This document shows positions 1-64,000 of a DNA stretch of 64,000 bases, in pieces (position 1 is the first letter of the stretch; each line of letters starts with the position of its first letter). Location of the stretch: positions 15,082 through 79,081 of the forward strand of contig NZ_JABBOU010000051.1 of assembly GCF_018853465.1 (NCBI RefSeq). The letters are read 5' to 3'. Source of the stretch: Acidithiobacillus montserratensis (GTDB lineage Bacteria > Pseudomonadota > Gammaproteobacteria > Acidithiobacillales > Acidithiobacillaceae). The position numbers were made by a program, and so were the translations under genes. The notes below the pieces were generated by a model. It was not told where the DNA came from. It searched no databases and saw only the letters and a program-made list of their open reading frames with translations.

Positions 1-588
1 CTGGCCCGGGTCAGCATCGCCCTGATCTTGATTGTACTGTACTTTTTGTATGTGTTGAGCACCCTGCGGGCGTCTGCAGCCTTAGTTGCCGAAGGTCATG
101 GTACTGAGGCCGGACATGCCCTGTACCTCAGCAAAACCGGATTACCTGTACAAATGCCGGTCATTTTGCTGCAGTTGATGATCGGTTTGGGCATGATTGT
201 TTTTGGGGCCAGCTTGTTTGTGGATGGCATAGAGGGGATGTCCAGTTGGCTCGGTATTTCCGCCCTGATCCTGTCACTGCTGGTGGTCCCCATTGCTACC
301 GAGCTGCCGGAAAAAATCAACAGCATTCTCTGGATACGCCGTGGCAAAGACACCCTGGCCTTTGGCAACATTACCGGTGCTCTGGTGTTTCAGGGCAGCC
401 TCCTGCCCGCCATTGGCGTTTTATTGACACCCTGGAATCCTTCTTTTGCTGTGCTGCTGGGGGCCGGACTGACTTTGCTGGCGGGCGGCTATACCTTCTT
501 GCTGGTGATGCGCGGAGTGACCCTGCGCCCCTACCATTTCGTAGTCAATGGGTTTTGCTATGCGACGTATTTCCTGACCTTGACTTAA
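1..588 (+). CDS. Sodium/calcium exchanger-family membrane protein, C-terminal part
   Basis: The reading frame is open from the first base of the window, so the 5' end of the gene lies outside it. The visible ~195 residues are almost entirely hydrophobic with about five membrane segments. They contain one alpha-repeat-like stretch (GASLFVDGIEGM, then VVPIATELPEKINSI) typical of the second half of CaCA-family (YrbG-like) cation antiporters. The PIATELPEK element corresponds to the conserved acidic ion-binding repeat of this family. The direction of transport and the ion cannot be told from the fragment. The gene is followed at once by a strong hairpin terminator. Its GC-rich codon use differs from the AT-rich island that begins at about 0.8-1.3 kb, so it probably belongs to the ancestral chromosome. 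Confidence 0.75.
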   Translation: MARVSIALILIVLYFLYVLSTLRASAALVAEGHGTEAGHALYLSKTGLPVQMPVILLQLMIGLGMIVFGASLFVDGIEGMSSWLGISALILSLLVVPIATELPEKINSILWIRRGKDTLAFGNITGALVFQGSLLPAIGVLLTPWNPSFAVLLGAGLTLLAGGYTFLLVMRGVTLRPYHFVVNGFCYATYFLTLT

Positions 589-598
589 AAACAAGATT

Positions 599-629
599 GC
601 TGGGGCTCGCACCGAAACCCCAGCTTTTG
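599..629 (+). terminator. Rho-independent terminator after the exchanger gene
   Basis: A perfect 7-bp stem (GCTGGGG at 599-605, CCCCAGC at 618-624) closes a 12-base loop and is followed by TTTTGCT. It lies 10 bases after the stop codon of the exchanger gene and 17 bases before the tRNA. Confidence 0.8.
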
Positions 630-645
630 CTAGACTATCTTCCAT

Positions 646-721
646 GCCCCGGTAGCTCAGTGGATAGAGCAACCGCCTCCTAAGCGGTAGGTCAACGGTT
701 CGATTCCGTTCCGGGGCACCA
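646..721 (+). tRNA. tRNA-Arg (anticodon CCU)
   Basis: A complete cloverleaf can be folded by eye. The acceptor stem is GCCCCGG/CCGGGGC, the anticodon stem ACCGC/GCGGT encloses the loop CTCCTAA, and the T stem AACGG/CCGTT encloses TTCGATT. The anticodon CCT reads AGG (Arg). The terminal CCA is encoded (719-721). tRNA-Arg genes are common integration sites, and this one sits at the left edge of the AT-richer island, but I found no second copy of its 3' end in the window. Confidence 0.95.
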
Positions 722-773
722 ATTGCGAAGCACTCAGTGATTAATCCAATTGCAGCACAAGGTAAACACAGTA

Positions 774-1298
774 ATGCCAGCAAATACTCCACAAATTCGT
801 AAAGCCGCTATTGAAGATGCTCCAGCCATTGCACGAGTCCACGTCACGAGCTGGCAAAAAGCTTATGCTCATCTTTTTCCCTCAAAATATTTAGAACAAA
901 TATCCGTATGGGAAAAGACAGAAATGTGGGAGAAATCAATAGAACAAGATGTAGCTCATACTTTGGTCGCAAGATATAATAAACAGATAATTGGGTTCAT
1001 CTCTATCGGTCCTGAACGTCATATAAACAATTCCTCATCAAATCTCGAAGTATGGGCTTTCTACGTTCTGCCAGAGCACTGGTCTACTTGGGTAGGGCAA
1101 TCCCTCTGGAAGGAAGCGCAAAAAATATTGGTTGCACAGGGTACCCCAAAAATTAGCCTTTGGGTTTTCGACAACAATCCGCGTGCAAAACGATTTTATG
1201 AAGCTGCAGGCTGTACACCAGAACTCAACAGCGTACAGCAATTTGAGCTGGATGGAGTTATATTAGAAGAAATCCGTTATACCCAGCATCTGGATTAG
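774..1298 (+). CDS. GNAT-family N-acetyltransferase
   Basis: A 174-residue protein with the GNAT fold: an N-terminal IRKA..EDAPAIARVH strand-helix, a central acceptor region (IIGFISIGPER), and the C-terminal hallmark LWVFDNNPRAKRFYEAAG, in which N.RA..FYE is the usual beta6-alpha4 acetyl-CoA fold signature. The ATG at 774 is preferred over an upstream in-frame TTG at 750 because an AAGG lies about 10 bases before it. The substrate is unknown; such proteins acetylate small amines, antibiotics or protein N-termini. The gene starts 53 bases after the tRNA and converges with the phosphoesterase gene, with only 7 bases between the stops. Confidence 0.85.
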   Translation: MPANTPQIRKAAIEDAPAIARVHVTSWQKAYAHLFPSKYLEQISVWEKTEMWEKSIEQDVAHTLVARYNKQIIGFISIGPERHINNSSSNLEVWAFYVLPEHWSTWVGQSLWKEAQKILVAQGTPKISLWVFDNNPRAKRFYEAAGCTPELNSVQQFELDGVILEEIRYTQHLD

Positions 1299-1305
1299 CC
1301 ATCCC

Positions 1306-4122
1306 TCATTCCTTCTCGCCTGCCTGATAAGCAGCCAGTGGAGCATGCTGCTTTTGGGCGTAGGCCTTCAGGTATTGCATTTCCTTGTGCCACGCCTTGA
1401 TTCCTTTAGCCGCAATCCACTCCTGCTTCATCTGCTCCGGACCAGGAACTTTGAGTAAAGTCGTTGGCGTATAGGCGTGGCTCGCACTGGGAGCTAGCAA
1501 TCCTGCTCCATGAGCGGTTTGATGCGCCTTATACCATGCATACCACTGAGAGTCGGGGTGCAGATAATGGCCTGAAGCTCCGGCCTCCCGTCTCAGCAAG
1601 GTATAGTTGGAGCATTTACCCGCGTTGAATGCGACTGGTATCTGCATGGGGATCACTGGAGGCGTAGGCGAAAAATCAGGATGATCGGTCCATATTCCTG
1701 CAAATACGCTCGCATTTTGATCCCATTGAGACATGGGTGGCAACCCGAAAATGGCTTCTGTGGTCTTGAGAATATTGACTTGAGAGTACAGGTTGGTTTC
1801 CAGATACCCCTTTTTGACCCAAGGCCCCATGGCGAGCGCAAAAGTCCGATGCGCATTGATATGATCGGCACCGGATTGCGCGTCATCTTCATTCAAAAAG
1901 ACGACCATATGCTTCCATTCCGGGGTAGTTGAAAGATAGTGAATGAACTTTGCCGTCGCGAAATCATTGTTCGACAAATAATAATTAGGCGTGTAGTAGC
2001 ATGGCTCGCGTCCCGCCGTGTGATCATCCGGCAGCCAAATATAAATGAAATGCGGAAATTTTGAGCCTGGGTGCGCTTTGAGCCAGTTCACCGCCTTTTT
2101 TTCCCGATAGGTGTCGAGAATCATGCGATCCCAGCCGGGGAAACCCGTCGCCAGGTATTTTTTCATGGCGGTGGAAATGTTTCCGGCCTCCGATCTCGAT
2201 ACAAATTCGCCAAAGTCCTCGAATGAAATCTTGTGATCTAGGAGATCATTAAAAAGAAAGAGGCGCTCAGGATAACTGATCCACGGATTCGACCATTTGC
2301 CCAGTACGGAAAGATTTTCATAAATGGCATAAGGATTATCCACCCCTGCGGGCATGCCACCAGTACCGGTTGCGCCTCCGGGCACCAGGGATTGCGTCCA
2401 TCCAGGATTGGCCACCAAGCCCCGGCCAGAATAGTATTCCGGCCAGGTACGTTGCACGAAATCCGAATCGGATGCGGCTGTGGTCCATTGGTGCCCCTGT
2501 GCCGTGACTTCTCCATCGGCCATGAAGTTCACGAAAAGGGCATAGTGTTTCGACAGGTTATATAGATTCGGTAACTCTTTCGGACCATACAAATCCAACT
2601 GTGGATCCGCCCAAGCACCGGCAGCTTTATAGTCACCTAAATCTTCATCAAAGGTCTTGTTCTCCCGTAAGATGAACACCACGTAATGGATATGCTTACG
2701 CAGAAACCGATCTGTCTGGCTATCTGTCAAATGACGAGCAGCGCGTTGTGCGGCTGTGAAACCATCATTTTCAAGACTTTCCTCGGTCCATGCTGGAAGC
2801 GCATGATCCAGCCCGGACAAATCAATTTTTTGTACCACACCATCCATCATGTCCCCCACCCATTGATGCTCGACGTTCGGACCAGAACTCAGTCCTTTTG
2901 CGGAAACCACATAAAGATGGTTCCCGACATGTGAAATCGCCGTGGGATACCAGGCCGTGGGAATCAATCCCAAAGCTTTTCCAGTAGGGATATTGAACAC
3001 GGCAACATCATTATTCCCAGCATTGGCCACATACAGATGCAAACCTACAATGGTCAGGCCATCGGGATATGTTCCGGGAGGGGCATCGGGATAAGGGCTA
3101 TCATTCAAAAAGCCTTTTACACGCAAATCGGCGACATTTACTTCCGCAATCCGATCTATATTGGCCAGCGCTACAAACACGTCTGGTGAATGGGGCAGCG
3201 CTGCCAGCGCCGTAGGATGTACACCGGCTGCCGTATTGTTGGGACCTGTCGGAGGCCCCACCCGAATATCGCCCAGGAGTTGCATCTTTTCCGGATTGAC
3301 GACAGCCACCGCATTGCCTCCCCACAGGCTGACAACCAACCGCTGTCCACTATCAGCCAATGTGATGGCAAAAGGATAGGGGCCTACATTGAGATAACGT
3401 GTTTTTCCACTCTGAATATTGATCCGCGCCAAGCTGTTGGAAAGCATGCCCGTCACATAAAGATGTTGACCATGAGGGCCAACCGCAATGGCGTCTGGAT
3501 AAAACAGCCTGGGCTTATCATTATAATGGCCTTGATATGCATAGGGATATTGTGTGTTAGGGAATGCCTGCCAACGCAAGGGATAACGCCGGATCAGCCG
3601 GGGCAGACCATGCACTAGATGAAATGCGGCCACATCCCCAGTGTCTCCACCGGCTGCATACAAGATGCTATGTGGACCTGCCGCAAGTCCCTGGAAAAAA
3701 CTCTGGTGACCAATGACATTTTTATGAATATCAGTGGCGTCCGTAGGGTTTATCGTGGATTTTGCTGATTGTTTGTACGCGGCCATGTCAGCCATACGTT
3801 GCAAGGTATTCTGATCATACCAGGTAATCGTTTGGGCATAGGTCGCGCCATTGGCCAGAGCGGCAACATCATGCCCAATCGGAACCACTTGGGTGACAAA
3901 ATTGGGGGCACCGTTGACCGTACCCACCGGACTGACTATGCGCCCAGTAGGTAGTACATGGGTAACCCAGTCTATATTGTCCGCATTGATCTGAATGGGG
4001 TGATTAATATTAAGTGTATTAGATGGTGGTAAAAAAGTGTGGCAAAAAGCAATTTCAGGGTTAAGCCACAATAGCGGAATAACACAAAAAAGACCGACCT
4101 TGACTCGAGACAATAAATACAT
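1306..4122 (-). CDS. Secreted beta-propeller plus phosphoesterase (PF04185-like) protein
   Basis: A 938-residue exported protein. Residues 1-27 form a signal peptide (basic VKVGLF, hydrophobic core, then AFCHT). Residues ~70-430 contain YVTN/NHL-type propeller repeats (for example AIAVGPHGQHLYVTGM, LTIVGLHLYVANAGNNDVAV). Residues ~470-830 resemble the phosphoesterase family of acid phosphatases and phospholipase C: VVFILRENKTFDEDLG carries the E-N-x-[ST]-F-D metal-ligand motif, and later FLNEDDAQSGADHINAHR carries the second Asp/His metal site. The likely role is periplasmic or surface hydrolysis of phosphomonoesters or diesters. Next to nucleosidase and TonB genes, nucleotides are an attractive substrate (inference). 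It is last in the minus-strand cluster and starts 74 bases after the nucleosidase stop. The propeller could bind substrate or the cell surface. Confidence 0.8.
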   Translation of the reverse strand: MYLLSRVKVGLFCVIPLLWLNPEIAFCHTFLPPSNTLNINHPIQINADNIDWVTHVLPTGRIVSPVGTVNGAPNFVTQVVPIGHDVAALANGATYAQTITWYDQNTLQRMADMAAYKQSAKSTINPTDATDIHKNVIGHQSFFQGLAAGPHSILYAAGGDTGDVAAFHLVHGLPRLIRRYPLRWQAFPNTQYPYAYQGHYNDKPRLFYPDAIAVGPHGQHLYVTGMLSNSLARINIQSGKTRYLNVGPYPFAITLADSGQRLVVSLWGGNAVAVVNPEKMQLLGDIRVGPPTGPNNTAAGVHPTALAALPHSPDVFVALANIDRIAEVNVADLRVKGFLNDSPYPDAPPGTYPDGLTIVGLHLYVANAGNNDVAVFNIPTGKALGLIPTAWYPTAISHVGNHLYVVSAKGLSSGPNVEHQWVGDMMDGVVQKIDLSGLDHALPAWTEESLENDGFTAAQRAARHLTDSQTDRFLRKHIHYVVFILRENKTFDEDLGDYKAAGAWADPQLDLYGPKELPNLYNLSKHYALFVNFMADGEVTAQGHQWTTAASDSDFVQRTWPEYYSGRGLVANPGWTQSLVPGGATGTGGMPAGVDNPYAIYENLSVLGKWSNPWISYPERLFLFNDLLDHKISFEDFGEFVSRSEAGNISTAMKKYLATGFPGWDRMILDTYREKKAVNWLKAHPGSKFPHFIYIWLPDDHTAGREPCYYTPNYYLSNNDFATAKFIHYLSTTPEWKHMVVFLNEDDAQSGADHINAHRTFALAMGPWVKKGYLETNLYSQVNILKTTEAIFGLPPMSQWDQNASVFAGIWTDHPDFSPTPPVIPMQIPVAFNAGKCSNYTLLRREAGASGHYLHPDSQWYAWYKAHQTAHGAGLLAPSASHAYTPTTLLKVPGPEQMKQEWIAAKGIKAWHKEMQYLKAYAQKQHAPLAAYQAGEKE

Positions 4123-4196
4123 AAAATAACCCTTGCGTATTTAACTACAGAAGAAACTTAAAAGGGATTAGAAGAGTGCTGTTATTGACATAATCG

Positions 4197-5249
4197 TCAG
4201 CGCAGCACACCATATTTTTTAGTCCATTGAGAGACATATCCAGGAGGCTTCATGGAGCTCAAAAATATTTCACCAGACCAAGGATCATAAAAACCTCCAG
4301 AAAAAGTGTTAAAATCTTTATTATTATGATCACGGGATATCATCTGTATCATCTTTAACGCAATAAGGTTAGACCTTTTCTGAGCATATTCGGAACACAA
4401 ATGAAAGTAGTTATTTATCACAGTGGGAACATTCATTGCGGCGTCAGAAATAGTATGAATCTCTATAAAATTAGTCTTATTCAATGTCGAGACCAGTGCA
4501 ATAGGATAATTACCAGCCTCATCATCTTCATGGAATATATTGGTACTATTAGTAATTTGCTTAATATTACGAAGCCAAGCCGCTCCAGATCCTTGCGTCC
4601 CATAAACTAAAATCCATGGCCTACGTCCAGCAGGTGCAGACAAAATATTAGCAGGGGTAAATCGAGCAACTTTTTTTGCTGCCAACTCGGCAAGCTTAAC
4701 CAGCTTCGGAGCTGCATATATGTACTCAGGATTAGGGTTGCCTTTTTTATACCCCTCTTTGTCCGTGACTAATGAGCTAAATTGACCAGGAACAATTTTT
4801 CCCAGACTATTAGTCATATAATTGCTAAAATTAACAACTCGGGCTCCAATGACTACATCACCCATCGATAAGTCTGGCAAATGTGATCCTGCAGTGCCGG
4901 GATCAATTACAAAACCAGGATGGAAAATCGTTTCCAGTAAATACGTATCAATGGCTGTAAGACTAAAACTACCAATGGGAGGAGGTGAAGAGAGAATCAC
5001 AGGAACACCATAAATTGTACCACTAGTAAATTTAAATAAACCATCCTTATAAATTTTTGGATTCTTTATTTTGCTCGCCATTTGATCATAAGTATTGGGA
5101 CTTGAGGGAAGTATGATACCGACGAGAGGGCGTGGCATAGCTAATTTAATACTATGAGAGATAGCAATTGTATCTGCCATAGAGCATGAAGAAAAAAGAA
5201 ATAAGAAGACATGCCAAAAAGTATAAAAATAACTTACCTTAGTATTCAC
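4197..5249 (-). CDS. Exported nucleoside phosphorylase/nucleosidase-superfamily protein
   Basis: A ~350-residue protein of the PNP/MTAN (PNP_UDP) fold. The core begins PLVGIILPSSPNTYDQM. It has the phosphorylase-fold turn VIDPGTAGSHLPDL and ends with HEDDEAGNYPIALVS and IEIHTISDAA, matching the family's acidic substrate-binding loop and the catalytic Asp of ISD. A GTG start at 5249 is chosen because GGAG lies 6 bases upstream; a longer ATG frame to 5309 lacks this. The N-terminus (KVSYFYTFWHVFLFLFSSCSMADT) is a signal peptide, possibly with a lipobox-like FSSC, so the enzyme should act outside the cytoplasm. That is unusual for this fold, whose members normally work inside. It probably splits nucleosides into base and sugar. 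It lies 85 bases after the TonB receptor gene. Confidence 0.7.
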   Translation of the reverse strand: MNTKVSYFYTFWHVFLFLFSSCSMADTIAISHSIKLAMPRPLVGIILPSSPNTYDQMASKIKNPKIYKDGLFKFTSGTIYGVPVILSSPPPIGSFSLTAIDTYLLETIFHPGFVIDPGTAGSHLPDLSMGDVVIGARVVNFSNYMTNSLGKIVPGQFSSLVTDKEGYKKGNPNPEYIYAAPKLVKLAELAAKKVARFTPANILSAPAGRRPWILVYGTQGSGAAWLRNIKQITNSTNIFHEDDEAGNYPIALVSTLNKTNFIEIHTISDAAMNVPTVINNYFHLCSEYAQKRSNLIALKMIQMISRDHNNKDFNTFSGGFYDPWSGEIFLSSMKPPGYVSQWTKKYGVLR

Positions 5250-5334
5250 TATTTTCTCCAGGTGTAACAGGCACAAAAACAGTAAAACAGCAAGGTAATG
5301 TGCCTGCAAATAAGTTCAGCTCACAAATCTATAA

Positions 5335-7686
5335 TCACTCAAAGCGAAGGCTTACATTACTCCCAACAAAGACAGGCGCCCCTGCCTGACCCTGTAAATA
5401 AGAAAATGGCTTACTCATTTGTTCCGCATATACTAGATAATTGTTATTTAGAATATTATCTGCATATAAACTGAGCCTCAAGGATTTCACATAGGCAGAA
5501 TTAATAGGCATTTCATAAGACACATTAAAATCTAATGTATCATAGGATGGCAAGGTCAAACCGATTGTCTGGCCTTTGTTAGTTGCCATATATTGTCGAC
5601 CAACAAAATGACCAGTCAGCGCAGCATACAAACCATTATGCTCATAACGAATGCCTGCAGTAGCCGTATAGGTCGGTACATATGGGCGGTATTCCCCAGG
5701 ATATGACGTTCCGTTTGTTCCAACTGAAAGCGTTGTATATTTTGCACTCGTGTAATTATAAGAACCAAATAGCGATACATTATCTTTAACTGGTACGTCC
5801 AAACCTAAGGTCACCCCCTGGTATAAAGCCGCTCCATTATTGTACTCAAATGTCTGGCCAGTGGCAGAGTCATAATACTCACTAAATATGTTGCTGAAAT
5901 TCCGCCGGAAAAATGAAAGGTTAGTGGAGAGCAAACTACTCTTATATCTTATTCCAGCATCATAACTTATATCGCCTTCTGGCTGGACGGTAATGGCTGC
6001 GGGCGTCGATGATACGCCAATAGCGGAGTAATAAGCACTAATATTTGGCACCTTATTGGTTTTACCAACACTGAAATACAAATTTACATCATGAACCGGA
6101 GTATATGAGAAACCTAATGAAGGCTCCAAGAAATAATAGGTATTATCAACATGGCCGCCATACGCATAATAGTATCCGGTTACATCATCACAACCAGTTG
6201 AAACTATATTATATTTTACGCCCGGATATATATGTAGCTTGCCATTTAAAAGATCTATATTATCCTGTAAATAAACATAATTATAATTTCTAGTATCATG
6301 CTCATTCCAAGCATTATTATATCCGTCAATGTTTGGCACTGGGCTACTCCCATACCAGTACTCAGCACTATGATCTTGACTGTAATCCACCATAGCACCC
6401 AATTCAACGGTATTATGAGGCGCAAAAAATGTTAGTGATGGAATAAATCCAACACTTTGAATGTCATCAATATAGTTATGATATTGTGTTCCATTAACAG
6501 CTGAGCCAAATTCAGCGACTGGATCATAACTATTGTTGGTAGAAGGAGGCGCAGCATAGGGCTCTAAATTTGTTCCAACTGGAAAACCTTGATAAATAGC
6601 ATAACCATAATAGTTTTTATCATAGTATTCAGAATTGGTGAATGATGTTCTATTAGCTGCCTGCTGCTGGATAAATACTTTTGTTTTAGCCATCATATAT
6701 TGATTTAACAAACTCTTCCATGACAGGATCACATTTAAGGCATGGGTATTTGTAGCACTATATGCCACTCCTAAAGGAGCCTGATAGGCCCTGTTTCCCG
6801 CCAAAAGTGCCAAAGGCACCAACGATGGTTGTCGGGCCTGTTCTACGTTATAAACAGCAACAAGCTTAAGCTGTGACAACCCATTATTATAAGGTTGTAC
6901 AATAGCAGCGTAATAGGAATTAATATCCGCATATACATTGTTCATAAAGCTTGGGGCGTGCGTGTATGAATACTTAAAGAGCATCTCAGTACTGGTACCC
7001 GGTAAAGCCCCACTATTAACTGAGAAGCCAGTTGTGTAATTTCCACCCCTGTACCCGTATTTACCACCTGAAGCATTAAGATCTACATAAAACTTTGACG
7101 ACGGCAAAGCCGGTTCATATGATATAGTTCCTCCCAATGAATTGATTCCATTCTGAGAAGGCTGATTAGCTCCACTGAAAACCTTGACAGTAGATATCTG
7201 GCCCATAGTCAAGGGCGTATATGCATGGTCGTCACCAGTTCCACCAGCTCCACCGCGAAACGTATTGATAATAGGAACCCCATCAAAATTTGAGGCCATT
7301 TGGCTACTGGTAAATCCCTGATAGGTAAATTCGTTATCTGTGGCTGAAAGATTGCCAGGCCCTTGTGAGATTACATTCATTCCTGGAACATGTTTAAGTA
7401 CCGATTGGAAATTTTGGGCTGGAGACGCGTGAGTGACAGTTTTCTTATTTACGGAAGTTACGGCCTTTTCAGGTGGGGCAACTTTTTTGACAGCACCAAT
7501 ATCGGTCACAGCCGATGTGCTTTGACTAGCAGGCACTACAGATCCATCGCTGGCATGAGCCAAACTTGCAAACACACTTAACGCGGCCAAGACGGAGGTA
7601 GATAAAATTTTCGGCCCTAGAACGGGTCGTAAACTAGATCTTTTTAATACAGAAAAGATTGGCTCAACATTACATTTAGTTTTCAT
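5335..7686 (-). CDS. TonB-dependent outer-membrane receptor (first of two)
   Basis: 783 residues. A long N-terminal signal (hydrophobic STSVLAALSVFASLAHA) is followed by a linker, a plug domain (about residues 90-200: VLKHVPGMNVISQGPGN, YQGFTSSQMASNFDGVPI, GINSLGGTISYEP) and a Tyr/Asn-rich 22-strand-type barrel ending SNVSLRFE. The family imports large or scarce solutes with energy from TonB-ExbBD, and a complete set is encoded at 38.8-40.7 kb. It lies between uridine phosphorylase and an exported nucleosidase, so a nucleoside, nucleotide or nucleobase ligand is inferred. Most family members carry siderophores or B12, and no iron or cobalamin gene is near. It resembles the second receptor (20-22 kb) in barrel composition. 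RBS GGGAGA lies before the ATG. Confidence 0.85.
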   Translation of the reverse strand: MKTKCNVEPIFSVLKRSSLRPVLGPKILSTSVLAALSVFASLAHASDGSVVPASQSTSAVTDIGAVKKVAPPEKAVTSVNKKTVTHASPAQNFQSVLKHVPGMNVISQGPGNLSATDNEFTYQGFTSSQMASNFDGVPIINTFRGGAGGTGDDHAYTPLTMGQISTVKVFSGANQPSQNGINSLGGTISYEPALPSSKFYVDLNASGGKYGYRGGNYTTGFSVNSGALPGTSTEMLFKYSYTHAPSFMNNVYADINSYYAAIVQPYNNGLSQLKLVAVYNVEQARQPSLVPLALLAGNRAYQAPLGVAYSATNTHALNVILSWKSLLNQYMMAKTKVFIQQQAANRTSFTNSEYYDKNYYGYAIYQGFPVGTNLEPYAAPPSTNNSYDPVAEFGSAVNGTQYHNYIDDIQSVGFIPSLTFFAPHNTVELGAMVDYSQDHSAEYWYGSSPVPNIDGYNNAWNEHDTRNYNYVYLQDNIDLLNGKLHIYPGVKYNIVSTGCDDVTGYYYAYGGHVDNTYYFLEPSLGFSYTPVHDVNLYFSVGKTNKVPNISAYYSAIGVSSTPAAITVQPEGDISYDAGIRYKSSLLSTNLSFFRRNFSNIFSEYYDSATGQTFEYNNGAALYQGVTLGLDVPVKDNVSLFGSYNYTSAKYTTLSVGTNGTSYPGEYRPYVPTYTATAGIRYEHNGLYAALTGHFVGRQYMATNKGQTIGLTLPSYDTLDFNVSYEMPINSAYVKSLRLSLYADNILNNNYLVYAEQMSKPFSYLQGQAGAPVFVGSNVSLRFE

Positions 7687-8186
7687 TGGTATATTCTCCC
7701 TCTATAATAAAAAATAAAGTAAAACTTATTCAAACCATCACGAATAACGACTTGAATACCAGATATAACTCACCATCAGAGCTCTCTATAAAAATCATGT
7801 CGCACCATAAATCGCCCCCGTTTACAATAAATGTCATTTGGGTGAATATTATCATGTCGCTGTTCACAATAAAGACCATTTTAAGGCTTACTGGTCTTGA
7901 CAAGGATAAACAACGTGTGCAAGGCCAAGCTTAATGATATAAAACCATGGCAACCCTGTCTTTGCTATTATCTAAGTTATTCGTGCAATATAAAAGTGTC
8001 ATTTACGCATCGCCATACATCAAAAAAGGCAACGCTTAACCAATAGAAAAAATTAGTCATGAAATCCAAGCTTGATTATTTAGAAAAATATGTCTACCAA
8101 TTGAAAAACTGTTCGATGCGGAGAATCATCAGCACGACTTGAACAAAATTACAGCCTAGGGAAAACTGATGCACTGAAACAAGTAT
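7687..8186 (-). promoter_or_regulatory. 500-bp AT-rich upstream region of the receptor gene with spaced direct repeats
   Basis: No convincing gene lies here. On the plus strand the region holds two direct repeats GTTTACAATAAA (7820-7831) and GTTCACAATAAA (7862-7873). Their starts are 42 bp apart, four helical turns, so they would face the same side of the DNA. That is the geometry expected of an operator, 134-190 bp upstream of the receptor start. The rest of the stretch is AT-rich without obvious structure. The region separates udp from the receptor, so the receptor-nucleosidase-phosphoesterase group probably has its own promoter. Confidence 0.45.
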
Positions 8187-8975
8187 TTATATATATTCGT
8201 TATGAAGACGAACCATTACGCGCGCAACGAGCGCGAGACGCTCTATTACCTGGGCGTAAACATCCTGCTGAACAGATTCCCCTTCAGTGCGTAGAGCGAT
8301 GACACCACACAATGAGGCAGCGTGCATACCTATAGTACGCGCAATGGTAAACAGCGCTGAACTTTCCATCTCAAAATTCAACACGCCCAAACGTCTCCAC
8401 TCCTCCAAGCTACCTTGAAATCGTCTGGGCACAAAGCCAGAGAAAGAGTCATATCTTTCTTGACCTGGCCAAAAGCTATCTGATGAACAGCAAATACCAG
8501 TATGATAAGAAATACTTTGTAATCTTGAAGAATCAACCAGTTTCTGAGTAAGTATTAATGAGGGGACTGCTGGATACTCTATCGGTGCATAGTGCCCCGA
8601 AGTACCCTCCAATCTTACTGCGCCCTCGCTGATAATTAAATCCCCCAAACGCACATGAGGTTGAATTGCACCAGTGGTACCCAAGCGCAAGAAATGGGTA
8701 ATACCTAGCCTGGCTAGTTCTTCAACAGCAATTCCAGTAGAAGGAGCTCCTATCCCGGTGGACATAACAAGTACTGGGATACTGTCCACATACCCCAATA
8801 CCGAACGATATTCTCGATGCTGTGTGAGTACACTTGAATTATCCAGGTACTTCGAAATAGGCTCTACACGACCAGGATCACCAGGTAAAAAAGCATATTT
8901 GGCACCGCACAACATCTGTTTTGATAACCCAATATGATATTGAATAGCTTTCATATCCGCTGTGGTACCAGTCAT
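8187..8975 (-). CDS. udp: Uridine phosphorylase
   Basis: 262 residues, close to the family length. It converts uridine (and deoxyuridine or thymidine) plus phosphate to uracil plus (deoxy)ribose-1-phosphate in the cytoplasm. Diagnostic blocks are YHIGLSK at the N-terminus, FLPGDPGRVEPI (phosphate-binding GDP.R), VMSTGIGAPSTGIAVEEL, LRLGTTGAIQPHVRLGD and NFEMESSALFTIA (the ribose-binding ExES motif). These match the E. coli Udp pattern nearly block for block. Start at 8975 has GGAGAAAGG just upstream. It lies 190 bases after cytidine deaminase, and the two together convert cytidine to uracil for the reductive pathway encoded upstream. Confidence 0.93.
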   Translation of the reverse strand: MTGTTADMKAIQYHIGLSKQMLCGAKYAFLPGDPGRVEPISKYLDNSSVLTQHREYRSVLGYVDSIPVLVMSTGIGAPSTGIAVEELARLGITHFLRLGTTGAIQPHVRLGDLIISEGAVRLEGTSGHYAPIEYPAVPSLILTQKLVDSSRLQSISYHTGICCSSDSFWPGQERYDSFSGFVPRRFQGSLEEWRRLGVLNFEMESSALFTIARTIGMHAASLCGVIALRTEGESVQQDVYAQVIERLALVARVMVRLHNEYI

Positions 8976-9165
8976 AGTCCTTTCTCCAAGTTAACCAAAT
9001 TATCCACTAAACGACTGGTGTCATACTCATCCTATTAAAGACAAATAATATTAACCATCATTAATACGCTTGTAAGAATATATAAATTAAAGCACATATG
9101 AAGCCAGTTCAGGGTTTTGTTGATTGACTAACCACTTAATTTATCAACATTTATATTACAAAGTA

Positions 9166-9612
9166 TCATAAACGAATTCCTTCTAAATCCGCTGCACCAA
9201 AATGATGTGGAAGCAAATCACGAAAAAGCAAGGCATCAGGTCTTCCGTCGTCAACGGATGTGTAAACCCACATATCGTCATCTGCGAACTCATTGAGGCG
9301 TTGACGACAATTTCCACATGGCCAAGCGGGCACGCGCCCTTTGCATGACACATAACACGCAAGAATCCTCTGAGGCCCCATAGTCGTCACCATTTGTCCG
9401 ATGGCCACCGCCTCTGCACATAATCCTGAAGGATATGCTGCATTTTCAATATTACACCCACTAAAAATGTGACCACTTGCTGTTAATATCGCAGCTCCTA
9501 CAGAAAAGCGAGAATAGGGAGCATAAGCATTGCGCAAAGCATCCTCGGCAGATCTTCTTAGTTGAGCAATGGTCGCGTCGGAGACTGCAAATTTTGTGTC
9601 GGCTCTTTTCAT
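9166..9612 (-). CDS. cdd: Cytidine deaminase
   Basis: 148 residues. It hydrolytically deaminates cytidine and deoxycytidine to uridine and deoxyuridine. The zinc site is intact: FSGCNIENAAYPSGLCAEAVAI gives the C-A-E catalytic box, and AWPCGNCRQRLNEF supplies the PCxxC zinc cysteines. The N-terminal RNAYAPYSRFSVGAAI is the usual substrate-binding segment. The size fits the short tetrameric (B. subtilis-like) type. Start is placed at 9612, where the ATG overlaps the stop of the upstream permease by one base (TAATG), indicating translational coupling. It feeds uridine to Udp encoded immediately downstream. Confidence 0.93.
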   Translation of the reverse strand: MKRADTKFAVSDATIAQLRRSAEDALRNAYAPYSRFSVGAAILTASGHIFSGCNIENAAYPSGLCAEAVAIGQMVTTMGPQRILACYVSCKGRVPAWPCGNCRQRLNEFADDDMWVYTSVDDGRPDALLFRDLLPHHFGAADLEGIRL

Positions 9613-10988
9613 TAAGCCAATCCCCTCTGTCTTTGTCGATGTTCTAAAATATTTAAGCCCATATAGTAGATCGCTCCAGTAATCAGCGCTGATGAAACCT
9701 GCCACGGAATATAATAAAAAATATAACTAAAGATATGAATTTTAATTTGCGCCAGTAAAATTCCAAAAATCAACATACTTATAGCCCATGGCGCTGGCCA
9801 GGAAATATTTTCTTGCCATCTTCTGGCAGGTTGATAAAAAAGGCTAATATTCTCTGTATAACGTCGATAATAAAACCAGTCAATAATGAGAATAAAAGTA
9901 AATGGAAACAGGAATGATCCCAACAAAGAAAGAAACCCTTCGATATAATTCAGGATACCGACTATCGCTAGAAAAGTTGCAAAGACTCCCAAAATAACCA
10001 CTATCACAGGCTGCATCAAGTGTCCTGGTTTATTGGCAGTATTCACAACTGCGAGTAATTTAGTAACCGCAGGATACAAATTCATGGCGTTAGTATGCGC
10101 AATAGCCAGTATGACACCTATCGCCGATACCTCTCCCCAAAATGGTAGATCTTTTCCCAATAAAGCGATATTCCAGTCCCCTGTCATTTGCAGTGCTATC
10201 AATCCTAGTATTCCCATGAGCAAAACGGCTGTCATAACTCCTGTTGCTGGCGCGAATGCATAAATGGCTTGCCGAAATATGTTCTCGCTCTCTTGTGTAG
10301 GTGAACAGAATCTGGTCACCGTCGGAAAATCATAAGCCCATGCCAAAAGGCTAAAACTCAATACAAGATCTATATCTTTACCCCAATGTACAGGCTCAGA
10401 GGCAATCGGCATTGAAAATGGATGCTGAGTAAACAAGTAATAGGCCAGGATCATATAGCACATAATGAAAATTAATGCCGTATATTTATAAAATTTTTCG
10501 AGTAACTCCATACCAAAAAAAACAAGAAAAATTTGTAATGCGCCCAGAAGAATGTACCAAAGGATACCGTATCCGGGGAAAAGCGTTTCCAATATTTTCC
10601 CACCCACATCCGTGTTCAACCCAAACCAACCAGCACCCACAATCGTGTACATGAGCGCTAGCACCGTTGCCCCTCCGATTCCGAATGTACGCCTGGCCAT
10701 AATCATGGAAATAACCGGCACCTGGCGTCCCATATGCGCCATTAATACGGCGGGGATCAAACCAATAAATAGTGCCAGAATTACAATCCAAACAAAATTC
10801 CTCAAGCCAATGCCATTGAGTAGCAACCCAATAACCGGCGTGGTCGCAGACGCAGAAGCCAATGCCCAGATAAGAAAAAGCATACCTGGTCGCATGGTAC
10901 GCGCTGAATCTGGAACCGGAGCTACCCCCAAAGTTTCAACTTTATGGCTTTCTGTCTCTCCAGCCACTGCGTTAGTTGTTTTATTCAT
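9612..10988 (-). CDS. NCS1-family nucleobase permease (second of tandem pair)
   Basis: 458 residues with about twelve membrane segments. NCS1 transporters import cytosine, uracil, allantoin, hydantoin, thiamine or purines by Na+ or H+ symport. The start of TM1 (MLFLIWALASASATTPVIG), the ARRTFGIGGATVLALMYTIVGAGWFGLNTDVGG region (residues ~90-120) and SFSLLAWAYDFPTVTRFC (TM6 substrate region) are typical of CodB-like members. Start is placed at 10988 (MNKTTNAV), overlapping the preceding permease by 8 bases; a longer frame upstream would run through that gene. Position between two pyrimidine-salvage genes suggests cytosine or another pyrimidine as substrate. Confidence 0.85.
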   Translation of the reverse strand: MNKTTNAVAGETESHKVETLGVAPVPDSARTMRPGMLFLIWALASASATTPVIGLLLNGIGLRNFVWIVILALFIGLIPAVLMAHMGRQVPVISMIMARRTFGIGGATVLALMYTIVGAGWFGLNTDVGGKILETLFPGYGILWYILLGALQIFLVFFGMELLEKFYKYTALIFIMCYMILAYYLFTQHPFSMPIASEPVHWGKDIDLVLSFSLLAWAYDFPTVTRFCSPTQESENIFRQAIYAFAPATGVMTAVLLMGILGLIALQMTGDWNIALLGKDLPFWGEVSAIGVILAIAHTNAMNLYPAVTKLLAVVNTANKPGHLMQPVIVVILGVFATFLAIVGILNYIEGFLSLLGSFLFPFTFILIIDWFYYRRYTENISLFYQPARRWQENISWPAPWAISMLIFGILLAQIKIHIFSYIFYYIPWQVSSALITGAIYYMGLNILEHRQRQRGLA

Positions 10989-12537
10989 GAGACACGCGTG
11001 AATGCACTGCCGAGTGCTGTTCTTCCTGCTTACCCATGAGATGAGGCTGGAATACCCACCGTAGCAAAAGATAAGACATCCCGGCCACAAAAAATGTCCA
11101 AAACCAACCATAGGTATATATACGATCAAATAAATCCGGCTGTATTACAATACCACCTGTACTTTGCGCTGCCGCGTAAAACCCAGGAAGGAGCGGCACT
11201 ACAGCCAGAGCGGTGGCCAGAAATGCATACTTGTTCCAACGAGAATAGACGCCATTCTCTCTATAGAGATCCTCTAAATGAATTATTCTTTTTTGCCAAA
11301 TCCAATAATCTGCGATCATGACGCCGGCTATGGCCCCTAGTAGGCTGCCATAGCCGGCCAACCAGGTAAAAATATAAGCCGAGGCATTCTCCATCAGTAA
11401 CCATGGGCACATCAAAATTCCTATTACCCCAGTGATAAAGCTGCCAGTACGAAAACTGATACGTTGCGGTGCTAAGTTAGAAAAATCATTAGCCGGTGAG
11501 ACAATATTGGCGCCCATATTTATGCTGGTCTGTGCGAGTAAAATGGCGCCCATAGCCAGCAATAATAACCCGCTATTCTGGGTTATATGGGGTATCAGGG
11601 TTATCGGACTCCAAAGGACTTGATGAAATAACCCGATGGCCGCCGCTGTCACAAAAATACCGATAAAACTGGTACTCATCATACCCAACGGCAACCCCAA
11701 TGATTGTCCAATGATCTGAGTTTTTTGCGATTTGGCGTAGCGTGTAAAATCAGGAATATTAAGACTCAATGTGGCCCAGTACCCCACATTGGCGGCCAAG
11801 CCCGGCCAGAAAATATCCCAGAAACGAGGCGAAGTAGGAGATACTAAACTGTTCGAGTGCTGAAGCACCTCAAAAAAACCTTGCCCCGTACCGATTGCCC
11901 AAAAAAACAGCAGCATGAGCAGCAAAATCAGGATGGGTGCAGCCACTGTTTCAAAGCGTTTAATTGCACGCATGCCACGCATGACAATCGCCATTTGCAG
12001 TAGCCAGAATAAACCAAATGCTACGAAATTATGATCCTGTAACTTGCTCCAGAAAGGCCAGAAATGGGCCATCAGCGCTGAAAGCGCAAGACCACCTAAC
12101 CAAGTCTGAATGCCAAACCAGCCACAAGCCACCAAACCCCGTGCCATGGCAGCCACCTTCGCACCACTGGTCCCAAATGAGGCCCGGACAAACACCGGAA
12201 AGGGAATCCCGTAACGCACTCCCACGTAAGCGTTCAGAAGCATAGGAATCAATACAAGCACATTTCCTAGTGTCACGGTCAGCAACGCCTGCCACCAGAG
12301 CATACCCGCCATCATCAGTCCTGAAGCCAGGGTATAGGTTGTCAATACAGCTGACATGCTGATCCACAATGCGGTCATGTTCCAGGTGCTCCAACTCCGC
12401 TCTGATGCGCCAACCGGAGCCATGTCGGCATTATACAGTTTTGAATTTTCCAGCGAGGCTTTCATCTCTCGAAGCGCGCCTCCATCGGGAACCGCAATCC
12501 CGGACCATCCTGTGGACATGCTTTTATGCGGCGACAT
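10981..12537 (-). CDS. NCS1-family permease, uracil/allantoin-hydantoin type
   Basis: 518 residues, twelve predicted membrane segments. The signature NTALWISMSAVLTTYTLASG near TM1, YGIPFPVFVRASFGTSGAK (TM2-3), VACGWFGIQTWLGGLAL and NIPDFTRYAKSQKTQIIGQ (TM6-loop) match the Fur/Mhp1/PucI-like branch of NCS1 that carries uracil, allantoin or hydantoins. The ATG at 12537 starts one base after the dihydropyrimidinase stop; an in-frame GTG at 12570 would overlap it. Context (reductive pyrimidine operon) favours uracil/thymine or dihydropyrimidine uptake. It is clearly a different subtype from the permease encoded next. Confidence 0.88.
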   Translation of the reverse strand: MSPHKSMSTGWSGIAVPDGGALREMKASLENSKLYNADMAPVGASERSWSTWNMTALWISMSAVLTTYTLASGLMMAGMLWWQALLTVTLGNVLVLIPMLLNAYVGVRYGIPFPVFVRASFGTSGAKVAAMARGLVACGWFGIQTWLGGLALSALMAHFWPFWSKLQDHNFVAFGLFWLLQMAIVMRGMRAIKRFETVAAPILILLLMLLFFWAIGTGQGFFEVLQHSNSLVSPTSPRFWDIFWPGLAANVGYWATLSLNIPDFTRYAKSQKTQIIGQSLGLPLGMMSTSFIGIFVTAAAIGLFHQVLWSPITLIPHITQNSGLLLLAMGAILLAQTSINMGANIVSPANDFSNLAPQRISFRTGSFITGVIGILMCPWLLMENASAYIFTWLAGYGSLLGAIAGVMIADYWIWQKRIIHLEDLYRENGVYSRWNKYAFLATALAVVPLLPGFYAAAQSTGGIVIQPDLFDRIYTYGWFWTFFVAGMSYLLLRWVFQPHLMGKQEEQHSAVHSRVSHE

Positions 12538-12538
12538 A

Positions 12539-15334
<2,796 letters not shown>

Positions 15335-15338
<4 letters not shown>

Positions 15339-16699
15339 ACACAGCTCCTCATATCTGACGCGAGGTCGGCTATCATGGAGGAAACAGCTATTTTGGCATC
15401 CGCTACTGCATGCACCGTAAGATCACCACTTAAACTTGCGCAATCACCTACCGCCCAAATTCCTGCAAGGCTTGTCTGTGCGAATTCATCTACGAGAATT
15501 TTCCCTCTGGAATCCAACTGCAGTTCAGGGGTGCCGGCAATCCAGCTTTCCGTTTCTAATTGCTGGCCAACAGCCACAAAGACCTGATCTACAGACCAAG
15601 TTACCATTTCTCCTTGATCCTGTAGTTGACCATCCAAAATATGCGTAGGCTGAAATTGGATGCTCCCGCACTGACCATTTTTCTCGTAGATCGCTACTGG
15701 ACGCAGATAATGATGAATGAAAACGCCCTGATCTCTCGCCAATTGTTGCTCATAGGTACTTGCGCCCATGGCCTCTTCTCCTCGCCGATAAGCAATATGC
15801 ACATCATCGGCGCCGAGCAGTCGTATTTGGATAGCGATATCTATAGCTGTCATTCCTCCACCAATCACGACGACATGTTTGCCGACTGGAACAGGTTCCT
15901 TGCGACGCATTTTCGCTATATACGGAACGGCACTTACCACTCCCGGCAAATCTTCACCAGGTATATGCAATTGCCGTTGTTTTTGGAGACCTACAGCCAA
16001 GACTACCCCCGAATACTCTTCACGCAGTTTCGGTAGACTTAATCCACTCCCCAAGGCTTTACCGTAATGCACATGAATTTTAGGATGGGATAACAAATTG
16101 TTGGCTTCTCGCTGCGCGGCATCATCCAGCATTTTATATGCGGCTATACCACTTTCATTGAGCCCCCCGGGCAAGTTTTGCGCTTCATAAACATCCACCA
16201 TTAAACCTGCCTGAGCCAACAAATAGGCAACGGTCATCCCCGCAGGGCCAGCGCCAACCACCGCTACTTTAGGTTTTGCATGTAATGCTGCAATTTCAAC
16301 GGATTCTGCTGACTTCATAGAATCCAAATCAAAATGATCCATCGCATACCGCTGCAGTAAGCCGATGGGGACAGGTCCACCTGCCTCGTGCATGCGAACA
16401 CAAGCTTGCTCACACAATGTTTCCACTGGACATACTCTGGAGCAGGAAGCACCTAGAGGATTCGCCTGGATAATACGCTCCGCCGCACGAGCGGCTTGCC
16501 CCACGGCTAGCGCCCGAATAAATCCGGGAATATCGATATCAGTAGGACAAGCAGAGACACAAGGAGCATCATAACAGTAATAACAACGCTCCGACTCAAT
16601 GTATGCAGATTCGTCAGAGAGGCGTTTTTCCAACCGTCGGAATTTCACCTCCAGCAAAGGCTCATCCAAAGTGATTTCAATCAGCGTAGTGTTACTCAT
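15335..16699 (-). CDS. preT: Dihydropyrimidine dehydrogenase subunit PreT
   Basis: 454 residues; the NAD(P)H:flavin electron-input subunit that partners PreA. The N-terminal cysteine-rich segment (CYYCYDAPCVSACP, CSRVCPVETLCEQAC) binds two [4Fe-4S] clusters as in glutamate synthase small-subunit-like proteins. It is followed by FAD-binding VAVVGAGPAGMTVAYLLAQ, a nucleotide-binding VVVIGGGMTAIDIAI and a C-terminal GIWAVGDCASLSGDLTVHAV motif. The start at 16699 overlaps the beta-ureidopropionase stop as ATGA; the GTG at 16708 is less likely. Confidence 0.95.
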
Positions 16700-17565
16700 G
16701 GTCGACACAAGTCACCATACATATCGGGTCTGCGGTCCCGATAAAACTGCCAAAGATCTCGTGCTTCCGCAATTTCTGCGAAATCCAGATCACTGACCAG
16801 GACTTCTTCCTGATCTCGACTGGCCTTGGCAATAATTTGTCCGCGTGGACTGGAAAAATAGCTTTGCCCATAAAACTCCCCAATATTCCAGGGTGCCTCA
16901 GTACCAACCCGGTTAATCGCACCCACAAAATAGCCGTTAGCGGCCGCATGCGCAGGCTGTTCAAGAGTCCATAGATATTCGGAAAGCCCAGCAACAGTAG
17001 CAGATGGATTAAAGACAATTTCTGCTCCGTTCAAGCCCAAGGCTCTGGCACCCTCCGGAAAATGCCGATCATAACAAATGTAGACTCCCACTTTCCCGTA
17101 AGCCGTCTGAAAAACAGGATAACCGAGATTACCGGGACGGAAGAAGAATTTCTCCCAAAAACCTTGTACCTGCGGAATATGGGTTTTCCGATACTTGCCA
17201 AGATAACGACCATCTGCATCAATGACAGCCGCTGTATTATAGTAAACGCCCGCCATTTCTCGCTCGTAAACTGGAACAATCATCACCATTTGATATTTTT
17301 TGGCATACTCCTGCAGCAAGCGTATGGTCGGACCATCTGGCACCTCTTCTGTCAGTGTATACCAACGTATATCCTGACTTGGGCAAAAATAGGGCCCATA
17401 GAATAATTCCTGCATACATAGCATCTGGGCCCCTTGAGCCGCGGCCAACCCGATATGTTGCAGATGTCGAGCAATCATTTCCTCCTTGATGGCTTCAGGG
17501 GAAAGAGCTTCAGCACCCACTGTTTGAGGCGCCTGAATAAGGGCACATCGGACAATTTGATTCAT
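16696..17565 (-). CDS. Beta-ureidopropionase (N-carbamoyl-beta-alanine amidohydrolase)
   Basis: 289 residues of the nitrilase superfamily. It releases beta-alanine, CO2 and ammonia from N-carbamoyl-beta-alanine. The Glu-Lys-Cys triad can be seen: E in MLCMQELFYGPYFC, K in YRKTHIPQVQGF, C in VGVYICYDRHFPEGARAL. SPRGQIIAKASRDQEEVLV near the C-terminus is typical. A closely related family acts on N-carbamoylputrescine; the preTA-dihydropyrimidinase neighbours favour the pyrimidine role. The ATG at 17565 has AGGA 5 bases upstream, and a TTG at 17580 is in frame. First gene of the minus-strand pyrimidine operon. Confidence 0.9.
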   Translation of the reverse strand: MNQIVRCALIQAPQTVGAEALSPEAIKEEMIARHLQHIGLAAAQGAQMLCMQELFYGPYFCPSQDIRWYTLTEEVPDGPTIRLLQEYAKKYQMVMIVPVYEREMAGVYYNTAAVIDADGRYLGKYRKTHIPQVQGFWEKFFFRPGNLGYPVFQTAYGKVGVYICYDRHFPEGARALGLNGAEIVFNPSATVAGLSEYLWTLEQPAHAAANGYFVGAINRVGTEAPWNIGEFYGQSYFSSPRGQIIAKASRDQEEVLVSDLDFAEIAEARDLWQFYRDRRPDMYGDLCRP

Positions 17566-17958
17566 ACCAATCCTTGCCAAAGAATGTGATGTTTACAGCT
17601 ATCTCAGCAAGGTATGTGCCAACCTCAACAACCCTCGATACATTTTTTCAATATAGATTTATCATCTTGTTTTATGAAGATTAAAAATTAAGTACTGATT
17701 ACAAGCTGCTCTTGAATTCTCCTCATCCGAGATTGTGGCTGAATATTTTATTAAACATTGAGGTGCAGGGCGCACCAAAGTAATGCAGCCATCCATCACC
17801 ACTCCCTATCCTGGTGCAAGCGTCTTTTGCCCTATTAGGCGTGATGTATACAATATTTTTGCAGCCTTGCTGCACCCCCAATGAAAGCAAGCAAAGGCAT
17901 AACTTTTGCTTAGCATATTTAACACGACCACAAGACGACACAAGAAGGTAAAGACTGC
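17566..17958. promoter_or_regulatory. Divergent promoter region between beta-ureidopropionase and aminotransferase genes
   Basis: This gene-free, AT-rich interval must hold the promoters for the leftward pyrimidine operon and the rightward aminotransferase. At 17860-17874 there is a short perfect inverted repeat TGCAGC-ctt-GCTGCA, about 85 bp before the aminotransferase start. A purine/pyrimidine-biased AT block at 17640-17690 could contain the leftward -10/-35 elements. The XRE-cupin regulator encoded downstream is a natural candidate to bind here, but no binding site is proven. Confidence 0.4.
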
Positions 17959-19278
17959 ATGAATAACCGCGCAAAAACCTGTATTGATCCCGCCTGCTGG
18001 CTGCCGTTTACCGCCAATCGTGATTTTCTCCAGAGGCCACGTCTCCTGCAGCGCGCCAAAGGAATGTACTATCAAACCCCGGATGGCCGTCCCATACTCG
18101 ATGCAACAGCGGGTTTGTGGTGCGTCAATGCTGGACATTGTCGTTCGGAAATCATTGATGCCATCACCAGGCAAGTCCAAGAAATGGATTTTGCCCCCAC
18201 CTTCCAAATGGGACACCCTCTAGTTTTTCAACTCGCCCAACGTCTAATTGGACTTATGCCAGCATCACTACAGCATGTTTTTTTTACTAACTCCGGATCC
18301 GAGTCAGCCGATACCGCCCTGAAAATTGCCCGTGCCTACCATCATGGTCGTGGAGAACCGCAACGCACATTATTTGTCGGGCGGGAAAAAGCTTATCATG
18401 GCGTGGGATTTGGAGGACTGAGTGTGGGGGGGCTACCACGCAACAAGGCCGCCTTTGGCCCATTACTGGACAGTGAACTACTTCCACATACCCTGGATCA
18501 GGAACATCATCGTTTTACCCGAGGTATTCCCGCCTGGGGAGATGATCCGGGTATAGCACTGGATAAAATTATTCAGAAGTATGGCTCAGAACGTATAGCA
18601 GCAGTCATAGTAGAACCTGTGGCCGGCTCTGCAGGCGTTATTGTCCCTCCCCAAAATTATCTTCAACAGCTCCGTAACGCCTGTGATAAAAATGGTTTGT
18701 TATTAATCTTTGATGAAGTTATCACTGGCTTTGGTCGCTTAGGAACCCCATTTGCCGCGCATTATTTTGCGGTGACACCCGATATTTTGACGACGGCAAA
18801 AGGCTTGACCAATGCTGCTGTACCTATGGGAGCCGTTTTTGTCAGCGACAATATTTATCAAAGCATCATGACCAACGCCCAAGAAGGGATTGAATTATTT
18901 CATGGCTACACCTACTCTGGACACCCTCTGGCCTGTGCTGCAGCGATGGCCACACTTGACATCCACGAAAAAGAAGGGCTACTTACTCGTGGGCGCGAAA
19001 TCGCTCCCTATTTTGAGAATGCACTTCACAGCTTGAGAGACTTGCCGCTGGTTACAGACATACGCAACATTGGAATGATGGGCGCCATTGAAATGCAAAG
19101 CCTGTCAGAGCATATCGGGGCACGGGGAATGGCTGCGCTCCAAAAAGCCTTTGATAGGGGACTACTCATTCGTAACACCGCTGATACCATTGCTCTTTCC
19201 CCCCCGCTGATCATTTCTGAGGAAGAAATAGATATAGCCATCAACATCATACGAGAGACTCTATTGAGTTTAGCATGA
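17959..19278 (+). CDS. Class III omega-aminotransferase, probably beta-alanine:pyruvate aminotransferase
   Basis: 439 residues, PLP-dependent fold type I. Hallmarks are DATAGLWCVNAGHC, FTNSGSESADTALKIAR (phosphate-binding loop), AYHGVGFGGLSVGG, the LIFDEVITGFGRLGTPFAA segment with the cofactor Asp, and the Schiff-base lysine in TTAKGLTNAAVPMGAV. Family members move the amino group of beta-alanine or other omega-amino acids to pyruvate, giving malonate semialdehyde. It faces away from the operon producing beta-alanine and so completes the reductive pathway (inference). RBS GAAGG precedes the ATG. No malonate-semialdehyde dehydrogenase is in the window. Confidence 0.88.
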   Translation: MNNRAKTCIDPACWLPFTANRDFLQRPRLLQRAKGMYYQTPDGRPILDATAGLWCVNAGHCRSEIIDAITRQVQEMDFAPTFQMGHPLVFQLAQRLIGLMPASLQHVFFTNSGSESADTALKIARAYHHGRGEPQRTLFVGREKAYHGVGFGGLSVGGLPRNKAAFGPLLDSELLPHTLDQEHHRFTRGIPAWGDDPGIALDKIIQKYGSERIAAVIVEPVAGSAGVIVPPQNYLQQLRNACDKNGLLLIFDEVITGFGRLGTPFAAHYFAVTPDILTTAKGLTNAAVPMGAVFVSDNIYQSIMTNAQEGIELFHGYTYSGHPLACAAAMATLDIHEKEGLLTRGREIAPYFENALHSLRDLPLVTDIRNIGMMGAIEMQSLSEHIGARGMAALQKAFDRGLLIRNTADTIALSPPLIISEEEIDIAINIIRETLLSLA

Positions 19279-19305
19279 CCACTTCCAGTCATAAATAATT
19301 TATTT

Positions 19306-19335
19306 TTTACTTTCACCACCTGATTTCACTATAAT
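19306..19335 (+). promoter_or_regulatory. Putative sigma70 promoter of the XRE-cupin regulator
   Basis: A perfect -10 hexamer TATAAT (19330-19335) is preceded at 18 bp by TTTACT (19306-19311, four of six matches to the -35 consensus). It lies in the 88-bp gap between the aminotransferase stop and the regulator start, so the regulator may be transcribed on its own as well as by read-through. Confidence 0.45.
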
Positions 19336-19366
19336 CACATTGTCAATAGGGGGTGGGGTAAATCAC

Positions 19367-19924
19367 ATGAGTAATCAAGATGATATCGGGCAGAGACTGC
19401 TACTTGTCAGAAAAATATACGGCCTCACCCAACGTGAACTTGCCCGACGAGCAGGTGTCACCAATGGAGCCATATCTTTAATTGAACAGAACCGGGTAAG
19501 CCCATCCATCAGTTCTCTCAAAAAAATATTGGATGGACTACCCATGTCTATCGCCGAGTTTTTTACATTGGACCTGATAACTTCTGATAAAGTTTTTTTC
19601 CGGGATAATGAGCTTCCGGATATCACCATGGATACCAAGATTACCATGAAACTCCTGGGTCTCAGCTCCAAAGGAAGAACCATACAAATATTACATGAAT
19701 ATTATGAACCTGGCGCAGATACAGGAGAAGCCATGCTCCGCCATAACGGCGAAGAAGGTGGAATCATAGTAAGAGGCACTATTCAACTGACCGTCGGTGA
19801 TAAAATTGAAAATCTTTCGGTCGGTGATGGATATTATTTTAACAGCCAATTACCGCATAGATTTGTTAATAATGGAAATGAAATTTGTGAGATTGTGAGC
19901 GCTAACTCCCCACCCAGCTTTTAG
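19367..19924 (+). CDS. XRE-family HTH regulator with C-terminal cupin domain (PuuR-like)
   Basis: 185 residues. Residues ~8-62 form an XRE helix-turn-helix (GQRLLLVRKIYGLTQRELAR, then GVTNGAISLIEQNRVSPSIS). Residues ~110-180 form a small cupin barrel (EPGADTGEAMLRHNGEEGG, SVGDGYYFNSQLPHRFVNNG). This architecture is common in local regulators of amine, beta-alanine and amino-acid catabolism, with the cupin sensing the small molecule. The ATG at 19367 is preceded by a GGGGTGGGG-like purine run. It follows the aminotransferase in the same orientation and is the probable regulator of the pyrimidine half of the island. Ligand unknown. Confidence 0.85.
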   Translation: MSNQDDIGQRLLLVRKIYGLTQRELARRAGVTNGAISLIEQNRVSPSISSLKKILDGLPMSIAEFFTLDLITSDKVFFRDNELPDITMDTKITMKLLGLSSKGRTIQILHEYYEPGADTGEAMLRHNGEEGGIIVRGTIQLTVGDKIENLSVGDGYYFNSQLPHRFVNNGNEICEIVSANSPPSF

Positions 19925-19934
19925 ATTCGTCCCT

Positions 19935-19969
19935 GGGAAGCCCAACCTGAGCTTCCCGAGCACATTTTT
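19935..19969 (+). terminator. Terminator after the XRE-cupin regulator
   Basis: The stem GGGAAGC (19935-19941) / GCTTCCC (19951-19957) has a 9-base loop and a short T run at 19965-19969. It lies 10 bases after the regulator stop and just before the stop of the converging receptor gene, so it insulates the two. Confidence 0.6.
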
Positions 19970-22297
19970 CTAGAACACCATCTTGACTGTACCAAAGAAG
20001 GACCGGGGCATCATAGGTTCTGCCTCTAGGTAATTCCCGGTAAACCCATTAATATAAGGAAATTGTTTTTCCAAAACTGATGCTTCTGAATTCAATAGGT
20101 TTACTCCGCTTAAACTCAAGGTCACATTTTTGATACCATACTGATGTATGGCAAAGGTGTGGGCAAGATTGAAATTCATTGTAGCATAGGCAGGCATGCT
20201 CAGGTCTGTCGGAGCACCAGTGCTTGCCTCAATATATTGCGGGCCAACCAAATTTCCATAAAGCCTTGCCCGTGTATGCATATAATGACCGAGAATGCCG
20301 ACACCAGCAAGGTATGTAGGCGTATTTGGGCGTGGCTCACCAATACTGGTTGATACACCATATTGACTGGAAGAATTAGATGTATATTTTGCTTCCTGAA
20401 TTGAATAATTACCATATAGTGACAAATAGCCATCCACAGCATATGCAGTAGCAATATTTATCCCTTGATATTGGGAAGATCCAATATTGTATTCATATGT
20501 CAATCCGGTATTGGTATCATAATATGAACTAAAAGTATTCCCAAAATCAGATCTATAAAAAGAAATACTGGCGTCTATCGGACCCTTGTTATACGCCATA
20601 CCAAATTGATAGGTGTTCACCACCTCTGGCTTGATGGTTACAGGCGTCGCTGGGGAGGTTGTAGTGGCATTGCTGTCCGCAGCATAAAATGCTGTAATAT
20701 TTGGATATTTATACCCCTTGGCATAATTGGCATACAACGTGACTCCCTTTAGGGGCTTATACTGAACGCCTACATAAGGACTGACTTCGCTATATGTTTT
20801 TCCACTAGTAGCACCAACAGTATAATAATATCCTGGGACATCATTAATATGCGTTGAAATAGTTTCATATTTTACTCCCGGAGTGACTGCGAAATTGCTG
20901 GTTGGCTTAATTTTGGCTTGAGCATAAACTTTGCCATAAATTCGCCAACCATGTTCGTCCCATAGATTGTTATACCCCGGAACCTCGGGCACATCGGGAG
21001 AACCATAAACATAATTACGAGAATTATACGTAGAAACAACACCCAGACCACCCGCCTTGAGATTAACATATCGGTTGAACCACTCAAAAGACGGATTCAA
21101 CCCAAAGGTATTGGTTGTATAAGTATAACTATGATAGTTATCTCCATTAATCGTCTGCGCCTGACAAGCCGCAGAATCATTCCCCATAAAATCATTTCCT
21201 GAATATTGACAAACAGTTTCTGCCGGATTTAGATAAAATGTGACGAAACTGTTATATTGCGAATTGGCATTGGGATTTACATACTCAAGCCTGTGCGAAT
21301 TGGTATAAGCATAAAATCCTTTGAAACCAAATACCGAATGCGCTGAGATGAGTGTTTTATTTTGCAGAATGGCCATCATGTGTTCAGCCTGGCTGTTGGC
21401 ATAGGTGAAAGATGTAGGCCATTGATAATATGGCCCATACTGAGCAAGCAAAGCTTTAGGCATCCGCGCAGCTGTAGCCCCCTGATTTTTATTCAACAAA
21501 AAAACCAAGGACCATTTCGAAGTTGGCGAAATTTGTGGCAAATCATAAGCTGCATAATATGAATATTCACGATCCGGACTATGATCCAAATAACCCGCAG
21601 TCTGACGCGAGGAAAATCTTAGCAAAAGATTACCATAACCAGCCGCTGACCCTGTATTGATTTCTGCCCCATAATTACGTGTAGCAAAAGATCCATATCC
21701 TGCAAACACCGACTCATACTGCTTGGATGAAGGAACTAAGGGCAAATAATTAATATTACCACCTATTGCCCCCACGGCGTTTACGTCCGGAGGCGGGGTA
21801 CCATAAGTCACCTGAATACCCGATGTTTCTCCTAAAGTTACCGGGATCAGATTGGTCAAATCCGCATAGTTGTTATTCCCACCAGACAACCCACCATTAA
21901 AAAGATCAGCAATGGGTAAATTGTCAAATGTATATCCGACTTGAGTCTGCGAGAAACCACGCACCGATATATGGGTTTTGACCCCGATAGGATTTGTACT
22001 GGTTGCGTTGATTCCGGGCACAAAGCTCAGAATCGTAGAAGCATTCTGCGTAGACTCCTGGCCATGAAGAAACTTTTTGGGGATCAAGGCTGTTTCCGCT
22101 CCGTAAACTGGCTTCACCTTGGTCAGGGCTGCCTTATCGACCATACGCAGCAAGTCTTTTGATACCTGCTTTATTTTATAAACCTTCCTAGTAGGAGTTG
22201 TTCTGTTAGCAGCATGAACCGGTATAAATCCACTACCTAACAAACCTGCTGCCACTAAGATACTGTGCCGTAGCAATTGTTTTGGGGATCTCGTCAT
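19970..22297 (-). CDS. TonB-dependent outer-membrane receptor (second of two)
   Basis: 775 residues. Signal peptide (RHSILVAAGLLGSGFIPVHA), a plug region at residues ~75-190 (STILSFVPGINATSTNP, HISVRGFSQTQVGYTFDNLP, NAVGAIGGNINYLPL), then a long Tyr/Asn/Ser-rich barrel that ends in phenylalanine (FFGTVKMVF) as expected for BAM-dependent insertion. Composition and several barrel phrases resemble the receptor at 5.3-7.7 kb, so the two are probably paralogues with different ligands. It sits between the pyrimidine and purine gene groups and is divergent from the LysR gene. RBS AGGAG precedes the ATG. Ligand inferred to be nucleoside/nucleobase-like; not shown. Confidence 0.87.
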   Translation of the reverse strand: MTRSPKQLLRHSILVAAGLLGSGFIPVHAANRTTPTRKVYKIKQVSKDLLRMVDKAALTKVKPVYGAETALIPKKFLHGQESTQNASTILSFVPGINATSTNPIGVKTHISVRGFSQTQVGYTFDNLPIADLFNGGLSGGNNNYADLTNLIPVTLGETSGIQVTYGTPPPDVNAVGAIGGNINYLPLVPSSKQYESVFAGYGSFATRNYGAEINTGSAAGYGNLLLRFSSRQTAGYLDHSPDREYSYYAAYDLPQISPTSKWSLVFLLNKNQGATAARMPKALLAQYGPYYQWPTSFTYANSQAEHMMAILQNKTLISAHSVFGFKGFYAYTNSHRLEYVNPNANSQYNSFVTFYLNPAETVCQYSGNDFMGNDSAACQAQTINGDNYHSYTYTTNTFGLNPSFEWFNRYVNLKAGGLGVVSTYNSRNYVYGSPDVPEVPGYNNLWDEHGWRIYGKVYAQAKIKPTSNFAVTPGVKYETISTHINDVPGYYYTVGATSGKTYSEVSPYVGVQYKPLKGVTLYANYAKGYKYPNITAFYAADSNATTTSPATPVTIKPEVVNTYQFGMAYNKGPIDASISFYRSDFGNTFSSYYDTNTGLTYEYNIGSSQYQGINIATAYAVDGYLSLYGNYSIQEAKYTSNSSSQYGVSTSIGEPRPNTPTYLAGVGILGHYMHTRARLYGNLVGPQYIEASTGAPTDLSMPAYATMNFNLAHTFAIHQYGIKNVTLSLSGVNLLNSEASVLEKQFPYINGFTGNYLEAEPMMPRSFFGTVKMVF

Positions 22298-22407
22298 TAT
22301 ATTTACTCCTGTCGCTTACAAGTCATTTTAGTTAAGCAGCATACATGCCATGCTTAGCCCCATTCATCTTGGCTTATTCATCTCACTTAGCCGCGCAACA
22401 CTTTGCG

Positions 22408-22445
22408 TTATATTGGTGCAATAATATTTTTTTGCACCAATATAA
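22408..22445. repeat. Perfect 14-bp inverted repeat in the receptor/LysR divergent promoter
   Basis: TTATATTGGTGCAA (22408-22421) and TTGCACCAATATAA (22432-22445) are exact reverse complements separated by a 10-base AT-only spacer. It lies 111 bp upstream of the receptor start and 131 bp before the LysR start. Dyads of this quality between divergent genes are usually operators. The LysR protein encoded next to it is the obvious candidate binder. An alternative is an RNA hairpin in a leader, but it has no run of T residues placed for termination. Confidence 0.65.
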
Positions 22446-22575
22446 TGCGCAAAAGAAAATCATCGATTCCATGCTCTCCATGGTGAATTTTCATGATTAT
22501 GTTATAGTATACCGTCCGTTTATAGTGTTGTTTTATTGTTTAACCGTTCGAAAAAAATCAACGCGAGGCCTCTTC

Positions 22576-23478
22576 ATGAAACACCTACGTCTTTTCAAAT
22601 ACGTGGACGCTATTGTCCGTGAGGGCTCTGTCAGACGGGCTGCGGATAAATTGCACATCACGGCTTCGGCTTTGGATCGGCGAATTCAGGACTTGGAAGA
22701 CGAACTGGGCGCGAGCATTTTTGAGCGCCACCCCCGTGGAATGCGACTCTCAGCGGCAGGCGAGGTATTCTTGGTTTACGTGCGCAGACATTTATCGGAT
22801 ATGCAGCGTCTTCGCTCAGAAATCGATAGCCTCAATGGTTTACGGCGTGGACAAGTCTCCTTGGCAGTCAGCCCAGCCTTGGCCCGAGAATTTATCCCAC
22901 GGATCATTAATAACTTTCGCGCCCAGTATCCGGGGGTTTCTTTCGCGGTGAATGTTGCCAAACATGCGGATGCCATCCGCGCCTTATTGGCGTTTGAGGT
23001 AGATCTTGTGGTCATAGTTGCCCCTCCGCGCCATCCTGATGTCATTGATCTCGCTATATCAGAGCAGCCTCTGGTTGCCACTATGGATAGTCAACATCCT
23101 TTAGCAAACAAAGAACTACTCCGTTTCAGCGATTGCGTGCAATACCCATTGGTCATTCCTGCGCCGGGACTCACCTCCCGAGAAATGCTGGAATCCGCCT
23201 TGCATAGCGTCGCCTCGGAAATTCAAATTGCTGCCGAAACCAATTCCTACGAAATCATGCGCGGAATGTTGCAGAACTCTGAAAACATCGGCTTTGTGAT
23301 TTCCACAGGAACACCCAAACTACAAACCAATGAGCAGATTGTTTACAAAGCTATTTCGGCATTAGATATACGTCCGGTACCACTAGTCTGTGCGCAACTG
23401 AAAAGTCGGGGAATTTCTGTTGCTGCGGCGCGTTTTTCTAATTGTATTGCTGAAGAGTTGAATGAAATTTCAATTTAA
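22576..23478 (+). CDS. LysR-type transcriptional regulator
   Basis: 300 residues. The N-terminal winged HTH (residues 1-60: LRLFKYVDAIVREGSVRRAA, then DKLHITASALDRRIQDLED and FERHPRGMRLSAAGEVFL) is typical, followed by a periplasmic-binding-protein-like effector domain (about 90-300). The ATG at 22576 has GAGG 7 bases upstream; a longer frame to 22345 would cross the operator-like palindrome. It is divergent from the second TonB receptor and converges head-on with the last gene of the purine operon, with 3 bases between the stops. By analogy with AtzR, the LysR activator of atzDEF, it may control the AtzD/Hpx-like operon and the receptor (inference). Confidence 0.92.
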   Translation: MKHLRLFKYVDAIVREGSVRRAADKLHITASALDRRIQDLEDELGASIFERHPRGMRLSAAGEVFLVYVRRHLSDMQRLRSEIDSLNGLRRGQVSLAVSPALAREFIPRIINNFRAQYPGVSFAVNVAKHADAIRALLAFEVDLVVIVAPPRHPDVIDLAISEQPLVATMDSQHPLANKELLRFSDCVQYPLVIPAPGLTSREMLESALHSVASEIQIAAETNSYEIMRGMLQNSENIGFVISTGTPKLQTNEQIVYKAISALDIRPVPLVCAQLKSRGISVAAARFSNCIAEELNEISI

Positions 23479-23481
23479 GTT

Positions 23482-25113
23482 TTAGATATCTACGCCCATC
23501 ACGCCGCCATCACTCCGCGGATCTGTTGCTGCTGCAAAAGTTGATTTCTCAGCATTTGCAAATCCAACCATGCCGGCGTGACCCATGACATCACTATAAT
23601 CGGGTACCCATGCAACCATGTGGCCCCAGCTCTGCAAGTCGTTGTATACCTGCTTTGGATATCGGTGTTCTAGCCGTAAACCTGCATTGCGTTCTCCCCA
23701 GGTACGGCCGTATAACCAACGGGGGCTGGCTACAGCTTCTGCCAGTGACAAGCCAAAGTGTTTAGCCCGCATGAGGATGGCAGCCTGTGTCTGCGGTTGT
23801 CCATCTCCTCCCATGGTGCCATAGGCTAGTTGTACTCGTTTATTTTCTGCATACATAGCCGGATTCAAGGTATGGAAAGGACGTTTGCCGGGTTCCAGGA
23901 TATTAATATGCCCCGGGGTCAATGAAAAAGCGCAGCCCCGGTTATTCCAAAGTACCCCGGTGTCACCCGCTACAACACCACACCCAAATTCATGATAAAG
24001 GCTTTGAATAACACTGACCATACGACCTGTAGCATCAGCAACGCCAAACCATACCGTATCGCCAGCACCAGTATCTAGGGCAGGTGAAGGCTGAATATGG
24101 CGCGGCTCAATCAAAGCGGCTATGTCATCCAGGAAGCTTGCTTTTAACAGGGCAGACAGATCGAAATCATGATAATGAGGGTCCGCTATGACCTGATCTC
24201 GCCAACCAAAAACCTGCTTCGTGATTTCTACACTGCAATGAATAAAATCAGCACCCCAATGATCTTCAAAGCTCGTTTTAAAACGATCTAACAGTGCCAG
24301 AATCATAAGCGAAGCCAATCCCTGAGTTGGTGCAGGTAAATTCAAGACTTCACCATGACCAAACGGAACCCGTAATGGTTGCATCCATTCAGTCCTGAAG
24401 CTGCTCATATCTTTCTCTGTCAAAAGACTACCTGAAGCGCGCAAGCCTTTGATCATTTTTTCTGCTAGATAACCTTGATAAAAGCTCTCAGGACCATTTT
24501 CTGCAATCTCTTTTATGGTTCTACCTAGCGCTTTTTGGGGCCAGACTGCATCCGGTTTGGGAATTTCACCATTCGGCATAAAAGCATGACTGAATCCTGG
24601 TTGCTTATATAAAACTGGCACATAATGGGTTAAGGTGGCTGTCTGATTAGGGCTGATCGGAAAACCACGTAGCGCATGTTCATAAGCCGTTTCCAGAAGG
24701 TCGCCCCAAGACAAACTTCCGTGCCAGGAATTTCTGGAATAATCATAAGCAGTTCCCCAACCAGCGACTATTCCAGGGACCGTCAATGCTGACCTTCCCC
24801 CTCGAAAAGGAATTTCTTGAATATGCGCATCACAAAAAGTATGGGCTGAGTATTTATGACCAGCCGGACCAGCAGCAGCCAAACCCATCGCTGATTCTGA
24901 ATTTCCATCGGAAATCAGCCAGAATGCGTCGCCGCCCAAACCATTCATATGGGGATAGACCACAGCCAGGGTTGATCCCACGGCAATGGCGGCCTCTATG
25001 GCATTCCCCCCCCTTCGCAACACTTCTCCACCAGCTTCTGCAGCCAGAAAATGAGGAGCACTGACTATACCGCCAGTTGCTTGTGCATATTTTTGAGGCG
25101 TAATGACTGTCAT
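23482..25113 (-). CDS. Gamma-glutamyltransferase-fold amidohydrolase, HpxW-like (oxamate amidohydrolase type)
   Basis: 543 residues of the Ntn-hydrolase GGT family without a recognisable signal peptide. The maturation and catalytic threonine is expected in GAGDTVWFGVADATG, where auto-cleavage would give a large and a small subunit. Other GGT blocks are GGNAIEAAIAVGSTLAVVYPHMNGLGGDAF and GTMGGDGQPQTQA. In Klebsiella the paralogue HpxW removes ammonia from oxamate in the oxalurate branch of urate catabolism and is encoded with HpxX, HpxY and HpxZ. The same set is found here just upstream, which favours an HpxW-like role over glutathione metabolism. Start 25113 overlaps the MocA-like stop as ATGA. 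Confidence 0.75.
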   Translation of the reverse strand: MTVITPQKYAQATGGIVSAPHFLAAEAGGEVLRRGGNAIEAAIAVGSTLAVVYPHMNGLGGDAFWLISDGNSESAMGLAAAGPAGHKYSAHTFCDAHIQEIPFRGGRSALTVPGIVAGWGTAYDYSRNSWHGSLSWGDLLETAYEHALRGFPISPNQTATLTHYVPVLYKQPGFSHAFMPNGEIPKPDAVWPQKALGRTIKEIAENGPESFYQGYLAEKMIKGLRASGSLLTEKDMSSFRTEWMQPLRVPFGHGEVLNLPAPTQGLASLMILALLDRFKTSFEDHWGADFIHCSVEITKQVFGWRDQVIADPHYHDFDLSALLKASFLDDIAALIEPRHIQPSPALDTGAGDTVWFGVADATGRMVSVIQSLYHEFGCGVVAGDTGVLWNNRGCAFSLTPGHINILEPGKRPFHTLNPAMYAENKRVQLAYGTMGGDGQPQTQAAILMRAKHFGLSLAEAVASPRWLYGRTWGERNAGLRLEHRYPKQVYNDLQSWGHMVAWVPDYSDVMGHAGMVGFANAEKSTFAAATDPRSDGGVMGVDI

Positions 25114-25718
25114 GGCAATCGTCTGGCTCGGATCCGAGAGGAGCACCATTCTCTCTGGGTATTAAGTCGAGGAAATGAATGATCCATTTTTCTGTTCAAA
25201 CGCTTATATTGTTCTGGAGGCAAATAACTGAGCTGTTTATCCAGGCGGGCATCGGGATTTTCCCATAATAGTGCTTGTAAATTTCTTGCCATAAAACCCG
25301 ATAACATCAACGGATGCCCACCACTCCCACAGTCATTGACCATGCTGGCCGCAGCAATTGTTTGATTTTGCATGGTGCGCCGCAAACACTGCAAGTCACT
25401 CACCGATGGTAATACCGTATCTGTTTGTACTATCAGTAGCGGATTACGGATGTTTTTTACGGCTCTTTGCAATGTACTGAATGGTCCCTGGACCGCCTTG
25501 AAATGGTGCCTAAAACTGACACGACGATGCAAACAGCGATGGACCCGTTGTGGCCGAAGACCCGTCACTACGATAACGGGTGCAAAACCTGCGTATCTGA
25601 GCCGATCTACTTGTCGATCAATCCAGGAACGCAGGTCGCCGGGAACTTTTCGACAAGATTTGTGTAAAGTTCCCGAACGAGAAGACCGACCACCGGCCAA
25701 AATGACGGCTACTGCCAT
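25110..25718 (-). CDS. MocA/MobA-like molybdenum-cofactor nucleotidyltransferase
   Basis: 202 residues. The N-terminal VAVILAGGRSSRSGTLHKS has the LAGG-x-SxR-x-G...K nucleotide-binding signature. LLIVQTDTVLP is the metal-binding Asp region, and SMVNDCGSGGHPLML carries the GHP motif found in MocA, which makes molybdopterin cytosine dinucleotide for xanthine dehydrogenase-family enzymes. It lies in the same operon as a molybdenum hydroxylase and XdhC, so cofactor supply to that enzyme is the likely role. The exact nucleotide (CTP or GTP) cannot be told from sequence. The stretch after the signature is somewhat atypical and rich in Arg. Confidence 0.75.
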   Translation of the reverse strand: MAVAVILAGGRSSRSGTLHKSCRKVPGDLRSWIDRQVDRLRYAGFAPVIVVTGLRPQRVHRCLHRRVSFRHHFKAVQGPFSTLQRAVKNIRNPLLIVQTDTVLPSVSDLQCLRRTMQNQTIAAASMVNDCGSGGHPLMLSGFMARNLQALLWENPDARLDKQLSYLPPEQYKRLNRKMDHSFPRLNTQREWCSSRIRARRLP

Positions 25719-25724
25719 GCAAAC

Positions 25725-26111
25725 TTAAGTATTTTTCGGCATCAGACTGACATGGGCGGCAACCACCCGCCAGCCCTCTGGGGTACGTAACCAGGTCTGA
25801 CTTTGCCGGCCGTGCACCTGATCACGTCGAAACTCTGTATTTGCGGTAGCAAAATCATAGCCATAAGTAGTTATGGTGGTATTGATTAATTCGCGATTCA
25901 GCGCTGGGGTCGGACGTGTTGCGCGAAAATCCGCAATTGCAGCATAACCATAGAGGTTCTCAGCTACTCCATAACGCAAAGTATGCTCGCTATTCCAGAA
26001 TAATTCATCTAATACTTCCACATCATTTTCAACCAAGGCTTTTTCGTAGCGTAGAAAAACTTCCTGCACTTCTTTAAATACTTCCGGCGCATTAATTTCA
26101 ACATAACTCAT
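25725..26111 (-). CDS. HpxZ/AtzH-like SnoaL-fold protein (DUF3225)
   Basis: 128 residues with the cone-shaped SnoaL/NTF2 fold pattern: [74 protein letters not shown]. Length and sequence match HpxZ of Klebsiella purine clusters and AtzH of cyanuric-acid clusters. AtzH converts 1,3-dicarboxyurea to allophanate, whereas the HpxZ reaction is less clear. Start is set at 26111 ([12 protein letters not shown]), overlapping the amidase stop by 14 bases. The substrate here is probably a dicarboxylated or ureido intermediate made by the amidase. Confidence 0.8.
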
Positions 26112-27522
26112 AGGGGTTTTCCTTCTGGTTTTGTGGAAGCGGACTGGTAAAACCGAATAACTCAAGATATCGTGCCACTCTCAAGGCTTTTTTTTCCTGC
26201 CAGGGTGCCGCAATAATCTGAACTCCAATGGGCATGGCTCCTGGTGTAGATACGGGGACAACAACTACCGGCAAGCCGATAAAGGAAAGGGGCTGGGTAT
26301 ATAATCCCAAATGCGGGCGGACCAGCATGCTGTGCCCGTCCAGTTCCATAGATCTCTGGCCGATAAGCGGAGCAGTCATCGGTGTAGCAGGTGCAATCAG
26401 CAGATCAAATTTTGCAAAAACCATTTGCATTTCTCTACGGTAATAACTGCGGAACCGCTGGGCTTGAATCACCCAGGAAGCAGGTAGTAAGGCACCAGCG
26501 AGCATACGATCACGCACGTCAGGATCGTAGTCCGCAGCATACTGTCGTAAACGTCCCAGATGTAAATTACTACTCTCTGCATTGGTAATCAGGTAGGCGG
26601 CCGCACGGGCTTGGGCTACACTGGCAATTTCTATTTCTTGAGTCACCCCAAGACAATCTATCACTTTCTGCACAGCTTGCTGCGCTTGTTCAGTAGCTTG
26701 TGTACGGAAATAACCCCCCGCAAGCGCAATTTTTAGATCGGCAATGCCGTCATCAAGGCCATCGCTAGTCAATTCACATTCCTGCTGCGCAGATACAGGG
26801 TCCTTAGGATCATAGCCTTGTAACACGTCATAAGCCATGGCCAAATCCATTACGTTACGTGCCATAGGCCCCACATGATCGAGGCTAGGACAAAACGGAA
26901 ATGTACCCGCACGCGACAGACGACCATATGTGGGTTTCAACCCAAAAATTCCACAGAGCGATGATGGCACACGTATTGAACCGTTCGTGTCAGAACCTAG
27001 AGCAACCGGTACCATCCCACCAGCTACCGCGGCACCACTGCCACCACTGGACCCGCCCGTCATGCGGGATAGATCATGAGGATTTCGTGATGGGCCGTAA
27101 TGCACATTCTCTCCTGTAAAGTCATAGGCATACTCACCCATGTTGAGCCCACCAAGAAGGACGGCCCCAGCAGCATTCATCTTATGAATCAGCGTGGCAT
27201 CCACTGTTGCCGGGGCGTCCTCCCGATTGATTTTGGAACCCGCCAAGGTCACTTGCCCTTCTATATCAAAAAGATTTTTAACCGCAAATGGCACACCAGC
27301 CATGGTGCCGGGATCTTCGCCCCTGGCGACTTTCCTATCTATCTGTTCAGCCTCATGGAGCGCTCGATCTTCGGAAACGTAGGTAAAAGCATTGAATTGA
27401 GTATTTGTGGATTGAACATACCGCAAAGATTCTTCAACCACCGCAACGGCTTTCCATTCACCAAGCCGCACTCTTCGGGCAATTTCTCGTGCCTCTGAAA
27501 AACTATGAAATAAATCGCTCAT
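26098..27522 (-). CDS. Amidase-signature hydrolase, AtzE/HpxY-like
   Basis: 474 residues with the full Ser-cisSer-Lys machinery: the lysine in [13 protein letters not shown], the Gly/Ser-rich [14 protein letters not shown], and the nucleophile serine in [29 protein letters not shown] is also typical. AtzE (1-carboxybiuret hydrolase) and HpxY (oxalurate branch) share this architecture, and both need a small partner encoded just before them, as is the case here. It overlaps the AtzG-like gene by 4 bases (ATGA), implying a fixed complex. Ureidomalonase of the barbiturate pathway is another possible function within the same enzyme class. Confidence 0.87.
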
Positions 27523-27719
27523 GGCCGAAACACCGTAGCAAGATCTTCAGTAAAATCGAGGGGAAATGCTTCAAGGACCCCCGCAAGATGGGCACTGATA
27601 TTGAAGTAATTACGAATATCTGGATACCAAGCGGTCTCTACTGTCAAGTCCATAGCTTCAAACGTGATCTGCATGTATTGTTCAATCATCGCCTCGCTGA
27701 GAGGCCTTAAAGTATTCAT
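27519..27719 (-). CDS. AtzG/HpxX-like small partner subunit (DUF4089)
   Basis: 66 residues, the size of AtzG/HpxX. It is predicted to be mostly helical (LSEAMIEQYMQITFEAMDL, then DIRNYFNISAHLAGVLEAFPL). These proteins resemble GatC and stabilise the AtzE/HpxY amidase. It overlaps XdhC upstream and the amidase downstream, each by 4 bases, so the three are translationally coupled. The identity rests on size, helical pattern, the DxxxxFPLDF..E C-terminal phrase and gene order. Confidence 0.78.
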   Translation of the reverse strand: MNTLRPLSEAMIEQYMQITFEAMDLTVETAWYPDIRNYFNISAHLAGVLEAFPLDFTEDLATVFRP

Positions 27720-28660
27720 GAAAATACTCCTTTATGGCGTAACTGTAACAACTCTGCCAAAATACTGACCGCAATTTCCATTGGTTTTTTGCCTATTCCA
27801 GGCAAACCCATAGGCATGTGTAGAAAATCTGGAATAGGGCGAGCAGCCCGGATAAGCTGATGTCTAAAACGTGCCGCCTTGGATTCACTGGCAATCACAC
27901 CGAGATATAACAGTGGCTGGTCGGCAAAATATTCCAGTAGAGCATAATCCAGAGCATGACTATAGGTCATAATCAAAACTATATTGGCACATTTCAGCTC
28001 CTTAATAACGCTTTGATCACAACTATTGGTCAATACAACTTCTTTTGGAAAATCGGCGGGATCAGTCCATTCTGGCCGATCATCATAAAGTGTGATCTGA
28101 AAATCCAGCCCAACAGCAAGGCGCGTAAAAGCGCGTCCGACATGCCCGGCACCAAAAATCCAAACGGTCTGTTGCTGAGGTGCCGGGAGCAAAAAATAAT
28201 CACCATGCACCGAAAATTCAGGAACTGAAGCAGTTTCAAGCAAGTTAAGCGCCACGGAATCTCCCAATCTCTGTCCATTGTTGGTAATCCCTGCTATCAA
28301 ATGCAAATATCCTCGCTCATCCACATGATAAGAGCGGGCTGCTCCTGAAGCATATAGCTCTGCAAAAAAAGGCTGGACATCTACTAAGGCGATAGCCACA
28401 CGACCACCGCAACACTGATCATCTTTTGTACCCAAAACAAATTCTACACGCGCATGCCAGTTTTTTTTATCCCTATTTCTCAACAAATTGAGAACAGAGT
28501 ATTCCATATGGCCACCGCCTACAGTACCCAAAACGTGATTATCGTCTCGCAAAGCAACGCTTCTACCTATCGCCGTGGGCGCCGATCCCTGTACTTGCAC
28601 GACCAAGGCCTCTGTAATTACCCGTGAATGATGTTTGGAGAGTTGTATCAGGGTATTCAT
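27716..28660 (-). CDS. xdhC: XdhC-family molybdenum-cofactor insertion/sulfuration chaperone
   Basis: 314 residues. The N-terminal XdhC/CoxI domain has VQGSAPTAIGRSVALRDDNH and VGGGHMEYSVLNLL. The C-terminal Rossmann domain has VWIFGAGHVGRAFTRLAVGL and VLIMTYSHALDYALLEYF. XdhC binds molybdenum cofactor, promotes its sulfuration and delivers it to xanthine dehydrogenase-family enzymes. It is separated from the hydroxylase genes by the ureidoglycolate lyase-like and ring-opening hydrolase genes, so the chaperone and the ring-opening steps are one transcriptional unit. It overlaps both neighbours by 4 bases. Confidence 0.9.
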   Translation of the reverse strand: MNTLIQLSKHHSRVITEALVVQVQGSAPTAIGRSVALRDDNHVLGTVGGGHMEYSVLNLLRNRDKKNWHARVEFVLGTKDDQCCGGRVAIALVDVQPFFAELYASGAARSYHVDERGYLHLIAGITNNGQRLGDSVALNLLETASVPEFSVHGDYFLLPAPQQQTVWIFGAGHVGRAFTRLAVGLDFQITLYDDRPEWTDPADFPKEVVLTNSCDQSVIKELKCANIVLIMTYSHALDYALLEYFADQPLLYLGVIASESKAARFRHQLIRAARPIPDFLHMPMGLPGIGKKPMEIAVSILAELLQLRHKGVFS

Positions 28661-29730
28661 GGGGCGATTCCGATTATTGCTACTGGACCGCCCCCCTGGG
28701 GCCCTTGATGCTCAGCACGGGTAGAGACGTAAACACCTGTGTCTCCAAGCACTCCTGCCAGCAGTGCTGCCACAACGCAACGGGAATAGCGCATATCCGA
28801 AATATCGGCATCCGTCCACATCGTATGCCGACGATTCCTAATATAATTCCCAGGATGAGCATCGGACTTGGCAAATACGCCGACAATTTTTTTGGAATCA
28901 CCTGCAGTGAGTTGTCCATTCACAGGCTTTATTCCCAGCTGCTTAAGAACGCCATAAATACTTGGTACATCAATGATATCGCGCATCAAGCCATGAGCTA
29001 TCGCCAGATCGCCTTCCCAGCAATCGGAATTCGCAAAAAGTATGATTTCAGAACGTATCAAGCATGGTTTTGCAGAGACGCTGGCTCTACTAGAATACAA
29101 AGACCAATCACTTTGAATAGCGGCATCAGATAACTGATTCTCGCTTATCTCACCCAGCGCCAAGGCTACACCAAGGGCTGAGGCGGCTCGCGACCAGGCC
29201 ATATCACAACGGAGCGCTGTTGCGGGCGAAGAAACTGGGGGAATAGCTGCTTTTATTTGCACCAGATGCACATCATCGGCAGTTACCCGTAACTCCTGCA
29301 TCAAATTTACCACTACTCGAGCAGTCTCATGAATCATAGCCATGCGTCCTACTTCATCTGGCGAAAAATTTCTGCTCGAGCCAGTTGCAATGGCCAGTCT
29401 TTTGCTTGACCGTTTTAATGTCGACGGCTGACCAATTACAGAAAACACCAAAAGATGCGGTGCAGTTACCCCCTCACTTCCTCCCGAAAAAGACAATACG
29501 ATCCTTTCTTCAACCTGCTCCGGAAGACAATCCAAAAAAGGGGCCAGAAGATAACCCAGTGCCTGAATAGACAAATTCCTTGTGAAATCATTTATCCCGC
29601 CATTACCTTCCGTTTTGCCGATAATGGCAACAATATTCTGGGGATGTATTTCTTCACGGGCAATGGCATCCACCAAACCCGACATGTCAGCGGGACTTTG
29701 AGTAAAAAAACGAGCCACTTCAGTGCGCAC
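28657..29730 (-). CDS. Ring-opening amidohydrolase, cyanuric acid hydrolase/barbiturase (AtzD) family
   Basis: 357 residues of a small, distinctive family with a three-fold repeated domain and three Lys-Ser pairs. Pair 1: K in IGKTEGNGGINDFTRN and S in SFSGGSEGVTAPHLLVF. Pair 2: K in VQIKAAIPPVSSP and S in SRASVSAKPCL. Pair 3: K in GVFAKSDAHPGNYIRNRRHT and S in YVSTRAEHQGPQGGGPVA. All appear intact. Known members open cyanuric acid to 1-carboxybiuret or barbiturate to ureidomalonate. The start is GTG at 29730 with GAGGTGAAG upstream. Embedded in a purine operon without uricase, the true substrate is open: barbiturate, or an oxidised purine-derived ring, are candidates. Confidence 0.9.
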   Translation of the reverse strand: MRTEVARFFTQSPADMSGLVDAIAREEIHPQNIVAIIGKTEGNGGINDFTRNLSIQALGYLLAPFLDCLPEQVEERIVLSFSGGSEGVTAPHLLVFSVIGQPSTLKRSSKRLAIATGSSRNFSPDEVGRMAMIHETARVVVNLMQELRVTADDVHLVQIKAAIPPVSSPATALRCDMAWSRAASALGVALALGEISENQLSDAAIQSDWSLYSSRASVSAKPCLIRSEIILFANSDCWEGDLAIAHGLMRDIIDVPSIYGVLKQLGIKPVNGQLTAGDSKKIVGVFAKSDAHPGNYIRNRRHTMWTDADISDMRYSRCVVAALLAGVLGDTGVYVSTRAEHQGPQGGGPVAIIGIAP

Positions 29731-29748
29731 GAAACTTCACCTCAATGC

Positions 29749-30327
29749 TTAAAACGGCACTTTCAAAGTTCGACCCGTACGTCTGCGAATATCAATTTTA
29801 TAGACATCTCCTGCATCCATTTCATCTGCACTTTTAGCATTGGCCAGGGCGTGCACCACTTCATCGGAGTTCATGGTTAAAACTGTCACTGGATCAACGA
29901 TGGCCATTGGAAAATCATGCCAAGTACCCGCATGAATCATAACGCCATGACCTGCAGGAATACGAAAGGCACACACATCTTCCAAGCAAGGGGCATCATG
30001 TCCGGTAGCTTGATTCGGCTTGCCTAACACCATAGCAAATGGTGACGTACCAAGCCCGACAAAAATTTGGGTCATATTCAAATGCCGTTCTAGCCAGGTA
30101 ATTTCCGGACTGCGGTGTGAAATACGTGCTGTGCGGATCACCGCCTGTCCAGTATACTTAAAATCCAGATTTTGCCCTTCTTCAACGCTCCCTTTATAAA
30201 AAGGAATACTCAATCCTGGTCGGTATACCGCTTCAGTAATCATCACCCCATAGTCTTGCATATTTTCTGGATTAGCATCTACAAAGGGAATTTCCATTAC
30301 CATATTATCTTCTAATTGGGCGCCCAT
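29749..30327 (-). CDS. Ureidoglycolate lyase (AllA)-family cupin protein
   Basis: 192 residues, slightly longer than AllA (about 160). Cupin motifs match the family: WLERHLNMTQIFVGLG (LERH..xQ.F) and IPAGHGVMIHAGTWHDFPMA (the WH metal/substrate motif). AllA converts ureidoglycolate to glyoxylate and urea. Here it sits directly before the AtzD-family gene and after the FAD subunit of the hydroxylase, with no allantoinase or allantoicase nearby to make ureidoglycolate. It may therefore act on another ureido acid such as ureidomalonate (inference). RBS GAGGAG precedes the ATG. Confidence 0.75.
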   Translation of the reverse strand: MGAQLEDNMVMEIPFVDANPENMQDYGVMITEAVYRPGLSIPFYKGSVEEGQNLDFKYTGQAVIRTARISHRSPEITWLERHLNMTQIFVGLGTSPFAMVLGKPNQATGHDAPCLEDVCAFRIPAGHGVMIHAGTWHDFPMAIVDPVTVLTMNSDEVVHALANAKSADEMDAGDVYKIDIRRRTGRTLKVPF

Positions 30328-30347
30328 ATTACTCTCCTCTTTGCTCG

Positions 30348-31199
30348 TTATTCAACGTGTTGTATGGCATCCCAGATCAGACGGGATGTGGTTTCCAGAC
30401 GATATTCTGCGCTTGAGCGAATATCATCAACCGGTGCAATATCATGCGTTATACCTTTCCGAACTATTGCCGCATCAATCTGCTTGATCTTCTTTCCCTG
30501 TAAATAATGACTTACAGTGGGCAAACTACAGGGAATCGCTGCTACGCTGGCAATACCAAACCGGGCCTGGACAATGGTCTTAGCTGCATCTATCTGAAAA
30601 CAAGCGGCAACACCAACTTTTGCAATGGCCTGCGCGGCACGGGTACCTACTTTCCGGTATAAACTGACGGATTTATCGGGAGGATAAGGAATATGCACCG
30701 CAACAAGTAACTCCGCTGCAGCCAAAGCAGTTTTGCGATAAGCGACATGAAAGGCGGCATAATCCATGATGCGCGATCCCTGTTGGCCGGCAATTTCAAG
30801 ACTGGCCCCATATGCCAGTAATACGGGAGCATTATCTGCAGCGGGAGAGGCATTACATAGGTTCCCACCCAGAGTGGCACGATTCTGTATAGGTGCAGCA
30901 CCGGTCACTGCAGCAGAAGCAGCCAACATTGGCCAGAATTTTTGGACTTGTGGATGGCGTCGCAAAGCGCTCAGCGTCACCCCCGCTCCGATGCGAATAC
31001 CCTTGTCATGAACTTCGATCTCTTTTAAATCCGGGATGGCGCTCAAATCTAACCAATCCCGGTTTTTTTGATGCATACTCAATCGCTGTGTCACCATGAC
31101 ATCCGTGCCCCCGGAAATGATCTGATAATGATCTAGGGGCATTTTAGAGAGTAAGCTTATGGCTTCACCCACCCGTTGAGGACGCACCCATTCAACCAT
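30348..31199 (-). CDS. Xanthine dehydrogenase-type FAD-binding subunit
   Basis: 283 residues of the CO-dehydrogenase/XDH FAD family. QIISGGTDVMVTQRLSMHQ is the FAD diphosphate-binding loop, and NRATLGGNLCNASPAADNAP is the second FAD signature. The subunit passes electrons from the [2Fe-2S] centres to NAD+ or another acceptor. Start is placed at 31199 (MVEWVRPQ), with AGGAG upstream, overlapping the iron-sulfur subunit by 8 bases. It is part of a three-gene molybdenum hydroxylase (Mo, 2Fe-2S, FAD order). Confidence 0.9.
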   Translation of the reverse strand: MVEWVRPQRVGEAISLLSKMPLDHYQIISGGTDVMVTQRLSMHQKNRDWLDLSAIPDLKEIEVHDKGIRIGAGVTLSALRRHPQVQKFWPMLAASAAVTGAAPIQNRATLGGNLCNASPAADNAPVLLAYGASLEIAGQQGSRIMDYAAFHVAYRKTALAAAELLVAVHIPYPPDKSVSLYRKVGTRAAQAIAKVGVAACFQIDAAKTIVQARFGIASVAAIPCSLPTVSHYLQGKKIKQIDAAIVRKGITHDIAPVDDIRSSAEYRLETTSRLIWDAIQHVE

Positions 31200-31650
31200 G
31201 AGTAACTCCTGTGGCAGCCTGAAGAACCGCTTCATAAATGCGACCGTAACCCGTACAGCGACATAAATTCCCGCTGAGTCCCTCCCGTATTTCTTCTAGC
31301 GTGGGCTGCGGATACTCACTCAGCAATGCCGTTGCTGCCATCATCATTCCCGGGGTACAAATTCCACATTGGGCGGCAAAACAGGCATGAAAAGAGGCCA
31401 CCAACGGACTGTCAGAAGGTAAGCCTTCTATCGTCACAATGTCGGCGTTATCCATTTGCCCCAGAGGAAGCAAACAACTGTTGAGAACCTGACCATTGAC
31501 TAAAACTGCACAGGCCCCGCACTCCCCCTCACCACAGCCCTCCTTGGTCCCTTTCAAACCCAGTTCATCACGCAATACGTCCAGGAGGCGGCTATCTGGC
31601 TTTGCCTGCACTTGCATTTTCTGACCATTTATCTGCATGCTTACTTTCAT
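31192..31650 (-). CDS. Xanthine dehydrogenase-type [2Fe-2S] subunit
   Basis: 152 residues. It has the plant-type ferredoxin domain ([15 protein letters not shown]) and the helical [2Fe-2S] domain ([12 protein letters not shown] and [16 protein letters not shown]). These eight cysteines hold the two clusters that carry electrons from molybdopterin to FAD. Length is typical of XdhC/CoxS-type small subunits. Start 31650 overlaps the Mo subunit stop as ATGA. Confidence 0.94.
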
Positions 31651-33911
31651 TGGGACACTCTCTCTGAACAAGCCAGTTTCATCAACAATTCCGGCATCAC
31701 GGGGATCTGATCAATGTTCATTTTTAATGCCTGTTGAATAGCATTCACAATGGCCGGCGCCGGGCCATCCATGGGAAGCTCTCCTACCCCCTTTGCACCT
31801 TTGGGACCGGCACCCAATCCTTTCTCCATCAATACCACTTGTATAGGCCCGATATCCGCAGTGGTTGGGATAATATAATTAGTCAAACGATCATTGGCCA
31901 TCACCCCAACATCGTTCCAGAGCACGTTTTCATAGAGTGCATAACCAATACCCTGCACTACCCCCCCCTCGATCTGTCCCTGTACAATTTGCGGATGTAC
32001 CGCATGCCCTATTTCCTGGACGGCAGTAAAGTTCAGGATACGGGTTTCATAAGTTAATTTATCAATTTCCACTTCGGCAATATATGCAGCCCAAGCGAAA
32101 CTGGAATAAGCTCGACCAGTAAATTTATTTTCATCCCAAAGCATTTGCGCGGGCGGTTGATAGCTCGCTGACACCAACAAATCTTTTTTAGACTCCTGCA
32201 TCCGGAGACAGGCATCAGCAAATTCATCAACTGAATATAGCTTGGAAAGTCCACCTTCAGTCATTAGCTTCTGCAATAAAAGATTGGCTGCTCTTTCAAC
32301 TAACTCACCAACCACCATACATGTGCGAGAAGCAACAGTCGGTCCGGAATTAGGCACTCTTGTTGTATCCGTTTGCGCCAGGTGAATCTTGTCCATGGGT
32401 AATTGCAGAGCATCAGCAGCGATTTGTACTAAGGTGGTCGCAGCACCCTGGCCCATCTCCGTATTTGAGCACAGAATCTCTACCTGACCGTTGCCATGAG
32501 CTTGCAACAATACTCGCGAAGCCAGATATAATTCACCATTCCCAGTGAAGCCTGCTCCGTGTGCAAAGGTTGCCAAACCAATGCCGCGAACAGTACCATT
32601 ATTTTGTTTATTCCAATGTTTAAATTCTGCCTGACGCTCATAATATTGACTTACCCGAAGTGCTTCTTCGAGAGCATCCTGAGCAAAGCAATCGTTTTGA
32701 AGAATATCACCTGTCGGACTGACATCCCCACTCCTTAACAAATTTTTTCGACGAAACTCTGCAGGATCCATTGCTAACTTTGCAGCGAGCTGATCCATCG
32801 CCACTTCCAGAGCAAAAATACTCTGCGGAGCGCCAAACCCGCGAAATGCTCCAAAAGGAGGATGATTAGTAGCTATGGCACGCCCTCTAACCCGAATATT
32901 TTTGCAGAAATAAGGTCCAGGAGCATGAATAACTCCACGAGACAGGACGACCGGGCTTAGCGTCCGGTAAGCACCACCATCAATGGCAAAATCCATGTCG
33001 ATAAATTGCAGTTCACCAGCACGGTTTGCACCAAGGCGAAGCATCGTGCGTGAAGGATGCCGTTTAGGTGTAACCCGCATATCCTCACCGCGTTCATAAA
33101 CCAGTTTGACTGGTTTCCCACCAGCTTTGATGGCCAGCAAAGCAGCATGACAAGCAATTACCGAAGGATAATCTTCTTTACCGCCAAAGGCACCACCCGT
33201 TGTAGTTTGTACAACGCGCAGTAGGTCTTTACTTAATCCCGTACATTGCTCCAAAGCGTCCAAAACATAATAAGGACATTGCATCGAACCGTCGATTCTC
33301 AGTACCCCATCATTCTGCAGGATGGCAATCATACCTTGAGGTTCTATATAAAGCTGTTCCTGTGAAGGAGTAATGAACCTTGCATCGATAAAACATTCAA
33401 TTTCATCGAAAGACTTATCAACATCACCTTTCTCAAGAAGATAATCTGAATATACATTGCCTGGAATTATCTTATTTTCGGCAGAGAGAGCTTCATCAAT
33501 ATCAAAAACTGGATGCGCTAGAGGTACTTCGTGAACGCGAATATGAGATAAAGCTTTTTTGAGCATATCCGGTTCAGAATGTCCCAACAGAACCAACGCC
33601 TCCCCCGCGTGACGAAATACCCGATCCACCAATACTGGCTGATCATTCTCCAGCAGCTTGACAGCATTAAGCCCCGGAATATCTTTTGCTGTGACAATAA
33701 TGAATTCAGACCAGTCAAGCGCTGGGTCAAAAAAAATCTCTTCGACTACACCACCAGCACTTGCAGTACGCAACGTCGTTGCATATATGACATCGTTTAA
33801 TTCAATATCATCTACATACACAGCCGTCCCTAAGATCTTAGAAAGACCGTCAACACGCTTTGGTTGAGCTTTGTCAACTACCGCGCCAACATCTCTCTTA
33901 TATATTTCCAT
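31647..33911 (-). CDS. Xanthine dehydrogenase-type molybdopterin subunit
   Basis: 754 residues. It hydroxylates N-heterocycles such as hypoxanthine and xanthine. TTTGGAFGGKEDYPSVIAC holds the Mo-cofactor loop with the Glu that positions purine (bovine E802 equivalent). NHPPFGAFRGFGAPQSIF holds the Arg matching bovine R880. GAKGVGELPMDGPAPAIVNA holds the catalytic base Glu. Retention of both substrate residues favours a purine substrate over uracil, which a related uracil/thymine dehydrogenase would use. Start 33911 (MEIYKRDVG) has AAGGTGAG upstream. Downstream come the 2Fe-2S and FAD genes; upstream is an exported nucleoside permease-family protein. Confidence 0.92.
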   Translation of the reverse strand: MEIYKRDVGAVVDKAQPKRVDGLSKILGTAVYVDDIELNDVIYATTLRTASAGGVVEEIFFDPALDWSEFIIVTAKDIPGLNAVKLLENDQPVLVDRVFRHAGEALVLLGHSEPDMLKKALSHIRVHEVPLAHPVFDIDEALSAENKIIPGNVYSDYLLEKGDVDKSFDEIECFIDARFITPSQEQLYIEPQGMIAILQNDGVLRIDGSMQCPYYVLDALEQCTGLSKDLLRVVQTTTGGAFGGKEDYPSVIACHAALLAIKAGGKPVKLVYERGEDMRVTPKRHPSRTMLRLGANRAGELQFIDMDFAIDGGAYRTLSPVVLSRGVIHAPGPYFCKNIRVRGRAIATNHPPFGAFRGFGAPQSIFALEVAMDQLAAKLAMDPAEFRRKNLLRSGDVSPTGDILQNDCFAQDALEEALRVSQYYERQAEFKHWNKQNNGTVRGIGLATFAHGAGFTGNGELYLASRVLLQAHGNGQVEILCSNTEMGQGAATTLVQIAADALQLPMDKIHLAQTDTTRVPNSGPTVASRTCMVVGELVERAANLLLQKLMTEGGLSKLYSVDEFADACLRMQESKKDLLVSASYQPPAQMLWDENKFTGRAYSSFAWAAYIAEVEIDKLTYETRILNFTAVQEIGHAVHPQIVQGQIEGGVVQGIGYALYENVLWNDVGVMANDRLTNYIIPTTADIGPIQVVLMEKGLGAGPKGAKGVGELPMDGPAPAIVNAIQQALKMNIDQIPVMPELLMKLACSERVSQ

Positions 33912-33961
33912 AATAAATCTCACCTTAAATACGTCAAAACCACTGACGAAATATTCGCACA

Positions 33962-34990
33962 TTAATTACTGTTATTGTTTTTTTTATCAACATCCAGAAT
34001 ATGTTTAATAATCGCCTTAGTTACTTTGACGGCGTTTTCTTCGGCCAACTCACTAGCATAAAGATCTCCAGTTTTCCAGATTTGCTCCTCAGTTTTCCCT
34101 GGTGGCGGAATATCAATATCTGAGATACCACGAACTGACAAATAATTATTTTCCAAACCAAATCGAGATAAAGCGGCAACATCACCAAGATCTTCCATGG
34201 CTGTATTGGTATACGCAGCTTGGCCATGAGTATAGAGATTTACAATCTTTTCAGCTATGGCCTGATTTTCTTTACCAATCCAAAAGTCATCGCCTGTAAT
34301 CGTCGCCCCAACCATAATTTTAGGCTGAGTAGAAATGGAAAAAGTGTGATCCAGCTTTTTAGCTTCGGAAGTATTCTCCAGTTTTACACCTGCAGATGCT
34401 TTCACCGCCATATTCAATATTTGTGGATTAATCTTATAGGCAAGATTCTCCAGTGTATTTTGTGTGAAATTGGCACAATCACCAGGGTGTGAGTAATCAT
34501 CACATCCTGGCGGCGCCCAAGCCAACGTTTTTTTATCACTCAAATAGTGATGACCAAATGCCCACGAAACAACCCAGCTATTAATATAAACACTACCGAG
34601 TGCTGATTCTTTATTATCAACACCACCGGCTATGCCACTACGTATAAATATGGTTTTTCTCACGTTCAGTTCAGGGTCTTTCACCATACTTGTAACCGAT
34701 ATAGCTGCGTTCATTTCTCCTTCGCCTGTTTCAGTTACGCAAACCCCGTGTTCATTACATATCAGGGGTCGATATAATCCAGGAATATTTATGCTTTTAT
34801 ACTGATATGATTTTTGACTTTTCCATGCATGCCATTCTGGTGGGAAAGCTGTTAATACGATCACTTTTGGTTGCATAATCAGTGATTTTTGACCTGCTGC
34901 TGGGTTAGCAAAAGCCTCGTTTGCTATTATTGCCAGCCCTACGAAAAAGGGTACCATGCCAATTCTAATATTCTTATCTAAAAATCTCAT
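33962..34990 (-). CDS. Exported purine nucleoside permease (NUP)-family protein, phosphorylase-like fold
   Basis: 342 residues with a clear signal peptide (IGMVPFFVGLAIIANEAFANPA). The body matches the NUP family: VIVLTAFPPEWHAW, FIRSGIAGGVDNKESALGSV, ITGDDFWIGKENQAIAEK, NTAMEDLGDVAALSRFG and VRGISDIDIPPPGKT. NUP was named from a fungal nucleoside transporter, but it has no membrane segments beyond the signal and looks like a nucleoside phosphorylase/nucleosidase. A periplasmic nucleoside-binding or -cleaving role is inferred. It differs from the exported nucleosidase at 4.2 kb, so the island carries two unrelated exported nucleoside proteins. It sits between adenine deaminase and the Mo hydroxylase. 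Confidence 0.8.
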   Translation of the reverse strand: MRFLDKNIRIGMVPFFVGLAIIANEAFANPAAGQKSLIMQPKVIVLTAFPPEWHAWKSQKSYQYKSINIPGLYRPLICNEHGVCVTETGEGEMNAAISVTSMVKDPELNVRKTIFIRSGIAGGVDNKESALGSVYINSWVVSWAFGHHYLSDKKTLAWAPPGCDDYSHPGDCANFTQNTLENLAYKINPQILNMAVKASAGVKLENTSEAKKLDHTFSISTQPKIMVGATITGDDFWIGKENQAIAEKIVNLYTHGQAAYTNTAMEDLGDVAALSRFGLENNYLSVRGISDIDIPPPGKTEEQIWKTGDLYASELAEENAVKVTKAIIKHILDVDKKNNNSN

Positions 34991-35011
34991 AATTTCTTCC
35001 TTTTCCTACTA

Positions 35012-36043
35012 TTAAGATAGAAAACCATCAACATAATTTTCTAGTGCTGAAAACATTTGCTTTTTTTTCTCTGTGGTACAGAAAGAAGCTTCTATAGCAT
35101 TTTTTTGCAGTAAAATTATATCATTGATATCGCGTTCTAGACAGTTTACAGTGCTGATGATGTTTTCATTCAGATACCCCCCGAAATAAGCCGGATCATC
35201 AGAATTAATGGTCACATGTAAACCTGCATCTATCATTTTACCCAAATTATGAGATTCAAGATCGGGGAAAACCTTGAGTTCCACATTGGAAAAAGGACAC
35301 ACAGTCAACGGAATACGTTCTTCCAACAATCGCTCAACCAAACCAGAATCCTCTAGACAACGCACACCATGATCAATACGTTCCACCTTCAAGAGGTTCA
35401 AGGCTTCCCATATATATTCTGGCGGTCCTTCTTCACCTGCATGTGCAACTCGATGTAGTCCTAAGTTTTTAGCCCTCTGAAAAACCTCTTGAAATTTACG
35501 AGGAGGATTCCCAAGCTCTGCCGAATCCAAACCGATTCCTGCAATTCCACCAATTTTCATGGCGTCGTGCAGAAGACTAACCGTTGACTCTGCGTCACGG
35601 TCTCTTTCGAAACAGAGAATCAGCGCACTACTTATCCCCCATTCACATTCTGCTTCTGCAAGGGCTGAACGAATCCCCCCCATAACCACATCTAGGGCAA
35701 TCCCATGAGACAAATGTGTCTGAGGATCAAAAAAAATCTCCGTATGCATTATTCCTTGCTGTTTACAGCGCTGCAGATAAGCTTTAGTTAATTCATAAAA
35801 ATCAAGCTCTTCACGTAAAACCGAGGCTCCTAGATAATAGACATTAAGAAAACTTTGTAAATCCTTAAACTGGTAAGCAGATCTGGCGCTCTCGATATCT
35901 TTATAGGGCAAATTGATTTCATTCCGCTGCGCAAACCTCAGTAACATCTCTGGCTCAAGGGTTCCCTCGATATGAAGATGTAATTCTACTTTGGGCATAT
36001 GCTTTACGAAGCTTTCAAACTCTATTTTGCTTTCTTCTTTCAT
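35012..36043 (-). CDS. Adenine-type deaminase (adenosine deaminase family)
   Basis: 343 residues, zinc TIM barrel. Zinc and catalytic residues: VELHLHIEGTLEPEML (H-x-H), HRVAHAGEEGPPEYIWEAL (HAGE), RIDHGVRCLEDSG and VTINSDDPAYFGGYL (SDDP). The block TEIFFDPQTHLSHGI is the variant found in the adenine deaminase branch (Aah1-like) rather than in adenosine deaminases, so adenine to hypoxanthine plus ammonia is the preferred call. This fits exported nucleoside cleavage and base uptake. It starts 44 bases after the guanine deaminase stop. Confidence 0.85.
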   Translation of the reverse strand: MKEESKIEFESFVKHMPKVELHLHIEGTLEPEMLLRFAQRNEINLPYKDIESARSAYQFKDLQSFLNVYYLGASVLREELDFYELTKAYLQRCKQQGIMHTEIFFDPQTHLSHGIALDVVMGGIRSALAEAECEWGISSALILCFERDRDAESTVSLLHDAMKIGGIAGIGLDSAELGNPPRKFQEVFQRAKNLGLHRVAHAGEEGPPEYIWEALNLLKVERIDHGVRCLEDSGLVERLLEERIPLTVCPFSNVELKVFPDLESHNLGKMIDAGLHVTINSDDPAYFGGYLNENIISTVNCLERDINDIILLQKNAIEASFCTTEKKKQMFSALENYVDGFLS

Positions 36044-36087
36044 TCGGTAAAACGCTCCTAATGTTTGTTATAGACTCAGATGAATAC

Positions 36088-37320
36088 TCAGGCGGCACGC
36101 TCACTAGCGAGCCAGGTTCCTTGTGGTCGTTCTTCTAATTCAGACATTGTTCCGCCAATACATTCAGAGAACCAACCGTCCCAGGACTGATTCTTTTGCT
36201 TAGATGGCAATAATATAAAATCTGCTCTTTTCCCCGGACATAGATTTCCTGCAATGGCATCTCGATTCATCGCCTCAGCGCCAGCTAATGTGGCACGATA
36301 GAGCGCTTCTTGAAAGGAGATCTTAATCCCCGCTTTTCGGTGTATCGCTATAAATCTCTGAATGACATGCAACATACTATGACTTGGACCGGCACCAACA
36401 TCAGTTGCTAATGCATATGGAATATGATATTCCTGCAATTTCTCCAGAGGCATACGGTTGTTTCCGAGTGCCTCGTTACTACTCGGACAATGGGCGACCC
36501 AAGAACCTCGTGCAAACAGACATTGCCATTCTGAATCATTCATTTCGATGCAGTGCCCAAGAATAGTTTTTGGCGTAAGCAAACCCGCCTTATCATAAAC
36601 TTGCGTATAGCTTTCGGCATCCGGAAATAACTCCTTGACCCACGCTATCTCAGCATTTGATTCAGCTAAATGTGTCTGCACAAATGAAGATGTTTGAACT
36701 GCTATCATACCAAGATAACTAAGAATTTCTGTACTGAGATTGGGTGCGAAACGTGGCGTTAACGCATAATGGTGACGATCATTTCTCATCATAATTTCGT
36801 TTAAAAGAATAGGATCATGTAAACTATAATCGGTTAAATCATTAGGGGCATTTATAGCCATCAACACATTGCCAATTATCCAGTCACCACGCATTTTTTG
36901 CATGGCAATCTCTGTTGCTGCGGCATGCGGACTAGAGTAACTCATTCCCATGACTGTACCTGCCCGCAACATATCGGCATAAAACTCTTCTGCTGCCTGA
37001 CCTGCCTTTCCAGTATCTATATAACTTGCTTCCTCAGGCCATATATGCTCCTTTAACCAGGTTAATAATTCTCCAGAATATTTACCCCTTACTTGATGCT
37101 GTACCCAATGTAAATGCACATCAGCAAATCCCGGCATCAACACCCCATCCAACTCTACAGTTTCAATATTATTTTCACATCCTTTAATTACATCACTAAA
37201 ATACCCTATTTTTTTAATTATACCATCCTCTGTATAAATTGCCCCATCAACAAAGCAGTCTGCAACCGCGTGATTTCTGGGATTTATGATTGAAGCTCGA
37301 AATATTTTTTTATTTTCCAT
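36088..37320 (-). CDS. guaD: Guanine deaminase
   Basis: 410 residues, amidohydrolase family. It hydrolyses guanine to xanthine and ammonia. Visible sites are LMPGFADVHLHWVQHQVRG (H-x-H zinc motif followed by the guanine-specific loop), SFVQTHLAESNAEIAWVKEL, SYTQVYDKAGLLTPKTILGH, AHCPSSNEALGNNRMPLE and YALATDVGAGPSHSML (zinc Asp). These follow the guanine deaminase pattern rather than cytosine deaminase or chlorohydrolases. Its product xanthine is the presumed substrate of the hydroxylase encoded further down the operon. It starts 8 bases after the permease stop. Confidence 0.88.
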   Translation of the reverse strand: MENKKIFRASIINPRNHAVADCFVDGAIYTEDGIIKKIGYFSDVIKGCENNIETVELDGVLMPGFADVHLHWVQHQVRGKYSGELLTWLKEHIWPEEASYIDTGKAGQAAEEFYADMLRAGTVMGMSYSSPHAAATEIAMQKMRGDWIIGNVLMAINAPNDLTDYSLHDPILLNEIMMRNDRHHYALTPRFAPNLSTEILSYLGMIAVQTSSFVQTHLAESNAEIAWVKELFPDAESYTQVYDKAGLLTPKTILGHCIEMNDSEWQCLFARGSWVAHCPSSNEALGNNRMPLEKLQEYHIPYALATDVGAGPSHSMLHVIQRFIAIHRKAGIKISFQEALYRATLAGAEAMNRDAIAGNLCPGKRADFILLPSKQKNQSWDGWFSECIGGTMSELEERPQGTWLASERAA

Positions 37321-37328
37321 CTTTTCTA

Positions 37329-38732
37329 TTACTCAGCAATTTTAGGTTTTTCAATATTCAAAGAACCTACTTCATTATTGCGACTTTCTGTTTTTTCAGA
37401 ATATCTCGACACAGACCTAAAAGCCACGAATAACACCACACCTGTAATTGCCCCTAATAATGGTGAAATATCATTACCATGTAACCATTGCGCTCCTGGA
37501 CCTTCCCAAAGTGGATTATTGGAAAACAGAATTGTAATAATTACTCCCAATACCAATATGGCAATATTCATCCCATGGTTTTGTGAAAAACTGATACCAT
37601 GAATTTTTTCGGGAACCACATCCATCAATACATAACCAACCATTAATCCAGTCCAAGGGGCAGCAATAATTATCAGCAAATCCAAGAATGTCTGAAATGA
37701 ATCCCAGAAAGAAGGAGCTATAAACAACATATAGATACCAACAAGTGTAGCTAGAATTGCATCTACAACCGTAAATATTTTACGATCTATATCTCTACCA
37801 ACTACCACCGCCAGACTGAAGGCTGAGCTGTAGGAGTTTAGAAAATTAGAAGCGAGAAGACCTAGAACAGCAAATAAACAAAATCCTAAATACAACAATG
37901 AATCACCCAAACCTTTTGCCGCTATGGTGATCCCCGAGGGACCCACCTGAATTCCACCATGCACATAAAGTGTTATAGCCAAAGCTAAAATGAGGGCACC
38001 ACCGACAAAACCACCGAGGCTTGGCCACAGCGCAATTTGCGTAAGGCTCGTATCTTGGCGAACATAACGTGAGTAATCCGAGGCAAACATGGTCCAGGAA
38101 AAAGCCCCTCCCATCAATGCTAAAGAAATACCTCCCAAAGCTTGCAATGCGCTAAAATGTCCAGAAGCCGGGACAGATGTTAATGCTTCTCCTCCATGCA
38201 ACCAGATTAAAATAGCCGCCGCAAACAAGGCCAAAAAGATTGCGCCGACGGTTTGCGCCGAGACAATAGCCCTATAACCGATCACCGGGATCACAAAATT
38301 TGCACATAAGGCTATGATAAGGGCTAAATAAAGACTTTGTTCAGGAGACACTAGTGCGTAGCTATTGAATACACTACGTAGAATATATACTACCAGGACG
38401 AGAACCACAGCCTGCCAGCCAATCTGTGACAGCCAGTTACTGAGAGATATCAGTTTATTAAATGGTTGTCCAAAAACTCTTGCTGAAACCGCCATAGTGG
38501 GAATGCCATAGACGAACCCTGGGATACTCAATATTCCCACAGCAAGAAAAAGCAAGGACGCCAGAAGCACCACCCAAAGAAAGGATGCCAAGGGAAACAA
38601 CTGGGCGATGAGCACACCCACTGGCAAACTGGACGCCGTCATGGTAGCAGCCAACCAAATCAAAGCCACTCGCGGGGCAGTGCTGGTCCGTTCTAGATTG
38701 GTAGTTGCACTGATGGAATGGGTGTCACTCAT
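37329..38732 (-). CDS. NCS1-family purine/cytosine permease (CodB-like)
   Basis: 467 residues with about twelve membrane segments. TM1 reads ATMTASSLPVGVLIAQLFPL. Substrate-site regions include VSARVFGQPFNKLISLSNWLSQIGW and GGAFSWTMFASDYSRYVRQ. The charge-poor helices and FASDYSRY motif match the cytosine/purine permease (CodB, Fcy2) branch. With guanine and adenine deaminases following within 55 bases, purine base uptake is likely. It is the third NCS1 gene in the island and the only one in the purine operon. Confidence 0.88.
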   Translation of the reverse strand: MSDTHSISATTNLERTSTAPRVALIWLAATMTASSLPVGVLIAQLFPLASFLWVVLLASLLFLAVGILSIPGFVYGIPTMAVSARVFGQPFNKLISLSNWLSQIGWQAVVLVLVVYILRSVFNSYALVSPEQSLYLALIIALCANFVIPVIGYRAIVSAQTVGAIFLALFAAAILIWLHGGEALTSVPASGHFSALQALGGISLALMGGAFSWTMFASDYSRYVRQDTSLTQIALWPSLGGFVGGALILALAITLYVHGGIQVGPSGITIAAKGLGDSLLYLGFCLFAVLGLLASNFLNSYSSAFSLAVVVGRDIDRKIFTVVDAILATLVGIYMLFIAPSFWDSFQTFLDLLIIIAAPWTGLMVGYVLMDVVPEKIHGISFSQNHGMNIAILVLGVIITILFSNNPLWEGPGAQWLHGNDISPLLGAITGVVLFVAFRSVSRYSEKTESRNNEVGSLNIEKPKIAE

Positions 38733-38755
38733 TTCATTTCTCCAACTATTCTGAT

Positions 38756-39517
38756 TTAGTCAGAACTAGCCCCGACTTCGACAGGTATCTGAAAAATGGT
38801 ATTCTGCTTGGGCATTTTCTTCAGGAAGGGCGGAAAACTTCCGCTCTCCACGGCCGCCAGTGCCGCTCGATTCACTGCCGACAAAGGACTGGGATCAATA
38901 ACTTTTGCCCACAAGACTTTCCCGGTCGGCGAAACTTCAAATTCCACGGTAGCCTTCCCTTTCAAACCCATGGCCTTCAGTTCGGCGGGTACGTGCAAAT
39001 TCTGCTGGATCATCGGCCTTAACAAACCGACATATCGTCCCATCAACGAGGCCGTTTGCGCTGCCGACAGTGGCGGCGGCGCGGGTGGTGGAGGGGTCAC
39101 GACCGGTTTGGGCGGTGCTGGTGGCGCAGGCGGTACCGGCAACGGTTTGGGCGCTGGTGGTGTCACTGTTTTCACCGGCGGTGTCGGTACCGGAACCGGT
39201 TTTGGCGGTATCACCACTTTGGGATGCGGTCGTGGAGGCGGTGGCGTCACATGATGCACTACCGGCTTGGGTGGCACGGGTTTCGGTTGGGGAATCACCT
39301 TCGGTGGCGGTGGCGGTAACGTCACCACTTGCACGGCAATCACATGTTCCTTGGGTTTAACGACGGGGGGTATAGGTCTGCTCTGACCATACCAGACCAA
39401 GCCGAGTACCAGCATTATTTCGACCGCAACAGCAGCACCCAAAGCATATTTGAAATGCTGATCTTTTACGTTCGGCACAAATGCGAAATTGCCATTTTCA
39501 GTGATCATGCTTGCCAT
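38756..39517 (-). CDS. tonB: TonB energy-transducing protein
   Basis: 253 residues: an N-terminal membrane anchor (about residues 24-46, ALGAAVAVEIMLVLGLVWYG), a ~100-residue Pro/Lys/Val-rich spacer that would span the periplasm, and a C-terminal domain (LNVPAELKAMGLKGKATVEF, VDPSPLSAVNRAALAAVESG-like) that contacts TonB boxes. It transmits the proton-motive force to outer-membrane receptors. Unusually, it is co-operonic with nucleobase catabolism genes, which suggests it serves the two receptors in this island. The ATG at 39517 and one three codons later are both possible. Confidence 0.93.
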   Translation of the reverse strand: MASMITENGNFAFVPNVKDQHFKYALGAAVAVEIMLVLGLVWYGQSRPIPPVVKPKEHVIAVQVVTLPPPPPKVIPQPKPVPPKPVVHHVTPPPPRPHPKVVIPPKPVPVPTPPVKTVTPPAPKPLPVPPAPPAPPKPVVTPPPPAPPPLSAAQTASLMGRYVGLLRPMIQQNLHVPAELKAMGLKGKATVEFEVSPTGKVLWAKVIDPSPLSAVNRAALAAVESGSFPPFLKKMPKQNTIFQIPVEVGASSD

Positions 39518-39583
39518 CTGCGCTTATCCTGTTTTCCAAATGCCCACTTACCCGTAAAAAACCCTTTTTTGATATCAGTCTGT

Positions 39584-39988
39584 TCATGTGGCCTTTGCAG
39601 CTATACCGATCCCGGTGACTCCCGCTTTCTGACAGGCGTCCATGACATGCACGAAATCCTTGAAGGGCACCATTTTGTCCGCCGCAATGGTGACTTGGGT
39701 ATGCTTGGTATCACCATCCGCTCCCAGAAAACTTTGCAACTCGTCTAGCGTCATTTTTTTTCCTTTCACCACCACGCTACCGTCCTGCACTATATTCAAT
39801 ACAAAATGCGGGTGCGGCAGTACCTTGGTTTCGCTGGATGTCGGCAGATGTAGTTTCAGTCCTTTGTCGGTGATCATCTGTAAGGTGATCATGATGAAAA
39901 AGACCAAGAGAAAGAGCATGACATCAATCATCGGAATAATTTCTACACGTCCTTTTTTTCGGGGACGACGCTGGGGTAGCATAAGCAA
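39584..39988 (-). CDS. exbD: ExbD-type biopolymer transport protein
   Basis: 134 residues. One N-terminal transmembrane helix follows the basic PRKKGRVEIIPMIDVMLFLL, with the conserved proton-carrying Asp in PMIDVML. The periplasmic domain runs HPHFVLNIVQDGSVVVKGKK to QVTIAADKMVPFKDFVHVMD. It forms the TonB motor with ExbB. It lies 43 bases after exbB and 66 before tonB, all on the minus strand. Confidence 0.95.
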   Translation of the reverse strand: MLMLPQRRPRKKGRVEIIPMIDVMLFLLVFFIMITLQMITDKGLKLHLPTSSETKVLPHPHFVLNIVQDGSVVVKGKKMTLDELQSFLGADGDTKHTQVTIAADKMVPFKDFVHVMDACQKAGVTGIGIAAKAT

Positions 39989-40031
39989 CTCCTTGTCCTA
40001 AATGATAAATAGCACAACAATCATCAGTTGA

Positions 40032-40730
40032 TTATGCCGTGGCCTTTTTTATTACCGAGGCTTGTTGCGGTATGGCTTCTTCTTCCAACACCACCGGCGC
40101 GCCGTCTAAGCGATTCATCAATACCACTTTCAGAGATTCCAGTTGAAATATCGTTTTCTCAATGGAATTATTGAACGCGTTGAAACTGAGAAGACCGAGC
40201 ATGGCGATAAATAGTCCCGAGGCCGTTGCGATGAGTGCATCAGCAACCCCACCCGTCACAGAAGTCGCGTCATGGCCTGGAGCTGCCAAAATTGAAAACG
40301 CGTGGAACATCCCCAGGATCGTGCCAAACAGACCCAGCAGCGGGGCGAGCGTGACAATCGTATCCAGAATCCACAAGCGTTTATCCAGGCTGGGCGTGGT
40401 GAGGAAAATGGCTTCGTCCAGACGATTGGCAAACGCTTCTCCTCTGGCGCTCCCATAATGGTGGATCAGGTTGAAGTGACGCAGCGCCACGCTTAACAAG
40501 GCTTCTTCCGGCAACCCTTTAGCCATTCCCGATAGTTCTTCGAGATCAGGACGTCTGAGCTTTCCCCGGTTGGAGATACCCCAGAGTATCTTCTTCCCCT
40601 TGCTGATAGCATTACGGAGATACCAACCCCTATCAAAAATCACTGCCAATTCAATGACGAACAAGAGCATCAGAATATACAGAACGCCATCGGAGTAATT
40701 GGCAAGGTGAACGATGTAAGCAAATGACAT
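40032..40730 (-). CDS. exbB: ExbB/MotA/TolQ-type proton channel protein
   Basis: 232 residues with three transmembrane helices (SDGVLYILMLLFVIELAVIF; ILDTIVTLAPLLGLFGTILG; VADALIATASGLFIAMLGLL). TLAPLLGLFGTILGM and the TA-rich third helix are the ExbB signature that forms the proton path with ExbD. This is the first gene of the ~17-kb leftward operon ending at the HpxW-like gene. The upstream 309 bp should hold its promoter. Confidence 0.95.
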   Translation of the reverse strand: MSFAYIVHLANYSDGVLYILMLLFVIELAVIFDRGWYLRNAISKGKKILWGISNRGKLRRPDLEELSGMAKGLPEEALLSVALRHFNLIHHYGSARGEAFANRLDEAIFLTTPSLDKRLWILDTIVTLAPLLGLFGTILGMFHAFSILAAPGHDATSVTGGVADALIATASGLFIAMLGLLSFNAFNNSIEKTIFQLESLKVVLMNRLDGAPVVLEEEAIPQQASVIKKATA

Positions 40731-41039
40731 AAAGTAACCTCATCTTCAGTGATTAAAAACTACCCAGCACAGATATTGCAGAAAACATGCCACCCACTGA
40801 AACTACTCAAAATAGGATGATTTTTTTCTAATTAACGAGGATCCATCATCCTTATTGCGCAATCTCGGTGCGATAACAGTATCAACGCACTATTTAAGTG
40901 CATTCAAACTGTTCGATCCTTGGGATAGGATGATGTATGGCATAACAGGTTCTTTAAAGTTCTTTTTCTGCAGATAGCTCCCACAAAAAAGTCAACGCTC
41001 AACATTTTATGAAGCTTATACATGGAGGACCCTTCAAAC
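40731..41039. promoter_or_regulatory. Divergent promoter region between exbB and the APC permease gene
   Basis: No gene is seen. A perfect 5-bp dyad GCACT-attta-AGTGC lies at 40887-40901, and a longer-spaced pair AGGATGA / TCATCCT occurs around 40815-40852. Either could serve regulation of the big purine operon to the left. The interval marks the abrupt change from the AT-richer island to the GC-rich block. Confidence 0.35.
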
Positions 41040-42626
41040 ATGGTCAGAAAACTAAAAAGAGAGGTCGGCTTTTCAGGGCTGATATTCGCCAGCCTGGGAG
41101 GCATCATCGGATCAGGCTGGTTGTTTGGACCTTTGAATGCGGCCCGTATGGCCGGGCCACTCAGCATTTTTTCCTGGTTGATTGGTGCGATAACCATACT
41201 TTTTCTAGGGCTGACTTATGCTGAAGTCGGCCCTTTGTTCCCCCGCGCCGGTGCTGCTGCTCATATTGCCAATGTGGTGCATGGCAACCTGCTGGGTAAA
41301 ATCTGGGCCTGGCTGCTATTCATGTTCTACATTGCCATTGCTCCGGTGGAGGTCATTGCGGTGCTGACCTACGCCAACAATTACATTCCCGGTCTTTTGC
41401 TGGGGAATACCGGTCTGCTCAGCCGGTTGGGCCTGATAGCCGCTGTTGCGCTGCTGGGTATCATGTTTTTGCTGAATTTTATGGGTATCAAACGGGTCGC
41501 CCAGATTTTTACCGGTCTGGGATGGTGGAAACTGGGAGTGCCTGTCCTGACCATCATTGTCTTGGTGGCTTTTTCCTATCATCCCGAAAATCTTCATATT
41601 CTTCATATGAAGGACAATGTGCATGGTATGTTTGTGGCTGTTGCCTCTTCCGGCATTGTCTTCAGCTATCTGGGGTTCAGACAAGCCATTGAGTTAGGTG
41701 GGGAAAGCAGAAATCCTGGCAAACATATTCCGCTGGCTGTCATCGGCTCCATCCTTGTTGGTGGCTGCCTGTATGTTGCCCTGCAATGGGCCTTCCTGGT
41801 CAGCATGCCTCCGGATCAACTCACTCAGGGCTGGACCAAACTCAGTTTCAGTGGGGTTTTTGGTCCTTTTGCGGCGGTGGCCGGGATGTTGGGAATCACC
41901 TGGCTGGCGGTACTGATTTATGCCGATGCCCTCATTTCTCCCGGCGGCACTGCCCTCGTCTATGCCACTTCGGCGGCGCGGGCGGTGGTGGCCAATGGTG
42001 AGGTCAAGGCCGGCCCGAGTTTTTTCACCAAGATCAGCGAAGGGGGCGTGCCCTGGGTCGGGGTGATTGTTGCTTATGTGATTGGTTGCCTGTATTTCCT
42101 GCCCTTCCCGTCCTGGCAGAAACTGGTCGGGTTCATTACTACCATTTCGGTCATTACCTACGGTATCGGCCCTATCGTCCTGCTGCAGTTGCGGCGCTCG
42201 GTTCCGGATTTGCCCCGGCCTTTCCGCTTATGGGGCGCCCATGTCATTGCGCCGATTGCTTTTATTTTATCCTCACTGGTCGCCTATTGGGGTGGTCTGC
42301 AGGCGCTTTCCTACATTTTTGGTGTCCTGTTTGGCGTGCTGATCATCTACGGGATCGTTCATTTGATCCGGGGAAAAGCCGATGACAAGCCCCTCGGCTT
42401 CAAGCATATCACCTGGATATTTCCCTATTTCATCGGACTCTGGGTGCTTTCCTGGTTTGGTCCCAAGGTCTTGGGCGGAACCGGAGATATCCCGTTTTAT
42501 CTGTCCATGGTCTTGGTGGCCATTCTCGCCATCATCTGTATGATCTGGGCGTTGAAGGTCACGGTGCCGGATGGTCGTGTCAGCGATTATTTTTCGGCCA
42601 TGGAACAGGAGGGTATCGATCTGTAA
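41040..42626 (+). CDS. APC-superfamily amino acid permease
   Basis: 528 residues, twelve or more membrane segments. SGLIFASLGGIIGSGWLFGP is the TM1 substrate loop (GxIIGSGWL) of the amino acid/polyamine/organocation family, and VASSGIVFSYLGFRQAIELGGE in TM6 is its partner. Substrate not determinable. The ATG at 41040 has GGAGG 11 bases upstream; an ATG at 41022 overlaps that RBS and has none itself. Codon use is GC-rich like the following genes. It ends in a strong terminator and is probably not part of the nucleobase system. Confidence 0.87.
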   Translation: MVRKLKREVGFSGLIFASLGGIIGSGWLFGPLNAARMAGPLSIFSWLIGAITILFLGLTYAEVGPLFPRAGAAAHIANVVHGNLLGKIWAWLLFMFYIAIAPVEVIAVLTYANNYIPGLLLGNTGLLSRLGLIAAVALLGIMFLLNFMGIKRVAQIFTGLGWWKLGVPVLTIIVLVAFSYHPENLHILHMKDNVHGMFVAVASSGIVFSYLGFRQAIELGGESRNPGKHIPLAVIGSILVGGCLYVALQWAFLVSMPPDQLTQGWTKLSFSGVFGPFAAVAGMLGITWLAVLIYADALISPGGTALVYATSAARAVVANGEVKAGPSFFTKISEGGVPWVGVIVAYVIGCLYFLPFPSWQKLVGFITTISVITYGIGPIVLLQLRRSVPDLPRPFRLWGAHVIAPIAFILSSLVAYWGGLQALSYIFGVLFGVLIIYGIVHLIRGKADDKPLGFKHITWIFPYFIGLWVLSWFGPKVLGGTGDIPFYLSMVLVAILAIICMIWALKVTVPDGRVSDYFSAMEQEGIDL

Positions 42627-42653
42627 ATACCGATCATCCTGCGGTCTATGGTC

Positions 42654-42677
42654 AGCCCCCTTTTCAGGGGGCTTTTT
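42654..42677 (+). terminator. Rho-independent terminator after the APC permease gene
   Basis: A perfect 8-bp stem AGCCCCCT (42654-42661) / AGGGGGCT (42666-42673) with a 4-base loop is followed by TTTT. It lies 28 bases after the stop. Confidence 0.9.
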
Positions 42678-42690
42678 GCTATGATGGAGA

Positions 42691-42709
42691 CTATCTGGCG
42701 TTCCGATAG
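42691..42709 (+). promoter_or_regulatory. Possible SOS-type operator before umuDC
   Basis: CTATC (42691-42695) and GATAG (42705-42709) form a dyad with partly symmetrical inner GG/CC, just upstream of the umuD start. umuDC is normally LexA-repressed. The sequence does not match the E. coli CTGT-N8-ACAG box, so if it is the operator the local LexA has a different specificity. Confidence 0.35.
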
Positions 42710-42716
42710 TGGAGTG

Positions 42717-43202
42717 ATGAGCATCATGGGGAAGACAGCATCCAGTAACGTCCGCAAACTGGCTGCGGCGCAGAAGCCGATGGTTTTTCGTCCGCCCAGC
42801 CACCCCGCACCCTTAAAAAGGCCATTGTATTTATCACGTATTCCGGCCGGCTTCCCTTCTCCGGCCGATGATCATATCGAGCGCTCGCTGGATCTGCATG
42901 AACATTTGCTCCTCCATCCCGATGCCAGCTTTTTTTTGCGGGTTTCGGGCGACTCCATGCTGGACTATGGTATTCACGATGGCGATCTGCTGATTGTCGA
43001 TCGCGCCATTGATGCCAGGGAAGGACATATTGTCATTGCTGCCGTGGATGGCGAGCTCACCGTCAAAAAGCTCGGCAGACACGCCGGACAACTGGCTCTG
43101 CTACCGGGCAATAGCGCATACCCACCACTCTTGCTGGATCCCGAACAGGAATTGGTGATCTGGGGCGTGGTGCGTCATGTCATTCACAGCCTGGGCCAGT
43201 AA
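42717..43202 (+). CDS. umuD: UmuD, self-cleaving DNA polymerase V subunit
   Basis: About 161 residues from the ATG at 42717 (an ATG at 42726 is equally possible; GGAG lies at 42711-42714). The S24 peptidase features are complete: the cleavage dipeptide Ala-Gly in RIPAGFPSPADD (residues 44-45), nucleophile Ser in LRVSGDSMLDYGI (about residue 80) and the general-base Lys in DGELTVKKLG (about residue 117). RecA filaments trigger cleavage to UmuD', which joins UmuC for translesion synthesis. The N-terminal arm is ~20 residues longer than in E. coli. The stop lies 2 bases before umuC. Confidence 0.92.
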   Translation: MSIMGKTASSNVRKLAAAQKPMVFRPPSHPAPLKRPLYLSRIPAGFPSPADDHIERSLDLHEHLLLHPDASFFLRVSGDSMLDYGIHDGDLLIVDRAIDAREGHIVIAAVDGELTVKKLGRHAGQLALLPGNSAYPPLLLDPEQELVIWGVVRHVIHSLGQ

Positions 43203-43204
43203 AC

Positions 43205-44575
43205 ATGACCTTCGCCCTGGTGGACGCCAATAATTTCTACGTATCCTGCGAGCGTTTGTTTGCCCCCCAACTGGAGGGGCGCCCCGTCGTGATTCTCAGC
43301 AACAATGATGGATGTGCTGTTTCCCGATCCGCCGAAGCCAAGGCCCTGGGTATCGGGATGGGCAAACCGTATTTTCAGTGGCAGAAACTGGCGGAACAAC
43401 AGGGCGTTGTCGTGCTGTCTTCCAACTATGCGCTGTATGGAGAATTGTCGGCACGGATGATGCGCCTGCTGGGAAGCTTGAGCGCAGCACAGGAAATCTA
43501 CAGCATTGACGAGTCCTTTCTGCACATTCCCGTTCAGGGGAGCGAAGCCCTGCTCTGGGGCCAAGCCACCCGGCGGCGGGTGCACAAGGAATTGGGCTTG
43601 CCGGTTTGCGTCGGGATGGGGCCTTCCAAAACCCTGGCCAAACTCTGTAACCACTGGGCCAAAAAAGGGCGGATGGCCGGGGGCGTATGTGACTGGGACA
43701 GCATACCCGCCGATCAGAAGGCGCAGTGGCTCCAGGAAACACCGGTAGATGCCGTCTGGGGAATCGGCAGACAAGGGAGTAAAAGCCTGGCGCAGCAGCA
43801 TATCCATCAGGTCATGGATTTGTTGCGCGCGGATCCCGTTGCTCTCCGGCAGCGCTATGGTGTCGTTCTGGCCCGTATCCACAGAGAACTACAAGGCGTT
43901 TCCTGTCTGTCGCTGGAGCAAATACCGCCGAAACATCAGCATATCCAGTGCAGCCGTTCCTTTGGCCGCGCCACGGAAAAACTCGCTGACCTGGAAGAAA
44001 GTTTATCCGTGCACGCGCAGCGTTGCGCAGCCAAATTGCGTCAGGATGGTCAGGTGGCCCAGGGGGTTCAGATCCAGATTCGCAGCTCACCCCATCGCGG
44101 ACGCTATTATTCCGGTGTCGCCTTTCGGCGTTTGAACCGGCCGAGTAATGATTACCGGGAATTGTGGTCTGCAGTGAAAGTGGCGCTGGCAGAGGCGTAT
44201 CGGCCAGGCGTGCGCTACGTCAAATCCGGCATTTTGCTGAGCGACTTGCAGGACGTGAATGCACCAGAAACCCGGAATCTGTTTGCCCCGGAAACCGATG
44301 CCGCTGAATGCCGGAATCAAAAACAGGCAGCACTGGCGGAAACCTTGTCGCTGCTGCAAAAGCGCTACGGAAAAGCCGCTCCCGGATTCGGGGTGGCGGG
44401 TCTGCGCACCCCACAAGTCTGGTCCATGCGTACCGGCAAGCGCTCGCCCCACTATCTGAGCGACTGGTCTGATATTCCCGTGGTTCAGGCTGGCTATTCG
44501 ACCACCACTTCCAGCGCCCCTACGTCCAGAAAAGCAGCTTCCACCATTGCCGATTCTTTCTCGTCAAAACCGTAA
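43205..44575 (+). CDS. umuC: UmuC, Y-family error-prone DNA polymerase
   Basis: 456 residues. The catalytic acidic residues are in MTFALVDANNFYVSCERLF and IYSIDESFLHI (SIDE). SNNDGCAVSRSAEAKALGIG is the fingers segment, and GMGPSKTLAKLCNHWAKK is the helix-hairpin-like region. It forms Pol V with UmuD'. The protein extends about 25 residues past the usual end (SDWSDIPVVQAGY), and this Ser/Thr-rich tail is encoded within an 82-bp overlap with the converging small gene at 44494-44766. The tail may result from loss of the original stop. Confidence 0.94.
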   Translation: MTFALVDANNFYVSCERLFAPQLEGRPVVILSNNDGCAVSRSAEAKALGIGMGKPYFQWQKLAEQQGVVVLSSNYALYGELSARMMRLLGSLSAAQEIYSIDESFLHIPVQGSEALLWGQATRRRVHKELGLPVCVGMGPSKTLAKLCNHWAKKGRMAGGVCDWDSIPADQKAQWLQETPVDAVWGIGRQGSKSLAQQHIHQVMDLLRADPVALRQRYGVVLARIHRELQGVSCLSLEQIPPKHQHIQCSRSFGRATEKLADLEESLSVHAQRCAAKLRQDGQVAQGVQIQIRSSPHRGRYYSGVAFRRLNRPSNDYRELWSAVKVALAEAYRPGVRYVKSGILLSDLQDVNAPETRNLFAPETDAAECRNQKQAALAETLSLLQKRYGKAAPGFGVAGLRTPQVWSMRTGKRSPHYLSDWSDIPVVQAGYSTTTSSAPTSRKAASTIADSFSSKP

Positions 44576-44766
44576 AACTCACAGGCAAGCACATCTTTTT
44601 CGGCAAAAATGGCCGGGCGGTAGTGCAACGGCTGCTGTAACAATTTCTGCAGGGCGGCATAGTAATCGGGATGATCCCCGTGCTGCTCTGTCCAGGCCGT
44701 GCGAATACTGGAAAGGGCTTCCTGAGCCGCTTTTTCATCATCAAACAATACTTTCAGGGCAAACAT
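44494..44766 (-). CDS. Small conserved-looking cytosolic protein of unknown function
   Basis: 90 residues from the ATG at 44766, which has AGGAG 7 bases upstream. The sequence is mixed alpha/beta: MFALKVLFDDEKAAQEALSS, then HYRPAIFAEKDVLACEFYGF, and an acidic C-terminus (FLDVGALEVVVE). I do not recognise the family. Codon choice and the good RBS support a real gene even though 82 bases overlap the 3' end of umuC on the other strand. Confidence 0.6.
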   Translation of the reverse strand: MFALKVLFDDEKAAQEALSSIRTAWTEQHGDHPDYYAALQKLLQQPLHYRPAIFAEKDVLACEFYGFDEKESAMVEAAFLDVGALEVVVE

Positions 44767-45042
44767 AAAACACTCCTGTGGGGCAATGGCATCGCGTTTT
44801 CTATTTGAAGAATGGCTGGGGACAAACAAGCCAAATCAGTATAACAGCTTCCAGAAAACCGCACATTTCATTTGCTGAAAACTTCATGCGCAACTGCAGC
44901 TTTATCTTTCCGGTAGAGCGGAATCCGCAGGCCGGTAGCGCAGCCTGATTACGTGTCCCGATTGCGTGATCAGATTGCGTTTGCGGTATGGGCCTGGCAT
45001 AATTTAACCAGGCTATCCTGCAGATTATACAGAGAAAATAAT

Positions 45043-48000
45043 ATGGCTGAGCGGAAAACCAGGTCCCCGATTCTGTGGATAGTTTCAGCAGCACTGTTAT
45101 TATTCATCGCTTTGGCCGCATGGGTTTTTGCGAGCCAGCACAGCAGATCCAGCAGCAAGGCAGATGCCCATAGTACACCGGAAGCCACCACCCCTGCTGT
45201 GGAATTATCTCGGTCTACCGCCCCCCAAAAGAATACTCCTGCCAGCGCCAAGCGCTCTGCTATCAGCACCCATGATAGCAGCACCAGCGTCCCGATTGTC
45301 CATTTATCGCGTGCCCTGCCCGGCCTGGATAATGATGCGGAAAATTACGCCAGCACCCTGGAGTCTTCCGACAAGGGACAGGAATTTCGCCAGCAGTGTC
45401 AGGAGAAAGAAAAAGAAATCCAGAGCGCCCTGCAATCGGGGAATCTGACTCATGCAGGCGTGTTACAGAGCGAATATGCTGCATGGAAACAGCAACAGCG
45501 CGACGCGGCCCTGCGCAAAGCCGAACACGCGGATGCCCAAGATGACTGGTCATCAGCCGTTGCCGACTATCAACATCGTATTGCCCTCGGTGATAATGCC
45601 TCCCCCCAAATCTGGTGGCATTTGGCCAATGCTCTGCACAAACAGGGAGCTGCCACTGCGAAAGAAGCCAAATATGCCGCTTATCTGGCCTATGAGCGCA
45701 ACATTTACAGCCAGAAGCCAGATCTCGACCTCCTGCTGCCGACTTTACAGCTCCTGCAGAAAGCCCTGACTGCGGAGGGCGATCAGCTCGGTGAAATTCA
45801 TCTTCTGGAGGCCATGTACCGCGCTTATCCCCATGATCCCCAGGTCGCCTTTGACCTCAAAAAAGCCGTCCTGACCGATGGTTTCAAAATTCAGAGTATT
45901 ACCCCGGATACCAACCAGTTTCCGACGCGGACCTGCGTTCGCTTTACGGCACCCCTGTCGGAGGCGCCGGATTTTCATGTCAGTAACTGGGTCAGCTTTT
46001 CGCCGGCCCGTGCGCAGCTTGCCGTAGTCCGCGAAAATGGCGGCATTTGCATCAGTGGCCTGCCCGCTGGCAGCAGCACCCAGATGCATATTCGCGCCGG
46101 TCTTCCCGCCATTGCCGGAGCGGTTCTGGTCCACGCCAAAACCATTACCCTGACCCTGCCCAATCGCTCCCCCAGCATTATCACCGATACAGGTAGGTTC
46201 ATTATTCCTGCGTCCCTGCCTCCCGCCGTGGGTTTTTCCAGTGTCAATATTTCCCGGGTCAAGCTGAAAATCAATCGGGTACCGGAACGTGCCCTGTTGG
46301 CTTTTATTACCAACCACCCGTTGCTGAACCAGGACGATAGCGAATCCACCCTGAATAACCAGAACAGCCTGACAGTATGGAAAGGCAGCGCGGATGTACC
46401 CCATTTCAGCCCCAACAAATTGATGCACAGCATTTTGCCCCTGCCCAAAATTCTGCAAAAGCCGGGGCTCTATGCCATTCAAATCAGTCCCGGAGATGGC
46501 ACTCCCAACCCGAACGGGGGCTTGAACAGCGTCCAACTGGTTTTGCGCACCAATCTGGCACCGACCGTCTGGCAGGGGCGCAACGGCTTGACGGTACAAA
46601 TCCGTCATTATACCGATGCCAGCCCCTGGCCGGGGGTCGCGGTCAAGCTCATCGCCCAGGACAACGATATCCTGCAGACGGTCCAGACCAACGCCGACGG
46701 CATTGCCTTTTTCCCCAAGCCCATTCTCCAGGGCAGTGGCGGACAAAGCCCGGCGGCCCTGCATATTTATGGGCCGGGGCAGGAGTTTACCCTGTTCAAC
46801 CTGCAGGACTCGCCCCTGAACTTATCGGGACGCGGTATTTCCGGACGTCCGGCATTGAAACCCGTCAGTCCTTTTCTCTGGCTGGACCGGGGTATTTATC
46901 GTCCCGGCGAGACGGTGCATGTTTCGGCTATTTATCGCAGTGCCACCGGTCAACCACTGAATCTGCCTCTGCACCTCATTGTCCGGCGGCCCGGTGGGCA
47001 GGTATTTCTGGATACGGTGCCACTATTGTCTGATGACGATGCCATGACTGTCCCGGTCAAACTGCCTCTGGCCGCGCAGGATGGAAACTGGAGCGTCAGT
47101 CTCGCTACTGGTCTCCATGAACCCGCCCTGGCCCGGGAAAACTTTACCGTCTCGGCCTTTGTCCCACCCACCCTGGCGGTGGAACTGGGCAACCCCAAAC
47201 CCATCCCGGCCGGGCAAGCCCTGCAGTGGCCCATAGCAGCACGCTACCTTTATGGGGCGCCGGGTGCCCATCTTTCGGGTACGGCAAGGATCAGCCTGAG
47301 CAGCGGCCCGACGCCCTACCCGCAATGGCAGGACTACCATTTCGGCTTGCAGGGCGAAATATTTACGGCTCCGGTGCAGGAACCGGCCTTGCCCGAAACC
47401 GATGCCACCGGCCACACGCAGGTACCCGTCAATTTGCAGAAACTGCCGGACAGTACCCGCTTTCTGGAAGCCCATGTGGCGGTATCCATCAATGAACCCT
47501 CCGGTCGCCCGGTAAGTAGTGAGATTACCCTGCCTATCCTTCCCGATCATCCCCTGATCGGTATTGCCAGCGACTTTAAAAATGACACGGTGGCCGCAGG
47601 AAAAATACCAGAATTCCATATTGTCGCTGTCGCAGCGGATGGCAAGGCCAGCGCCATGCCCGTGCAGATCCAGTTGGTGCGGCAATCCTCCCAATGGAAC
47701 ATTTCCATGCATCACGGGGTGGCGAGTTGGGGGTATAGCTACATCGACCATTCAGTACTGAGCAAAAATGTCACCCTGCCTGCCGGGCAGGCTTATGTGC
47801 TGCAGTTGCCGGTGCTCGATTATGGACGTTATCGCCTGCGCGTGATGGAAGCCCATGGCGGGCTGGCGGCGAGTTCCGTGGTTTTTTATTCCGGCTGGCA
47901 GACCAGCGCCAATCCGGGCGTGCCGCAGCGGGTTTCCGTGCGTAGCAGTGCTGCAGAATATGCGGCGGGTAGTGTAGCGAATGTGCATGTTACCGCGCCC

Positions 48001-50511
48001 TTCGCCGGTCCAGCGGTTCTGGTGCTGGCCAATGACAAAATTCTCTCCCTGAAAAATTTCTATCTGCCTCAAGGCGGGACCACCATGCACATACCGGTTC
48101 AGAAAGATTGGGGCGCGGGGACCTACGCGCTGGTAGATGTATTCCGCCCCGCCAGCGCCACCGAGGCGCCGGAACGGGCTATCGGTCTGACCTGGCTGGG
48201 TCTCCAGCCCGGCGCGCGGGCCATCCCGGTCCACTTTATGGTACAGCCGGCGTATCGCCCGCGCCAAAAGATCGAGATTCCCGTCAAAACCCGTCCGGGC
48301 GCCTATGTCAGCCTCGCCGCCGTAGACCAGGGCATTCTCAATCTCACCCAGTTTCCCAACCCCAATCCGCTCTATCATTTTTTTGGCAAACGCCGCCTGG
48401 ATATCAGTGTTGCTGACAACTACGGCGCCCTGCTGGCCCGCCCCACCGGCTACGAGGCGTTGTTGCAAAACGGTGCCGGCGCCAATTTCGGACCGGCAGT
48501 ACGACCTATTCCCCAGAAAGTGGTGGCCCTGTTTGCGGGCCCTGTACAGGCCAACAGCGCGGGTATCGCGGAACTGCCCATCGATGTCCCGGAATTCAAT
48601 GGCAGCCTGCATCTGATGGCCGTGACCTGGCAGGGCGATGCCGTAGGGGCCGGTGATGCCAACATCATCGTGCGCAACCGGCTCATCGCCAACTTGCTCC
48701 TGCCCCGCTTTTTGTCCCCCGGCGATCAGGCCGAGGCAACGGTCATGCTGCAGAACCTGAACCTGCCTGCGGGCACATATCACAGTATCGTCAAGGCCAG
48801 CGGACCGCTGCGCGTCAGTGCCAACGGCCAGGCCAATACCTTCTTGAAAGCCCAGGCCATGCACCTGTTGCCGGTCACCCTGACCGGAACTGGAGAAGGT
48901 ATGGCGCAGCTTACTCTCACGATTACCGGACCCCATGGATATCAACTGGTCCGCCATTGGGACATGGACCTGCACTCCACCCAGCCGCCGGTTTCCAGAA
49001 GCCATTCTTTCCGTATTGCCGCAGGGAGCCAACGGGTCCTCAGGGCCGATCTGCAGGGTTATATTCCCGGTTCGAGCAAAACCGCCGTAACCCTCGGCAA
49101 CACCCTGCCTTTCAACCCCAAAGCCTATGTGCAGGCGCTGTATCAAGGCTGGCATTGTCATTCACTGCTCACCGCCGCCAGCCAGGGTTTACCCCTCACT
49201 GTCCTTAAGCCCCCTTTGATTACCCGGTTGCAGGCGGACAAACTCCAGGACTATGTGAATCAGGTGCTCAACTATCAGCGTTATGACGGAGCCTTTGGAC
49301 TCTGGTCCAATAACGGTGATGCCCAACCCTGGCTCACGGCATTTGCCACCGAATTTCTCCTGCGCGCCCAGAAAGCCGGGGCGACGGTTCCTCAAGCCAC
49401 CATCGACCAAGCCCTGCACTGGCTCAGTAATGAGGTGGGAGAAGAAGATCACAGTGTGTTTGATCGCATTTATGCGGTGTACGACCTGAGTCTGGCCGGG
49501 AAAGCCCCGGCCGGGGCCATCCGCATGCTGGCCAGACACATGGATCAACTGTCCATGCCCCTGGCCCTGGCGCAGCTCGGTTCGGCGCTGAACACCATCG
49601 GTGAACGCGATCAGGCTCTACAGGCCTTGCACAAGGCCATTAAACCCCAGGGACCGGTGGGTGGGAACTGGTGGTGGGGGCGAGAGGACTGGGATGCCGC
49701 CTTTGGCTCCCCGCTCCGGGATGCCTGGGCCGTACCGACCATCATTGCCCAGACCGGGCTGATGCCCGATATCCTGGCCAAGTTACGGCAGAACCTGCCC
49801 GGCTCAGGACTAGAGCCGGACAGCCTGACTACCCAGGAACTGGCCTGGGCGCTCTACGCCGATGGCGTGCTGGGCAACAACGACCAGCCTGTACACGTAC
49901 AATGGGGCCAGCGCGTCATCCAGCAGACCGGACCGGTCGTGTTGCCCCTGACCCAGGCCGTGAACCTGCGCAATCTCGGCAATAAACCCCTGACGGTAGC
50001 CATCAGCACGACGGGCATTACCAGCGCCCCGCCCCCTGCCAACAGTCAGGGATTGACCGTCAGCCGGTCTTTCTATTCCCTTTCCGGCCAACCCCTGCAG
50101 CCCGACTCCCTGCCACAAAATACGGTTTTCGTCGCCGTTCTGGAAGGCAGCATCAGTGACAATCTGCCTCATCGGGCCCTGCTCAACATGGGTCTGCCGC
50201 CAGGCTGGGAACTGGCCGGCGACATTTCGACGGGAAAGGTACACGGACTGCCCTGGCTGCAAGACCTAGACACTCCAGAGGCGACTGCTGCCAGCGATGA
50301 CCGCTACGAAGCCGCCTTCAAAATGGCGCCCAAAGATAGTCAGGCCTTCGATGGTGATGGAATAAGCACATTCAAAACGGCCATTTTGTTGCGTGCTGTG
50401 ACTCCGGGCCATTATCTGCTACCGGGTGTTACTCTGAGCGATATGTTTCATCCCTCCATCTTCGCACGCAGTGCCGGGCGCAAGGTCAGTGTGACGCCCC
50501 CGGCCTCATGA
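45043..50511 (+). CDS. Bacterial alpha-2-macroglobulin family protein lacking the thioester motif
   Basis: About 1822 residues. An N-terminal membrane anchor (residues ~9-30, ILWIVSAALLLFIALAAWVF) has no lipobox cysteine. A coiled/TPR-like segment (~100-250) is followed by MG-type beta domains: FLWLDRGIYRPGETVHVSAI (the typical A2M start), SLAAVDQGILNLTQF, and LLPRFLSPGDQAEATVMLQN before the complement-like alpha/alpha domain (ALYQGWHCHSLLTAASQG onwards). In most bacterial A2Ms that position reads GC.EQ and forms the protease-trapping thioester; here it is WHCHS, so the bond cannot form. The gene pairs with pbpC 7 bases downstream, the usual arrangement for periplasmic defence and cell-wall repair. 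GC-rich. Confidence 0.9.
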   Translation: MAERKTRSPILWIVSAALLLFIALAAWVFASQHSRSSSKADAHSTPEATTPAVELSRSTAPQKNTPASAKRSAISTHDSSTSVPIVHLSRALPGLDNDAENYASTLESSDKGQEFRQQCQEKEKEIQSALQSGNLTHAGVLQSEYAAWKQQQRDAALRKAEHADAQDDWSSAVADYQHRIALGDNASPQIWWHLANALHKQGAATAKEAKYAAYLAYERNIYSQKPDLDLLLPTLQLLQKALTAEGDQLGEIHLLEAMYRAYPHDPQVAFDLKKAVLTDGFKIQSITPDTNQFPTRTCVRFTAPLSEAPDFHVSNWVSFSPARAQLAVVRENGGICISGLPAGSSTQMHIRAGLPAIAGAVLVHAKTITLTLPNRSPSIITDTGRFIIPASLPPAVGFSSVNISRVKLKINRVPERALLAFITNHPLLNQDDSESTLNNQNSLTVWKGSADVPHFSPNKLMHSILPLPKILQKPGLYAIQISPGDGTPNPNGGLNSVQLVLRTNLAPTVWQGRNGLTVQIRHYTDASPWPGVAVKLIAQDNDILQTVQTNADGIAFFPKPILQGSGGQSPAALHIYGPGQEFTLFNLQDSPLNLSGRGISGRPALKPVSPFLWLDRGIYRPGETVHVSAIYRSATGQPLNLPLHLIVRRPGGQVFLDTVPLLSDDDAMTVPVKLPLAAQDGNWSVSLATGLHEPALARENFTVSAFVPPTLAVELGNPKPIPAGQALQWPIAARYLYGAPGAHLSGTARISLSSGPTPYPQWQDYHFGLQGEIFTAPVQEPALPETDATGHTQVPVNLQKLPDSTRFLEAHVAVSINEPSGRPVSSEITLPILPDHPLIGIASDFKNDTVAAGKIPEFHIVAVAADGKASAMPVQIQLVRQSSQWNISMHHGVASWGYSYIDHSVLSKNVTLPAGQAYVLQLPVLDYGRYRLRVMEAHGGLAASSVVFYSGWQTSANPGVPQRVSVRSSAAEYAAGSVANVHVTAPFAGPAVLVLANDKILSLKNFYLPQGGTTMHIPVQKDWGAGTYALVDVFRPASATEAPERAIGLTWLGLQPGARAIPVHFMVQPAYRPRQKIEIPVKTRPGAYVSLAAVDQGILNLTQFPNPNPLYHFFGKRRLDISVADNYGALLARPTGYEALLQNGAGANFGPAVRPIPQKVVALFAGPVQANSAGIAELPIDVPEFNGSLHLMAVTWQGDAVGAGDANIIVRNRLIANLLLPRFLSPGDQAEATVMLQNLNLPAGTYHSIVKASGPLRVSANGQANTFLKAQAMHLLPVTLTGTGEGMAQLTLTITGPHGYQLVRHWDMDLHSTQPPVSRSHSFRIAAGSQRVLRADLQGYIPGSSKTAVTLGNTLPFNPKAYVQALYQGWHCHSLLTAASQGLPLTVLKPPLITRLQADKLQDYVNQVLNYQRYDGAFGLWSNNGDAQPWLTAFATEFLLRAQKAGATVPQATIDQALHWLSNEVGEEDHSVFDRIYAVYDLSLAGKAPAGAIRMLARHMDQLSMPLALAQLGSALNTIGERDQALQALHKAIKPQGPVGGNWWWGREDWDAAFGSPLRDAWAVPTIIAQTGLMPDILAKLRQNLPGSGLEPDSLTTQELAWALYADGVLGNNDQPVHVQWGQRVIQQTGPVVLPLTQAVNLRNLGNKPLTVAISTTGITSAPPPANSQGLTVSRSFYSLSGQPLQPDSLPQNTVFVAVLEGSISDNLPHRALLNMGLPPGWELAGDISTGKVHGLPWLQDLDTPEATAASDDRYEAAFKMAPKDSQAFDGDGISTFKTAILLRAVTPGHYLLPGVTLSDMFHPSIFARSAGRKVSVTPPAS

Positions 50512-50518
50512 ACGTGGT

Positions 50519-52573
50519 ATGAATGCAGCCAAACCTATGCGGAGCAGGATCATCGCGCAGATCCTGCACTGGAGCCGACTCTGCCTCTGGCCCCGGGGAC
50601 GTTACGCCTGGTGGCGCCGGAGCGGACAGTGGTTACTGCTCAGCATCATTCTGGTGGCAGTCAGCGCCTGGTTCATGCCCCCCGATACCGGGGTACTGAA
50701 ACAGGAAGGGCGCATCATTTACGACCGTCATGGGCATGTGCTGAGCCTGTTTCTCAATCATCAGCAACAGTGGGCCTTTGCTACCTCGCCACAGCAAGTC
50801 AGCCCGGTCATGCGTCAGATGCTGATCGCGATTGAAGACCGGAATTTTGCCTGGGATCCCGGCATTGATCCCTTCGCCATCATCCGCGCCGTGGGACAGA
50901 TGATCGTTGCCGGGCATGTCGTCTCCGGCGCTTCCACCCTCACTATGCAAGTCACCCGTATGCTCCACCCGGCCCCGCGCACCCTGCCCGTAAAAATAGT
51001 AGAAGCCCTGCAGGCTATTTCTTTGTATGAACATTATTCCAAAACGGCGGTATTGGGTATGTGGCTGTCACTGGCACCCGAGGGCGGCAACCTTCAAGGC
51101 ATAGAAGCCGCAGCCCATGCCTGGTTTAACCAATCGCCGCGCACCCTGGGTCCGGCCCAGGCTGCTTTTCTGGTCATGCTGGTGCGCAACCCCAACCAGC
51201 TGAATCCATTGATCCATCCCCGGGCGGCCCTGGCCACCCGCAACCAGATCCTGCGCGAAGCCCGGCGCCAGGGCATTATTTCCCGGGCAGCCCTAGAGCG
51301 TGCCCTGGCCACGCCTCTGCCCCACCGCCTCTATCCCATGCCCCTGCTTTCTCCCCAGGCAGTTTCGACACTACCCAGCGGCACGCACAGCACGCTGGAT
51401 GCGTCCATGGATCGCCCCATAGCCCGCATTGCGCACCATGCTTTGCAGAAAATGGCGCCCTCCGAGAGTATGGCCATCATGGTGGTCAGCCTCAAAACCA
51501 AAGGCATTCGCGCAATATACAGCGGTGATTGGGGAAACCTGCAGCGCGATGGTTTTATGGATATGACCCGGGCCATCCGCTCTCCGGGATCCGCCCTCAA
51601 ACCCTTTTTATATGGACTCGGCTTTGAAGCGGGGCTGATCCGCCCCAGTACCAACGTAGCCGATTTCCCCAGCAATTTTGGCGCCTATGAACCCAATGAC
51701 TACAATGATCAGTATATGGGGGTGGTCACTGCCACTACCGCGCTGCGCCGCTCCCTCAATGTGCCTGCCGTAGATTTGATGGCTGCCTACGGACCCTTGC
51801 GTTTTGCCGCGCATTTACGTGCTGCAGGCGCCCCCTTGCTGTTGCCCTATGGAGCCAACCCGGCGCTGCCGCTGGCTCTGGGTGGAGCAGGGATATCCAT
51901 GCGCCGTTTATTGGCTCTTTATGCGGGGCTAGCCGATGGTGGTGTCGTTGAGCGTCTGCATTTGATAGCAGGCCAGCATCGCCCGGCGCGCCGCCTGCTT
52001 TCTCCCTATGCGGCCGAAGAAGTCACCGCCATTCTCCATCGTCCTTTTCCCTTTGGCGGCCCCGGCGGCATCGCCTGGAAAACCGGCACCAGCGCTGGCA
52101 ATCGCGACGACTGGGCCATCGGCTACAATCATCGCTACGCCGCAGCCGTGTGGATTGGGCAACCCAACGGCGCCGCCCTTCCGGGTGATACCGCCCTCGC
52201 TGCCATCCCCATCCTGGCCCAGGTTTTCAGCATTCTGCCCGGGCAGCCCATTACCATCCACCCCGAAACCCATCCCCTGACATTGCAACGCCAGCCCATG
52301 GGTACCGTGCTGGAAATCGCCTCGCCCCCACCCGGTGGCACCCTCACCATAGGCGAGCCCGTCAGTATCCGCATCATTGGCGGAAACCGGCCATTTCATT
52401 TCCTGCTGGATGGCCGCCCCTTACCTTCCAATCCGGCATTGCGCAGTATCGACTGGACCCCCAGCGTAGCAGGCTTCTATCACCTCAGTGTGCTCGATGC
52501 CGATGGTCAACTGGTCAAACGCGTCTTGCACGCCGTGGCGCCCATCCATGCCGCGAATCTGGAATGGAACTAA
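50519..52573 (+). CDS. pbpC: Penicillin-binding protein 1C
   Basis: 684 residues. One N-terminal transmembrane helix (GQWLLLSIILVAVSAWFM) precedes a GT51 glycosyltransferase domain (IAIEDRNFAWDPGIDP, GASTLTMQVTRML). The transpeptidase domain has SxxK in SPGSALKPFLYGL, SxN in RRSLNVPAV and KTG in WKTGTSAGNRDDW. A C-terminal BiPBP_C-like domain (PPGGTLTIGEPVSIRIIGGN) ends the protein. It builds or repairs peptidoglycan in the periplasm and is co-transcribed with the macroglobulin gene. All catalytic motifs appear intact. Confidence 0.94.
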   Translation: MNAAKPMRSRIIAQILHWSRLCLWPRGRYAWWRRSGQWLLLSIILVAVSAWFMPPDTGVLKQEGRIIYDRHGHVLSLFLNHQQQWAFATSPQQVSPVMRQMLIAIEDRNFAWDPGIDPFAIIRAVGQMIVAGHVVSGASTLTMQVTRMLHPAPRTLPVKIVEALQAISLYEHYSKTAVLGMWLSLAPEGGNLQGIEAAAHAWFNQSPRTLGPAQAAFLVMLVRNPNQLNPLIHPRAALATRNQILREARRQGIISRAALERALATPLPHRLYPMPLLSPQAVSTLPSGTHSTLDASMDRPIARIAHHALQKMAPSESMAIMVVSLKTKGIRAIYSGDWGNLQRDGFMDMTRAIRSPGSALKPFLYGLGFEAGLIRPSTNVADFPSNFGAYEPNDYNDQYMGVVTATTALRRSLNVPAVDLMAAYGPLRFAAHLRAAGAPLLLPYGANPALPLALGGAGISMRRLLALYAGLADGGVVERLHLIAGQHRPARRLLSPYAAEEVTAILHRPFPFGGPGGIAWKTGTSAGNRDDWAIGYNHRYAAAVWIGQPNGAALPGDTALAAIPILAQVFSILPGQPITIHPETHPLTLQRQPMGTVLEIASPPPGGTLTIGEPVSIRIIGGNRPFHFLLDGRPLPSNPALRSIDWTPSVAGFYHLSVLDADGQLVKRVLHAVAPIHAANLEWN

Positions 52574-52622
52574 ATAGCCTAGTTGCGCTCGATCTCACCT
52601 TATTCGGTGGGCCACGACCTAT

Positions 52623-53129
52623 TTAATGTGGTGATCCGGCGAACCGCCTTGCATCCTTGAGCAAGAGGATCAGTTGCCGTTCGTTCTCCGGGGTAGGTTC
52701 AAAGCCGAAGCGCCGGTAAAACGCATCCGCATCAGCATCGAGGGGATGAGTCAGCAACGCACGGATGCCTGCATGATCAGCAACGGCGATGGCGCGGTGG
52801 ATGGCATCCTGTAGATGACTGAAACCCAGGCCACGCTTTTGGTAGTCGAGGTCAACGGCCAGCCTCGCCAGGATGATCAGCGGGATTGGATACCGGCCCA
52901 TCCCCCGACGAACCCGCTCCGGGGCATCGAGTGTGTCGATCTGACCAACGGTCAAGCTGTAATACCCGGCGACGCGATCCCCGTCGCACACGACGAAGGT
53001 TCTCGCAGATCCGCTGCCTTGGGCCAAGCGCGCATGGCGCAGCAACCATTCGGTGAGTGCCGGTTTGCCGCAGTCGAATTTTTCCAGCCGATGCCTCGCA
53101 TCAAGCGATTGCGGTGCCGACAGACTCAC
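52623..53129 (-). CDS. GNAT-type toxin of a TacAT/AtaRT-like toxin-antitoxin pair
   Basis: 168 residues. The opening (SLSAPQSLDARHRLEKFDCG, then LTEWLLRHARLAQGSGSART) and the core GYYSLTVGQIDTLDAP, ILARLAVDLDYQKRGLGFSH and LDADADAFYRRFGFEPTP match GNAT toxins that acetylate charged aminoacyl-tRNA. RGLGFSHLQDA is the acetyl-CoA loop, where the usual QGxGxG appears as KRGLGF. It follows the antitoxin gene with a 4-base overlap (ATGA). The start is fixed by this overlap. Confidence 0.88.
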   Translation of the reverse strand: MSLSAPQSLDARHRLEKFDCGKPALTEWLLRHARLAQGSGSARTFVVCDGDRVAGYYSLTVGQIDTLDAPERVRRGMGRYPIPLIILARLAVDLDYQKRGLGFSHLQDAIHRAIAVADHAGIRALLTHPLDADADAFYRRFGFEPTPENERQLILLLKDARRFAGSPH

Positions 53130-53413
53130 TTCCTGGTCCAGACCGGACGCCGGGAGAACAGGTCTGCCAGTCCGGGATTGTCGGACTCTGGCCGATCCAG
53201 CATATCCAGCAACGCTTGATACTGGCTGCCGGAGACCATGAACAGCCGCTGATCGAGCAGGGTTTGCTCAGCCGCTTGGTATGCAGCATCGAGAATGAAA
53301 TCAGTCAACGATTTGTGTGCGACCTCGGCGGCGCGACGCAGAATGGTTTCCTGCTCAGGAGTCGCGCGCAATCCGAGGCGTGCAGATCGGGTAGTAGTAC
53401 TGATGGCGGGCAT
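53126..53413 (-). CDS. DUF1778 (TacA/AtaR-like) antitoxin
   Basis: 95 residues. The ribbon-helix-helix N-terminus (RSARLGLRATPEQETILRRA, then AEVAHKSLTDFILDAAYQAA) binds the operator, and the C-terminal tail (LADLFSRRPVWTRK) should wrap the toxin. The ATG at 53413 has GGAGG 5 bases upstream. It is translated first and coupled to the GNAT toxin. Autoregulation is expected from the family. Confidence 0.88.
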   Translation of the reverse strand: MPAISTTTRSARLGLRATPEQETILRRAAEVAHKSLTDFILDAAYQAAEQTLLDQRLFMVSGSQYQALLDMLDRPESDNPGLADLFSRRPVWTRK

Positions 53414-53520
53414 GGCATACCTCCTAATGCTGTACATTCGACTCAATGTTAGTACAAATGACGTCGTAAATCCAATTCCCGAAGTCGAAGGGACGGCGTG
53501 GATGTGGGAGCAGACCAGAC

Positions 53521-53721
53521 GCACTCAAACTCAAAGATCTGCAACCAAAGACCATTGAGGCATACGCCTCCGCCCTCCGCCACATCGGCGACTACTTTGA
53601 TCATCAGATTGACGCGTTGACCGCAGCGCAACTCACCGACTATTTCACCGACCTGCCTTATCAGGAAAACGGGAAAAGCGCGGAGGAGACCGCACTCATG
53701 TGGACGAGGCTGACCGCCTAG
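53521..53721 (+). pseudogene. N-terminal fragment of a tyrosine recombinase (IS91-associated/phage integrase type)
   Basis: Translation of this frame gives a ~40-residue SAM-like core-binding region (LKLKDLQPKTIEAYASALRH, DYFDHQIDALTAAQLTDYFT) seen in integrases that accompany IS91-like elements. It then diverges and stops at a TAG. No start codon with RBS is evident and the catalytic domain is missing. It is a relic lying between the two toxin-antitoxin pairs. Confidence 0.7.
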
Positions 53722-53794
53722 AGGAAAACAGCAGCTTTTTTTTCGAACATGGTCTAAAATCCTTGAGAGTTGGTCAGATACAAGGTCCAGAACG

Positions 53795-54085
53795 ATGGAA
53801 ATGGTGAATATTCATACAGCGAAAGCCCAGCTATCCGAGTACCTCAACAAGGTAGAGCGAGGCGAGACGGTGATCATCGCCCGTCGTAACAAACCGATTG
53901 CTGAGTTGCGGCCGATTTCGGCATCCATCCCAACCAAGAAAAGTCGGCCCATGGGCTTGGCAAAAGGTAAAATACATTGGGTCGAGGATGCCTTTGCCCC
54001 CCTGTCTGATGCGGATTTGACCGATTGGTACGACATCCATCCGGATGATCCGCTGCACCTCGGGGCAACACCAGGCAAAATCTGA
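53795..54085 (+). CDS. Phd/YefM-type antitoxin
   Basis: 96 residues. The Phd fold is visible in MEMVNIHTAKAQLSEYLNKV and GETVIIARRNKPIAELRP. The C-terminal tail (VEDAFAPLSDADLTDWYDIH) would block the toxin. It overlaps the PIN toxin by one base (TGATG). Phd dimers normally repress their own promoter. Confidence 0.9.
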   Translation: MEMVNIHTAKAQLSEYLNKVERGETVIIARRNKPIAELRPISASIPTKKSRPMGLAKGKIHWVEDAFAPLSDADLTDWYDIHPDDPLHLGATPGKI

Positions 54086-54477
54086 TGCTGCTGCTGGATA
54101 CCTGCACCCTAATCTGGTGGTTGGCACAGGAAGAAAAGATTCCCTCTACCGCGCGCAGCCATATCGCCGAGGACATGGAGGTTTGTGTCAGCGTGGTCAC
54201 AATTTGGGAAATTCTGGTCAAGCACACGAGCGGCAAGTTGGTCATCGAGAGCGGAGCCGATTCAGTTTTTGACTATCTGCTCTCCCAGATCGACGCATCG
54301 GACTTTCGGCGCATAGCGCTGTCCGATACCGACCTTCGTCACCTTCCGCAACTACCGCCGATTCATCGGGATCCTTTCGATCGCATGCTGATTTGCCAGG
54401 CCATCGAACGCGGACTTACATTGGTCACCCCTGATCCGGCCATCGGGCAGTATCCCATTAGAACGCTTTGGCTGTGA
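54085..54477 (+). CDS. PIN-domain toxin (VapC-like ribonuclease)
   Basis: 130 residues. Acidic metal-binding residues of the PIN fold are present: LLLDTCTLIWWL (Asp), VVTIWEILVKHTSGK (Glu), HRDPFDRMLICQAIERG (Asp) and LVTPDPAIGQYP (Asp). Such toxins cut tRNA or rRNA. Start is fixed by overlap with the antitoxin. The 3' end abuts the second integrase relic. Confidence 0.9.
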   Translation: MLLLDTCTLIWWLAQEEKIPSTARSHIAEDMEVCVSVVTIWEILVKHTSGKLVIESGADSVFDYLLSQIDASDFRRIALSDTDLRHLPQLPPIHRDPFDRMLICQAIERGLTLVTPDPAIGQYPIRTLWL

Positions 54478-54526
54478 TGCGTTCTTCGGACGAAAGTGGT
54501 GGGGCAGCCTGAAGCAGTCAAACTGC

Positions 54527-54763
54527 CTGCGTGACAAATGCTCCATCCTTCAAAGCCACACTTTTCACGAGATTCGTGCACTGGGGGCCGAGCTGTACCG
54601 TCAGGCGGGATGGACTGATGAATCCATTCGTAAGCTCGTGGGGCATTCTACCGGAAAGATGACCAGGCACTATCTGGACAAACACCAAGAACCGTGGATT
54701 GTGCCCGATAATGTTGGGCTATCACTGATGGCTTGCCAAAAGTTTACCAAAAAACTTTTTTGA
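54527..54763 (+). pseudogene. C-terminal fragment of a phage-type tyrosine recombinase
   Basis: The frame translates to the catalytic end of a lambda-like integrase: SHTFHEIRALGAELYRQAGW (H-x-x-R box), ESIRKLVGHSTGKMTRHYLD (GH box and nucleophile Tyr), followed by a C-terminal tail to TGA at 54761-54763. About 78 residues are left; the N-terminal domains are missing and the upstream part is replaced by the vapC-like gene. It ends 43 bp before a tRNA 3' fragment, the classic order integrase-attachment site. Confidence 0.8.
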
Positions 54764-54805
54764 TGCCTGCATGAAATATGCAACACAATGAGAAATCGAG
54801 AAAAA

Positions 54806-54838
<33 letters not shown>

Positions 54839-55011
54839 ACCTGAACCCCATTCTAGCCCTACAATCTCGCTTACGCCATGTATTTATAGCATATTCCTGC
54901 GCCGATACTTTCTACAAAATGGCAGACCAAGGCAAAATATTTCCATTGTAAAACAAAGGCGAGTTTTCAGTTGTAGAAGGCTTTAGCTATTTCTGATTAT
55001 ACCTGTAGAGC

Positions 55012-55542
55012 CTATTTGATCTGGTCCGCAAGGTCTGTTTCGATAATATCCAGCAATGATCGCTCGCCACATATGAAGAGCGAGGTAGTCGAGTTGGCAG
55101 GGTGAATCTGACACCCAAGTCCAAGACCATCAAGCCGATCTTTTGTGACATGCCGCCGGCGGGCCATCGGTGTTGTTCCCCACGTTCCTACCTTCAGTTT
55201 CAAGTAAACAGCCAAGTCGAATAGGCTCATTCCTCGCATATGCTCTCGCCAGTGCTCAGGTGAGAACGGCTTCCAAAGGTCAACCGACCGGTTCACCGTC
55301 TGCATGGGAGCGGGGCCATATGCCGGATCTTCGGATTCGTAGGGGGCTGGATCAATCTTGATGACCAGGTTTGCTCCGGCCCAGGTCAGGGCATCCTGGC
55401 CGATCCTGCTCCAAGACAGCACTAGGAGTTTGGCCTTTGTATATGGCAATGGGCTCCGTTCCGGAAGCAAGTCGGCAAGCAAGGAAAGCTCTTTACGCAG
55501 CTCTTGCGGGATCGCGTTGAGAGTTGATTCACTCCGCATCAT
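55012..55542 (-). CDS. Hypothetical protein, unknown family
   Basis: 176 residues from the ATG at 55542, which has GAGGAAG upstream. The central part is rich in Trp/Tyr and Pro (LVIKIDPAPYESEDPAYGPA, VDLWKPFSPEHWREHMRGMS), and the end is SLLDIIETDLADQIK. I do not recognise it. It overlaps the 3' end of the small upstream gene by 14 bases and is probably co-transcribed with it. Context (integration site, toxin-antitoxin pairs) suggests accessory cargo. Confidence 0.55.
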   Translation of the reverse strand: MMRSESTLNAIPQELRKELSLLADLLPERSPLPYTKAKLLVLSWSRIGQDALTWAGANLVIKIDPAPYESEDPAYGPAPMQTVNRSVDLWKPFSPEHWREHMRGMSLFDLAVYLKLKVGTWGTTPMARRRHVTKDRLDGLGLGCQIHPANSTTSLFICGERSLLDIIETDLADQIK

Positions 55543-55702
55543 CAATATCTTCCTCTGGTTCTGCTTGCAGCAAATGGTCAACAGGGCACCGATACCCATT
55601 TATGGCCCAAGCTGCAGCGATGAGCAGGTCTGGCGCCCCGTCCTCGATAAAAGCTCCCCCACAAAGCAGATCGTCTGGGATCTCGATTTCCTCGTAGTTC
55701 AT
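55529..55702 (-). CDS. Small acidic hypothetical protein
   Basis: 57 residues, strongly acidic (MNYEEIEIPDDLLCGGAF at the start and LLQAEPEEDIDDAE at the end). A GGGGAGAGGG purine run precedes the ATG. It overlaps the next gene by 14 bases. The size, acidity and pairing are those of an antitoxin or anti-defence partner, but there is no motif to prove it. Confidence 0.5.
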   Translation of the reverse strand: MNYEEIEIPDDLLCGGAFIEDGAPDLLIAAAWAINGYRCPVDHLLQAEPEEDIDDAE

Positions 55703-55812
55703 CCCTCTCCCCCTCTCTCTGAGTCTGATTCCTGGCCAGGTATAGATCGGACTCGGGTGCGCCTCTTCAGGTATCTCCAGATTCTTTGATCTATACCCAG
55801 CTGGATTCTGAT

Positions 55813-55920
55813 ATGGATGAATACACGATGTTCAAAGATGCTTTTTACAGTCTGCATGGCAACATTGGGCTGCGACTGGACCGGGGCCAATGCTTTGATG
55901 ACTGGTTCCTCAAGCTATAG
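55813..55920 (+). CDS. Possible 35-residue peptide upstream of the HIRAN gene
   Basis: A short open frame (MDEYTMFKDAFYSLHGNIG... ending DDWFLKL) stops 9 bases before the HIRAN start. The frame is open further upstream without an ATG. It could be a leader peptide or the tail of a broken gene. No clear RBS. Confidence 0.3.
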   Translation: MDEYTMFKDAFYSLHGNIGLRLDRGQCFDDWFLKL

Positions 55921-55929
55921 CTGGTAACC

Positions 55930-56235
55930 ATGCGACGAATTTCAAATCTTGCATTTAACCAGGAGTTCCCTGAAGCTTCTGGCCTGTCTGGTATCCCAGC
56001 GGATAACCAGGTTCGGATTTCTCGGGATACGGGCAATCCCTATGATCGGGATGCGGTGGGGATCTGGCTTGGAGGACACCTGAAAACGCCCATCGGTTGG
56101 CTTTATCGTAAAGACGGCAACCGCGATGACGTACTGCAAAAGCTCGACGCCGGCGGAGAGATCACGGGACACATCGAACAGCGCAGCCGCAGAAAAGGCG
56201 AGAAGCCACGAAAAGTTGTGGTATTTTGGCTATGA
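55930..56235 (+). CDS. HIRAN-domain protein
   Basis: 101 residues. The sequence NQVRISRDTGNPYDRDAVGI, then KTPIGWLYRKDGNRDDVLQK matches the HIRAN fold (..l.reP.NpyDp.AV.V....g..iGyl). In larger proteins this domain recognises 3' DNA ends at damaged or stalled forks; stand-alone bacterial versions are poorly understood and occur in mobile and defence contexts. The C-terminus is basic (RSRRKGEKPRKVVVFWL). Confidence 0.65.
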   Translation: MRRISNLAFNQEFPEASGLSGIPADNQVRISRDTGNPYDRDAVGIWLGGHLKTPIGWLYRKDGNRDDVLQKLDAGGEITGHIEQRSRRKGEKPRKVVVFWL

Positions 56236-56905
56236 GGGTTCGTTGCTCCAAAATCTGATCAACCTGGAACCCAGAGGTAAGAAGGATGCACACGCGCCGA
56301 AGACTTGGTGCAGTCGTTGGATTCGGCTACTCCATGTTCGGTGGAAAAATCGCTGGTAGCAGGGCCAGCCTGAACGGCCGTTCAAGACTGATAGCGGTCA
56401 TTCATTCCCGGATATCCGCAAAGAAGCCATCACCAGCCGCCCATTGCTGTTATCCGCCATAGGCCGGAGCACGAAACATGCGGTGGGTCAAATTCAGATT
56501 TACCTGACACTCATGCATGCCACACAACAAGGTAGAACGCGGGCTAGAATACTCGCAAAGGGTTACGGATGGTTCGGCAGACTGCGGAGCAGTCCCTTGG
56601 ACGCTCCCCCTTGACACTCCACATCAGCTATATCATCGTGCAAATCACCCAAAAACTATGGTCCTCACCGGGGGGGCTTCCTCCGGTGAGGTTATTCTCT
56701 GGCGTCGGGTCCTTCATGCCTGAACCGGAGGCTTCAATGGTCGTGGCAGGAACGTTGTCGGCATCGAAGTAAAGGAGCCGATTTCGGCCCAATCTTCAAC
56801 TCCGTGGCGGACAAACTCAATCTCTAAAGCCCACACCATAACAAAACTTTGCTACAATTAGGAGTGTTTGGTGGTTTTTGACGTCTACCTGAAGATATAA
56901 GGCCT
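56236..56905. other. 670-bp stretch without a convincing gene; contains a strong hairpin
   Basis: Only short frames without RBS are present. A perfect 9-bp inverted repeat CCTCACCGG (56663-56671) / CCGGTGAGG (56683-56691) with an 11-base loop is the main structure. A TACAAT -10-like hexamer at 56853-56858 could start the transcript for the small CxxC gene and nar. The GC-richer left two thirds look like degraded accessory DNA, and composition drops toward the nar genes. Confidence 0.4.
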
Positions 56906-57214
56906 ATGATTATCAAAGCAATATGCTGCACCTGTGGCGCCGAAGCGGTTTTTTTACCAGAATTAACTCAAATTCAAGTAGAGACTTTGTGTATTCAGCC
57001 TCTGCATTGGTCTGAATGCGCAACATGCTCATTCTTTGGGCTGCTCTCATGCTGGCGGCCTGTAACTCTGCGTTATTGCGAGGGAGAATCAATGCTACAT
57101 ACTGAGTTGGTGTCTACAGGAAAATTATCTAAGGAACAGGTTTCGACTACCGAAAAGAATAAAAAATATTCAAAGCAGACTCAGACGTGGTCAGAAAGCA
57201 TGTTGTGCGCATGA
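56906..57214 (+). CDS. Small CxxC (zinc-ribbon-like) protein upstream of nar
   Basis: 102 residues. The N-terminal half has CCTCGAEA and CATCSFFG, i.e. two C-x2-C pairs about 30 residues apart, which could bind zinc or an iron-sulfur centre. The C-terminal half is polar and lacks structure (TEKNKKYSKQTQTWSESM). I do not recognise it. It ends 62 bases before narG in the same direction, so it may be transcribed with nar. Start chosen as the first ATG; no good RBS. Confidence 0.45.
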   Translation: MIIKAICCTCGAEAVFLPELTQIQVETLCIQPLHWSECATCSFFGLLSCWRPVTLRYCEGESMLHTELVSTGKLSKEQVSTTEKNKKYSKQTQTWSESMLCA

Positions 57215-57276
57215 ATTAAGCTTATAAGCCTATCCTACAGGCTGAGGCGGCTGAAACATTATCGAAGGAGTTCTTT

Positions 57277-60200
57277 ATGAGTCATTTGCTGGATCGCCTG
57301 AAGTATTTAGTTCGTTACCACGAATCCTTCTCGGATGGACATGGTGTCAAATTGCAGGACGATCGGCTCTGGGAAGACGCATATCGGCATCGCTGGCGGT
57401 ATGACAAGGTAGTACGCACGACTCATGGTGTAAACTGTACAGGCGGTTGCAGTTGGAATGTCCATGTCAAAAACGGGCTGGTTGTTTTTGAGATGCAGGC
57501 ACATGATTACCCGCAAACGCGCCCAGACCTACCCAACCACGAACCTCGCGGTTGTCAACGAGGTGCCAGTTTTTCCTGGTATTTATATAGTCCTCATCGT
57601 ATCAAATACCCCATGATCCGTGGGCGGTTGCTGGAGCTATATCGCCATGAAAGAGCCACGGGGAAAGATCCAGTAGAAGCTTGGAGAGCCATTCAGGAAG
57701 ACCCAAAAAAACGCAGTAGTTACATCGCGGTGCGTGGATTGGGCGGTTTCGTCCGCAGTAGCTGGGATGAAATCAACGAAATCATTGCGGCTGCGAATAT
57801 TTATACCATATTACGTTACGGACCTGATCGTATCGCCGGATTCTCCGTCATTCCTGCAATGTCGATGATCAGCTACGCTGCTGGAACACGGTATCTTTCA
57901 TTGATTGGGGGCGTACCACTGAGTTTCTATGATTGGTATTGCGACCTCCCGCCATCTTCACCTCAAGTCTGGGGAGAGCAGACCGACGTACCAGAATCAG
58001 CCGATTGGTATAATTCTACCTATATCGTCGTAGCTGGAACCAATATTCCGGCGACACGTACCCCTGATGCTCATTTTTATTCTGAAGTCAGATATAAAGG
58101 TACCAAAGTCGTTGCGATAGCCCCAGATTATGCGGAATATGTAAAATTTGCCGATGAGTGGTTACCTGTACGAGCGGGCACCGATGCTGCGTTATTTCTA
58201 GCAATGGGTCATGTGGTATTACAGGAATTCTTTTTGCAAAAAAAGACATCCTATTTTCAAGATTATGCAAGACAATTCACTGACCTGCCGATGCAAATAC
58301 TCTTAAGACCATTGGATGATACCCGATACGCCAGCGATCGCTTTTTACGGGCCTCTGATTTTGATAATCAGCTGGGTCAAAATGAAAATCCCGAATGGAA
58401 AACTATCGTTTATGATTCGAAAAGCGAGAGTTATCGATGCCCCAAAGGATCCATAGGTTTTCGGTGGAGTCAAACTGAGGGCAACTGGAACCTGCTACAA
58501 GAAGATGCGACAACGAACGAATGCATTGAAGCAGAATTATCCTGCTTAGGTTTACAAGATATCGTGCTCCAAGTTGTTTTCCCTGATTATGGCAATAGTG
58601 ACGGCCAAGCAAAGCTGGTTGAACGCAAGATCCCGGCGCGCCGTTTACAAACTACGCATGGTGAACAATTTGTTTGTTCCGTCTTTGATCTGTTGCTTGC
58701 ACAATATGGCGTCAACCGTGCCGAAATCGAAGGCACGACCGATGCAAACTATACAGATAGCAATCAGCTTTTCACTCCAGCTTGGCAGCAAGGCATTACC
58801 GGTATTCCACAAGAGAATTGCATAAGAATCGCGCAAGAGTTTGCGGAAAACGCCGTGCTTACACAAGGGAAGTCCATGGTGATTGTCGGTGCCGGAACCA
58901 ATCATTGGTACCATAACGATATGAATTATCGGTCAATTATTAATCTTGTGCATCTTTGTGGATGTGTTGGTCAAAGTGGTGGAGGCTGGGCACATTATGT
59001 TGGTCAGGAAGCACTTCGACCCCAAGCTGGGTGGTTACCTTTGGCTTTTGCTGGCGACTGGCATCTACACTCGCGCCAAGCAGCGGGGACTAGTTACTGG
59101 TATTTACATACGGACCAATGGCGCTATGAGCGCGTCACCGCTGATAGCCTCATGCATCCTGCCGCAAAAGCCAGCTACAAAGGCCATACCTTGGCAGATT
59201 ACAATATTGTAGCCGAGCGTTTGGGATGGCTTCCCGCCGCACCCCACTTTCAAAGTAACCCATTAGATATCGCCGAAGCCGCCAGCCAGGATTCAAAAGG
59301 TGTTGCGGATTATGTTGCTCATGAACTTCATAACGGACATCTCACTTTTGCCAGTGAAGATATTGACCACCAAGAGAATTGGCCGCGCAATCTGTTCGTC
59401 TGGCGCAGTAACCTGATCGGTACCAACGCGAAAGGTCATGAATACTTTCTCAAGCATCTTCTCGGGGCCGAAAATGCCGTGCTGGGAGAAGATGGCTCGG
59501 GCAGAGCTTCGCAAGAAATCCAGTGGCACGAGAAAGCCCCCGTTGGCAAGCTGGACTTAATGATAGATATCAACTTTAGGTTAAATAGCACTGGGGCCTA
59601 TGCGGATATTATCCTGCCAACGGCTACATGGTACGAAAAGGACGACCTGAACACCACAGACATGCATCCCTTCATCCACCCTCTTGGTGCTGCAGTGGAT
59701 CCTGGTTGGGAAAGTCGCAGCGATTGGCAGATTTTTCGGCATTTAGCCAAAAGCTTTTCAACACTTGCTGAAAAACATCTCGGGAAAAGAAAGGATTTGC
59801 TTGCTATTTCACTACTTCACGATACCCCTAATGAGCTGGGACAAGCTGTGGGAGTCAGCGATTGGAAACGTGAAGGAAAAATTCCAGAGCCTGGACGTAC
59901 TTGTCCAAATTTTGAAATTGTGGAACGCGATTATCCGCATATTTATGAACAGTACAGCAGCATTGGACCGCTGCTAGCCACTCACGGCAATGGTGCAAAG
60001 GGCGAGCATTGGGAGACGGGGCAAGAAATTTCGGAATTGCTGGCGATTAACGGAATATTCTCTTCTCCAGGAAAGGGTAAAGAAGCCCCACGCCCCTCCC
60101 TTGAGAGTGATATCAACGCATGCAATATGGTTCTTCATCTCTCCCCGGAAACTAACGGAGAAGTGGCGCATAAAGGATGGCAGTCGTTGAGCGCCAAAAC

Positions 60201-61032
60201 TGGACTTTCTCTAACCAAACTTGCCAACGATCGCCGGGGTGAGAAATTTAGCTTTCATGACTTGCAAGTACAACCTCGAAAGGTGATTTCATCTCCTTCA
60301 TGGAGTGGGCTGATGTCGGAAGAAGTCAGTTACAATGCTGGATATGTAAATGTGCACTATGCCACGCCCTATAGAACACTCACCGGACGTGGTCAGTTTT
60401 ATCTGGATCATGAATGGATGTTGGATTTTGGTGAAGGTCTTTGTACCTATCGCCCGCCTTTAACCACACACGCCGTCGCAGGCTTGCCTGAGGCCATCGC
60501 CCAACAGGGTGGCATCGTATTACGGTTTCTTACGCCACACGACAAATGGGGAATTCATAGCACCTATCATGACGATTTGCGCATGATGCATCTTTCCCGA
60601 GGGGGTCCCCATATCTGGCTCAGCGAGAAAGATGCCGATCAGCTTAAAATATCTGACAACGACTGGTTAGAAGCAGTTAATGAAAATGGTGCCCTTATGG
60701 CACGTGCGGTGGTGAGCCAACGCATTCCAGAAGGGGTGGCCATCATGTATCACCAACAGGAAAAAACACTGAATGTTCCAGGTGCGCCAAGCACAGGTAA
60801 ACGTGGTGGCATCAATAACAGCGCTACACGAGTAATTGTCAAGCCGACCCATATGATCGGTGGCTATGCACAACTCGCCTGGACACTGAATTATTATGGA
60901 CCTGTCGGAAGTCAGCGCGATGCTGAAGTACTGATTCGCAAGGTAAACGATGCACAAATCTCGTGGATGGAAAAGCAGTTAGGCTCGGATCTAGAGACAG
61001 AACTGCGTCAAGCAGTGGAGGAAAGTCAATGA
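57277..61032 (+). CDS. narG: Respiratory nitrate reductase alpha subunit
   Basis: 1251 residues, full length. The catalytic subunit reduces nitrate to nitrite on a Mo-bis-MGD cofactor. His50, Cys54, Cys58 (HGVNCTGGCSW) and Cys93 (EPRGCQRGA) match the FS0 cluster of E. coli NarG, and the Mo-ligand Asp is at 223 in DWYCDLPPSSPQ. GEQTDVPESADWYNSTYIV, GTNIPATRTPDAHFYSEVRY and the C-terminal QLAWTLNYYGPVGSQRD are near-identical to the family. It lacks a twin-arginine signal, as expected for the membrane-bound cytoplasmic-facing enzyme. RBS AAGGAG precedes the ATG. It overlaps narH by 4 bases. Confidence 0.97.
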   Translation: MSHLLDRLKYLVRYHESFSDGHGVKLQDDRLWEDAYRHRWRYDKVVRTTHGVNCTGGCSWNVHVKNGLVVFEMQAHDYPQTRPDLPNHEPRGCQRGASFSWYLYSPHRIKYPMIRGRLLELYRHERATGKDPVEAWRAIQEDPKKRSSYIAVRGLGGFVRSSWDEINEIIAAANIYTILRYGPDRIAGFSVIPAMSMISYAAGTRYLSLIGGVPLSFYDWYCDLPPSSPQVWGEQTDVPESADWYNSTYIVVAGTNIPATRTPDAHFYSEVRYKGTKVVAIAPDYAEYVKFADEWLPVRAGTDAALFLAMGHVVLQEFFLQKKTSYFQDYARQFTDLPMQILLRPLDDTRYASDRFLRASDFDNQLGQNENPEWKTIVYDSKSESYRCPKGSIGFRWSQTEGNWNLLQEDATTNECIEAELSCLGLQDIVLQVVFPDYGNSDGQAKLVERKIPARRLQTTHGEQFVCSVFDLLLAQYGVNRAEIEGTTDANYTDSNQLFTPAWQQGITGIPQENCIRIAQEFAENAVLTQGKSMVIVGAGTNHWYHNDMNYRSIINLVHLCGCVGQSGGGWAHYVGQEALRPQAGWLPLAFAGDWHLHSRQAAGTSYWYLHTDQWRYERVTADSLMHPAAKASYKGHTLADYNIVAERLGWLPAAPHFQSNPLDIAEAASQDSKGVADYVAHELHNGHLTFASEDIDHQENWPRNLFVWRSNLIGTNAKGHEYFLKHLLGAENAVLGEDGSGRASQEIQWHEKAPVGKLDLMIDINFRLNSTGAYADIILPTATWYEKDDLNTTDMHPFIHPLGAAVDPGWESRSDWQIFRHLAKSFSTLAEKHLGKRKDLLAISLLHDTPNELGQAVGVSDWKREGKIPEPGRTCPNFEIVERDYPHIYEQYSSIGPLLATHGNGAKGEHWETGQEISELLAINGIFSSPGKGKEAPRPSLESDINACNMVLHLSPETNGEVAHKGWQSLSAKTGLSLTKLANDRRGEKFSFHDLQVQPRKVISSPSWSGLMSEEVSYNAGYVNVHYATPYRTLTGRGQFYLDHEWMLDFGEGLCTYRPPLTTHAVAGLPEAIAQQGGIVLRFLTPHDKWGIHSTYHDDLRMMHLSRGGPHIWLSEKDADQLKISDNDWLEAVNENGALMARAVVSQRIPEGVAIMYHQQEKTLNVPGAPSTGKRGGINNSATRVIVKPTHMIGGYAQLAWTLNYYGPVGSQRDAEVLIRKVNDAQISWMEKQLGSDLETELRQAVEESQ

Positions 61033-62591
61033 AAGTACGTGCACAATTTGCTCTCGTTTTTAATCTAGATAAGTGCATCGGTTGTCATACATGCTCGGTG
61101 ACCTGCAAAAATACCTGGACCAACCGTCGAGGAACGGAATATATCTGGTTCAATAATGTCGAAACCAAACCAGGAATAGGTTATCCCAAAAACTGGGAAA
61201 ATCAGGACCAATGGCATGGCGGGTGGATATTGAAGAATGGTAAGTTATCCCTAAAACAAGGTGGTCGTTTCTGGGAGCTGATGACTATTTTTGCCAATCC
61301 ACATTTACCCGAGATTTTGGACTACTACGAACCTTTTACGTACGACTATGCACATCTCCTCAATGCACAATTATCAGAAACAGCACCGGTCGCACGCCCA
61401 GTTTCACTGATGAGCGGTCAGGTTATGGAAAAAATTGAATGGAGTGCGAACTGGGAAGATCAATTGGGTGGTACTTATCAAACGCGATCTGTCGATTACA
61501 ATCTTAGAGATGTCCCAGGCAAAGACCTTTTGGGGGAATTCGAGAAAACCTTTCTTTTTTATTTACCACGCATGTGTAACCATTGCTTAAATCCGGCCTG
61601 CGTTGCTGCGTGCCCTTCTGGGGCCATTTATAAACGAGAAGAGGATGGCATTGTTCTCATTGATCAGGATCGCTGTCGCGGTTGGCGTATGTGTATCTCT
61701 GCGTGCCCATATAAAAAGGTATATTTCAATTGGGACTCCGGTAAATCGGAAAAATGTATTGCTTGCTATCCCCGAGTTGAATCAGGATTGCCAACTATCT
61801 GCTCAGACACCTGTGTGGGGCGTATCCGTTACAATGGCATTATGTTGTACGATGCAGATCGCATTGCTGAACTGGCCGGCACGAATGAAGAACAGGATCT
61901 TTATGAAGCACAAATGAACATTTTTCTCAATCCGCACGATCCAGAGGTAATCGCACAAGCACGACTCGATGACGTTCCAGATTCCTGGATTGATGCAGCA
62001 CAGCGCTCACCTATTTACAAAATGGCAATGGACTGGAAAATAGCACTGCCTTTGCATCCTGAATTCCGAACCCTCCCCATGGTCTGGTATATCCCTCCTT
62101 TATCGCCCATGGGGCGCGAAATATCACCACGAAATATTCCGAGTAAGGCAGAGGACATAATTCCACGCTTGGAATCATTGCGTATACCAATCGACTATCT
62201 AGCCAGTCTTTTTACGGCGGGGAACCATAAGCCAGTAATCGCATCGTTGAAAAAACTCATTGCAATGCGAGCCTATCAGCGCAGTCTACATGTTCAAGGC
62301 GTGCCTAATACAGAGGTTTTAGACGGAGCCGATTTGGACGAGGCCACCGCTCAGGATATGTATCGGTATCTGGCCATAGCCAATTATGAAGATCGGTTTG
62401 TGATCCCTACCAGCCATCAGGAAACCATGATGGATGATCCATACGATTTTCAAGGACAAAATGGCTTTGTGTTTGGTAACGAAAGTAGTGTGGGTATCAG
62501 CGCTGGAGAGCTATTCCCAAGGCGTCGCAAAGAAACACCAGCGGCGAACGTGCAGCCGCTCCATTTCGTTCGGCACCGGGGAAACGTATGA
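61029..62591 (+). CDS. narH: Respiratory nitrate reductase beta subunit (Fe-S)
   Basis: 520 residues. It carries four iron-sulfur clusters that pass electrons from NarI to NarG. All four motifs are present: CIGCHTCSVTCKNTW, CNHCLNPACVAACPSG, CRGWRMCISACPYKKVY (the Trp marks the [3Fe-4S] site) and CIACYPRVESGLPTICSDTC. ATG at 61029 overlaps the narG stop (ATGA); longer frames upstream are inside narG. Confidence 0.97.
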   Translation: MKVRAQFALVFNLDKCIGCHTCSVTCKNTWTNRRGTEYIWFNNVETKPGIGYPKNWENQDQWHGGWILKNGKLSLKQGGRFWELMTIFANPHLPEILDYYEPFTYDYAHLLNAQLSETAPVARPVSLMSGQVMEKIEWSANWEDQLGGTYQTRSVDYNLRDVPGKDLLGEFEKTFLFYLPRMCNHCLNPACVAACPSGAIYKREEDGIVLIDQDRCRGWRMCISACPYKKVYFNWDSGKSEKCIACYPRVESGLPTICSDTCVGRIRYNGIMLYDADRIAELAGTNEEQDLYEAQMNIFLNPHDPEVIAQARLDDVPDSWIDAAQRSPIYKMAMDWKIALPLHPEFRTLPMVWYIPPLSPMGREISPRNIPSKAEDIIPRLESLRIPIDYLASLFTAGNHKPVIASLKKLIAMRAYQRSLHVQGVPNTEVLDGADLDEATAQDMYRYLAIANYEDRFVIPTSHQETMMDDPYDFQGQNGFVFGNESSVGISAGELFPRRRKETPAANVQPLHFVRHRGNV

Positions 62592-63139
62592 GTATCTTTC
62601 ATCAACCCATTTTGCACGTTGTGGCACTGCTACTGGATTATCCAGACGACGAACTCCTACAGAACCTACCAGAGATCGTCTTCGCACTAGAATCACTAGA
62701 CAATGCGCACAAGAAAGAAGTTATTATGTTGCACGATCATATAAAGTGGATGCAAAGTCTGGCCCCTTTGCAATTAGAAGCTTTATATGTGAATACATTT
62801 GACTGGAATCCCAGTTGCGACCTGCATCTGAGTAATCACATCCTTCCTGAGGATGATCGTGGCCGAGGCGACGTTCTCGTCCGACTTCTTGAATACTACT
62901 CTACTTATGGATGGGCTCCAGGTGCTCGGGCGTTGCCAGACTTCCTACCTGTTGTTTTGGATTTCGCGGCAACCTTAGAGATAGAGGAGTCTTACATCTT
63001 TCTGAGCAGCGCAGACGAAAGTATTCAGATATTGCGAAACAATCTTTCAGAAATACAGAGTCCCTATGCCCGTTTATTAGAACCAGTACTGTATCGCAGT
63101 CATTTTCTTTCACCTATTTCATCAGGAGTTTCTGTATGA
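62588..63139 (+). CDS. narJ: Nitrate reductase assembly chaperone
   Basis: 183 residues, shorter than E. coli NarJ (236). It binds the NarG N-terminus until the Mo cofactor and FS0 are inserted. The TorD/NarJ pattern is visible: LLDYPDDELLQNLPEIVFAL and EALYVNTFDWNPSCDLHLSN, then DDRGRGDVLVRLLEYY. It overlaps narH and narI by 4 bases each. Confidence 0.92.
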   Translation: MSIFHQPILHVVALLLDYPDDELLQNLPEIVFALESLDNAHKKEVIMLHDHIKWMQSLAPLQLEALYVNTFDWNPSCDLHLSNHILPEDDRGRGDVLVRLLEYYSTYGWAPGARALPDFLPVVLDFAATLEIEESYIFLSSADESIQILRNNLSEIQSPYARLLEPVLYRSHFLSPISSGVSV

Positions 63140-63834
63140 TCTGGTCTTGGAATACCTTCTTGTTTGGCATCTATCCTTACATAGCCGGAACAATATTCTT
63201 GTTGGGTTCGATTATTCGCTATGAACGTGAGCAAGCCGGCTGGACTAGTTATTCCAGCCAAATTTTGGCATCGAAACGCTATATGATGTGGGCGAGTAAT
63301 CTCTGGCATATAGGCATACTGACACTTTTTCTCGGTCATTTTACTGGATTTCTGACCGACATTCTGGAATGGCTAGGTTTAGATCCTGTCGAGCATCAAT
63401 GGCTTGCTGCTAGCGCAGGTATCACAGCCGGAGTGGTGGCAATGGTTGGTGGAGTCATGCTTTTATTACGCAGAGTGCTTGATCCAAAAGTGCGTTACGC
63501 TAGTCGCCCTATGGATATTATTATATTAGTATGGTTATTGATAACACTTTGCTTTGGTTTGGGCACCCAATTCATCAGTGTGCCCGAAGTGATTCATGAT
63601 CATGTCCAAAATATGGAAATACTTATTCATTATGTTCGAAGCATTGCCGAGTTTCAAGCCAATCCGCAACTCATTATAAACATTCCATTGATCTATAAGG
63701 TGCACATGTTTTGTGGATTTACTGTATTTCTCCTTTTTCCTTTCAGTAGGCTTGTGCATATTTGGACTGCACCATTAAATTATGTTGTCAGACCTTATCA
63801 GTTGGTACGCTCAAAAATTCGCTCCGTCGTATAA
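63136..63834 (+). CDS. narI: Nitrate reductase gamma subunit (cytochrome b)
   Basis: 232 residues, five membrane segments. It oxidises quinol with two b-type haems. Haem-ligand histidines lie in SNLWHIGILTLFLGHFTGFL and in the C-terminal IYKVHMFCGFTVFLLFPFSR, LVHIW. WSWNTFLFGIYPYIAGTIF is the typical first helix. Start at 63136 overlaps narJ. No narK transporter, narL/X sensor or nitrite reductase is in the window. Confidence 0.95.
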   Translation: MIWSWNTFLFGIYPYIAGTIFLLGSIIRYEREQAGWTSYSSQILASKRYMMWASNLWHIGILTLFLGHFTGFLTDILEWLGLDPVEHQWLAASAGITAGVVAMVGGVMLLLRRVLDPKVRYASRPMDIIILVWLLITLCFGLGTQFISVPEVIHDHVQNMEILIHYVRSIAEFQANPQLIINIPLIYKVHMFCGFTVFLLFPFSRLVHIWTAPLNYVVRPYQLVRSKIRSVV

Positions 63835-63877
63835 AAGTGATGACATTGGTATTTCACCGAATTTGTTGGGGAAAGAA

Positions 63878-63903
63878 AAGGTTGTCAGGGCCCTGTCAAC
63901 CTT
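63878..63903 (+). repeat. Near-perfect 12-bp palindrome after narI
   Basis: AAGGTTGTCAGG and CCTGTCAACCTT flank a central GC, with one mismatched pair. It begins 44 bases after the narI stop. It could terminate nar transcription, but no T run follows. It could also be the end of a mobile element or an operator for the next gene. A second short hairpin (ATGCGG/CCGCAT) lies near 63958-63980. Confidence 0.45.
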
Positions 63904-64000
63904 CCATCTAAGCTGCTGATGAAGTAGTACAAAGGGTTTTTCTGGACTTCTCAGGATGAATGCGGTAGCTTTTGCCGCATGAAAGTCCCAACTCTCACCG

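Follow-up and report, generated by a model that had tools for sequence, protein, structure and literature searches.

A conserved Acidithiobacillus purine operon in which an AllA-like cupin and a Group IV AtzD-family hydrolase may replace the uricase-allantoin route

A single run of minus-strand genes in Acidithiobacillus montserratensis leads from purine uptake through to HpxX-Y-Z-W (positions 23482-40730 of the window, the 64,000-nucleotide stretch of DNA analysed here). It is best read as an operon for purine uptake and mineralisation in which an AllA-like cupin and a Group IV AtzD-family hydrolase would replace the uricase-allantoin route. Judged from sequence, it is reasonably probable that the AllA-AtzD pair has a uricase-free purine role in these operons, a proposition that implies no exact intermediate. 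If right, purine nitrogen would be mineralised without uricase or allantoin, the operon would let sulfur- and iron-oxidising acidophiles use this nitrogen, and the genes of s-triazine degradation would have a natural origin in purine catabolism.

Gene content of the purine run

The run encodes guanine and adenosine deaminases, a NUP-like protein, a xanthine-dehydrogenase-type hydroxylase, the AllA-like cupin, the AtzD-family hydrolase and HpxX-Y-Z-W (Table 1). The original prediction had listed the genes from the three hydroxylase subunits to HpxW, and each of them is found on the minus strand. Its extent of 23482..33911 was too short, however: the NCS1 permease, guanine deaminase, adenosine deaminase and NUP-like genes precede the Mo hydroxylase with short gaps (33962-38732), TonB and ExbB genes stand ahead of this block, and all of these also belong to the run. 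The LysR-type regulator is present in most relatives' stretches, and the TonB-dependent receptor gene is linked in relatives too. Next door, at 8187-19278, lies a reductive pyrimidine gene set whose PreA and dihydropyrimidinase both score above their cut-offs.

Table 1. Features of the purine gene run and its flanks (window positions)
Feature	Position	Strand	Family evidence
TonB-dependent receptor, possible outer-membrane purine importer	19970..22297	-	PF00593 104 bits
LysR-type regulator adjoining the operon	22345..23478	+	PF03466, PF00126
HpxW-type GGT-family amidohydrolase (predicted)	23482..25149	-	PF01019
MobA/MocA-like NTP transferase	25110..25718	-	PF12804 70.6 bits
HpxZ/AtzH	25725..26165	-	NF033625 (HpxZ) 195.4 bits, cut-off 135
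HpxY/AtzE amidase	26098..27522	-	NF006631 699, TIGR02715 669.5 bits, over cut-offs
Putative HpxX/AtzG small subunit, 66 aa	27519..27719	-	Position and size
XdhC-type maturation factor	27716..28660	-	PF13478 103 bits
AtzD-family ring-opening hydrolase (predicted), Group IV (STRAEH clade)	28657..29730	-	PF09663 405 bits
AllA-like cupin, proposed first ring-attacking enzyme	29749..30327	-	PF04115 41.6 bits, cut-off 23
FAD subunit	30348..31235	-	PF00941, PF03450
[2Fe-2S] subunit	31192..31671	-	PF01799, PF00111
Xanthine-dehydrogenase-type Mo-binding subunit	31647..33962	-	PF02738, PF20256
Purine nucleoside permease/phosphorylase family (NUP)	33962..34990	-	PF06516 164, PF01048 30 bits
Adenosine deaminase	35012..36043	-	NF006850 490 bits, cut-off 419 passed
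Guanine deaminase (guanine to xanthine)	36088..37320	-	NF006679 315, TIGR02967 309 bits (best families, yet below cut-offs 351 and 375)
NCS1-type nucleobase permease	37329..38732	-	PF02133 68 bits
TonB-family protein	38756..39517	-	PF03544 43.5 bits; TIGR01352 over cut-off
ExbB/TolQ-like proton channel, probable first operon gene	40032..40730	-	PF01618 89 bits

The best solved relatives of the Mo-binding subunit are xanthine dehydrogenases and oxidases. Its E263, R342 and E728 align, counted by hand, with the substrate-pocket Glu and Arg and the catalytic Glu of xanthine dehydrogenase; the bovine counterparts, typical of xanthine dehydrogenases, are presumably E802, R880 and E1261. The subunit scores over the cut-off of no NCBIfam equivalog (pucD 421 versus 784; XdhA_XDHase 362 versus 780). 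An NTP transferase gene is likewise present, but the name MocA given to it earlier is weak (TIGR03310 27.5 bits, cut-off 186).

At the far end of the run, the gene in the place of the putative HpxX is annotated as DUF4089 in A. caldus SM-1 and as AtzG in pADP-1. The best solved relative of HpxY/AtzE is 6c62 (467.5 bits; biuret hydrolase by its PDB name), which we take to be AtzE, and that of HpxZ is AtzH (6bjt, 172 bits), whose Tyr22 and Arg46 are kept by a hand count on the alignment. The true start of HpxZ/AtzH may be internal, at about residue 19. For the HpxW protein, whose small chain begins with Thr365, the best single PDB chains are 2nlz (233 bits) and 2i3o (223 bits), followed by the large (210) and small (196) chains of 5hft, presumably the Klebsiella HpxW. 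The relation to 5hft suggests that the protein may be an oxamate-hydrolysing HpxW, though the top single match is 2nlz.

The AtzD-family hydrolase and its AllA-like partner

By its residues, the AtzD-family protein is a Group IV member, of neither the cyanuric acid hydrolase nor the barbiturase type. Ser82, Ser219 and Ser336 together with Lys39, Lys160 and Lys288, the three Ser-Lys dyads of the Toblerone fold, are invariant among 15 aligned clade members, and the structural model has a pLDDT of 87.2. The Gly345-Gly346 that follows the third serine in cyanuric acid hydrolase (AtzD numbering) is absent and Thr337-Arg338 stands here; among aligned AtzD-family sequences, STRAEH occurs in 27 rows versus SGGAEH in 8, and the Group IV clade is marked by STRAEH and SAKP-type motifs. 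A tree puts the protein in a clade of its own, with a support of 100/100. In the parts of PMC3758960 consulted, the Group IV signature is Arg195, Met/Thr321, Arg325, Thr345 and Arg346, and that of barbiturases Asn195, His321, Lys325, Val345 and Ser/Ala346. The five places in our protein, counted on the AtzD alignment, hold Arg181, Met313, Arg317, Thr337 and Arg338, which agrees with the former signature and not with the latter.

As far as those parts go, the 2013 paper names Acidithiobacillus members, assigns Group IV no function and proposes that its role has to do with the physiology of acidophiles; the word 'purine' is absent from the main text. The clade and signature described there are the same as ours, and the clade here extends further, to Myxococcota and Obscuribacterales MAGs. 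The operon offers a physiological role for a group that, on this source, has been without one since 2013. An ordinary cyanuric acid hydrolase is rejected here in view of the specificity residues and operon content, despite a score for the equivalog NF052395 (cyanuric acid amidohydrolase) that barely passes its cut-off (367 versus 360 bits).

The neighbouring cupin had been described as ureidoglycolate lyase-like. The gene is there and the AllA fold is borne out: the five best solved structures for the AF2 model (pLDDT 87.7) are ureidoglycolate hydrolase chains (E 2.7e-10 to 1.0e-8), the closest being AllA 2bdr, 1xsr, 1xsq and 1yqc, with a TM of 0.66-0.69 by query and an identity of 19-21%. The protein is nevertheless far from the NCBIfam ureidoglycolate lyases, at best 32.3 bits versus 230 for the equivalog. 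E80, R81, H82, Q87 and H137 are common to it and AllA; this fold and these shared residues are no less compatible with a lyase than with an oxygen-using enzyme. Homologues of the cupin (30-34%) occur on Novosphingobium plasmids, where no AtzD relative passed the search nearby, in two stretches from records without gene tables.

Conservation of the pair and the missing uricase-allantoin genes

The AtzD family occurs in 14 of 31 genomes of the order, each with one AtzD gene and an adjoining AllA-like gene; since all 14 pair the two, the arrangement is not due to chance. Across 27 AllA-like loci from Gammaproteobacteria, Myxococcota and one Obscuribacterales MAG, an AtzD of this clade directly follows in 26. 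The operon is conserved in Acidithiobacillaceae, and five Acidiferrobacter-like loci, as well as two genomes of other Gammaproteobacteria, also have the pair with a Mo hydroxylase. Every locus with a xanthine dehydrogenase beside the pair also has AtzG-E-H (HpxX-Y-Z), BiuH or, in one locus, both; these enzymes are the ones known to act after AtzD when cyanuric acid is degraded. In the Acidiferrobacter-like relatives, a biuret hydrolase gene in a neighbouring divergent run replaces HpxX-Y-Z (BiuH scores over the cut-off in L040), and all five genomes of the BiuH-only type have an allophanate hydrolase over the cut-off, its gene elsewhere in the genome. Near the pair in eight Myxococcota and Obscuribacterales loci, the purine genes of the window were not found, except for a GGT gene in L050; a TPP enzyme or PanE-like reductase lies nearby in six of the eight. 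In G056 (L116) the pair has none of these neighbours.

That uricase is missing from the window had been noted at the outset, and a search of the whole A. montserratensis genome likewise turned up nothing that matches uricase, PuuD, OHCU decarboxylase or HIU hydrolase. Uricase was found in none of 38 genomes and HIU hydrolase in none of 13 Acidithiobacillaceae. For HpxO and allantoinase, also said to be missing, the claim holds at the cut-offs, but weaker matches exist in the genome: a partial one of 21.9 bits for HpxO (cut-off 500) and one of 199 bits for AllB (cut-off 358). The latter is the dihydropyrimidinase of the neighbouring pyrimidine set and not a hidden allantoinase. HpxO exceeds the cut-off in none of 26 genomes; the Acidithiobacillaceae matches are partial, with at most 38.1 bits, and two Myxococcota genomes have longer ones of 254 and 280 bits, still below 500. 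Six Acidithiobacillaceae genomes encode an AllB relative of 502 or 488 aa that scores 251-277 bits, below 358. Overall, no urate oxidase of a uricase-allantoin pathway (uricase, PuuD or HpxO) is recognised in the A. montserratensis genome, which also has no match to urease and no allophanate hydrolase (AtzF) over the cut-off.

A candidate pathway and its alternatives

Two roles had been envisaged for these genes. Two things make the oxidation of uracil to barbiturate unlikely: a reductive pyrimidine gene set, with PreA and dihydropyrimidinase over their cut-offs, adjoins, and the barbiturase signature is missing from the AtzD protein. The salvage genes in the run, the Mo-subunit residues, the Group IV residues and the failure to find uricase-route genes favour the other proposal, that the AtzD-family enzyme opens an oxidised purine, although the dearomatisation of urate and the AtzD substrate are unproven parts of it. 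The sequences themselves show the gene content, its conservation and linkage, a distinct AtzD clade and no recognised genes of the usual route; each reaction that follows is inferred. The deaminases and the nucleoside phosphorylase-like protein would supply hypoxanthine and xanthine, from which the Mo hydroxylase, by family and residues, would make urate. The AllA-like cupin and then Group IV AtzD, in the order suggested by the genes, would dearomatise urate and open the ring, probably yielding an oxalyl-ureide or oxalyl-biuret type compound. By analogy with the Klebsiella and pADP enzymes, HpxX-Y would remove the terminal ureido nitrogen, HpxZ would decarboxylate the carbamate, and HpxW would release oxalate and ammonia from the oxalyl amide. 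Several observations speak against this reading: A. sp. YTS05 keeps the operon without a Mo hydroxylase, the Myxococcota, Obscuribacterales and G056 loci mostly have the pair apart from the window's purine genes, the fold and residues of the cupin suit a lyase, and the top single PDB match of HpxW is 2nlz; a urate oxidase of an unfamiliar kind may also be encoded elsewhere.

The Klebsiella hpx purine pathway uses HpxO and HpxX-Y-Z-W. Xanthine oxidation comes first and HpxX-Y-Z-W last in both systems, whereas A. montserratensis has no recognised HpxO, HIU hydrolase, OHCU decarboxylase or AllB and places the AllA-like and Group IV AtzD genes in the operon's middle. The order of an AtzD-family gene followed by AtzG, AtzE and AtzH is that of the pADP-1 atzDGEHF cyanuric acid operon; unlike there, AtzF is absent from the gene run (as it is, over the cut-off, from the genome), AtzD belongs to another clade, and a Mo hydroxylase, the AllA-like cupin and HpxW are added. 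Clusters of ggt-atzG-atzE-atzH are described in the portion of PMC6219798 consulted. Like the BiuH cyanuric acid route of Rhizobium leguminosarum 3841, in so far as PMC5806882 was consulted, the Acidiferrobacter-like variant combines the AtzD family, BiuH and allophanate hydrolase; unlike it, the variant has an AtzD of Group IV, in a neighbourhood that also encodes a Mo hydroxylase, guanine deaminase and GGT. Among the open-access matches listed, seen in part and including PMC3758960, PMC4051656, PMC6219798, PMC7948467, PMC6557486, PMC5806882 and PMC12625717, no paper was found to link either Group IV AtzD or Acidithiobacillus with such a pathway.

A specific form of the uricase-free pathway, tentative and on balance improbable, is a natural s-triazine pathway through oxonate. 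Oxonate, or allantoxanate, is an s-triazine carboxylate. The AllA-like cupin would catalyse urate + O2 + H2O = oxonate + CO2 + NH3, and Group IV AtzD would open the ring to N-oxalylbiuret, with the added Arg338 and Lys221, both placed by alignment, holding the carboxylate. HpxX-Y-Z, followed by HpxW, could shorten N-oxalylbiuret from one end; alternatively, an HpxW-like enzyme could split it into oxalate and biuret, the latter for BiuH and AtzF. If true, the enzymes of cyanuric acid breakdown would be offshoots of a purine pathway.

Comparably doubtful is a patched classical route, in which an unrecognised urate oxidase elsewhere forms 5-hydroxyisourate, AtzD serves as a non-homologous HIU hydrolase, since the ring amide bond to be cleaved would be of the same kind, and OHCU loses urea or CO2 through the AllA-like protein. 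With neither HIU hydrolase (in the 13 Acidithiobacillaceae) nor OHCU decarboxylase (in the genome) found, both jobs are vacant; AllA family enzymes are urea-releasing lyases, and the basic R338 and K221 would suit a carboxylated product. Yet the conserved operon holds no candidate oxidase, uricase and HpxO are lacking at the cut-offs across the genomes searched, the urea nitrogen would be lost in a genome with no urease match and no allophanate hydrolase over the cut-off, and the BiuH of the sister gene runs is left unexplained.

Distinctly less probable is a hydrolytic route in which AtzD attacks xanthine or urate directly and opens its six-membered ring, in the manner of clostridial xanthinase, while the AllA-like protein rearranges what is formed or frees urea from it. 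It draws on A. sp. YTS05 (G022), whose complete genome encodes no PF02738 protein and whose operon retains the deaminases, AllA-like, AtzD and HpxX-Y-Z-W genes without the Mo hydroxylase. That hydroxylase is present, however, at all other Acidithiobacillaceae, Acidiferrobacter-like, G304 and G398 loci compared; an aromatic purine is hard to hydrolyse, and the product would need neither the oxalyl amidase HpxW nor a biuret hydrolase. An operon for s-triazines or oxidative uracil breakdown, with AtzD as an ordinary cyanuric acid hydrolase or barbiturase, is least likely of all: the NF052395 score and the pADP-1-like AtzD-G-E-H order speak for it, but the specificity residues are those of Group IV, purine salvage genes lie within the run, a reductive pyrimidine set adjoins it, and the genome has no allophanate hydrolase over the cut-off.

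Operon layout and conservation

Judged from gene content and sequence comparison, the minus-strand gene run is a real and conserved operon, most likely for a purine pathway that does without uricase. All genes of the original prediction, from the Mo hydroxylase to HpxW, are present, and from its spacing the run reads as one operon with a single transcript. Beyond HpxW lie genes for a LysR regulator and a TonB-dependent receptor (family scan of the window). TonB, ExbB and the receptor accompany the operon both here and in related genomes, so the uptake of purines or nucleosides may be TonB-driven.

Features in and next to the purine operon
Feature	Coordinates	Strand	Remarks
ExbB-like, short ORF, TonB, NCS1 permease, guanine deaminase, adenosine deaminase, NUP	start of run, from 40730	-	gene order
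Mo hydroxylase (three subunits), AllA-like cupin, AtzD-family hydrolase, XdhC	same run, following	-	gene order
HpxX/AtzG, HpxY/AtzE, HpxZ/AtzH, MobA/MocA-like, GGT-family HpxW	end of run, to 23482	-	gene order
TonB and ExbB	38756-40730		
Short ORF between ExbB-like and TonB genes	39584-39988	-	
TonB-dependent receptor	19970-22297		
PuuR-like regulator	19340-19924		with the reductive pyrimidine set, adjoining the purine operon
Aminotransferase AptA	17959-19278		645 vs cut-off 500
Uridine phosphorylase, NCS1 permeases, dihydropyrimidinase, PreA, flavoprotein, carbamoyl-amide hydrolase relative	8187-17580		reductive pyrimidine set

The AtzD family occurs in 14 of 31 genomes of the order, and in all 14 one AtzD gene adjoins an AllA-like gene. 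Among 12 regions of some 20 kb, each centred on an operon copy, 11 have purine salvage genes in the run itself; in the twelfth, from Acidithiobacillus sp. HP-2 (G010), they are missing and replaced by other genes. G010 also holds a second, different AtzD gene (L021, 9505-10671) without an AllA-like neighbour; it carries the motif SGGAEH, and the genes around it look by eye like flavin monooxygenase, ABC transporter and transposase genes.

A scan of the genome collection with two peptide patterns, strict enough that distant members may be missed, gave 23 loci with an AllA-like protein. They come from Acidithiobacillus and its close relatives, from MAGs of Acidiferrobacter-like bacteria and of Myxococcota or Deltaproteobacteria, and from a single Obscuribacterales MAG. 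When 369 genomes of the class were searched with a profile for the window protein's AtzD clade, 5 gave a match, the own genome included; the clade itself was found in three others (G304, G398, G056), while G213 and G398 carry the SGGAEH type, in G398 as an additional gene. Adding these three genomes and the megaplasmid of A. caldus SM-1 to the 23 loci gives 27 besides the window, and in 26 of them the AllA-like gene is directly followed by the clade AtzD (exception, L046); about 1.3 kb is inserted between the two in L114. The SM-1 cassette (L086), which spans Mo hydroxylase to HpxW, may be mobile, since it is megaplasmid-borne with an IS5 transposase gene on each side. On Polaromonas pE10SP1 (L092) an SGGAEH-type AtzD adjoins an annotated ureidoglycolate lyase with hydA nearby, a second kind of AtzD-AllA neighbourhood.

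Purine and pyrimidine readings

Uricase, HpxO and allantoinase, noted as absent from the window in the original prediction, were also sought at genome scale, together with PuuD, OHCU decarboxylase and 5-hydroxyisourate hydrolase. Uricase was found neither in the own genome nor in any of 38 genomes, and a search of the own genome found neither PuuD nor OHCU decarboxylase. HpxO stayed below cut-off in all 26 genomes searched, though each gave some match (21.9 bits in the own genome), as did allantoinase AllB in all 20, each with weaker superfamily matches. 5-Hydroxyisourate hydrolase was absent from all 13 Acidithiobacillaceae and present in two of 26 genomes, both Myxococcota MAGs (G035, G040).

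The original prediction offered two routes, of which oxidation of uracil to barbiturate is unlikely: the genes at 8187-19278, adjoining the operon, read by family assignment as a reductive pyrimidine route (uridine phosphorylase 295 against a cut-off of 262, dihydropyrimidinase 587 against 393, PreA 654 against 335; the flavoprotein, PreT type by position, and the carbamoyl-amide hydrolase relative both under cut-off), and an oxidative route in the same window is therefore improbable. The other route, opening of an oxidised purine ring, fits the favoured purine pathway and is a candidate for the chemistry of its middle steps.

Some observations count against a purine pathway. The operon of A. 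sp. YTS05 cleanly lacks Mo hydroxylase, XdhC and MocA, the remainder being intact, and its genome has no PF02738 match anywhere; urate taken up from outside may sustain this strain, or the Mo hydroxylase may be dispensable to the pathway. In eight Myxococcota/Obscuribacterales loci purine genes were not seen near the AllA-like/AtzD pair, except for a GGT gene in L050. A TPP enzyme lies near the pair in five of them (L043, L045, L047, L049, L051; NF006203 tested in two); in L045 and L051 Pfam shows it joined to an alpha/beta hydrolase as a fusion, and its L047 and L049 counterparts are about as long (826 and 810 aa). A PanE-like reductase occurs in three (L045, L046, L051); all eight have Mo hydroxylases elsewhere in the genome. 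In L116 the pair stands alone, without companion genes. The best single PDB match of the window's GGT-family HpxW is 2nlz, exceeded solely by the two chains of 5hft summed.

The AllA-like and AtzD-family proteins

The predicted model of the AllA-like protein (pLDDT 87.7) has AllA as its nearest structures and shares E80, R81, H82, Q87 and H137 with AllA, at 19-21% identity and an NCBIfam score far under cut-off. The order of the genes (Mo hydroxylase, AllA-like, AtzD, HpxX-Y-Z, HpxW) points to the Mo hydroxylase product as its substrate. The shared residues would also fit a urea-releasing lyase, which counts against the favoured purine pathway.

The AtzD-family protein keeps all three Ser-Lys dyads in the alignment. 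STRAEH is found in 27 proteins (window and 26 loci) as opposed to SGGAEH in all eight others, and two places after the nucleophile serine the 27 have lysine and the others glycine. In a 35-row tree with the motif columns retained and no barbiturase among its rows, the STRAEH proteins form one side of a branch (support 100/100) apart from the SGGAEH type. The Group IV signature of Peat et al. 2013 (Arg195, Met/Thr321, Arg325, Thr345, Arg346; PMC3758960) corresponds, counted on the alignment, to Arg181, Met313, Arg317, Thr337 and Arg338. Group IV members named there are from Acidithiobacillus and Sulfobacillus; the group was judged unlike AtzD or barbiturase and a role in acidophile physiology was proposed, the words 'purine' and 'xanthine' being absent from the main text. 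In cyanuric acid hydrolases the residue at 345 is in contact with the substrate (PMC3758960, PMC6557486), so Thr-Arg at 345-346 would point to a substrate other than cyanuric acid, perhaps a carboxylated one. The protein's score with the NCBIfam model for cyanuric acid hydrolase, narrowly above the cut-off (367, cut-off 360), speaks against this.

Companion genes and a candidate intermediate

HpxX, AtzE and HpxZ are present in every Acidithiobacillaceae locus reaching that far (L038 stops before them; HpxX of YTS05, L037, was recognised by eye). They were not found in the five Acidiferrobacter-like loci, of which L039 stops at AtzD, so that a missing AtzE carries little weight there; biuret hydrolase (BiuH; 404 against a cut-off of 370 in L040) and a ChrR-type cupin replace them, in a divergent run with guanine deaminase and GGT. 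L115 holds a BiuH-like gene, HpxX, AtzE and HpxZ together. In this accompaniment of the AtzD family by AtzE-G-H or BiuH the operons resemble cyanuric acid breakdown, where both continuations after AtzD are known (PMC6219798, PMC5806882). Biuret and oxalurate genes are adjacent in nitrifiers without upstream purine genes, according to a 2025 study (PMC12625717), and triuret and cyanuric acid can arise when urate is oxidised chemically (PMC7948467).

These pairings would be accounted for by one compound that gives rise to biuret as well as to oxalate or oxalurate. The simplest candidate that we could formulate would be N-oxalylbiuret, derived from oxonate.

Neither allophanate hydrolase (over cut-off) nor urease was found in the own genome. 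Allophanate hydrolase passed its cut-off in 10 of 26 genomes (5/5 of the BiuH-only type, 5/13 Acidithiobacillaceae, 0/8 Myxococcota/Obscuribacterales), and urease is present in six of the 26, two from each group (2/5, 2/13 and 2/8, respectively).
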